42,032 nucleotides of DNA from contig NPFB01000088.1 in assembly GCA_014084085.1 (NCBI GenBank), positions 1-42,032 on the forward strand. The letters run 5' to 3'. Each line of letters starts with the position of its first letter. Within the stretch, counting starts at the first letter, position 1. The stretch is from Hondaea fermentalgiana (taxonomy: Eukaryota; Sar; Bigyra; Thraustochytrida; Thraustochytriidae). The translations under genes were made by a program, and so were the position numbers. This document shows positions 1 through 42,032 of this stretch, piece by piece. Under the pieces are notes generated by a model. The model was not told the DNA's origin, did no database searches, and worked only from the letters and a program-made list of their open reading frames with translations.

Positions 1-324
1 GGGGACCGCGCCGCTGGCCAGGAAGATGGCGCCCCGGGCCCCCGAGGCCGAGACCGAGAGCGGTCGGATGGGACCGCCTCCTTTCCCGCCGCTGCCGACA
101 GCGACTGGGATCGAAAGGCCAGTTAGGCCAGCAACGCAAGGCGCGAAGGCGAGGGAGGGAGGGAGGGAGGAGGGGAAGAGCAAGACTACGAGGTTGCGTG
201 CGTGAAGTGAACGAATGAATGAAGGAATGAATGAAGAATGAATGAGGGAATGGATACGTACAATGGTTCTCGGGGTGGTTTTGCGATCATCCTGCGCTCG
301 AGCGTGACGAGCGCTGCTGGCTAA

Positions 325-360
<36 letters not shown>

Positions 361-845
361 TGCGACACGCACGGCAGCTGCCCGTGACGGTGACAGTGAC
401 TGGCCATGGTGGCTGCAGCTGCTGCTGACTGACTCGCTCGCTGATTGGCGGCTGAACGAAGAAGAGGCTAGACTTGTTCTTTTCGCTGCTGGCGGAAGAG
501 ATTGGTTCAAATAGCGTTGCATCCCAAGTGAGTGAGTGAGTAGGTTATACACGTATAGTAGACCTAGCAGAGACGCAGACGTAAACACAGGCCATCTTTT
601 TCCCCCACAGCAAAAATGCCATGAAGAAGGGCTCGTGCCACCTGTGACTCACTCAGCTCGGCGCTTCGACTGGGAACCAAAGATATTGCTATTGATGATA
701 TGGTGCTCGCAGCTCGGCTGGCTCCTTTCCCTTCCTTTTCCTCCTCTGCGTGCGTTCGTTCGTTTCGCTATTTCTGGCGTGGATTCGATCCACGGGGACC
801 TCGAGGAGACAGCGAGCCTACGCGCGTGCGTGCCTCCGAAAGTAT
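1..845. other. Repeat-rich intergenic spacer
   Basis: No credible gene is visible. The short open frames overlap on both strands and have low-complexity translations. The stretch holds a GGGA-rich patch near 150-175, an AATG-type run at 212-248, a perfect (CTGG)8 microsatellite at 329-360, and an ACGTATAG/CCTAG element at 551-567 resembling motifs elsewhere in the window. The right part should contain the 3' UTR of the minus-strand hydrolase. Confidence 0.6.
329..360. repeat. (CTGG)8 microsatellite
   Basis: Eight perfect copies of the tetranucleotide CTGG, read directly. Related GGCT runs recur near 17034 and 38130, so this motif is common in the spacer DNA of this genome. Confidence 0.95.
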
Positions 846-1955
846 CTACGCCGCTTCGCTGGCCTGCTGCCTTTGCTTCTGCTGGGAAATCTTACGCTTC
901 GCGGAAGCAATCTTGATGTTCGCCTGGTGCTGCGCCTCATGACCAGCAACGAAAAGGCCGGCCGGCGCGTTCCCAAAGACGTCGTCAAAGAAACCAACAA
1001 TGCGACGCGTGTACTCCTTCTCATCCAAAAAGAACGACTCAATGTGCTCCGCATTCTTTACTACAAAGAACTCCTTCTCCGATGACCCGGACAGCGAGTG
1101 CACTTCGAACCCGTGCGAGAGCGGGACCACGCTGTCCTTCTCACTGTGCACAATCAGCAAAGGAATGTCGATGTTCCCCAGCTCATGCCGAGGCCCCACC
1201 ATGGCTGGGTCGTACCCATAAATAATACGCGTCATAAAGCAAATCGACTCCAAAAAGAGCACGTGCAGCGGCAAGATCGAGTCCATGCCAAAAAGTCGCG
1301 TCGTGGGAAACATACGGTCCAAGCGCGTTCCAATTACGTCTTTCAGGCACGAGAACGCGCAGTCTGTTGCACACGCAATCACCTCCGGTCGCCGTTCCGC
1401 CGCCAGCATCAGCGCCACCGCGCCGCCCATGGACGCGCCCACCAGACCAATACGCCCGTCTTTTGGCTTGTTCGCGCATAGCCAGTCCAGAGCCGCGTCG
1501 CCGTCACGCTTCTCCAGATATCCGATCGTTTGATGCGTCTGCTCGCGGGCATGGCTGCGGAAGTCGTACAGCAACACAGAATATCCCGAGTCCCAGAGTC
1601 CGCGCGCAACGCCGAGCAGCGATGACTTGTCTTGGTTATAAGGGTTGCAGCACAGCACCAAGTTCGAGCTTGCCTTGCCGCGCACTGTCTGCTCCATGAA
1701 CCACGCATCCAGGAGAATCCCGTCCTCCGTCTCGATTGTCACCTTCTTGTATGGCAGCCGCATCGTCTCTGGCGTTAGCACAAAGTTGTCCGTAAACCAT
1801 CGTTGCCGCGGCTGATTGATCGAGTACGCGCCGTACGCGCCGACGCCCGCGCAAAGGCCCACCGTCGCCGTCGTTGCGCCTGCCACGCCCTTGCCGAGCA
1901 GCATAAACAGTTCACGCGCCGTGCGGCCTCGCAGCATCTCGCGAAGCTTCCACAT
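846..1955 (-). CDS. Membrane-anchored alpha/beta hydrolase
   Basis: A 369-residue serine hydrolase of the alpha/beta fold, COG1073/abhydrolase type. The nucleophile elbow is G-A-S-M-G with Ser175. The strand-end Asp274 (H-S-E-K-D) and His304 (N-A-E-H) complete a catalytic triad in the usual order and spacing. The D-F-R-S-H motif at 131-135 is typical of this subgroup. Residues 22-45 form a Gly/Ala-rich hydrophobic segment, likely a membrane anchor with the catalytic domain behind it. The C-terminus (about 345-369) is a Lys/Gln-rich tail. The frame is open upstream to 2165, but that stretch encodes Arg/Ala low complexity over a CCTCGC minisatellite, so I take the ATG at 1955 as the start. The gene is divergent from the SAM-domain gene at 2642. 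The substrate cannot be deduced; lipid ester or acyl-thioester hydrolysis is plausible. Confidence 0.88.
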   Translation of the reverse strand: MWKLREMLRGRTARELFMLLGKGVAGATTATVGLCAGVGAYGAYSINQPRQRWFTDNFVLTPETMRLPYKKVTIETEDGILLDAWFMEQTVRGKASSNLVLCCNPYNQDKSSLLGVARGLWDSGYSVLLYDFRSHAREQTHQTIGYLEKRDGDAALDWLCANKPKDGRIGLVGASMGGAVALMLAAERRPEVIACATDCAFSCLKDVIGTRLDRMFPTTRLFGMDSILPLHVLFLESICFMTRIIYGYDPAMVGPRHELGNIDIPLLIVHSEKDSVVPLSHGFEVHSLSGSSEKEFFVVKNAEHIESFFLDEKEYTRRIVGFFDDVFGNAPAGLFVAGHEAQHQANIKIASAKRKISQQKQRQQASEAA

Positions 1956-2641
1956 CGCTCCTCTCCGCGTCCGCGCTTCTCGCTCGCACCTCGCCCTCGC
2001 CCTCGCCCTCGCCCTCGCGCGCGTTATACACGCCTTGTCCCGAGCAAGCAAGAGTTGTTTGTGCAAAAGGCTCGCGGTTTCGAGCAGCCAAAACCCCTCG
2101 GCAGATCGGCAGTTTGCACGAGACGAACAACGCCCCCCACCCGCCGCCAAGCGGCCGCGCGCCACGACGCTCGCGCCGGTCCTGCACGTATCCTCTCCCG
2201 CCCTCGCTCCGGCGGCCCCTTCGCGGGCGGGCGTGCGCGCGATCCTGCTCGCTGCGTTTGCGTTTTGGGCTCTGCACGTTCAACTTGGGTGAGGCTCTCT
2301 CTTTTCGTACCGTCGAGCAACGTTATCGTACAGAAGATAGATTGCACCGACGCATGCAAATGAAGACAGACGACCGAAGCATCTGTCGCGACACAGGTGG
2401 CGAGGAGGAGGGAGAAAGAGAAAATGGTCGGGCACATTGCCAGGCCCAAGGGCAGCCCCTCGACGAAAGAAAAAACGACCCGAGTCCTCGACTCACAAAG
2501 GCCAGCCCAGGTACACACCTCGGTACGCGATCAACGGCTACTTTCTTGTTCTTTGTTTGAAGCAATTCACAACTCGCGATCAGACGATCAATTATTATAC
2601 AATACAAAGACGCTTCTTCGTCCGAATCCTTCCGCCTGCGC
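1956..2641. promoter_or_regulatory. Divergent promoter region
   Basis: A 686-base spacer between two genes transcribed away from each other, so it should contain both 5' UTRs and promoters. It holds a perfect (CCTCGC)5 minisatellite at 1989-2018, close to the hydrolase start, and turns AT-richer toward 2560-2610. No clear TATA box could be assigned to either gene. Confidence 0.5.
1989..2018. repeat. (CCTCGC)5 minisatellite
   Basis: Five perfect hexamers in the putative 5' leader of the hydrolase gene, 34 bases upstream of its ATG. Read in the hydrolase frame they give alternating Arg and Ala, which is why the upstream frame extension is not believed. Confidence 0.9.
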
Positions 2642-5600
2642 ATGGACATGGACGTCACCAACATGGCTAACACCGGGCGCCAGACGTGGGAGCGAAAACT
2701 GTCCACTATCCTCAATGACCCTGACAACTTTGCGCTGTGCGAGCGCACAGAGCAAAGCGGCCATCAAAGTCTCGCAGCCAGCGACAAGAATCAAGGAAAC
2801 TGGTGTCACACCACAACCACGTCCACGCCCGGACACCCAGCCTCTTCGGACGCGCAGAACCTTGGACATCTCGTCCAGCAGATCCACGCTGATTCGCTTG
2901 AGCGCAATGAGTCGGTCAAGTCCATGAACCAGCTTTTCCACGAAACACGAAAAGAGGCCCGCGCATCGACAAGACTCGTTCAAAATCTCTACGAAAAAGT
3001 AAATGAGACCGTCGCTTCTTGCCGCGCTCTCCAAGAAAATCGAGACGATGATCATGCGGCGCTTCTACGACTGCAAGCAGATATGCACGCCATGGAACGC
3101 TGGAAGCGAAGTGCCTCTTCCAACATCCATAACGCTCGCGTGCGCACCGACGAACTCGAAAGTCTATGCGACAATCTCAATCAGCGCCTCCAAGATATCC
3201 CTGCAAACCAATCACCCCATGCGTCTCATGCAAAAGATGAATTGCGTGCACTCGTCGCGCACATGCTCGAGTCGACCCACACAGAGCTCAGCGCGCACCT
3301 ACGGGACCAAAACATGCGCATCTCACGCGCAGAGGCTGACGCAGCCTTTGCAAAGACCTTTATTCGCGATCTGCCCCGGCAGCATTTCGTCGCCACGCCC
3401 GCCTCCATCGACACCGACCCGGCTCACCAGGGTGGTGATCTACGAGGTTGGCTTCGTGATCGTGTCGAAGTTGTTGAAGCCAGACTCTGCGAGCGAATTC
3501 ATAGCGTCGAAAAAAATGCGACCCTCGCTCTCGTCAAAGAAGTCAAACATCTCAGCGAACGGATACACGAGTGCCAGCAACAGTATGTCGCGTTCATCAC
3601 CAAAGGAGTCGCTCATCACCACCACAATCATCGACCAGCGACGGCCCCAATGGCAACACCCTTGCCACCACCACCCCCGCCGCCACCACCTTCTTCTCAG
3701 CCCGCTTCACAGACGATGATTCCGTCCGAGGTGCTCCGTCGTCTCGAGGCCGTTGAAAATGCACTTACGACACCCAGACCTGAGCAAGAGCAACCCAAGA
3801 GTCTCGATGAAACTCAAGTCAAAATTCTCTTGGAAAGTGTCCGCGCTGACATCCTCAAAAATTGTGTCGCACAGGCAGAGCAGCATTTTCAGTCGCGTTT
3901 GGACACCTTGCACAAAACGATCGCCGAACAAGCGGAAACCATCAAGGAGCTTCGTGGCGACATGAATTTTGCAAAACAAGAACAGCAGCAGCAACAAGAA
4001 AAAACACTCGCCACGCAAGCGGAAACCGCTGCCAACGTCGAGAGTCGACTCCAAGCACGAATCAAAACCCTGCAAGACAGCCTTCAAGCATCGATGGACC
4101 GCGCTCGGCCCGACTCCCGCGTCGAACAGCTCATGGCAGATGTGGCCAAACTCATGACAGACCAGAAACATCTTGGAGAGCGTCTCGGTCGCGTCGAACG
4201 TGCATCCAACTCAACACAGGCTCTTCAGCGCAAAGCACAGCACGAACATGAAGAAGCACTCGCCAGGGCGCAGGAACGCGCGGGCACTAAACGTCAAAAC
4301 AGCGCAGGGATGGTTCCCGAACCCATCACTACCTCGGTGAGCCAGCCTTCGACGCCAACACGAGCACCCGGTCCGCGAGGGTATTCGATCCCGCCAACCA
4401 CAGGAAAACCCGCATCTTCACCCATGGGTCAGAGACCTCGCACAGCCGGTGCATCTGCGCCAGACCCAATGCTAAAGAAGACGCCCGCGCAAATGGAACG
4501 AGAGGCGAAGCGGCAGGAAGAGCTCGCAGCTGTGCGCAAGCGTCTTGAGCAATTTGAGAAAAAGTGGAAGCAAAATCAAGTCAATCAAGGCTCGCAGGGG
4601 GCGACGGCCGCGCATGCGGTACGAGGATCTCACACACGCTACCAGCCACCTCCGCCCAAAACGCCTCCGCCTCCACACGCGCTTAAGCTAAATCAACAAA
4701 ACCAACCTGCCACAGCTGGCTTTGTACCACCTCCGCAAAGCACAAAGCAAGAAATCGCGGCAATCATAAGTGACGATGAAGGAAGTGTCGAGGATGACGA
4801 ATCTCTCCCTGGAGCCGGCCCAGAGAGTCAAGACAAAGAGCAGCCTCATCATGCAAAAGATGGAGATCACGATGGCAGTGCCATTATTATGAACACCAAA
4901 ACAAAGGACATTCTTAAAGCAAAAGAAGAAAGCTATGAGAATGATGACGAAGAAGACGACGAGGGGGATCCGTCAGAAGAGGAAGAAGTCAGCGACGAAG
5001 ATGATGAAGAAGACGACGACGAAGAAGATGAAGAAGAAGAAGGAGATGAAGAAGAAGATGAAGATGAAGATGAAGAAGAAGAAGAAGAAGAAGGAGAGGA
5101 AGTTAGCGATGATGCCAATAGCAGCGATAATGACTTCGACGACGAGGATGGCCCCATCATGGAATCCAAAAAGGAACCCCCTGTTCAGGCCGTGCCCTCT
5201 CGTCCAAACCAAGAGAAACAATGGATGGCCCCGAAAACCTTGCCCAAGCCGCCCTCAGGTACAGTTCCGTGCCAATATTGCAAGCGTATTCTCCCAGGTA
5301 AAAATACTGCTGCCCTTCACGAAAAGGTATGCGATAAACGCCCTGGGCAATGCAAGTCTTGCGCCAAGTCCATGCCGGTTGCAACGCTACGGGTCCATGA
5401 AAAGAATTGCCAAGGAACGCCTGCACCTTCAACGTCGGCAAACATTGCGCAGGCAACAACTACCTGTGAGCATTGCGACGAGCCCGTGGCCTCCGGCAAG
5501 TTTGACGAGCACTTAAAAGTGTGCGACTGGCTTCCGTCCAAATGCCAGCATTGCTCCATGGTCATCATTCAGCGTGACGTGCCCAAGCACGAAGCACGCT

Positions 5601-5950
5601 GCAGCAAGAATGCAAGTCGCGCCACCTCGCGCGCAACGAGTGCTCTTGCTCAACTTAGCGCTCCAGCTGGTTCTCATTTTGAGAGCTGGACATCCGATCA
5701 AGTTCTCACATGGCTGCGCGGCATTCACGGCCTTGCTCCATCTTCAATTGCTGCATTCAAGGAGCTCAACGTCGATGGCGCAATGTTAGTAGAAATCACC
5801 GCGCAAGATCTGCGTACTACGCTCAAGATCAATAGTGCACTCGATCGTAAGCAGTTGTCCCTGGCTCTCGACAAGCTCAAGGCAAAGCATCAAGAGGCGC
5901 GCGAGGGAGCGTCTCAGGTTGTGAACCAGCTGCTCGGTCTTGGCGACTGA
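2642..5950 (+). CDS. Coiled-coil, four-zinc-finger, SAM-domain protein
   Basis: 1102 residues, not matched to a named family as a whole. Order of parts: heptad-rich coiled coil (about 60-560, broken by a His cluster near 325 and a polyproline run near 340-352); Pro/Ser-rich disorder (about 570-760); a strongly acidic Glu/Asp tract (about 765-838). Then come four fingers of pattern C-x2-C-x11/12-H-x3-C between Cys877 and Cys987, resembling TRAF/XAF1-type C2HC fingers. A SAM domain follows at about 1013-1080 (begins E-S-W-T-S-D-Q-V, followed by L-x-W-L). SAM domains usually self-associate or bind protein partners, and the coiled coil suggests a dimeric scaffold. The start is the first ATG (2642); a second in-frame Met lies two codons on. 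The 3' end converges on the RP2-like gene, 173 bases away. I infer a cytoplasmic or nuclear scaffold role without direct support. Confidence 0.85.
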   Translation: MDMDVTNMANTGRQTWERKLSTILNDPDNFALCERTEQSGHQSLAASDKNQGNWCHTTTTSTPGHPASSDAQNLGHLVQQIHADSLERNESVKSMNQLFHETRKEARASTRLVQNLYEKVNETVASCRALQENRDDDHAALLRLQADMHAMERWKRSASSNIHNARVRTDELESLCDNLNQRLQDIPANQSPHASHAKDELRALVAHMLESTHTELSAHLRDQNMRISRAEADAAFAKTFIRDLPRQHFVATPASIDTDPAHQGGDLRGWLRDRVEVVEARLCERIHSVEKNATLALVKEVKHLSERIHECQQQYVAFITKGVAHHHHNHRPATAPMATPLPPPPPPPPPSSQPASQTMIPSEVLRRLEAVENALTTPRPEQEQPKSLDETQVKILLESVRADILKNCVAQAEQHFQSRLDTLHKTIAEQAETIKELRGDMNFAKQEQQQQQEKTLATQAETAANVESRLQARIKTLQDSLQASMDRARPDSRVEQLMADVAKLMTDQKHLGERLGRVERASNSTQALQRKAQHEHEEALARAQERAGTKRQNSAGMVPEPITTSVSQPSTPTRAPGPRGYSIPPTTGKPASSPMGQRPRTAGASAPDPMLKKTPAQMEREAKRQEELAAVRKRLEQFEKKWKQNQVNQGSQGATAAHAVRGSHTRYQPPPPKTPPPPHALKLNQQNQPATAGFVPPPQSTKQEIAAIISDDEGSVEDDESLPGAGPESQDKEQPHHAKDGDHDGSAIIMNTKTKDILKAKEESYENDDEEDDEGDPSEEEEVSDEDDEEDDDEEDEEEEGDEEEDEDEDEEEEEEEGEEVSDDANSSDNDFDDEDGPIMESKKEPPVQAVPSRPNQEKQWMAPKTLPKPPSGTVPCQYCKRILPGKNTAALHEKVCDKRPGQCKSCAKSMPVATLRVHEKNCQGTPAPSTSANIAQATTTCEHCDEPVASGKFDEHLKVCDWLPSKCQHCSMVIIQRDVPKHEARCSKNASRATSRATSALAQLSAPAGSHFESWTSDQVLTWLRGIHGLAPSSIAAFKELNVDGAMLVEITAQDLRTTLKINSALDRKQLSLALDKLKAKHQEAREGASQVVNQLLGLGD
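4935..5139 (+). repeat. Acidic codon repeat (GAA/GAT/GAC)
   Basis: Imprecise trinucleotide tract inside the SAM-domain gene encoding long runs of Glu and Asp. The mix of GAA, GAG, GAT and GAC codons suggests selection for acidity as well as slippage. Confidence 0.8.
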
Positions 5951-6123
5951 GCAGGTATAAAAGTCTAGCAGAAAAAGAAAGAGAAAGGAATTTTACCTCC
6001 ATACGTTTTCGCGAGTGAACATGATGTGATGCTAATGCAGCAGCGCTGTCATAAACTAATGAAAATCGATTGATTTTGCTCTTCTCTCCACTTTCTAACA
6101 ACCTAACCTTAGCTACTATTGAT

Positions 6124-7266
6124 CTACTCTTCTGTCTGCTGTGCGTCCTGCGTTTTTGCAGCATCGACACTTTCGGCCATTGCAGCACCAGCGTCCGAAG
6201 TCGCGATGTTGCTTGCTTCACCAGCGTTTGCTGTAGGTGACGCCTCCTCAACAGCGGTGGTCTCCGAAACGGGAACAGCGGTTGCAGATGCCGCAGGCGG
6301 CACGGGTGCCAACGAGGGCGGGGGTTGCGGGGCAGTCTGCTGCTGAGCATTATCGAACGCAGTTTGTGCCTCGTTCTGCGAGACGCTGATGGCAAATCCG
6401 CCCTCCTTGGGTACAACCTCGGCGCGCGCGTCCTTTGGCACGGGGTTCTCCGCTCCATCGCCACCCAGGCTCCATTGCGGCCAGCCTTCGGATTCGGGAA
6501 TGAGCTCCCAGTGCGGTTCAGGAATGCTGCTGTCGCCCTTGTTAAAGTCAAAGACATTGCACCAATGATTGTGCTCGGCGGGAAGGTTTGCCTTTGCAAA
6601 ATGAGCCGCCTGACCCGGATACGCAGCCGCGTACGGATAAAAGCGCATACCTGTCGAAGTTTCAACGACAGGTTCAGTCTTGGAATACAAGGAGACCGTG
6701 CACGACTCGCAATCACGACAGCGGAATTGCTTGCATGCAATAAAGAATTGGCAGTTCTTGGCGTTTCGCACAAAAACAGATTCGCTGCTTGGACCAATGA
6801 GGATTTTGCAGTTCGAGATACCGTCCACAAGTACCTGATCCGCGTGGTCCATGAGCTGTACCTCGCACTCTTCGAGGCCGCGCAGGGCAAAGGTTTGACC
6901 ATCGATCTCGCCAGCGTTTTTCATGAGGCTCTCTCCCTTGCGCTCATGGAACGAGTAAAACGTCTCGCTCACGTACTTGCGGAACTCCGCGCGGTCCTCA
7001 AAAGTTTTCCCGTCGGGGGCAGTATACGTTTGCTTGGCCGAGGCCTTTGCACGAATGTTGAATCCCTTGACGCCGTCTTTCTTGTCACCGTCCTCAAACT
7101 CAACGCTATAGGTTCCGGTTGCGGCATCGAAACCAGTGATCGTGCCCTTGTAGAACTTTTTCCAGCCTTTAACCTTGGCCTCTACGGACGCTCCGTTTGC
7201 ATGGACCTGTGCCTTGGCGCTCCCGCCGCCCAGCGGCAGCGGTGAAATCTTCTTGAGCACGTTCAT
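6124..7266 (-). CDS. RP2-like TBCC-domain protein with Tudor-like N-terminus
   Basis: 380 residues. Residues about 26-72 look like a Tudor/SH3-like barrel (K-V-K-G-W, Y-K-G-T-I-T-G, Y-S-V-E-F-E-D-G). Residues about 78-215 form a C-CAP/TBCC beta-helix close to RP2 (XRP2), with G-P-S-S-E-S-V-F-V and A-C-K-Q-F-R-C-R-D-C. Arg182 in Q-F-R sits where RP2 and tubulin cofactor C carry the arginine finger that stimulates GTP hydrolysis by Arl3 or tubulin. The C-terminus (about 290-380) is Ala/Val/Thr-rich and probably disordered. RP2 proteins act in ciliary trafficking of lipidated cargo, which fits a zoospore-forming protist. The ATG at 7266 is chosen because the frame upstream has only a GTG before it. 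Human RP2 begins with an acylated Met-Gly-Cys; this protein does not. Confidence 0.85.
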   Translation of the reverse strand: MNVLKKISPLPLGGGSAKAQVHANGASVEAKVKGWKKFYKGTITGFDAATGTYSVEFEDGDKKDGVKGFNIRAKASAKQTYTAPDGKTFEDRAEFRKYVSETFYSFHERKGESLMKNAGEIDGQTFALRGLEECEVQLMDHADQVLVDGISNCKILIGPSSESVFVRNAKNCQFFIACKQFRCRDCESCTVSLYSKTEPVVETSTGMRFYPYAAAYPGQAAHFAKANLPAEHNHWCNVFDFNKGDSSIPEPHWELIPESEGWPQWSLGGDGAENPVPKDARAEVVPKEGGFAISVSQNEAQTAFDNAQQQTAPQPPPSLAPVPPAASATAVPVSETTAVEEASPTANAGEASNIATSDAGAAMAESVDAAKTQDAQQTEE

Positions 7267-7564
7267 CCTGGGGTCTCGCTCCTTCACTCACTCACTTACT
7301 CACTCGCCCGGCAAGAAAGGGAGAGAGCACGTGCGTGTGTTGTAAAAGTGCCCCCGACACCTTCGTATCTGGTTTGCTTCCCGCTTGCGCATGGCTCGCT
7401 CTTTTCTGGCTGCGAATCATCCCCACTTCTGCTTGTTGCTGCTCACTGTCATTTGCAAATGAGCCAAAGTCATAACAAGTGAAGTTTTACAATTTTGAAC
7501 TTGCACAAAATATAATTTTGTTGACTTTCAACGGCTAGTTTCATCTCTATAAGACTTGATAGTA
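7267..7564. other. Spacer between two minus-strand genes
   Basis: About 300 bases holding the 5' leader of the RP2-like gene and the 3' UTR of the methyltransferase gene. The part near 7460-7560 is clearly AT-rich compared with the rest of the window, as expected for 3' UTR and cleavage signals. No gene seen. Confidence 0.5.
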
Positions 7565-8725
7565 TCATGCATCTGGAACACGGAGAAGCATAAAGTTGTT
7601 GACCTCGTTGGAACGTCCGATGCGATCCCCATTTTTCAATGTAAGGTATCGCTCGATCGCAGCATCTGACTTGACCATGACGTGGTCCACGAGATCGAGA
7701 CCCCGTTCCTCAAAATACTCTTGTACTGTCGCCGGGACAAAGGGCTCCTCAAAACCAGACAGATACGGCTCGCCCTTGTTGCGAGCGAGCTTGATGGCCA
7801 AATCGTGACCATGGAAATGGCCCTTCCAGCGCGGTTTGTCAAGAGTGTTCCAAAACCAATCCATGGCCAGAAAGGATCCCGGCACGAGATTTTTCGATAT
7901 CGAGCTCACGAAGCCACCGACTGTCTCTGCAGAAAGATACATTGCAACACCCTCCCAAATTACAATTGTTTTTTGTGTAGCGTCAAAACCGTGCTCCCGC
8001 AGCACCTCCATGAGATCTTGGTCGTTAAAGTTGATGGGGCAAAAGGTTGTGTTAGCGGGCGGTACAAGGCCTGCGCGACGCAGCTTAGCAAGCTTGACGG
8101 CTTGCGTGGCCTCGGAGTCTGCCTCGTAAACGGCGATGCCCTCGAGATCGCTGGCCATGCGGAGCGCACGCGTGTCAAAGCCAGCTCCGCAGAGGACAAG
8201 ATTTTTGACGCCACCTTCCTTGACCGCGTACCGGATTGAAGCATCCAAGAAAGCCGTACGTCCCAGCATCACACCGGCGACACCGGTTCCTGCATCAAAG
8301 ATTGTGCGCGTGAAAAACCACGGAATCGTAGCGCCTCGGACGGCAAGTCTCAGATGCAGCGGCAGAAACGCCCAGGCATACAAATCGGGTCCCAGGCCAC
8401 AGGTGTAGTTGTGGAATCGTCCAAGCGCCGTCGCCTCGGCCGTCTTGCTGCTTTGTGAGCGGATGCGGTCGTCGCCAGACTTGCACAGCAGCCAAGGAAC
8501 TACGACCACGAGGACTGCCAAAATTGTTAGTGGCAGCAGCACTAGAAAATAAAACGGCATGGTCAATAGCATGATAATGATTGATGCTGGCGCCACCTGC
8601 TTGATGCGCGCGGCAGCTTCATCATACTTTAGGGTAACCGATGACCCGCTCGCGCTCGCCGCTCGAGAGCTCGATTCGAGCGCGAGGTTCTTTTCTTCGA
8701 CCTTGGCGGCGGCGGCGGCGGGCAT
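7565..8725 (-). CDS. Membrane-anchored LCMT-type SAM methyltransferase
   Basis: 386 residues in the leucine carboxyl methyltransferase superfamily (PF04072; TIGR00027-like). The SAM-binding motif I is V-L-C-G-A-G-F-D-T-R (177-186). It is followed by the acidic strand end E-A-D-S-E (201-205), and I-W-E-G-V-A-M-Y-L (256-264) matches the family's motif before the substrate pocket. Residues 47-81 are an almost uninterrupted hydrophobic stretch, one long or two short membrane segments, which the soluble LCMT1 protein phosphatase 2A methyltransferase lacks. The product is therefore probably a membrane O-methyltransferase of unknown substrate. The frame is open to 8854, but the ATG at 8725 has a better context (AAGATGCC), and the upstream residues look like untranslated leader. 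The gene is divergent from the LRR gene at 9290. Confidence 0.85.
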   Translation of the reverse strand: MPAAAAAKVEEKNLALESSSRAASASGSSVTLKYDEAAARIKQVAPASIIIMLLTMPFYFLVLLPLTILAVLVVVVPWLLCKSGDDRIRSQSSKTAEATALGRFHNYTCGLGPDLYAWAFLPLHLRLAVRGATIPWFFTRTIFDAGTGVAGVMLGRTAFLDASIRYAVKEGGVKNLVLCGAGFDTRALRMASDLEGIAVYEADSEATQAVKLAKLRRAGLVPPANTTFCPINFNDQDLMEVLREHGFDATQKTIVIWEGVAMYLSAETVGGFVSSISKNLVPGSFLAMDWFWNTLDKPRWKGHFHGHDLAIKLARNKGEPYLSGFEEPFVPATVQEYFEERGLDLVDHVMVKSDAAIERYLTLKNGDRIGRSNEVNNFMLLRVPDA

Positions 8726-9289
8726 CTTTGCTCGGCGCGAGTTATTACGGCAAGCAAATCTAGCAGATCTGGATTCGTTCTTGCTTTGCCGCGGGAGCTC
8801 AGCTCCTGTCTTGCCGCAAACAATGAGTGTAGTTGTTCTACCATCATGCGTCATCTTGCGATGGATGTACTACATTGAAGGAGTAGTGTGCGTACTTCCT
8901 CGGCAGCGGCGATGGCCGCCACATGCGTGAATGCCGTCGTACTACTCCTAATCTTAGTAGTAAGTAAAGACACACATCAATACCTACTAGGCCTATACGT
9001 AAGAAACTTGGGGTGCACGTGAGCGTGCAGTACGCATTCACACCCGCCTCGCACGCGCGCACCTCCCTCCACGCTGCACATGCTGCCTCAAGATTTGGCA
9101 CGCGTCCACTTTCCATCAAGCCTGACGCTTGCGAAGTGCACTTATGGAAACGGCTCGGCTTTGAGACAGCAGCGAGCGAGCGCGCGAGCGAACCTCGGGG
9201 AGACGTCGCGCGACACCGTGCGCGCACGCCAGTCCGCACACACGCATGTGCTTTTGCGCGCGCGCGCACGCGACTTTGGATCGGCTGCA
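8726..9289. promoter_or_regulatory. Divergent promoter region with TATAGGCCTA element
   Basis: Spacer between the divergent methyltransferase and LRR genes. TAGGCCTATA at 8988-8997 (minus strand TATAGGCCTA, preceded by ACG) matches a 10-mer at 21444 and nearly one at 15283. The right half is rich in CGCG and GCGC and codes for Arg-rich low complexity in the LRR frame, so it is treated as leader. Confidence 0.45.
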
Positions 9290-11662
9290 ATGAATCGGAT
9301 GCTGGGCCGAGGAGATGATCGACACGTGCAGCAAGCATCGCGGCGGCGACCCAGAACCTCGGACAACGGCCCAAACAACAGGACCAGACGACACGAAGAG
9401 GAGGAGTACATCAGCCATGCAAGAAGACCTGTCGCGGATGTGCGCGGACGAGGAAACTGGCCTGCCACTGAGTATCAATCAGACGCAGGTGAAGATGCCC
9501 CGTACCTACGTGCCGAGTTCGAAAAGGCCTGCATTCGGGAGGGGCTTACAAAGGCACCGTCCGAGGTCGTGGCCGCGCTATGCATGATTGACGAGGGGGA
9601 CGACACCAATTTTGGCAGTCATAGAAACAGTGTAAAAGAAAAGCGCACGTCCAAAGGAGCATTGCTTCTGGACGAGAGCAAAAGCATCTCGCCAGCCGTT
9701 TTGAGAGCTTTGAGCAGAATCCCAGACCAGCTCGATGCGAACATGAGCGCAATTCGTGTCTTGGATCTACATCATTGTCCTCTCGGTGTCGATGCCATGC
9801 GTGCTTTGGGATCGAGCCTTGTGAGCCGTCACGGACTCGAAAGCTTGAGTCTTGCCAAGTGTCTCGACGCAGCGGACTTGCTCGATGGCATGGAGGGCCT
9901 TGCCGAGAGTCTCGAAGCCAGCTTGCACGGTGCGGAGCTGGAGAGTCTAGAACTTGTCGATTGCCCTCTCGACGCAGCTGGAGATCGGGCGTTGCATGCA
10001 TTTGCAGGTCGCGTGCTAAGTCGACTGACAAATCTTCGCTCGCTGCGACTGTCCTCGTGCGGGCTCACAGATGACGCAGTGCAAGAGATTGTGGCTGGTG
10101 TCTTGCGCGGCGCTCGCGACGTCAGAGCGGAAACGTCCAACCTAGCGCATTTGGATCTTTCCTCGAATCGCCTTGCGCGCCAAGGCGGGGCGGCCGCCAT
10201 TGCTCGTCTCCTCAATGAGGGCACCCCTCTTCGCGTGTTGTGTCTCGCGGACAATGATATCGGTGCGCAAGGCTTCGAAACAATTGCGAACGCGGTCCAT
10301 CGGTCAGGGACTCTGCGCTTTCTTGATGCCTCTCGCACCGGCATCCCGTGTGTTGCAGCCATTCGAAGTCTCGTCGAGTATCTGCAAGATGATGGAAAGT
10401 GCGCTCTTGAGGTGCTGAAGCTCCAAGAATGTACCACCGCAGTCGACGCACGTTGTGTGGAGCTCCTCGGCGCCGCCCTTGCAATGAACGCCTCTGTGCG
10501 CGAGGTTGACCTGCGCAATCCGCGCCATTTGGCCACATGCAATGAGGCAGCGCTCATCACTCTCGCTGAATGTCTGGGCACGAACTCGACTCTGGCAACG
10601 TTGTCCCTGGGTGAAATTGACGAAGACGTAATGACGCCTGCAGAGGCGCACGACGCTCTTGCTCCCTTGCGACGTATTCTCGTGCTCAATGCAAAACTTG
10701 ACGCACTTCTCAAGAGCCGCACGGCTGCAGCTGGCGCAGAAGCGGCTCGAGCTCGGTCTGTGGTTTCGTCATCTGCAGCTGCGAACTCGGGCCGCCTATC
10801 TAGCCACAGCAGCAGCAGCAGCAACGGAAGCAGCAACGGAAGTTACGACAGTGACTCCCGATCTGAAAACAATCGGGCTCTGGCGCGTAATGTAGTGGAC
10901 TCGATCCGATCGCAAGACCGCAAAAATTCTCAAGACGCGCATCGCACAAGATGTCCCGATAGCGATTCAAGTGCAATGCAAATGGTGCAGGAGCTACGCA
11001 CTGCGCTACGCGCGGTTCGTGATCGCACGGATCGTCATCATGTGGAAATCGAAGATCGCGTCTCTGCGAGACTCTTTGAGCTCGACAGTCGGGTTTCCAC
11101 AATTTCTAACAGACAATTTCCGAAAAGTACTCATGCTTCGCAAGAGCCTCTATGGAACGACGAGATGCAAAGGCGCACCGATAATGTGGAAGCTCGACTT
11201 CAGCACGCTGGCGAGCAAACTTCTCGCGTGGGAGAATTCGCCAAGACGTTACGAAGCCAAGTCTCCGACATGGCAGCTTCGTTGGCAAAAGAAGCTGAGG
11301 CGCATTCCGAAAGCCTCACCTTTGATGAAAATGCTGTGTACAATGGCGGCCGTCATGAAAGAGCAAATTTCTTTGATGAGCGTCTTCGGCAATGCGAGCA
11401 ACGTATTGCCAGTGTACTGGATAAAGCCTTTGGTGATGCCGAGCAGGAGGTGACGCAGCTCCAGCGTACTTTTTCGCATGACTTTGACAAGAAGCAAGAT
11501 ATTTGGCGCAAGCGCCTCGAAGCACAATTTGCTCAGGTCGTAGATCGTGTTGACCTATTGGAGCAGAGCGTCGTTACGCTGCATGACGAAAACATCCTCG
11601 CCCTCGAGACGCTGCTGCAGGACCGTCGACAGCGCTCTCGCCGCGACAGTCGGCGCAGATAG
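9290..11662 (+). CDS. Leucine-rich repeat (RNI-type) and coiled-coil protein
   Basis: 790 residues. Residues 1-60 are basic and disordered. About 138-443 carry ribonuclease-inhibitor-type leucine-rich repeats (recurring L-x-x-L-x-L-x-x-C/N-x-L, for example V-L-D-L-H-H-C-P-L, H-L-D-L-S-S-N-R-L and V-L-C-L-A-D-N-D-I). These form a solenoid that normally binds proteins. A Ser/Asn-rich linker follows (about 500-525), then a long helical, coiled-coil-prone segment (about 560-783) and a final Arg/Ser-rich end. The frame is open upstream to 9080, but that part is Arg/Ala low complexity; the ATG at 9290 is the first with normal coding composition. The FAN1 gene follows on the same strand after 202 bases. 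RNI-LRR plus coiled coil is common in flagellar and centrosomal proteins, but no specific role can be assigned. Confidence 0.8.
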   Translation: MNRMLGRGDDRHVQQASRRRPRTSDNGPNNRTRRHEEEEYISHARRPVADVRGRGNWPATEYQSDAGEDAPYLRAEFEKACIREGLTKAPSEVVAALCMIDEGDDTNFGSHRNSVKEKRTSKGALLLDESKSISPAVLRALSRIPDQLDANMSAIRVLDLHHCPLGVDAMRALGSSLVSRHGLESLSLAKCLDAADLLDGMEGLAESLEASLHGAELESLELVDCPLDAAGDRALHAFAGRVLSRLTNLRSLRLSSCGLTDDAVQEIVAGVLRGARDVRAETSNLAHLDLSSNRLARQGGAAAIARLLNEGTPLRVLCLADNDIGAQGFETIANAVHRSGTLRFLDASRTGIPCVAAIRSLVEYLQDDGKCALEVLKLQECTTAVDARCVELLGAALAMNASVREVDLRNPRHLATCNEAALITLAECLGTNSTLATLSLGEIDEDVMTPAEAHDALAPLRRILVLNAKLDALLKSRTAAAGAEAARARSVVSSSAAANSGRLSSHSSSSSNGSSNGSYDSDSRSENNRALARNVVDSIRSQDRKNSQDAHRTRCPDSDSSAMQMVQELRTALRAVRDRTDRHHVEIEDRVSARLFELDSRVSTISNRQFPKSTHASQEPLWNDEMQRRTDNVEARLQHAGEQTSRVGEFAKTLRSQVSDMAASLAKEAEAHSESLTFDENAVYNGGRHERANFFDERLRQCEQRIASVLDKAFGDAEQEVTQLQRTFSHDFDKKQDIWRKRLEAQFAQVVDRVDLLEQSVVTLHDENILALETLLQDRRQRSRRDSRRR

Positions 11663-11864
11663 GTTATTACAGCGAGGTCCTTTACAAATGTGCCACCGTT
11701 GCCGCAATGGTGGGGTGGGCCGTAGTATACTGCATGCAGCCACCCGAATCGCCAGCGCCGGCGTTGAGTAAATGTCACCGGTCCATCCTTAGTAAACCTT
11801 GACCACAATTTTACAATTCATCAACGCTCCTTGGGGCGCCTTGCGTCTTGTTTGTGTCTGCGCG

Positions 11865-14800
11865 ATGGCGGATGACGCCAGACCAGAGCGCGGCGGCGCG
11901 GAGGGTAGCCCTGTGTCCCGGCGCAAGCGACGCAAGCGACGCAGACAACAGAGTTTTCCGCAGGATGCGCTCGGAGCAAGTCTAGTGGCGCCGTCAGGCC
12001 CGTCGTCGTCCTCCTGTTCAATCCCATGGACGAAAGCCCTTGCGCTCGCGCAGGACGAGGCAGAGGGCTTGCAAAAAGAAGAAGAAGAAGGAGAAGACGT
12101 ACGCGTCATTGGTCAGTCCAACGAGGCGCCTGCGAGCGAGGACTCGCACAACAAAGCGGACCCTGGCCTCGACCGCAACCAAGCCTACAGGGAGCACCTG
12201 GAGCTGGTCCTGCGCACAGTATTCGTGGAACGCGAGGATTATTGTTCCCTTGCCACGCAAGAGGAGCGCGAGCAAATCGAATGCCTTCTCAACGAAGCCT
12301 CTGTTGACGCCAAGTCGCTTCTTGCAAGAATATTTCCTCGTCGAGGGCCGTGGTTCCGCGCATCACAGTTAGCCAGATATTTCGTCCCACGACGGCTTGC
12401 CGCCTCGACAATCTCAGAAGACGACAATGATGCAGATGCGCAGCAGGCTGCCTTGCGAGCTGAGAATGCTCTAAAGGAGCTTTGTCGCTTTGGTTTTGCG
12501 CAAAGCTTTGATGCACAACGTGCAAGTCTTGAGGAGGGTCTCTCGTTGGCCGAGGCCGTGCTTACTGCAGCTGAGCTCCAACAAGTACTGAAGCATGCCA
12601 AGCTTGACGGACGGCGACCGCGCGGAGCAGCCTCGGCCTCGGTGCGTCGCCGTGCCAGCAGTAGTAGTAGCAATAGCAGTAATCAGAGCACAAGTTGCAC
12701 TCGCCGCAGCATCGGAGATCAGAGCAAGAGCAAATCATGGCGGCGCGGCAGCAAGAGCAGAACAGAAGAACGGGCAAAATGCGACGAAGGTTACGCAACC
12801 AAGGCCGAGGCGATTGCGAGACTTCGATTTGCGGGCAAATCGCAGCGCACCGTCTTTGGCCATGGCTTGCCCGTGGCACGGCTCATTACCCGTGTCGCCA
12901 AGGACGAAATGGTGGCAATCCAGAGCCAGCCCCTTGGCCTTTTACAACGCGCTTTCTCCTTGTATTATCTGACAGCGTCGATGTCTTCATTCCAGCGCGT
13001 ACAGGATGGATCATCGACGCGTGCAGCAGGTGAAGCCACTTCGTTGCATTTTCCTGGTCTTCTCGCAAGTTTTGGCAAGTTACGTTTTGCAGACTATACA
13101 TGCAAAACAGAATGGCCTATTTTCCGTGATAGACGTGCGCTCGATGCGTACGAATTGGCTGTTGCGCTACGCACGTGGCTTGAGGTATGGGTGCCAGCAT
13201 ATACATCACAATCATCATTATCATCATCGTCGTCGTTGATGGAGCCGGACACCGTGCCTCCCGAGGAAACGCTCAAAGCGTCTTCTCCCGAGGTGATCAG
13301 CCTGCTTTGCGACGATGAAGACGACGACGATGATGCAAAGGTCAGCGTGGTGGATGAGAATAGTGCCAAGAATGAGATCAATGTAGAGGCTGGAACATCG
13401 ACTGAGCCATCGTCTTGTGTTGCTCTTCAAGAGGTGAAAGGAGAAGCAAGAGATGTGACGCGAGGCTCATCGCCGAACAAGACTAGTCACGAGATGAAAG
13501 CAGAAACAAGACATGAGACAGATCCGAGTCGGACAAATTGTGAAAACGTCACGGCCCAGACCAGTAAATTTAATTCCGACAGCAAGGCGTCCATGTCAAC
13601 ATCTGCCGTCGACATCATCATTGACATTGTCAGCGACGATGAAAAACAATCAATTGGTGACGCAGGAGAAAATCCGAGCATTTCCAATGCAGAAAAAGTG
13701 GTGCAACGGAGACTGACCGAAGGTCGACGCGAGACTGCAACGCGCCAGTCTCCCCACACGTCCGTATTTGACCTACGCGCGTCTAGTGCGATCAAAGAGC
13801 TCAAGCTCGATATGTGCACAGCACAAGAAGTGGTCAATATACTGATCCCATATCTGGAAGAGTGCGTCATCAGCGAAGAATCCGCAAGCGTCTCGGGCAA
13901 TGCACCGCGGTTTCTAGCCCAATTTCGCGCGAGCTACGCGCTGGCTGAAGCCATATCGACTGGCATTGAATGGATTGAGAAGGCGCACGACTACAAGGAG
14001 GCGGCGCGGCGCTGGCAGGATCTCTTGCGCCTGCAAACCTCGCATCGACGGCGAGGATACTGGTACAACCGACTTTCAATTGACCAAAAGCATCTGGGAG
14101 CAAGTCAAGCTGCGGCAGAGACGTTGGTGGCGTGTTTGCTTGATCGAAGCGTGCCTGAGCACAGCGCGCACCGCATTGAGGCGGAGAAACGTCTGACCAA
14201 GTTATTGCGGAATCGAACGACGGCGGCCTCTCTTCCGCATGCGAAAAACGTGCTCACAAGCCAGTCCGGCAACAATGGGGATATGCAGGTGTCAGAGATT
14301 ACCATCTTTGGAAGACGCCGCGCCTCGGCGCAAGGACGCCGACCGAGGGTGGGTGAACGCTGCGAGTTTTTCAGCGCCGAGGATACGCCATCCATGTACT
14401 GTCACGTGGAGGAGTTTGTGCTGGAACACTTTGAGCAGACCGGAGGTTGGCTTGGCATGCATTGCGAAGGTCAGATTTTCCGCGCACTATTTGCCATTTT
14501 CATGTGGGACGCCATCTTTGACGAAGGCGTCCCGGACGTCTTTCAGACGCCATTTCAGCACGGTCCTCTCGATTTATTTCATTGCAGTGGGGTTTTTGTT
14601 GACGCGCGTCGTGCCAAGATTGAGGCTATATTGGGCGACCTGCAAAGCGCGTCGTCGGCGTCTCTTGCGCAGCGCGCAAAGACCTCGTGGGATGCCCACG
14701 AGGGCGTGCAAGTTTGCGGGATGCGCTGGGACGCGTATCCGCGCGAGACTCTGGCCTGTGTGGCGGCGTGCATCGGGCCCAAGGTGTTAGTTGCGATTCT

Positions 14801-15221
14801 TCGCAGATTGTGCGAGGACTACAACCACTGGGCTGGCGGCGGTCCGGATCTCTTGTTGTATCGCGTGTCACGTGCTCCGTCTCTGGTGGCCAATGAAGCC
14901 CGCCCCGACCTCGAAGAAATCGACAATCTCAATCTCGAGGTTCGTCCCATCGATATTGTGAGCAAGGCCTTGCCGCCGACATCTTCTGCGGCGGCCGAGC
15001 AGCAGCAGCAGCAGCAGCAGCGAGGCCGGCGCGCGGCACGGCACGTGCAGCCCTTGGACTTTTCCGAGTCGACGGAGACTGGAGTCGAGCTACGTTTCGA
15101 GGCGTGGTTCCTGGAGGTCAAGTCGGAGACCGACCGGCTGAGCCACAAGCAGTCGGGCTGGCTCCGGTACCTGGAGTCTGCAGGCGCGCGCGCTGGCGTC
15201 TGCCACGTGCGTGCGAGCTGA
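11865..15221 (+). CDS. FAN1: FAN1-type structure-specific nuclease (VRR_NUC)
   Basis: 1118 residues, a homologue of Fanconi-associated nuclease 1, which cuts 5' flaps and unhooks interstrand crosslinks in the nucleus. Visible parts: a basic stretch R-R-K-R-R-K-R-R-R near residue 19 (nuclear localisation); the FAN1 N-terminal domain; a SAP-like DNA-binding segment with an internal Ser/Arg-rich insertion (about 248-330); a TPR-like region (about 640-800, with R-R-R-G-Y-W-Y-N-R-L); and the VRR_NUC domain (about 840-1118). Catalytic residues are Glu868 (H-C-E-G), Asp995 (G-P-D-L) and Glu1084/Lys1086 (L-E-V-K), followed by the family signature D-R-L-S-H-K-Q. Asp995 and Glu1084 are 89 apart instead of about 15, because of a polyGln-containing insertion. 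The UBZ finger of animal FAN1 is not seen. The ATG at 11865 is the first in frame; upstream there is only a TTG. Confidence 0.92.
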   Translation: MADDARPERGGAEGSPVSRRKRRKRRRQQSFPQDALGASLVAPSGPSSSSCSIPWTKALALAQDEAEGLQKEEEEGEDVRVIGQSNEAPASEDSHNKADPGLDRNQAYREHLELVLRTVFVEREDYCSLATQEEREQIECLLNEASVDAKSLLARIFPRRGPWFRASQLARYFVPRRLAASTISEDDNDADAQQAALRAENALKELCRFGFAQSFDAQRASLEEGLSLAEAVLTAAELQQVLKHAKLDGRRPRGAASASVRRRASSSSSNSSNQSTSCTRRSIGDQSKSKSWRRGSKSRTEERAKCDEGYATKAEAIARLRFAGKSQRTVFGHGLPVARLITRVAKDEMVAIQSQPLGLLQRAFSLYYLTASMSSFQRVQDGSSTRAAGEATSLHFPGLLASFGKLRFADYTCKTEWPIFRDRRALDAYELAVALRTWLEVWVPAYTSQSSLSSSSSLMEPDTVPPEETLKASSPEVISLLCDDEDDDDDAKVSVVDENSAKNEINVEAGTSTEPSSCVALQEVKGEARDVTRGSSPNKTSHEMKAETRHETDPSRTNCENVTAQTSKFNSDSKASMSTSAVDIIIDIVSDDEKQSIGDAGENPSISNAEKVVQRRLTEGRRETATRQSPHTSVFDLRASSAIKELKLDMCTAQEVVNILIPYLEECVISEESASVSGNAPRFLAQFRASYALAEAISTGIEWIEKAHDYKEAARRWQDLLRLQTSHRRRGYWYNRLSIDQKHLGASQAAAETLVACLLDRSVPEHSAHRIEAEKRLTKLLRNRTTAASLPHAKNVLTSQSGNNGDMQVSEITIFGRRRASAQGRRPRVGERCEFFSAEDTPSMYCHVEEFVLEHFEQTGGWLGMHCEGQIFRALFAIFMWDAIFDEGVPDVFQTPFQHGPLDLFHCSGVFVDARRAKIEAILGDLQSASSASLAQRAKTSWDAHEGVQVCGMRWDAYPRETLACVAACIGPKVLVAILRRLCEDYNHWAGGGPDLLLYRVSRAPSLVANEARPDLEEIDNLNLEVRPIDIVSKALPPTSSAAAEQQQQQQQRGRRAARHVQPLDFSESTETGVELRFEAWFLEVKSETDRLSHKQSGWLRYLESAGARAGVCHVRAS
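15001..15022 (+). repeat. CAG repeat (polyGln) inside the FAN1 nuclease domain
   Basis: A short run of CAG codons encoding about seven glutamines, located in the insertion between the catalytic Asp995 and Glu1084 of the FAN1 homologue. Confidence 0.85.
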
Positions 15222-16619
15222 CCATGCCGCAGTCGCTGCCTCCTCCCCTGAGACAGATCGCCAAAAACTTATTTTAGGCACGTACAGGCCTACTAGGTTT
15301 TCTTCTGCTTTTTTTCAGTTCAGATCTTGGGACGCGCAGAATGTGAGGTTAGATTGGGGGGGACGAATTTTCTTTTCGTATAAGCCAAGAAAGCTTGCGA
15401 GAGAAGAGCAGAGCAAAGCAGAGTCGAGACTCCGCGTCGTGCGGCCACCGCGTCCCGCGCAAAAGACGGCCTCGTGCGGCAGCGCGGCTGGCAGAGGTGC
15501 AGCGGGCCGGTTCCTCACAGTCAAAGTCTGCTGGAAATTTCGATCGAAGGCCGGCACGGGCGCGACGGTGCCGAGGAAAGACACAGGGAAGGCAAGTCCT
15601 ATTGCCCCGGTTCCGGTGCGTTCTGCACGCCAATATTCGCACTTTGATCGCTCTTTGTAACGCTCCCGCGACCGAAGCAGACCCGGCCAGAACCTTTCCA
15701 GCGTCGCACTGGCCCTCCGACACTCGGCGTGCGTCTCCTCCAGACAGCCACATCTCCGCGCACACCCTCCTCCCGCGCTCACTGAGCGTTCCGGCGAGAA
15801 CGGCCTCTCTCGCGTGCCGCAGAGGCGCGTGTCTGCTGCGGCGGCAGTGGAGAGGAGGGCGCGAAGGTGCGGAAACCGCTCCCCGCGGGAGAGGGGCCAC
15901 GTCCAGTGGGCGCGGCCCGTCTCGGTTGGACCGACCGGCCGCTGTTGACTTTTTCCTTCCTTCCTTCCAGCCTCCCCCCCTTCCTTCCGCGTTTTTCTCC
16001 CCCCGCCCGCCACCGCAAACGCGCTGCAGGCCGCACCGGCGTCGCGACCGTCTCTGCGCAGACGCCTCCGCTGCCTTCCCGGGCGGAGGCGTCTGCGTGC
16101 GTGTCCAGCCGCCTGGCCGCTGCGACTTGGAGCGGCGGCCTGGCCGGCGGCAAAGATTTTATTTTGTTCTGCTCTGTTCTGTTTTGTTTTGTTTTGCTTC
16201 TTTTGTTTCCTTTCCCGGCCAATGCAGCAGTTTCTCGCTCCAGTGGCCGCGCGCGCCTGCAAGTGGGGCACGGGGCGCTTACAAGTGGAGTATCGCTCCG
16301 GCAAGTGGCGCAGGGCCCGCAGTGCGATCTGCTCCGCCGCCAGGATTCAAAACCGGCCGCTGCAAGGCTCCAGAAGGATCCGCGCAAGGGGCTATAGCGC
16401 GGGTGCGCCAGTGTAGCGGCGCGGCGCGAAGTGGAGATTGCGCGCGAAAGTCCACTTGCGGCCGGCGCGCGACTGCCGCGCAGAGTTTGAATCCTGCGAG
16501 CGAAAGCAAAGCGGCGCAGAGAAGAGCAAATCCCTTTCGCACCAGACCCACGTACGTAGCGCAGCGCGGCGAGGACGCGAGCTCGGCGGGCAAGCGGGGA
16601 AGGAGGCGGCGGAGGAGCA

Positions 16620-16692
16620 GGAGAAGGCGCGCGGAGAAGGCGCGCGAGAGCGGCGCGGAGAAGGCGCGTCTGTGCGCGGAGAAGGCGCGCGG
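16620..16692. repeat. GGAGAAGGCGCG-type minisatellite
   Basis: Four imperfect copies of GGAGAAGGCGCG, spaced by GC-rich filler of varying length. Confidence 0.75.
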
Positions 16693-16938
16693 GACGAGCG
16701 GAGATGGCGAGGATGGATGGATGGATGAAGGGCGCGTGAGGCCGAGGCGAAGAACGGCGACGCGGAGAGAAGGCGGGCGGCGAGGGGAGACGAGGCCAGG
16801 CCAGGCCAGGCGCGGGGAGACGAAGGCGGGAGCGAGAGAGAAGACCGCGCCGGGCGGGCGCGAGGGGAGATCGAGGAGGATCGCGGCGTTGCGAGCCACG
16901 GCGTCAGCAGTGAGGCGCAGCGCTCTTCTTCAGCAATC

Positions 16939-16945
<7 letters not shown>

Positions 16946-16978
<33 letters not shown>
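16946..16978. repeat. (TC)n dinucleotide microsatellite
   Basis: About 16 uninterrupted TC dinucleotides, followed by a short GT run. Confidence 0.95.
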
Positions 16979-16984
<6 letters not shown>

Positions 16985-17305
16985 CCCTCAATCTTTCTGT
17001 CTATGCGAAACTGCTTGGTGCCAGCGAAGCCAGGCTGGCTGGCGGGCGGGCGGGCGGGCGTCGACCAACGCCGCTAATGCAGGGCATGGCATGGCATGGG
17101 ATTGGCTCGGCACAGCAGGGACGGGGATGAGAGCGGAGGCCGAGAACGGTGATCGAGACAAATGTATGAGAGAACAAATTGACTAACGACCCAGCTTGTT
17201 ACTACTTGCGACCCACCTGAATGCGCCTTTACTTTCTTCACATCGAAAATAGAAACAGAGCAAGTCTCCGCCCCCTAGCAACTCTTTTCTCCCCAAATAA
17301 GCAAG

Positions 17306-18148
17306 ATGGCCCCCGTCAAGTTCCGCGATGTCGGCAGCGCCGCCAACGACCTCATCAACAATGACTACTGCTTTGACCGCAAGTTCAAGCTCAAGACCAA
17401 GAGCGTGAACGGCCTCGTCCTCACCACCGAGGGCACCCTCAAGCCCAAGGGCGTCGCCGGCAAGCTCTCCGCCGCCTTCAAGCCCTTCGATGGCATCACC
17501 ATGAAGAAGGTGTGCGTGACCACCGACGGCCGCTTCTCCACCGAGGCCTCCCTCGACAACGCCCTCGAGGGCGTGACCTTCACGGTCAAGGCCGAGGACG
17601 GCGCCAACAAGCCCCCCGCCGGCGAGCTCTGCGTCGACTACAAGTCTGGCAACGCCACCGTCAACACTAGCGTTGATGTGTGCGACGTCAACGGCCCCAC
17701 CCTCTACGGTGCGTCCACCCTCGCCTACGACAACTTCCTTCTCGGTGGCGAGATCCGCTACAACACCGGCTTCGATTCGACGGATGGGTCCCCGTCGGTC
17801 GTCGACTACAACGCCGCGCTCTCGTACCACGGCGGTGACTTCGTGGCTGCCCTTACCTCCAAGAAGAAGCTCTCTGACCTGACCTTCAACCTCCACCAGC
17901 GCTACTCCAAGGACATTGCCCTCGCCACCACCTACAACCACTCCTCCAAGCTCCTCACCGTCGGCGGTATCTACAAGCTCGACATGGCCACCGTGCTCCA
18001 GGGCAAGCTCAACTCCAAGGGTATTGTCTCGGCCAACGCCATCCAGATGGTCAGCCCGGGCGTCAAGCTCATCACCTCCGTCGAGGTCGACGCCAAGAAC
18101 TTTGCCGGTGACTCGCACAAGTTCGGTCTTCAGCTCCTCCTCGGCTAA
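17306..18148 (+). CDS. Mitochondrial VDAC-type porin
   Basis: 280 residues, the usual length of a voltage-dependent anion channel (eukaryotic porin, Porin_3 family). These form a 19-strand beta-barrel in the outer mitochondrial membrane and pass ATP, ADP and other metabolites. The N-terminus M-A-P-V-K-F-R-D-V-G is the characteristic start leading into the pore helix. It is followed by alternating polar/hydrophobic strands and a C-terminal beta-signal-like strand H-K-F-G-L-Q-L-L-L. Codon use is strongly biased to C- and G-ending codons (AAG, CTC, GCC, ACC), far more than in neighbouring genes, which suggests a highly expressed housekeeping gene. The ATG context AGCAAGATGG is favourable. No intron interrupts it. 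The LRR gene converges on it from the right, 465 bases away. Confidence 0.95.
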   Translation: MAPVKFRDVGSAANDLINNDYCFDRKFKLKTKSVNGLVLTTEGTLKPKGVAGKLSAAFKPFDGITMKKVCVTTDGRFSTEASLDNALEGVTFTVKAEDGANKPPAGELCVDYKSGNATVNTSVDVCDVNGPTLYGASTLAYDNFLLGGEIRYNTGFDSTDGSPSVVDYNAALSYHGGDFVAALTSKKKLSDLTFNLHQRYSKDIALATTYNHSSKLLTVGGIYKLDMATVLQGKLNSKGIVSANAIQMVSPGVKLITSVEVDAKNFAGDSHKFGLQLLLG

Positions 18149-18613
18149 GCGCCGTCTCTACAGACGTCCTCGGAAGGATCTTCGAAATATTCGAGCAACA
18201 ACAACCTAGCATAAGCCATCGGCACTGAGCCGAGCCGCGTAAATGCAGACATTTTTATCTTCCTTCGAACCCTCCTCGCGAATGTATTCACAGTGTCATA
18301 CATCGGCGAAACCTGGCCTCTTTTTCCCCGGGACGTTACTAGAAAACTGACTTGAGCGAGCATGAATGAGAATCCTATTGTTGTTGCCAATGGCTCGGCT
18401 TTGAAGAAAACTTCTGATGTTGACCTTTGCTCACGTACTTATACACCTTTGGAGAGCAGCGAAGGCATTCCGTCACAAAGCATTCCCATATTGCCCCACC
18501 CATAATACTGAGCGTTCTTTTTTATTTGCTTACAAATTTCATCAAACACAACCTGCACTGGGCAAGGCGGGTTGTCTAGCAACAAATTCTTCATCTTCTC
18601 CTCGCTTCTCTTT
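18149..18613. other. Convergent 3' spacer
   Basis: 465 bases between the convergent VDAC and LRR genes, so it should contain both 3' UTRs. It is less GC-rich than the flanking genes. No gene or repeat stands out. Confidence 0.5.
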
Positions 18614-20812
18614 TCAATAGCCCTCGTCTTCGGCCGCCTCGCCTCGGTCCAGGGCAACACCCAACGTAGGGAATTTGGAAACCTTGTGACCGGCTTCCTG
18701 AAGCCAGGCCATGCAAGCCGCATGGACTGCAGCCTCGCCCACAGACATGGTAAAAGCCATGTCAGTGAGCGCTTGGCCATCTACACAATCATCCTCGCTG
18801 ATCAAACTGGAAGCACCCCGACTCAAGCGCCTGACACTTGCACGGCCTGCAGCGCCCAGCACGCTTAGCGTCGCGCCTTCGTCCTTGTCAACGAGAAACA
18901 TCTCTGCGAGACGTGCCGTGCGGTCCTCAACAGGCGTGCTGGCGAGCTGGGACACCACATACTGCGCATCCGCGCTCACGCAGCCCTCGGCAATCGTCAG
19001 CATTGTCAAACCCTCGTTCGCACGCAGCATCTCAATGAGGCGCGCCACGCCTTCGTCACAGACGCCGTGCGTCGTGTGAGGCGGCAGCAAGGGACCACCG
19101 ACCGTCAGCGTTTCGAGTGTTTCGTTGGATTCGAGCGCTTCTCCAAGGGCAAAGCAACCCTCAACGCCCAGCGCGCAGGATCGCAGATCCAACGACTGCA
19201 ACTGTGAGCGAGACTTGGTCAGCGCGCCACACAGCATGGCCACGCCATCTTCATCAATGCCAGTGTAGCTCAAGTCGAGATGGGCCAGAGCAGAGGTCGA
19301 CGAACCCAAAAGCCTCGCGAGCGCCTGGCACGCGCCACTCGAGAACGGATTTCCGCTCAGATCAAGCGTGGACATCACCTCGTTCTTCTTGAGCCCCGCG
19401 CACATGGATGCCATGCCTGCATCGTCAATACCACATGCACGGACGCGAAGTATCTCGACTGTCTGCAGATTTCGAACAAGATCCCCAATACAGTCCTCGG
19501 TGAGCTCGTTGCCACTGAGATCAAGGCACTCGAGCTGGTCCATGCCGAGCAGCGCTGACGAAAGCGTGTTGACCTGCGAGGGAGACAACAGACACATGCG
19601 CAGCGTCAAGTCGCGGAGCGCCGGCATACATTCCAAAACGAGAGCAAATTGATCAAATACATGGCAAACCGACGTGCGGCTCGCATTGAGCTCTTCGAGC
19701 GTCTCTCCAGTGCCATCCCCGAGAGCGTCTAGCAGTTTCTCCATGGACTCGGCGCCCTGGGCGCCTGACAGGTCCAGTGTATGGAGGCCCTCGATCTGCA
19801 CGGTGCCCAGCACCGAGGCAAAGCCCTCCAGAACGGCGGGCGACGCGCTTGCAAATCGGAGCGAGTGCGCCTCTCCGGCCTCGATGGCCTCGCAGAGCGT
19901 GTCGAGGTCCTCATCGGTGCGAATGACTACGTCTGCGCTTGTTTCGCTCTGGGCGACGAGAGGGTTTGACGCCTTGCGCGCACTACGCCCCGACTTTCTG
20001 CTCTGCGACCATCCCCGTGTGCTAATACGTTTGCCCTTCCAGGCATCTAGGCGTCCGGCGAGCTCGCGCTCGGACGCAGGCTTCAAGTCCTGCGAGATCC
20101 TCAAGGACGACTTGCGACGGCTCTCGCTCCGTCTCGACGACGACGAGCGCCGCGACAGCGACTGGGACAGGCGACGCAGCACGCTTGCATCTTGTTCGGT
20201 GCTGTTTACAGGGGCAGACTTGCCCACGCGGACGACGTCGCGCGAGGAAGAAGACGACCTCACCGAGGGGAAATCCTCGACGCGCTTGACCGAGATCCTG
20301 GACCCTGCTTTTGTCGCTGCGGTCGCAGCAGCAAATCCGGCAGAGCTCGTGGAAGTTGCGATCGCAGAGGGAGAGGCTGACGAAGATGACGACATCGACG
20401 ACGCTGAGGAAGACGAGGAGCGCAGCGACATGCGCTTTGACATACGCAGCGAGTGCCGCTGCTTGGTCTGCATTTTTTCGGGGCTGCTCGAGCCCGCGGA
20501 GGAGGACGCCGCGGTCGGCAGGTCGAACTCGCGCGCGTCGTCCTCGAGGGAGTCGAGGGCCAACTGGACCTCTTCGTCGGGATTTTCGCAGAAGATCTCC
20601 CCGTCCTGGTCCGCGGTCCTGTCTCGCGACCCCGCCATCTCCTCGTCGACGGGCGTGCGCGCTGCGCTGGCGCCGGTCCTCGTCGCGCGCCGCTTGATCA
20701 TGTTGAACATGCCCGCGACCAGGCTGCCCGACCTCGAGGCTGCTGCGGCCGACCGCGACTCCGTCTCGCCGCCGCCCGCGTCCCCCGCGCGGGGCGCCGC
20801 CTTGCGCTGCAT
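18614..20812 (-). CDS. Leucine-rich repeat protein with disordered Ser/Arg-rich N-terminus
   Basis: 732 residues. The first 310 are low complexity and rich in Ser, Arg and Ala (long Ser runs near 140-170), probably disordered and a target for phosphorylation. About 314-627 hold ribonuclease-inhibitor-type leucine-rich repeats of about 28 residues, with clear L-x-x-L-D-L-S-G-N cores (for example C-L-D-L-S-G-N-E-L, T-L-D-L-S-G-N-P-F and H-L-D-L-S-Y-T-G-I). About 640-732 form an Ala-rich helical tail. It resembles the LRR part of the protein at 9290 in type but lacks the long coiled coil. The start is the first ATG in frame. A protein-binding scaffold role is a family-level inference; the partner is unknown. 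Confidence 0.82.
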   Translation of the reverse strand: MQRKAAPRAGDAGGGETESRSAAAASRSGSLVAGMFNMIKRRATRTGASAARTPVDEEMAGSRDRTADQDGEIFCENPDEEVQLALDSLEDDAREFDLPTAASSSAGSSSPEKMQTKQRHSLRMSKRMSLRSSSSSASSMSSSSSASPSAIATSTSSAGFAAATAATKAGSRISVKRVEDFPSVRSSSSSRDVVRVGKSAPVNSTEQDASVLRRLSQSLSRRSSSSRRSESRRKSSLRISQDLKPASERELAGRLDAWKGKRISTRGWSQSRKSGRSARKASNPLVAQSETSADVVIRTDEDLDTLCEAIEAGEAHSLRFASASPAVLEGFASVLGTVQIEGLHTLDLSGAQGAESMEKLLDALGDGTGETLEELNASRTSVCHVFDQFALVLECMPALRDLTLRMCLLSPSQVNTLSSALLGMDQLECLDLSGNELTEDCIGDLVRNLQTVEILRVRACGIDDAGMASMCAGLKKNEVMSTLDLSGNPFSSGACQALARLLGSSTSALAHLDLSYTGIDEDGVAMLCGALTKSRSQLQSLDLRSCALGVEGCFALGEALESNETLETLTVGGPLLPPHTTHGVCDEGVARLIEMLRANEGLTMLTIAEGCVSADAQYVVSQLASTPVEDRTARLAEMFLVDKDEGATLSVLGAAGRASVRRLSRGASSLISEDDCVDGQALTDMAFTMSVGEAAVHAACMAWLQEAGHKVSKFPTLGVALDRGEAAEDEGY

Positions 20813-21685
20813 CTCGCCCTCCCTCGCCGCCCGCGCAGGCGCCCGACGCGCCGGCGATCGATCACCAAGTCAACGCGATTTGAAATCGTTCAAACCCGCC
20901 AGAGGCAGGTCGATTCGATCCGAGGCGATCGATCTCCGCAGCACGCGGCCCCTCCCTCCGCCCTCCCGCCGGCCCTCCTCGCGAGGCTCCTCCGCGCTCT
21001 CCGCGCGCCTCCGCCGCTCGCTGCGCGTGCTGGCCGCGCGGCTCCTTTGCGGTCTGCCTGCCTGCCTGCCGCTGCTGCCTGCGACAGCGAGCGCGTGCGA
21101 GCGAGCGCAGAAGACCGGGGAAGGGAGGAGGGAGGAAGGCAGCGAAGCAGGGCAGCACGTGCCGCTCGATCGGGCGCCCGCGTGATGCCATGCCGCGCCG
21201 TGCCGCGCCGCGCCGCGGCCTCGCGCGCCCGCTGCCTTGCCTCGCGCTGCCTCGCGCTGCCTCGCGCCGCGCTGCGCTGCCTCGCGCTGCGCTGCGCCGC
21301 CGCAAGCAGAGGCGCGGGAGGCAAGGCAGCGGGGCGAGGGCGAGGGAGGGACACGCACACAACAGGCCTCGGAGGGAGGGAGGGAGGGAGGGAGGGACAC
21401 TCGCTCGCTCACTTTGCTGGACGATGCGCAGGAGGTAGTACACTATAGGCCTAATGCCGTAACGTATACTAGAGTGAAAACGGGAACGGGCAGGGCAGGG
21501 TCGGGCATGTGGTCTAACGCAAGAGGAGTCGAACGATGCGGCTACGAGAGCCACAAGGGCGACCGGCGAACAGAGGAGACAAGATGTCACAAAGAAAAGA
21601 AGATGACAGATTGATGTGAGTGGCGTTCCTTCGTTCGTTCGTTCGTTCGTTCGTTCGTTCGTTCATACATTCATTCATTCATTCA
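20813..21685. other. GC-rich spacer with microsatellites
   Basis: 873 bases between the LRR gene start and the myosin stop. It holds C/G-rich pentamer-like repeats of the GCCTCGCGCT type (21225-21300), a (GGGA)n run (21368-21399), the TATAGGCCTA element (21444-21453) and a long TTCG/ATTC microsatellite next to the myosin stop. Opposing Arg-rich open frames here are not believed. Confidence 0.55.
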
Positions 21686-21686
21686 T
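21630..21686. repeat. (TTCG)8 and (ATTC)n compound microsatellite at the myosin stop codon
   Basis: TTCG units from 21630 to 21664, a short interruption, then ATTC units to 21686. The last base of the tract belongs to the TGA stop codon of the myosin gene (21686-21688, minus strand), so tract-length change could affect the 3' UTR immediately after the stop. Confidence 0.9.
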
Positions 21687-21751
21687 CACGAATACTCGTA
21701 GGGTGGAATGTCAAGGCGCGAGGGAAGACGCTGTTGATGCCGCCGCGGTTG

Positions 21752-21788
<37 letters not shown>

Positions 21789-24700
21789 AATTGGTGCAAT
21801 TGGTGCTGCTCTTGCTGTTGCTGCAGATAACCTCGTTCACCTTCTGCATCACCGCGATCTTGATCGTGCAGAGTTCCCCGACTGGGATATGACTTGCCCC
21901 CTGCCTCCGCGGCAGGCGACGCCGTGAGACGGCTGTGCTCGGATGGATTCACGTGCAAGAGATGGTGCACTTCGTCGAGCGGCGGAATGGCCTCGGCGGG
22001 GCCGCGGAAAACAATGCGGTGCATCTGGTTCAAACACAAATGAGCCCAGTTGTTGGCCTCGCTCGAGCCGGCACGCGCACGCAGCTCGACACCCTTGCGA
22101 CGCAACCAAAGCTCGAAAAAATTCTCAAAGAGCTCCGACGGAGGAAACGTGCGAAGCGCCAAACTCAGAAGAAGCCAGCCACGCTGACGCGACTTTGGCG
22201 AGGGATTGTCCGAAAGCTGCTTGAGCATCTGAAGAAGAATCTCATCGCGGAGCTCAGTCACGGCGAGACCGACCTGCAAAATCTCCTGCGCCAAGGACGC
22301 AGGATACGAGTACTCGCGGTCTCCCATGTAGCCCAAAAGCGCCCGGAAAACTTTCACCGCAAGCGAGGTCGCCGGTGTCGACGGTAGACGCGATAGTGAT
22401 GTCGGAATGGGCGATGAAGAATGCGAGAGCATGCCCGACGCCAAACCTGGTCCGACCGCGCCAGTGTTGGCCGCAAACTCGGAAGGGCTCTTGAGCGCGG
22501 GAAAGAGCTCCAAACGATGCTTCTCGCGCGTCGCCTCCTGCTCAAAGAAGCGCGTCTTGATGCTCGTTGTCACCTTCACCACCGTGTCTTCGTCGCCCCG
22601 TTCCACCGCGGCGTTGAGCCGCAGTCGCTCAAGCTGCGCGGGAGGCATCGACAACAGCCTCCGCATTTCAGCCATGCGTGGCAGATCGATACGCTCGCGC
22701 CTCGCTTGCTCAAGCAGAGCGCGCATTACCGTAGCATCCACAGACTCCACGGCCCGCTCTGCCTGGGAGTATGCTGCTTGAAGACGATCGCGCAAATCAA
22801 TGGCGGCCGCCGCCGCGCGCGGACTGTACTTGAGACGGCGCGCTTCCTCGAGAGACGATTCCAGACCGCGCAAATCAGCGCGCTGTACGCACTGGTCAAG
22901 ACGTTCATCCACGACCATGAGGCGATCAAGTAATTGCCGCGCCTTGTTCACACGCGAGAGCACGTGCAGATCCGGGCTCGCGCCCAGTCGCAAGGTTTCC
23001 GCCTCTTCGAGGGCGTGCTCTAGAGCCCCCACGTCTCGGTTCTTCGTTGCATCTTGCAAGCGGACCAGCACCCCCTTGATGACATTGTGCAGGTGAGTTT
23101 CTCGTCGCATCATGTTCATTTCGTCCGCAGCGACCTCGTGAATGCGCAAGTCCGTGCAGTCGCGAAGCATGTTGTCGAGGTCCTGCCAGCTTCCATCAAG
23201 AAGAGCCTCGCGACAGCGCAGAACAATGCTTGCTGAAAGTTGTAAGGAGGTGAGTTCATCGGTACGCGCAGGCACCTTTTTGGCTGTTGCGATCGCCGCA
23301 TCCAAAGCACCCGTTTTCACCGTCGCTACATCCACGAAACCACCAAGAAATTTAGCATGTCCCGAAGCAAGGGCGCGTACAAGTCCCTGCAGGGCTTCAC
23401 GATGTTGGATCTCGTCGAGCAACAACGCCAATTCACCTCGCGCATCAGGGTGGCACCACAAGAGACTAAACGACCGCGCGTCACGATCCGACAGACCTGC
23501 AACCGGTGCACTTTGAGGGCGGCTATCAGGACGTGCATGGCTCGCTCGGGACGACGCAACCGAGGACGCCGAGGAAGACGCCGTCGAACCGCGACGCGCT
23601 GGTCCTGGGGCCGTCGTGACCATGCCAGCCGGGCCGCCGCTGCGCGCATCCTGCTGTGCGACTTGCAGCGCGCCCGTTCCCTCGGGAACGTTGGCGACGG
23701 CACTTCGCAACACCTGCTGCGCCGCTTCCCACATGTGCGGAGCCAAGGCAGCCTCATCAACACCGTGCATCGCTCCAGCGGACGAAAACGCATCCATGAG
23801 AATACGCCGCAGCTGCAAAACGGCCCTGCAAGAGTGTACGAGCGCTCGCGTCTCATCCGTGATGCGCGCAAGGGACTCCGCCTTGGTCATTGCGCGTTCC
23901 AGGCTCTGCACATTCGAACTGGCAATACTTACGGCGCCCACACGGCCCGTTATGGCGCCCGACCGAAGTGCTGTCTTGAGAGCGCGGCACACGAGCTGAT
24001 TTTGTACCTCATGGTGCAAAAGCTCCATCTCTGCGCCTGCTACGGGAAGACGGTGATACAATGAAATCGCCGACGCGTTTGCCGCGCCGCCCTCACCTTG
24101 ACTTGCGGCGTAGGTTTGTGCTTCTGAGAGCACAACGGAGGCCGTCACAAAGTCTGCATTTATCACCGCGGCGCGCAGCTGTCGGAGCAAGCTGGCAGTC
24201 TTGCGCAACGCCACGGCTTCTTCGGAGCGGCATCGAATCCGAGAAGCCCGCCCCAATGCCTTGTCCAGAGCACGCAAGTCCGCGCGCTCGATGCGCAGGT
24301 ACCCAAAGTGCCCAGGAGCCTGCCCGCAAGCAAGAGCCTGTCTGAGCTGGCTCACAGTCTCGAGATTTTCAATTTCTTCTCGGGCGCGCTCCACCTCGGG
24401 TTGCACGAGTGCAAGCGCTGATCGCCACTGATGTGTGCCACCGCTCTGCGTGGACACGGGGGCTTCTTGCGAGCGAATCCGATCACGAATCTTGTCGATC
24501 GACGCAATGCACGCCGAAGCTTGCGCCCACGCCGTTTCGAGGCATGCAAGGCGCATATCTCGAATTAAAAAGGCCAACTTGTATAGCGCACTTGAATACA
24601 CTGTATGGCATCTCCCCTCCTGCGTTCTCGCGATCGCACTATTCACCTTTTCGACGCTTACGCGAGATGGTGCATAGCGAGAAAACTTTCGCCGCCGACG

Positions 24701-27700
24701 CCGCGACCTCTGGCTTCTTGCTGGAGCCTTTGCAGATGTGCGAGCTGCGGGGGAGGAAGATGAAGACGAGGAGGACGACGAGGCCGAGGTTCGCCGCGCC
24801 ATCTCGCCCGCCGCTCGCTGCACGCTCTGCTTCTCTTCTGCACGGCGCAACTTGGCCTCGGCCTCGTCACGAGCAGACTCCGTTTCCTCACTGTTCCTCT
24901 CCATCGCTTCATTATCCTCGCTCTTGTCCTGTCTGTCATCGACATCGATGTTGTCGTCGTCATCGTCATCGTCGTCATCGTCTTCTTCCTTCACGTCTTC
25001 GTTGTTACTCTCATCTTCGGGCGCGTGATCGGAAACAACTCGCGGGTGAGATCGAGCCGCGAGATCCTGACCTTCCTCTTCATATTCATCGTCACTCGAA
25101 GCTTCTGACCAGGCGAGGGCATCCGAGAGAGCCTTGGCTGCGTCCTGGTCCTCCAATTCGTGCTTGATGAGCACGATCTCACGCCTTGCTATCTCGGGCA
25201 AATCAGAATCGGCGTCTTGCTCCTCCTCACAAATCCGAAGCGCATCCCGAACCAATGGACAATCTACGCGACCGTCACCGCCGCCCTCATCGGGACTGGC
25301 GAGGATGCCGTTGCGAATTTGACGAACGGTGTGCGCCGCAAGCATGAGCTGTTGTGCATCAGGAGTTGTGACTCCAATTTCAAGCGCATGAGCAATTGCA
25401 CGATTGAGTTGTGCAACAGAGACATGTTGCGTGCTCAGCTCCCCGGGGGCGCCCCGCACACCACCGTTCGCAAGCGCGTGCGAAAGCTCGTCAACGACGA
25501 CGCGACGTGTCGCCTCGTCGCCAGCCAGTCTCCGCTCGCTCGAAAACAGCTGCAAAGCCTCAAGCTGCGTTTCTTCGGCCGGTGTCATTTGCATCGTTGA
25601 CGAAGACGACACGGCGCGATCGGGCGTGTTCTCGCGCCACGTACGAACCACATTGTAGACGGTCTGCCATTGATCTGCCAACATGGCTTTACGCAACGAA
25701 AGAAGCTCTTTCGCCTCGCGCAGCATGATCTTCGTACGTGACGAAGGCTTGCGTGCGTTCGAGGCTGCATGAACTGCGGCTTCGAGAGACGCAACCGAGA
25801 CAGAAGACGTTGCCACGGCGCCGACGCGGCCCTGCAGACCACCTTCAGCCATGGCTTCAAGAATCATGCGCTGAGCAAGGCGATCCTCGGCCCGGTCATG
25901 AATCTCTTGAAACTCGGCACGAACCTCTCCTTCTACTTTTTCGATCGCCGCAGCATGCTCACTCTCCGTGTTGGCATCGCTACTTTCGATGCCATGCTGC
26001 CGACGGCGCTGGTCATCGAGCACCAGCATGCAATTTTGCATCGCCGTGAGCTCAGCGTCTACAGAGGCCCAGCGCTTTGCGCTCGAAGTCAAATAAACGT
26101 CGCGAAGCTCGGCCAAGTGCTCGCACAATTCGCAGAGTTTGAGAACCTCCGGGTCATACTGTCCACCCACTTGTTTTTCGACATTGGCAAGAGCCTCTCG
26201 CAAAGCTTGGCTGCTCACATCTCTGTCGTTCTCCTCGTCGTCTGCCGCGCTCTGATCTTCTCGATCACGACGATCTCCTCCTCCGAGAACGGAGCCATCT
26301 CGAACCGCCTCGCCCAACGTCTTGACCGTTTCGTGACTCACAAGGAGCCCACGTGCGTGGTACACTTGCTCCTCGGCGTTTGGCATGCGGGAAATGCCTT
26401 CATTATCGATCGCGTCGCCGAGCACGAAACGCAGGTCGTCGAAGTCGCGTTGCAAAAGAGCAGTTCGTAATTTCAAAATCAGCTCTGCGCCGTCCACGAG
26501 GTCACGCGCCTCGCGCGACTTGGCCCCGCCCAGACCCGCATTGACAGCACTGAGCGCATCGCGGAGACCTGACGTGTCGACCGCAGCAATGCGAAGCGGA
26601 TCGCCTCCATGGCCACTTCGAATGGCCTCGCGGATTGTCTTGCGGATGCGAAAGTCGTGAACGTGATCTTGTGCAAGCTCGAGCTCCTTTGTCGTTGACT
26701 CGGACAGTGCCGCCTCGCCAACACGCGTGAACGAGGGAATGCGAGCCAGAGCAGAAGCAATGGCCTCCACCTCGTCCTGCTCGCGTCCTCCATGCTCAAA
26801 GCCTTGGCGAACCAGCAGCAGCGTCTCAGCAACACGAGTTAAATCTTTGGTGGGCTGGCTCAAGTGCTTACCAGCCCGACGAGCGAGCGCGATCGCATGC
26901 TCGAGACCCTGCGTGTCCAAGTCCGACAAGTTGGCCTCACCCGGAGTGCCCCGCACGGATCCATTTTCCAAAGCTTGCTTGAGACGCGAAGCAGCTGTCC
27001 GCTCTCGGCACTCATCGACGAGACGCTGGAATTCTTCCCGCGCCTCGTCAGCGTGGCCAGCGAAATGGTCGGGCGGTGAGCCGCCCTCGACGCTCACACC
27101 GAGCTGCTTGTTGAGCAGCTGCGAAAATCCATCCCAGCCATCTGCAACAAGAGCGCTGCGAAAGAGGGCCACAAGCTTGGCAGTCTTTTCGAGCTTTTTC
27201 GCGCGTTCCGTCTTGCAGACAAGTGTCTGGACGCATTGCAGGGCGCTCTCCAGGCGTTCGAGCTCGCACGAGTTCGAGTCTGCCTGGCCGAGCTTGCCTT
27301 GCACCGCCCCTTGGCGGAGCGCCGCGCAGAGCTCTCGGATAATCTTGATGTCGTCCACATGATCCTGGATAAGTTTGAGTTCCTCCGCCGCTTCATGCGC
27401 CACAGAAATCTTGCGTGCCTTGTCCAGAGAGACCTGGACTGCGCCGAGCCAGGTCACGGCGTCTGGTTGCCCCTCTGCAGACGTGGCTGCGTCGGCCTGT
27501 GCAACGCAAGCGCGTACATCTCGCAGCGCCTTGGCAGTCTCAAAGAGCTGTTTTGATTCGGGGGACTTGCAATTCATTTTCTTGACATCCTCAATGGCCT
27601 CGTTCAAAATTTCGACAGAGAGGAGATCGAGATCGAGAGCGCCGATGGACCCGGACACGGCGCCGTGGCGAATCGCGCCGGAGAGAGTTGACATGACAGA

Positions 27701-30700
27701 ACGATGCTCGATCTCATCGCGGACAAGATTTGCCTCCGCCTCGACGCTTTCCACAAGACCGAATCCATGCTCCTCGATGATAGCCTCTGGAGCATGGCGC
27801 TCGAGAATGGCCTCGGCTGATGCCCAGTCCGGGCCGGCAAGAAGCGCCTCGCGCAGTGACACGGAGACCTTTGCGCTCTCGAGAAGTTGCGCCGCACGCG
27901 TCGAACGAGGTTCAAGCATGCTATACTTTTCGGTAGCATTGAGGAGCACACCAAGCTTAACGCTCGACAAGTCAATGGCTCCAATGCGACCCGAAGGCTG
28001 GCCTTCAGCGAGTGCTTCGGCCAGGTCACGACACATGCTCTCATCTTCAAACTTTTCACGCATCAAAGACAGCTCGCGCTGCGCAGGGCCGACGGCTTCA
28101 CGCTTGACCTCCTCGGCCTCGTCGTTTGTATCGTTTCTGCCGTCTTCGACGACTAAGAAGCCCTGGCGCTCTGCGTCCTCGACGAGCTGGCCCAGCTGCA
28201 AGAAACGCTTCTCGGATAGAGCTGCTCTTCCAGCACGCACAATTTTACATGCACCAAAGAGACATTGCGCAGATTTGGACTCACAGCGCAGCTTTTGAGC
28301 AAGTGCCAAGGCTTCGTCTAACACATGAAAGGTGATTGTGTCCACACGCAGATTTTCTGCTGTTCCGCTGGGTCCTCCTGATTTCAGAGCGTGCTGCAGA
28401 GCATGCATAATGCGACGATTGTGCAACTCCTTTGTTGCAAGCTTGACTTCGGCCTCGGCGGCGGAAATGACACGTTTGAAGCGCGCCTCTTCCAAAGCGT
28501 GCTCGATTATTTCCCAGTCCTGGGAGACGAGTCCGCGACGAAGACGAAGCACGAGGTTAGCATTTTCGAGGAGATCCTTGGCCTCGCGCGTCTTGCAGCC
28601 AAGCTCATTGGCGTCATCCACGTCAGCCTGTAGAGCATCGACTTCGATGCCGTCGAGATCAAGATCGCCAACCTTGCCCTGTGCCCCGCCCGACGAAAGC
28701 GCGCGCGTCAGCTCGGCAATGATGGTTCGATTGTTCAGCTCATCCTGAATAAGTTGCAGTTCTTTTTCTGTTGCTTCCAGGGGATCCTCGTCCGGATCCT
28801 TGTGATCGCCTCCGGCAAGAAGTACAGACTCGACCATGTCCCAATCGTCATTCAAAATAGCGCGTCGCAGATTAGCAAGCTCGCGCGCGCCGTAAAAGGC
28901 TTGCGCGGCCTCCTTGGAGTGAGGCTGAGGATCAGCACCGACTGCAGCAAGTTTCGACTGAGCTTCCTCGAGCGCTTGGTCGAGCGGATCAGCGCTGACT
29001 CCAGCGACTTTGATACTGCCAACAGTGCCAGTAACCGCGCCAGGCGCCTTGGCTGCCTTGGCAAGGATTCGAACGCAATCCTTTTCTGTGAGATCATGCA
29101 GCACAAGCTTGAGTTCGTCTTTGCAGGCTTCGGGAGCGCTGTGCTTTGTTGCGAGCTTGCGAGCCTCTGTTACGCGCTCTAAGATGCTTCGATCATCGGA
29201 CGAGCGTTCCAGGTCGGCGCGAATGGACCTCACGTGCTGGACGAGAATGAGCAGCGCCGCGCTTCGAGCCGAAGGTCCAGATCCTCCAAGGCGCTTTTTC
29301 ACCCACGAAACGACAGCATCCAGCTCGCGGGTTGGCTTGGGGTTCACCTTGAGCTTTCCCACCTGACCGGAGATGGCTCGTTTGGCCAATGCCTCGAAAG
29401 CCCGTGTTTCCAGAACATGAGCAAAGTACAGCTTTTTCAGAAGCTCTTGTTCGGGCTTGACAGCATCGAGAAAGATGCGTGCATACCTGTCTTCCGAACT
29501 AAGGCCTTCATTGAGGGTGTCGTGGTCGCCGTCGAGAAGCGTTGCCATGGTTTCCCAGTGTGTGTTGACAGCAGCATCGCGAAGGCGGGCATGCCGTTCT
29601 GCGCTCGCAATAACCGCGTGCGCGACCTCTGCCGGCGACTCGAGCATCTTGGCGTCTTCAATATCGTCCCTGAGTCGCTTTGTGGAAGCCTGCGAAAAGT
29701 CAGGCTTGGAGGCATCCCCGCGCACAGTGTCGTACTGCATAGCGGATGAGATTTCGGCAACAATGGTGTAGCACGCCAACTCGCCCTTGCAGAGGTCAAT
29801 CTCAGCGCGAGGAATATGAAAGCGGTCAAGATCGCCGTCCTCGTCGAGTTTCAAGGCGCGAGCCAAAAGTGACTCTGTCGAGTCCCAGTCCGAGCCCTGC
29901 AGGCTCTCGCGCAAGGCGAGGACGAGTTCGGCGACATCGGCGAGAGACCGCCCACGCGGCGTTAGTTCCTCGCGTGCTGCGGCAGCCTTGGTCCAGGCTT
30001 TGCGAAGAGACTTTGTGCTAATGACGGAAAGATCAAGTTTTCCGGGTTGTCCCTGCGGCCCGCCCTTGCCAAGTCCTGATACGAGGGACTCGATCAACTT
30101 TTCCTCGCGGACAACATGGTCGAGGCGATCGCGCGCAGCCTTGAGTTCTTGCTCGCAAAAGGGCGAACCATGGTCTTCCTGAAGCGCCTTGGCCTTTTGA
30201 ATCGCCCTCACGAGCTCGGGCTTGTAGGATGCCCGCGTTGCAGCGCGCAGGCCCTTCTTCGCTTGGATAAGGTTGCGAACGCCTTGAATTCGGCGATCAA
30301 AGTCGGCAATGGTAGATTGGAGCTCGGGGTACTTTTGTGCGATCTGCATTTTCTCACAGGCCGTCAGTACATCCTCAATCTCTTCGTAGCGCTCGGCTGC
30401 AGCGGCTGGCTTGTCTTGAATCGCAGCCTCGAGGTCCTCGACCTGGGCGCAGAGCTGGAGCTCATCCTCAATGACGGCCATGACATCGCGGGCCTCTTGG
30501 ATTTCCTTGTGGAGATTAAAGGGGGGCTTGACCTTTTCTTCTGCTGCGGCAACGGCCTCACTTATGTCCATGAGTTCACGTGAGTCTATTGCTTCGCGAA
30601 GTTCCCGCTGGACATCGCGAAATGCAGCGACCCTGCATCGCGCCAAGTGACCTCGAGCGATGCGAGTAATGTCTCCACCTGCGCGATCGCGGGCTCGCTC

Positions 30701-33382
30701 GCGATGCGCTTCGAGGTAAAGGTGCTCGGGCGCGCGGTAGAGCACCATTGTCTTTCCAAGACGGCAGTCGGTAAGGTCGACTTGTGCATCGTTTTCAGAG
30801 GTTTTCAAGAGATCCTCGAGCAGGGCTTTACAACGATCCTTGGCGGATCCCACGAGCGAGGGTTCGCGATTCGTCTTAAAGTCGTCGCTCGCAAAGACGC
30901 GAAAGCGCCGGTAAAAGACATCATGCGTGCGACGAAAGGGAAAACCCTGCTTGCGGATCTCGATGGCCTCAAAGACGCCCGAATAGCGGAGTTGCTCGAG
31001 ACACAAAAAGGGATCGAAGCGGTCTGGCGCCTTTTCGTTGTTTGGTTTGATGCAGCGAATGTAGTGCGGGCTCGTCGCATCGAGCGTGGTCATGAGTCCG
31101 TCGAGCTGGCGGCAAAAAAATCCGGCCTGGGTCTTGTGACGGCGCCTGCCCGAGCCGGAGGAGTTGGCGTTGCTGGTTGTCACTGTTCCATCGTCCTCCA
31201 CAGAGCTTGCAGGGAAAAGGGCGGATGCCATAAGGGCATTCGTGGCTCCCCGCGCCAGACTAACGAGATTTTCGCGGAGATCATCTTTATTCTTTTCGAG
31301 AAAGCCCAGAGCGCTGTATACTACGAGACCGGCATAGTGCTCGACCGCGAAAGAGAGCTCACGCTTGGCGCGAAGTTTTGGTCCTGCTTGAAAGCGCGGG
31401 TGAGAGTCTCCACCTGAGGCCGTCCCGTGGAACTGCGCGACCTTGCTAGCGTACGAGGCGTCCGACCCGCGCGGTAAAACGCACTCCTCATCAAGGAGCA
31501 CAAAGAGACCACGGGGCTTGTCTTCAAGGAGTGAAAGCACGTCGGCGTTATCTTCAAATGGAGGAGTGACAAAGTCGATCCCTTCGGCCTCGTACACCCT
31601 TTGCTCCGTTTTGAAGGTGTGCTGATTGAAGTGCTGTTGAAGTTTCTCGTTGGCGAAGTTGATGCAGAGCTGCTCGAAAGAGTTGTGCTCAAATATTTCA
31701 AAGCCAAAGATGTCGAGAGCACCAATCATGCGGCCCGGTGCATCAAAAGGACCACTCGCCCCGCCCTGTGGTGACTCGCCAGCCAGCGTTTTATTGACGT
31801 GTTCGACCAGCCAGTCAAAGAGGCGGCCGTAAATTTCCTTGGCGAGCGCCGCGCAGGATTCGGCGGCGGCCTGCGCGCTGAGCGGGCTTGCGATGACCTG
31901 ACCGCCCATGGCGCGGATGCGATTCGTAACGTTAGAGAGAAACTCCTCGCGTGAAAACCCGAGGAGATCACAGGTGGCCTTGATGGCTGTTTCACTCGAA
32001 GGGAGACGCACTTCGCAGGCGTCCTCTGCCGCGGCGCCGAGGGGAGGGGCGAACTCGACATTGCCCATCCACATGACGCCCGTAGCGACACGAAAAATGT
32101 CCATCTGCTCCTGGGGCGAGAAACCCAGTTCGTCGAGTGCCTCCGTGGTTTCGGCAAAAGCCTCGGCGTCGTCGACGCCGAGAATCTCAGTGCAGGCGCC
32201 AGCGTTGAGGTAGTTGAGCTGGCTGCAAGCCTTGGGAAGACGGAGGGCCGCTCGTTGTTTGTCATTTGCACCCTTGACAAGTTGATAAAAAATGTGAAAG
32301 TTGCGCTCACCCTTGATTTGTGTTGCAACGCGGCTCTTCTCGAGCAGGTAGTTGACAATGCGACCGCCCGCAATACGGTCGCGACCATCGAACTTGACAG
32401 CAGTCCACTTGCCAAAGCGGCTCGAGTTACCGTTGCGCAAGGTTTTGGCATTTCCGAATGCCTCGAGGATGGGGTTCGTGGCAAGAAGCTTGTTTTCAAG
32501 GCCGGTTGCCGCGGACGCCGCGACGTCGGCGAGGTACTGGAGACATTTTTTGGTTGCTTCGGTTTTGCCGGACCCACTCTCGCCGCTGATGATAATGCTC
32601 TGGCTTTTGCGCTCCTCGCGTAGACCTCGGAAAGCATTGTCAGCAATTTCAAAAAAGTGAGGCGGGACCTCGTCGCCCACGACGCGCTCCCTGTAAAGCG
32701 CAAACTGATCCTCTGTGTACAGGTCATTAATCCACTTGAAAGGATTAACGCTCACGAGAATAGTGCCGACGTTTGTAAAGTAATTGTCTCGCTCAGTGCG
32801 GAGGCGCAGGTTTTGGAGGACGGTGGCATGATTGATGACTTGCATCTTGACCATGTCGTCGGTGTCTTTGTTGACGCGATCAATGTCGAGAACGGGGCCG
32901 AGAATGTCGTCCGGAGAGTCAACGCGGATCTCGCGACCGTCGAGCGTGATAAAGAGATCGGTCGTGCCACTGACATTTTGCGCGGGTGCAAAGCAAAAGA
33001 TCTCATCTCGCACCCAGGCCCAAGACCCGCTTTCTGCGAGGATGTTGGCCCCGCTCTTGCGGCGCGTTTCACGAAGAGCAAAGTCAGTGGGGGTATCCCA
33101 TGTCGTTTTCCTCGTGAGCGAGTTAAAGTAGTACGTGGCGCCTTCCGCAGTGGTGTGTTCTGACCAGGCAGCCTCAATCTCGTCCTCGGTGGGGCCTTCG
33201 CTCTGCGCCCGGGCGAGCGCGGCAACCCCGCGGCTGAGGGAGAGCGACCCGCGCCGGATACGCTCTCGAACCTGGTCCGTCGTCAGCGGCTGCTGCGAAG
33301 GCGAGGGCGGCGACGGAGGCTCGTGAATCGCGGCGCGCGCAGCCCTCTTGGAGGTCGACGTCGTCGCCGTCTTGGAGGGCAT
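21686..33382 (-). CDS. Giant WW-myosin-helical repeat-MyTH4 protein
   Basis: 3898 residues in one uninterrupted frame. WW domain at about 69-99 (W73, W95). Myosin motor at about 165-890 with P-loop G-E-S-G-S-G-K-T (267-274), switch I N-G-N-S-S-R-F-G-K (317-325), switch II D-I-F-G-F-E (557-562) and S-P-H-Y-I-R-C-I-K-P-N (771-781). All nucleotide-contacting motifs are intact, so it should be an active actin motor. One degenerate IQ motif follows (about 906-916), implying a very short light-chain arm. Residues about 920-1095 are helical. About 1105-3360 carry 17 copies of a 115-residue repeat, interrupted by an acidic/Ser/basic linker (about 2756-2908). Helical repeats return at about 3437-3597, then MyTH4 at about 3665-3805 (Y-P-x-S-L-A-Q-E-I, L-R-D-E-I-L-L-Q). 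No FERM domain follows, only a polyGln tail. MyTH4 domains often bind microtubules. I infer a long cargo-bridging or actin-microtubule cross-linking motor; its class is uncertain. Confidence 0.93.
21749..21787 (-). repeat. PolyGln codon repeat in the myosin C-terminus
   Basis: Thirteen consecutive glutamine codons on the minus strand, nine CAG then four CAA in reading order, near the end of the myosin tail. Further Gln/His/Leu-rich sequence lies just upstream in the protein. Confidence 0.9.
23300..30070 (-). repeat. Array of about 17 coding repeats of 345 bp (115 residues) in the myosin tail
   Basis: The marker is a loop of form G-G-x-x-G-x-x-G-x-L-D-L. Its copies centre near 30048, 29720, 29361, 29022, 28668, 28361, 27986, 27641, 27291, 26946, 26595, 26270, 25817 and 25449. 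After the linker they resume near 24310, 23943 and 23340. Most spacings are 307-375 bases. Copies near 29720, 26595, 26270 and 23340 have degenerate loops. After the loop comes L-x-x-A-L-x-x-A, a short C-K-T/S-x-E-A-K-x-L segment, then L-R-x-A-L-x-x-x-D-W-x-x-V-E. Copies are diverged at DNA level, so the array is old. Confidence 0.85.
24660..25118 (-). other. Low-complexity linker interrupting the myosin repeat array
   Basis: Encodes about 150 residues (about 2756-2908): first Glu/Asp-rich with a run of about ten Asp, then mixed charged helix, a Ser run of about ten, and a basic R-R-R-R-R-K patch. It separates 14 upstream repeat units from three downstream ones and is likely a flexible, charged hinge. 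Confidence 0.8.
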
Positions 33383-34020
33383 CTTGCGCCGTCAGGGTTT
33401 TCTTGCGGGCTGGCCCGCCTCACCGCTGCGCCTGCTCGTCTTTACGTCGGCGGCCACCGTCTTTCTTGCCGTCGCGATAGATGATCTGGCCGCGCGCAAG
33501 GGCGCTAGCCCGCGCGGTTCACGAAGGAGTGATTTTCCCTTTTGCACTGCACTGCAAAACGTTCAAGTTGCCACCCAACTCTTTTCATTCATACAGTGTG
33601 CATCGTGGATGTGCACGTCAAATAATAAGACCGTTTTGGCGGCGGCCAAGTCTCAACCTGGGGCTCGCAGCAGAACAAAGAAAAAATGGTGAGACACGAG
33701 AGCCTTTTTGCGCACGGAGGAAATGGGCTGCGCGGCTGGCTGAAAAGTCCCACTGTCCGTAGAGCAAGCGCAAGTTTATGTTGCAGCTGGCTGACATACA
33801 ACATTGTGCTCTAAGCAGCCGTTGTGTAATGCTGCATCGTCGTTTCGCGGGTGCATTGGCATTGGCGGCGAAGAGACGTTCTCCTCAAAAGGACAGGTTT
33901 TAACGAAATACAGAGTGAGTGATCAGAAAATGAAGGGGGTGACGAAAGATGATGACAAAATAAAAAGAGTGAAAAAGAGTGCGCAATGGTCGAATGAAAT
34001 GTATAGTAGGGTGGCGGTGT
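33383..34020. other. Spacer between kinase and myosin genes
   Basis: 638 bases upstream of the myosin ATG, so it should hold the myosin promoter and leader on the right-to-left strand, plus the kinase 3' UTR. The part at 33900-34010 is A-rich (AAAATAAAAAGAG). No gene is seen; short overlapping frames lack domain features. Confidence 0.5.
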
Positions 34021-35247
34021 TTACTGTGCTCGAAAAGAGAGTGGCGCCTGATAGCCTTCACTGGCGACTAGGTCCCAGTTGACAAAATTGAATAGAGGAT
34101 GCGCCTTGATGCTGGCGAGTCCTGCCTCGTGGCAAAGGCGGCGAGAAGGCTCTTTGCGAAAAAGCTGGTGAAAAAAATTGTTGAGCTCGGGGACAAATGG
34201 CCGATTGTCGTGAGGGAACTCGAGTGGGCCCGCGCAGATCAAGTTGCAGGTATCCTGGTCGTTCTCAGCACACCAGGGCCAACACGAGTAGTACATTTCG
34301 AAAAGAACAACGGCAAAACTCCACCAGTCCGTTTCACAGCCGTGCTTTTCGCGCTTGAGAATTTCCGGGGCGGAATAGAAGAGCGTCCCCGACGTGGTAC
34401 ATACACAGAGCCTGTTTTGATCGTCGTCCCAGTGCTCTTCGGGCGTTAAATGTGTCGCGAGACCAAAGTCCAAAATGCGGATATGTCCCTGCGCAGAAAG
34501 GCCAATGTTTTCAGGCTTAATATCGCCATGCACAATGCCCCGATCGTGAAGATGCTGTATTCCCGAAGCAATCTCTGCCGCCGCAAAAAGAACCTCTTCG
34601 AGCTCCAGCTCGTGCTCGTACATCAGAGTGAAGAGGTCGCCCCCAGCGCATAATTCCATGCCCACGTAAACGTAACCTTGCGAATAGGCACAAAAGGTAA
34701 GATCGACGAGGAGTGGAAATTTGTGTTCTTGTTGCGAGAGAATGCGGATGATTTCAATCTCTGCTAGTGCTTGGGTGTTTTCTTGTACGTTGGTGGGTAA
34801 ATTTATCATTTTCACAGCAAAGTGGCCTTGCGAGCTGACTTTTGGGGCGCATTGGAGCGGCAAATCGATCCATGCGCCGTGTTTTTGCAAAAGCTCGTGT
34901 GATCGTTCTGGTGTGAGAGAGTCGGCAAAGGGCATGTCGCTCGATGCCCCCGTTGTGGTTGCGCTGTCCGCGCTCGTCGTTTCGTCCGAGCTCCCATCTT
35001 GGTCGCTGTCTTGCGAAGCTTGGTCAGCTTGAACCTCAAGTGCGTTATCTACATTGGATTTGTTTTCTTTGCTGCTGTCGGAGCTTATGTTTGGCTTCGC
35101 CCACGAGGCCACCGCAACTTGGCCAGAAGGTCCATCTGCCAGGAACCTGTCGATGTGCAATGTGCATAGGGTTTCTGGTTTCTCTGCGCTCCCCGTGACT
35201 GTGTGCGACTTGGGCTCTCGTGCGCGGAGTGCAGCGCCGGTGCTCAT
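34021..35247 (-). CDS. AGC-like Ser/Thr protein kinase with split N-lobe
   Basis: 408 residues. The glycine-rich loop is G39-P-S-G42-Q-V44, and the ATP-binding lysine is K146 in H-F-A-V-K, about 85 residues further away than normal. The gap (about 50-135) is a Ser/Asp/Glu-rich insertion in the beta2-beta3 region. Helix C Glu is probably E163. The catalytic loop is H-G-D-I-K-P-E-N (240-247), with Gly in place of the Arg of H-R-D. D-F-G is at 260-262 and S-A-P-E at 292-295. The end (H-P-L-F-N-F-V-N-W, then A-P-L-S-F) resembles an AGC-kinase C-terminal tail without a full hydrophobic motif. All residues needed for catalysis are present, so it should be active on Ser/Thr. The non-RD catalytic loop suggests it may not depend on activation-loop phosphorylation. 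The first in-frame ATG is used. The specific subfamily is not recognised. Confidence 0.88.
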   Translation of the reverse strand: MSTGAALRAREPKSHTVTGSAEKPETLCTLHIDRFLADGPSGQVAVASWAKPNISSDSSKENKSNVDNALEVQADQASQDSDQDGSSDETTSADSATTTGASSDMPFADSLTPERSHELLQKHGAWIDLPLQCAPKVSSQGHFAVKMINLPTNVQENTQALAEIEIIRILSQQEHKFPLLVDLTFCAYSQGYVYVGMELCAGGDLFTLMYEHELELEEVLFAAAEIASGIQHLHDRGIVHGDIKPENIGLSAQGHIRILDFGLATHLTPEEHWDDDQNRLCVCTTSGTLFYSAPEILKREKHGCETDWWSFAVVLFEMYYSCWPWCAENDQDTCNLICAGPLEFPHDNRPFVPELNNFFHQLFRKEPSRRLCHEAGLASIKAHPLFNFVNWDLVASEGYQAPLSFRAQ

Positions 35248-35563
35248 CGTGGAGAAGAAGGCGACAGGCCAAGGGACCTCGGGTGTGTATATTCTGAGAA
35301 GAAAATGTACTCGTGTCCACGTCTATGTTTTGCTCGCCTTTGTTCTTGCGCTCGCTCCCTCGCACTGTCCTGGAAAGAAGTGGAGAGCAGAGGCTGTAAC
35401 AAATGGGCTCTATGCTGGTGCTGGTGCTGCTGCTAGTCCTGCTGTCGCTGTCGTGCTCGTGGAGGTTGTCGTCAGCCAGTGTAGTGTGCCGTCTGAGCGG
35501 AGCTAGCCACCTAAGGCTTTCGTCGCGGTCTCGGCGCCGTCCGCGGGCGCTCGCGCGTCGTGT

Positions 35564-35586
35564 TGCCTTGCCTTGCCTTGCCTTGC
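35564..35586. repeat. CCTTG pentanucleotide repeat
   Basis: About four copies of CCTTG followed by GCG, read directly. A related CCTCG run lies at 35722-35749. Confidence 0.9.
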
Positions 35587-35721
35587 GTTAAGTGTCTGTA
35601 AGGCAGTCGGCAGCAGCCCGTCGATCGGTCTGCGCAGCGGTCTGGCCGTCTGCCTGCCGGGTTGCGTGTCTGTCTGCCTGTCTCTCTGTCTGTCAGTTTG
35701 CCGTCTGCCTTCTTGCGGCGT

Positions 35722-35749
35722 GCCTCGCCTCGCCTCGCCTCGCCTCGCG
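35722..35749. repeat. CCTCG pentanucleotide repeat
   Basis: About five copies of CCTCG in the leader-side spacer of the kinase gene. Confidence 0.9.
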
Positions 35750-36156
35750 GCCTTCCTCGCCCGCGCCGTCTTGAATCGACTGCCTCGCCTCCGACTCGCG
35801 CCTCCGCCCCTCTCACCCACATCGACCTCCCCCCCTCCCCCCCTCTCTCCCAGCAGCCCGCACCGGTCTCGCCTCCCGCGCAGCGTAACCGCAGCCGCCT
35901 CATGGCCAGTGGGCCGCTGCGGGCCCCGCCGAGCCAACTCGTGCCGAGCCACGCCGACCCGAGTCAAGGAGCCTGCTTGTGCTTGCCAGTGAGGTGGCCA
36001 CGGTGGCTGGGGACGGGGCGCGGGCACCTCCTCCTGCCGCCGCCTCGCACGTGCACGTCGATGTCGCGTCGCTGTCCAGAGCTCCGGGTTGCATGAGCGT
36101 GCGTCCTCTGGAGGGAGCGCGCGAGCGAGCGAGCGAGGCGAAAGGAACGAAGATAA

Positions 36157-36187
36157 GAAGGAAGGAAGGAAGGAAGGAAGGGAGGAA
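36157..36187. repeat. AAGG tetranucleotide microsatellite
   Basis: About six AAGG units, preceded by a GCGA run near 36120-36138. Confidence 0.9.
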
Positions 36188-37731
36188 GCGAGCCCGGAAG
36201 CAAGGAACCCGCGCGACGAGCCGTGTCATTCATTCATTGGTTCATTCACATGTCAATCACTGACTCACCTCTGCCTGGCAAAGTTTGCTTTGCCTTCACT
36301 TTGCGCTCGCCTATCTTACTGTCAGGACGTCGGCGGCGGTTTGTTTGATACTATAGCGCCGTCACGATTCGGCCGCCGGTGTGTGAGGGCGAAGAAAAGC
36401 TCCGTCTGGACTGCTGGCGCGGAATTTGCTCTCCGCAGCTTTCTGCCGCGCCACCCACTGGCCAGCGGAAGGCGCCTCGCGGCTGCCCCGTGCGCCTCTG
36501 CTCGGCTCCGCAGGGAGAGAGCGCAAGAAGCGACGCCGCGTCAGGAATAAATGCCCCGTTTCGTGCGCTTGACCTTCGGCTTGTGAGAGCAGCGCTTCGC
36601 GCAATTGGAGGGGACTAAGGGTTTAGGTCTTCTCCGCAGCCCGTCCCAACGCGTCCCTCCGGCGCCCCGCCGCGCCCACTGAAGCTTTTTCGTGTCTCTT
36701 GTGTCTGTGGGGCTTGGGGAAGCGCGTTCGACGTCGGCGAAAGACCTGAAAGACGGGCATTCGAGCCACTTCATTGGACGGCCGCCAGCAGCGGGCTTCG
36801 GCTGGCCATGGCTGGCAGCTGTCACGGCCAGCACGGCATCCAGCAGCCCGAAGCTGCCTTGGCTTTGCGTGCGGCGCGGCTACGGTGCGCTGCGATGAAT
36901 GCGCTGCGCTGCTATGCGGGAAGGGAAGAGAAGCACCACTTGCCAGCCAGCCTGCCAGCAGCCAGCCTGGCCCGGACAGCGAATCGATACGCCCCGTTCG
37001 TTCGCTCGCTCGCTCTCTCACTCATTTCCCGCTCACTTTCTCTTGCGCAAACAGAGACGCAGACGCAGACGCATTCGCCAGGACAGACGCAGCCTGGGCT
37101 GCTTTCTGCAGCTGCTGCTGCGAGACGACTCGCTTCGTCCCCGCCTCGCGATCCTTGCCGCTATCCTGGCATGGCCAGCCATGCGAGCTCTCAATCTTCT
37201 CTTCCGGGGAAGGGATGGTGGGGAAGAGCATGGACGCACGCATCATGCAAACAGCCATGGCCAACCAAATGGAGGATTTCTCCTCCATGCCTGCAGCCAG
37301 ATGCAAGCAACTGACGGCGAGAATGCTTGCATGGCTTGCCCAATTTCCTCATTTCCTTCCTTCCATCGCTCCTTCGTTCCTTCCTTCCTTCCATCCATCC
37401 ATCCATCCGTCCAAGGCCTCTGGCCACCGCCCTGGACGAAAAGAGCCTCATGATTGTGGTGGCTGGCCAGCCAAACGCAGACGAGGGAAGCAAACAGTGC
37501 GGCAGGGGAAGCATCGCAGGCTCGCGCCTCGGCACGGCCCTCCCCTCGCGGCGAAGTTTTGTCTGGCTGCGACGAATGCCAGGTCAGCTCGCCGCAGGGC
37601 CCTCTCTCGCCTCTCCCTCCAAGCCGTTCGTCCCACGGCGACTCTCAACGACGTGCGAGCCGTACCGCGTCCAAAATCGGCGTGCAATCCACGCTGCGCT
37701 TGGTGCTGCTACTGGCTGTGGCTGCTGCGAC

Positions 37732-37765
37732 CGATCGATCGATCGATCAACCGATCGATCGATCA
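37732..37765. repeat. CGAT microsatellite
   Basis: CGAT units broken once by CAAC. Being built from the palindrome GATC, the tract could fold back on itself. Confidence 0.9.
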
Positions 37766-38730
37766 CGAACGATCGAAAGATCGAACATTGAACGACTCGC
37801 CATCGAGCGCACTACAAGCGATGCTCATTTCCTTCTCGCGCAGCATTTGCAGCCAGTGCAGCCAGCATGGCGGATTCCCAAGCGTCTTTCATCCGGACGT
37901 GATCCTGGAAGCGCGCGCGACCGTACCGACGAGCGGCAGCGGCGCGGACGCTCGGTCGCTGTCGCTGTCTCGGTCGCTCCCCTCGCGATGACGGGAGCAT
38001 CGATCGTTTCCCGCTGCTTACATTTTCCACTGCATTTTTGCGGCACCACGGGCAAGACTCGCCAGCCAGCCAGCCATGGCTTGAGGCAGCCACAGCCAGA
38101 GGCAGCAGACGCAAGCAGCGGGTTAGCGGTTGGCTGGCTGGCTGGCTGACTGGCTGGCTGACTGGCCGGCGGCCGGCGCGGCGGTCGCAGTCGGGCGTGG
38201 GGGTTGGAATCCTGCCCTTGACGCTTGAAAGCGGCCTGAGGGGAAGAGGGTGAACAGATCCCCACGCCTGCCGCCACCGAAGGCAGAGGGCTCCACAGCC
38301 CCGCACTGCGGGCATATGCTCGCAGAATCCGTCCCGACGTTTGTGAGGAATGCCAGCTGTGCGGGGACCTCCAGGACGCCTTTCTTGCGTTCTCCACGAA
38401 GCGATTTCGCAGCCGCCCTTATACTCGCGCGAGCTGCGGGTGTCGTCGGGGCGGGACGGGCCGGCAAGCCCGGCCAGAGGGACGTCCGCGGGCTGGGCAC
38501 GCTCACTCCGCGCGGCTCCTCTCCGCCTGGGCGCTGGCCGCACGCTGGCGGGGCTGGCGCCCGACGGCGACTCGCTGCGGACGGACGGACGGCCAGCGTC
38601 CGGTCAGCGAGCGAGCTTTCGACGGCCAGTGGCCGAACGTGCGCGGGTGCGTCCGTCGACCCACCAGCAGCTGCCGCAGAGTTCGGCAGCGGGCCCAAGC
38701 GCACGCTGACGCGAAAGGGAAGGGAAGATG

Positions 38731-38731
38731 A

Positions 38732-38775
<44 letters not shown>
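38731..38775. repeat. GAAA tetranucleotide microsatellite
   Basis: About eleven GAAA units, the longest perfect tetranucleotide run in the window. Confidence 0.95.
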
Positions 38776-39093
38776 CGCTTTCCTGGCCGCTGCGTCTTTC
38801 AATCGGGCCTTTCTTCTTCCTTCCGCCACCGCACACGCCACGTCCTTCCTCCCTGGCTGCATGCACACCAGCCAACCTCTTTCACGCAGCCTCGCGGGTC
38901 TCTCGTATCCGACGATCAAATCCTTGCTCGATTTCCGCCGTGGACGGCTGGCTTGGTCGGTCGACGATTCTTCCTACCTTCGCCACTCCTTCCCTTGCGC
39001 TTCCCAGTGTCGGCTGGCTGCGGCCTCCTCCTCTTCGTCCTCCCCGATGACCTACCTACCCGAGCACGCGCGGTAGACTTCCGGCCCCGGGCG

Positions 39094-39168
39094 TCTGCCT
39101 GCTCGCCTGCCTGCTCGCCTGCCTGCTCGCCTGCCTGCCTGCTCGCCTGCCTGCCTGCCCGCCTGCCT
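39094..39168. repeat. CTGCCTGCTCGC minisatellite
   Basis: Imperfect 12- and 16-base units made of CTGC and CTCGC blocks, repeated about six times. Confidence 0.9.
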
Positions 39169-39998
39169 GTAAAATTGGCACAAGCGGCTGTGGAGACTCC
39201 GAGTCGTGGCGCTGTCGTCGCATGTACGAAGCTCGAGGCAAGTGGGGTCCAAAGTCTTATTTTTCTGAGTTCTGTCGCCGAAAGGCTCTTTTTATGGAGC
39301 GCCTTCGGCGAAGCCCTAGCTGTCTAGAGGTGCGGAATTGTTACTGCACACTTGTAGTAGTTTCGGTTAGCACAAATCATAAAACAATCACGCGCGCTTG
39401 TCGCCATCAGCGAGCAAAAAGTTTTTTCTTTCTTTCTTTCTTCTTTATACATGTTCGTAGCGGCAGCAGCGGCAGACTGCGTGTGCGTGCGTTTGCGGTG
39501 CTGGCGGCAGCAGTTGCGAATGGTCGTGACTGCGAGCAATACTGATTTATTCATTGATGGATTGATTGAGAAATTGAAGAAGTGCGTGAGTGAGTGAGTG
39601 AATGCGCATTGTTCATACTCGGTCTCATTTGCGCTGCTGATCGCAAAGCGCCTAGAAACGCATATTTTGAATTTCTTGCCCAGCCAGAGTTGATAATCCC
39701 TCGCCACTGCAGGCTGTTTGCGACGTTGTCATCGTGGCGACAGCTCCGTGAGCGAAGCAGCTTTGCGCTGGAGGTTCTTCATCACGCCAAATCACTTACG
39801 ACCCATCGAATGATTTCGTTTCCGATGAGTCGATCACGCAAGATTGGTAGAAACGAAGCCTCAGGGCATCTCCATGGGTCTTTCAGATCCCGACCGACTT
39901 GCTCAGGAAGGAAGTCCTGCTCTGCTCTTGCTGTCAAAGACGCAATCGCCCATGACACGATCGCACAACGTGACAAGTGAAATGCAGCCAGCAGCAGT

Positions 39999-40020
39999 AG
40001 CAGCAGCAGCTGCTGCTGCT
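39999..40020. repeat. CAG/CTG perfect palindrome
   Basis: A 22-base perfect inverted repeat made of AGC units on the left and GCT units on the right, with no spacer. It can form a hairpin in single-stranded DNA or RNA. Confidence 0.9.
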
Positions 40021-40372
40021 GGGCAATCATTCGTGTTTGCGCTGCACGCCAGGAAACATCAGAAGTCTACCTCTTCCACATCACGAGTCGGCCATCTCCG
40101 CCCATCTTCTTTCCACAAGTGCACTGTTCGCATCGCCTGTTTTGTGGCATGCTTTCAATTTGACGTGCTGTCGCAAGTTGTTGTCTGCATTACATCCTGA
40201 CCAGAAAGAAGCACGTTGCTGGCTTCGCCTGGAAAGATGCTACGTTGAGTAGCAATGCTCGGTCAATGTGTAAAAGAGAGTTATCTTACTCATCATGCCC
40301 GACCGTGGAAGGCATTAAAAGAGATGAAACTCCAAACAAGAGAGCACAGGAATCAAGGGCATATTGACACAA

Positions 40373-40740
40373 AGCAACGCGAAATAGAGACCAAAGGTGT
40401 CTCGTTTGCGAGGACTTTGTCAATCCTGAAAACCAACTTCATGGGATCTGCCACAACAAAGTCAAACTCGCAGCGCATTCAGCAACGCAAGATAGAGACC
40501 ATTCTGCATTGCATGAAGCAGACCAACGTTTTCTCGTTTGCAAAAGCCTTGTCAGATGCCAGGGAAAACTTCCTAGGGTTTTCTGCAGCAGCAAAGCCAA
40601 CCTGCGCCCAGCAACGCAAAAGAGAGACCAACTAGTAACAAAAATTGAAGGCCACCCAACAACGGGGAAAAAAAAAAGAGACCATCTAGCAACGCAAAGG
40701 GTTTCCGTTTGCGAAAACCTTTTCAGATATCAAGCAAGTC
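40373..40740 (+). repeat. Degenerate tandem repeat with AGCAACGCAA headers
   Basis: The header AGCAACGC(A/G)A, usually followed by AGAGACC, begins units at 40373, 40481, 40610 and 40688. Three units also share a downstream block like TTTGCGAAAACCTTTTCAGAT. Spacings are 108, 129 and 78 bases, all multiples of three. A 126-codon frame (40255-40635) covers the first units; two in-frame stops then interrupt it, so it may be a decayed coding repeat. Confidence 0.65.
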
Positions 40741-40990
40741 GATGAGCTGCTGCCAGCAAACTCGTTATTCGCCATCGGATTTGACACGTTCACGTCCTTT
40801 ATCGTTGGAATAGTGTGTAGCGTAAGCGCCTCACCACCGTATACCTCATGACGTGCCGCCAACGTAACCGTGACAATATCCGTGCATAGCGCAACGGTCC
40901 TTGTGCGCGAAAATGTACTGCCAGTTGCCACACTTTGAAGATTGCCAGGGTGCGGCCGCATACGTAGAAAGGCTTTCTCTGGTGTTAGCA

Positions 40991-41190
40991 ATGCAGATGT
41001 AGATAGATACGCGGCACTAGGAATCTTACCTCCGTGGTCTTCATAAAACGATCATCGAAAGCGAGGACGGAGGTGTGCAGCTGTCTCACTGCAGACTTCC
41101 TTTGGCCCCCAACAATGCAGATACGGTACTTTGAGATTCTTGCTTCGTGATGTTCATCTTCCGGTCATCGCAAGTGGAAAAGAATGTGAC
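40991..41190 (+). repeat. Diverged tandem duplication of about 124 bases
   Basis: Copies begin with ATGCAGAT at 40991 and 41115. They share in order a TAGGAATCTT/GAGATTCTTG-like block, a GTGGTCTTCAT/GTGATGTTCAT block and an ATCATCGAAAG/GTCATCGCAAG block. Confidence 0.55.
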
Positions 41191-42032
41191 AAGCGTATCG
41201 TGCAAACAAATTTGGTAAATCTCAACCAAAGGAAGACAAATCGAGGTCTGCAATCAAGAACTCTTTTCCAAAAGCTCTGGCTTGGAGATCGACGCATTCT
41301 CCATTGCAAGAGCCATATCCAGAAATCGAGTCGATGTCTCTTGCGATCGTTCAGCTCATGCGTACACCGTGCAAGGTGATACTATCTTAAAAATCAAACA
41401 TTGGGCTCCTATGACGGTAGATTCGGCTTGGAGAAGAACTTTGTTTCGTGCTGCGCCTCAAACAAGACAAATACCCCCTTGCGGGCGTCCCCCTCTCTCT
41501 CTTCGTAGCTCAAAGCAGTCGACTCGGAGACTTTTCCCAACATGGACTGTGCTCAAAGCCTGCTGGCATTGATCACTGCCCTCCACTGTCACACCTGCAG
41601 CGCCCCTTTTATCATGCAAGAGGATGCCGTTCGCCCTCTGGTCTGTTCGCGATTCAGTTCGTGAATTGCCTCGACGTTTTCACCCTTCGCATCCGCTCTC
41701 ACATCATCGACCACTGTTTCGTCGAGCCTAGCCACGGTCGCGACCAAGACGAGCCCAGCCAGGCCTCGTCCCCCGACGATCTCTCCACTGTCTGCCCCAC
41801 CCTTCCCTTCCCGCCTCGCTGGCCTCCGCCGCTGCTCACCTCTCTGTCAATCAATCTTCGGCCACCCGCCGTCCCTGCGCCACGCCGCCGGGCCTGTCCT
41901 TTCACAGTGGCGCCCTACGCGCTGCCTTTTCGCCCGCCCCGCCTCGCCTTGCCGGGCGCAGCCAGAGCCAGACGCACGGTTGGCCGCGGCATCTTCGCGG
42001 CGGGCGCGGCGGGCAGCCAGGGACGGCGCCGA

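What the first reader, a model, noticed from the sequence alone, without database searches (positions are those of the whole stretch)
21686..33382. Giant single-frame myosin joining a WW domain, motor, huge helical repeat tail and MyTH4
All motor motifs are intact, with an N-terminal WW domain and a C-terminal MyTH4 domain around more than 2200 residues of repeats. Known MyTH4 myosins (classes VII, X, XV, XXII) have much shorter tails and a FERM domain. This combination looks like an undescribed motor architecture that could physically bridge distant partners.
Basis: partly seen in the sequence, partly recalled or inferred. Interest (0 to 1): 0.88.

Follow-up and report, generated by a model that had tools for sequence, protein, structure and literature searches.

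The report
Giant-tailed class IV myosin
In what is likely a thraustochytrid, a marine protist, a class IV myosin motor carries a tail in which one building block, found once in some relatives and not at all in most of those compared, stands about eighteen times in a row, likely forming a long arm of fixed length between the motor and its far-end attachment domain.

Summary
Window 21686-33382 (minus) is one 3898-codon frame: WW, intact motor, one IQ-like motif, about 2,300 residues of ~108-residue repeats, MyTH4, no FERM. It looks like one gene: database protein P0002 matches the whole tail at 64% identity, P0003 77% of it at 40%.

The 'undescribed architecture' reading is only partly right. 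WW + motor + MyTH4 defines class IV myosins (PMC3942036, passages), and the motor falls in that clade.

New is the tail. Both tail flanks are ordinary class IV sequence. By spacing, 70 of 105 tails leave no room for a unit between the flanks, 24 leave one unit length, four about five, four are odd, and three are the giants with 18 units. The giant tail is thus an amplified class IV module. P0001, P0002 and P0003 each keep 22 stretches; P0003 units match same-numbered P0001 units in 21 of 21 compared. AlphaFold2 predicts helical modules linked by continuous helices (pLDDT 90.7), without significant PDB match.

Likely role (inferred): a single-headed, long-reach tether between actin and a MyTH4 partner. 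New variant of a known kind.

The parts
21686..33382 (-). whole reading frame, 3898 codons plus stop
33089..33169 (-). WW domain (residues 72-98)
   Evidence: Pfam PF00397, 31.3 bits, cut-off 26.9
30740..32863 (-). myosin motor (residues 174-881)
   Evidence: Pfam PF00063, 705.9 bits; P-loop, switch I, switch II intact
30638..30670 (-). single IQ-like motif ITRIARGHLAR (residues 905-915)
   Evidence: pattern search; no Pfam IQ match
30098..30757 (-). N-flank of the tail (residues 876-1095), with end of motor, neck and two degenerate units
   Evidence: profile matches 39 of 137 non-giant tails at E<1e-3, 0 of 822 controls
23084..30094 (-). amplified array: 18 units of about 108 residues (residues 1097-3433)
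   Evidence: predicted fold of three units
24710..25156 (-). acidic and Ser-rich spacer inside the array (residues 2743-2891), poorly conserved
   Evidence: 26% and 7% identity with P0002 and P0003; sequence
22292..23086 (-). C-flank before MyTH4 (residues 3433-3697), with two degenerate units
   Evidence: profile matches 117 of 137 non-giant tails at E<1e-3, 0 of 822 controls; predicted helix pairs
21965..22291 (-). MyTH4 domain (residues 3698-3806)
   Evidence: Pfam PF00784, 76.3 bits; model of the C-terminal part matches Myo7 MyTH4-FERM structures
21689..21892 (-). C-terminal tail with poly-Gln (residues 3831-3898), ending in IPPYEYS, an ending shared with P0002 but not P0003

Best explanation
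This is a class IV myosin in which a tail module of about 108 residues, found once in some relatives and not at all in most of those compared, stands about 18 times in a row, likely forming a long arm of set length that holds one motor head and the MyTH4 domain far apart. Shown by sequence: WW, motor and MyTH4 without FERM; motor inside the class IV clade; both tail flanks homologous to ordinary class IV tails; about one unit length between the flanks in 24 of 105 tails, against 18 units here; the same number of stretches in three close relatives. Predicted: each unit is a helical module with a beta-hairpin, joined to the next by a continuous helix, so the array should be a structured arm and not a floppy linker. 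Inferred, untested: the protein works as a single-headed tether that pulls on actin at one end while the MyTH4 end holds a microtubule or membrane partner; the WW domain would recruit a proline-rich ligand near the motor; the number of units would set the reach.
For: Domain set; P0002 and P0003 share it. Class: PMC3942036 (passages); motor tree of 66 rows, 49-row clade at SH-aLRT 97 with giants, Thecamonas P0090, Balamuthia P0045 and four own WW-MyTH4 myosins. Module origin: giant-built profile scores over 15 bits in 27 of 137 non-giant tails, 0 of 137 reversed, 0 of 685 shuffled; flank profiles and spacing; 21 of the 24 one-unit-length tails and the four five-unit-length tails are among those 27, and none of the 70 without room is. 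Fixed number: 22 stretches in each of P0001-P0003; 21 of 21 P0003 units compared best match the same-numbered P0001 unit. Arm: AlphaFold2 on three units, pLDDT 90.7, pTM 0.81, 28-residue helices across unit borders. MyTH4: model and Foldseek; the KCBP MyTH4 domain binds microtubules in vitro (PMC4574192, passages).
Against: No transcript, no biochemistry. Nothing here tests actin, microtubule or membrane binding. Arm shape rests on a three-unit model made from ten rows; its length was not measured. Giants sit on a long stem (0.9) outside the other 46 rows of the clade, so some classifiers may give them a class of their own. Class IV sampling leans on one query (best 120 of 5,924 hits), and P0090 and P0045 bear the database names 'myosin VIIA' and 'myosin-5', and P0090 shows no WW in the listed Pfam domains. 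The N-flank profile also hits FERM-type own myosin L024. Unit identities between P0001 and P0003 vary from 24% to 72%, which also fits separate binding sites.
Confidence: 0.55

Rival explanations
1. Multivalent scaffold: it is a class IV myosin, but the diverged units are separate docking sites for different partners, and arm length is a by-product.
For: Units differ strongly in conservation between P0001 and P0003 (24% for u5, 72% for u20), each keeping its own identity.
Against: The number of stretches is the same in three relatives although several units are poorly conserved; no ligand site was found or tested.
Confidence: 0.25
2. Tension element: the modules unfold or extend under load, so the array is a spring or force sensor between actin and the MyTH4 partner.
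For: Tandem helical modules joined by shared helices recall spectrin, which extends under force (recalled).
Confidence: 0.1
3. A separate class: the giants are a sister class of class IV with a tail gained on their own stem, not class IV members.
For: Stem of 0.9 and the other 46 clade rows together at 95. Units of P0124-P0126 are not collinear with P0001.
Against: WW and MyTH4, the N-flank and the C-flank are all shared with ordinary class IV; in the half-motor tree the giants lie inside the clade with P0110 and own L036 (96, long branches).
Confidence: 0.15
4. Artefact: two or more neighbouring genes read as one frame.
For: No RNA evidence was available here.
Against: No internal stop in 3898 codons; P0002 from another assembly covers 100% of the tail query and P0003 77%, with matching units; codon-position composition stays similar along the frame.
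Confidence: 0.02

Closest known systems
Class IV myosin (Acanthamoeba myosin IV; heterokont, rhizarian, haptophyte, apusozoan members)
   Same: WW, motor, MyTH4, no FERM; motor clade; N-flank and C-flank of the tail (PMC3942036, PMC5583752, passages).
   Different: The tail module stands 18 times, not none to about five; about 3,000 residues after the motor against 792 in Acanthamoeba (PMC10693453, passage); no SH3 match.
MyTH4-FERM myosins (classes VII, X, XV, XXII)
   Same: Motor plus C-terminal MyTH4; MyTH4 fold match.
   Different: No FERM; own-genome FERM-type myosins form a different motor clade.
KCBP, the plant MyTH4-FERM kinesin
   Same: A MyTH4 domain on a motor; in KCBP it binds microtubules (PMC4574192, passages).
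   Different: Kinesin motor, FERM present, no such array (recalled and PMC4574192).
Spectrin repeats
   Same: Modules of about 106-108 residues whose helices run from one unit into the next (spectrin figures recalled).
   Different: Predicted unit has more helices and a beta-hairpin; no significant structural match.

Membership tests
Class IV myosin | WW domain with the motor | tested here: met
   PF00397 at 72-98, 31.3 bits, cut-off 26.9
Class IV myosin | MyTH4 in the tail | tested here: met
   PF00784, 76.3 bits; Foldseek of the model
Class IV myosin | motor groups with class IV motors | tested here: met
   49-row clade, SH-aLRT 97; quick method, one outgroup row, no Acanthamoeba row and no named class V, VII or X rows
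Class IV myosin | SH3 after MyTH4 (only some members) | tested here: not met
   no SH3 match at E<=1; the paper gives it as present in some cases only, so it does not define the class
Class IV myosin | shared tail sequence beside MyTH4 | tested here: met
   C-flank profile matches 117 of 137 non-giant tails, 0 of 822 controls
MyTH4-FERM myosins (VII, X, XV, XXII) | FERM after MyTH4 | tested here: not met
   no FERM model at E<=1; 92 residues remain after MyTH4
Spectrin-type repeat | three-helix spectrin fold | tested here: inconclusive
Microtubule-binding MyTH4 (KCBP type) | binding of MyTH4 to microtubules | not testable with these tools
   shown for KCBP in vitro (PMC4574192, passages); not for class IV

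The most novel reading that the evidence does not exclude
A counted-module motor: class IV myosins vary in reach by multiplying one tail module (none, one, about five, about 18), and in this lineage the number froze, making the tail a molecular ruler that ties an actin motor to a distant microtubule or membrane site, perhaps in the ectoplasmic network or bothrosome that only labyrinthulomycetes have. Arrays in P0124-P0126 that do not line up with this one suggest that giant tails arose more than once.
Probability: 0.3. Interest if true: 0.82.

Novelty: new variant of a known kind. Interest (0 to 1): 0.62.

Why it matters
Class IV is a little-studied myosin class: a search for its names counted 29 papers, and of the 25 listed only a few concern it; its founding tail was described as unlike other myosins except for an SH3 domain (PMC10693453, passage). 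This gene gives that tail a module, a predicted fold and a copy-number series from none to about 18, so one can ask directly what tail length does in what looks like a single-headed motor. It also names a candidate for long-range links between actin and other structures in protists with an unusual actin-filled network.

Tried and rejected
Rejected: an undescribed combination of domains (class IV has it); membership in the MyTH4-FERM classes (no FERM); a plain coiled-coil tail (units carry Gly motifs and predicted hairpins; no coiled-coil predictor was run); fused neighbouring genes (relatives of the same make-up).

Limits of counts: the class IV set is the best 120 of 5,924 hits of a search with own-genome L025, a tail without room for a unit, so the share of such tails is probably too high; only 43 of those 120 (one of them the outgroup) went into the tree. 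Tails of 150 residues or less were dropped, leaving 137 non-giant tails. The N-flank profile reaches into motor end and neck and also hits the FERM-type own myosin L024. The single-unit profile was seeded with hits of the repeat profile, so the hhalign result (98.9% probability) is not independent; the spacing uses the flanks only. In one search two of the 20 rows with a complete N-flank match (P0030, P0102) gave impossible gaps because the N-flank hit lay elsewhere in the tail; they were counted only by where the C-flank begins. In one search the query (residues 61-900) included the WW stretch, and FERM-type L021 scores about as high as the fourth hit. The one-to-one unit test was read for P0003 against P0001; for P0002 only the equal number of stretches and the end-to-end alignment were read.

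Full report
What was checked. The frame at 21686-33382 on the minus strand is one open reading frame of 3898 codons, with an in-frame stop four codons before the ATG. Pfam finds WW (72-98), Myosin_head (174-881) and MyTH4 (3698-3806) and no FERM. P-loop, switch I and switch II are intact, one IQ-like motif lies at 905, and the residue at the TEDS position is Gln (motif names and the TEDS rule are recalled). The window is a whole contig of 42,032 bases in an assembly of 36.0 Mb and 238 contigs.

Organism. A protein labelled Hondaea fermentalgiana, a thraustochytrid, is 99.9% identical over 1264 residues to own-genome frame L025, but another protein with that label has its best own-genome match at 53-54%. 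A thraustochytrid is likely; the species is not settled.

One gene. One search, limited to proteins of similar length and to the 1,967 candidates sharing most words, returned two relatives: P0002 (3869 aa, 64% identity over 100% of the query part) and P0003 (3560 aa, 40% over 77%; labelled 'High molecular weight form of myosin-1' from Durusdinium). Both carry WW, motor and MyTH4 (the WW of P0003 is 0.3 bits under the cut-off).

The repeats. An iterated profile of 108 positions finds 23, 22 and 22 stretches in P0001, P0002 and P0003; 60 shuffled tails reach at most 6.5 bits, against 24-93 bits for most real stretches, while the weakest real ones score 4-23. Eighteen units (u3-u20, residues 1097-3433) stand in register; u1, u2, u21 and u22 are degenerate. 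Across 17 units of this protein aligned, one Arg is invariant and one Leu nearly so; the Gly-rich turn, an Ala/Leu helix and a Leu-Arg-x-Ala-Leu stretch recur. The own genome searched with 1,187 residues of the array shows five matches, all within this gene, and the profile has no hit at E<=1 in the frames of the 23 fetched loci, which hold 20 other myosins.

Class. The own genome has 56 Myosin_head matches in roughly 40 places and 12 MyTH4 matches, ten of them in frames with a motor, this gene included. Five of the ten have MyTH4 and no FERM: L025, L033, L035, L036 and this gene, each with a WW match (three of them, L033, L035 and L036, under the cut-off). The other five (L021, L024, L028, L032, L038) have FERM or FERM-lobe matches, weak in L024 and L032, and no WW match. 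By E-value the four best own-genome matches of the giant's WW-motor stretch are L033, L025, L036 and L035 (35-39% identity), with FERM-type L021 close behind. In a tree of 66 motors, 49 form one clade (SH-aLRT 97) that holds the giants (100), Thecamonas P0090, Balamuthia P0045 and those four; the five FERM-type own myosins form another (100). PMC3942036 (passages) describes class IV as WW plus MyTH4 and names apusozoans and heterokonts; PMC5583752 (passages) places class 4 in stramenopiles, rhizarians and haptophytes. Limits: quick method, one vertebrate outgroup row, Acanthamoeba absent, and the database names of P0090 and P0045 say myosin VIIA and myosin-5.

Where the array came from. The repeat profile, built from the giants only, scores above 15 bits in 27 of 137 other myosin tails, and in 0 of 137 reversed and 0 of 685 shuffled ones. 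In members such as Balamuthia and Thecamonas the best hit is one unit about 190-285 residues after the motor. Profiles of the giant's N-flank (876-1095) and C-flank (3433-3697) match 39 and 117 of the 137 non-giant tails at E<1e-3, against 0 of 822 controls each. Of 105 tails with a C-flank above 20 bits (giants included), 20 also match the N-flank to its end: the gap is 89-112 residues in 13, 521 and 541 in two, 2124, 2286 and 2339 in the three giants, and impossible in two with a misplaced N-flank hit. By where the C-flank begins, 70 of 105 leave no room for a unit (within 94 residues of the motor end), 24 leave one unit length, four about five, four are odd and three are the giants (counted from its list). 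The giant tail is therefore an ordinary class IV tail whose middle module was multiplied. Whether none or one came first is not settled by these counts.

Other arrays. A search with 1,187 residues of the array, limited to proteins of 0.55-1.75 times that length, returned three: P0124 (part of a motor plus 11 units), P0125 (14 units, no Pfam domain over its cut-off) and P0126 (six units, C-flank, MyTH4). In a half-motor tree P0124 groups with the giants, P0110 and L036/P0013 (96, long branches). Most units of P0124-P0126 match u7 of P0001 best rather than a unit in order, while P0124 u9 pairs with P0126 u2 (51% identity). This fits separate amplification, or an old array whose order is lost.

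Fixed length. P0001, P0002 and P0003 each have 22 stretches at the stricter cut-off, and all 21 P0003 units compared (u21 was too short to include) match the same-numbered P0001 unit best, at 24% (u5) to 72% (u20) identity. C-flank and MyTH4 are the best kept tail parts (86% each with P0002), the acidic/Ser spacer and the C-terminus the worst.

How it most likely works. One head, no coiled coil evident, a structured arm of set length and a MyTH4 end suggest a long-reach tether between actin and another structure. KCBP shows that a MyTH4 domain can bind microtubules by itself (PMC4574192, passages). Labyrinthulomycetes make an actin-bearing ectoplasmic network from a bothrosome formed near flagellar microtubule roots (PMC12221091, passages; its main text has no occurrence of 'myosin'), a place where such a link could act. 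This paragraph is inference.

Print. Searches for class IV, MyTH4 with WW, giant or helical-repeat myosins, and thraustochytrid or Hondaea myosins listed no title or abstract start that describes this tail. The library lacks most subscription papers, supplements were not read, and the myosin surveys were read in passages only.

Noticed in passing
P0003, P0099 (label Durusdinium) and P0010 (label Batrachochytrium salamandrivorans): These are 60-63% identical to own-genome class IV frames (P0099 to L033, P0010 to L025) or to this gene's motor (P0003), which looks like labyrinthulomycete sequence inside other organisms' assemblies; transfer is not excluded.
   Followed up: partly
own genome C163 (L041:1482-3845 minus) and C185 (L042:1702-5772 plus): MyTH4 frames without a motor: three WW domains plus MyTH4 plus FERM (L041), and leucine-rich repeats plus MyTH4 (L042).
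   Followed up: no
own genome, whole: Roughly 40 myosin loci in 36 Mb, five with MyTH4 plus FERM or FERM-lobe matches and five with WW plus MyTH4, a large set for one protist.
   Followed up: partly
P0018, P0029, P0030, P0033: Class IV myosins of 1.8-1.9 thousand residues with about five unit lengths between the flanks but only two units over 10 bits in P0018, P0029 and P0030: possible intermediate arrays.
   Followed up: partly
window 846-20812 and 34021-35247: Neighbouring frames: hydrolase, SAM-domain protein, tubulin cofactor C-like (6124-7287 minus), LCM methyltransferase, two LRR proteins, FAN1-like VRR nuclease (11799-15221 plus), protein kinase (34021-35247 minus).
   Followed up: no
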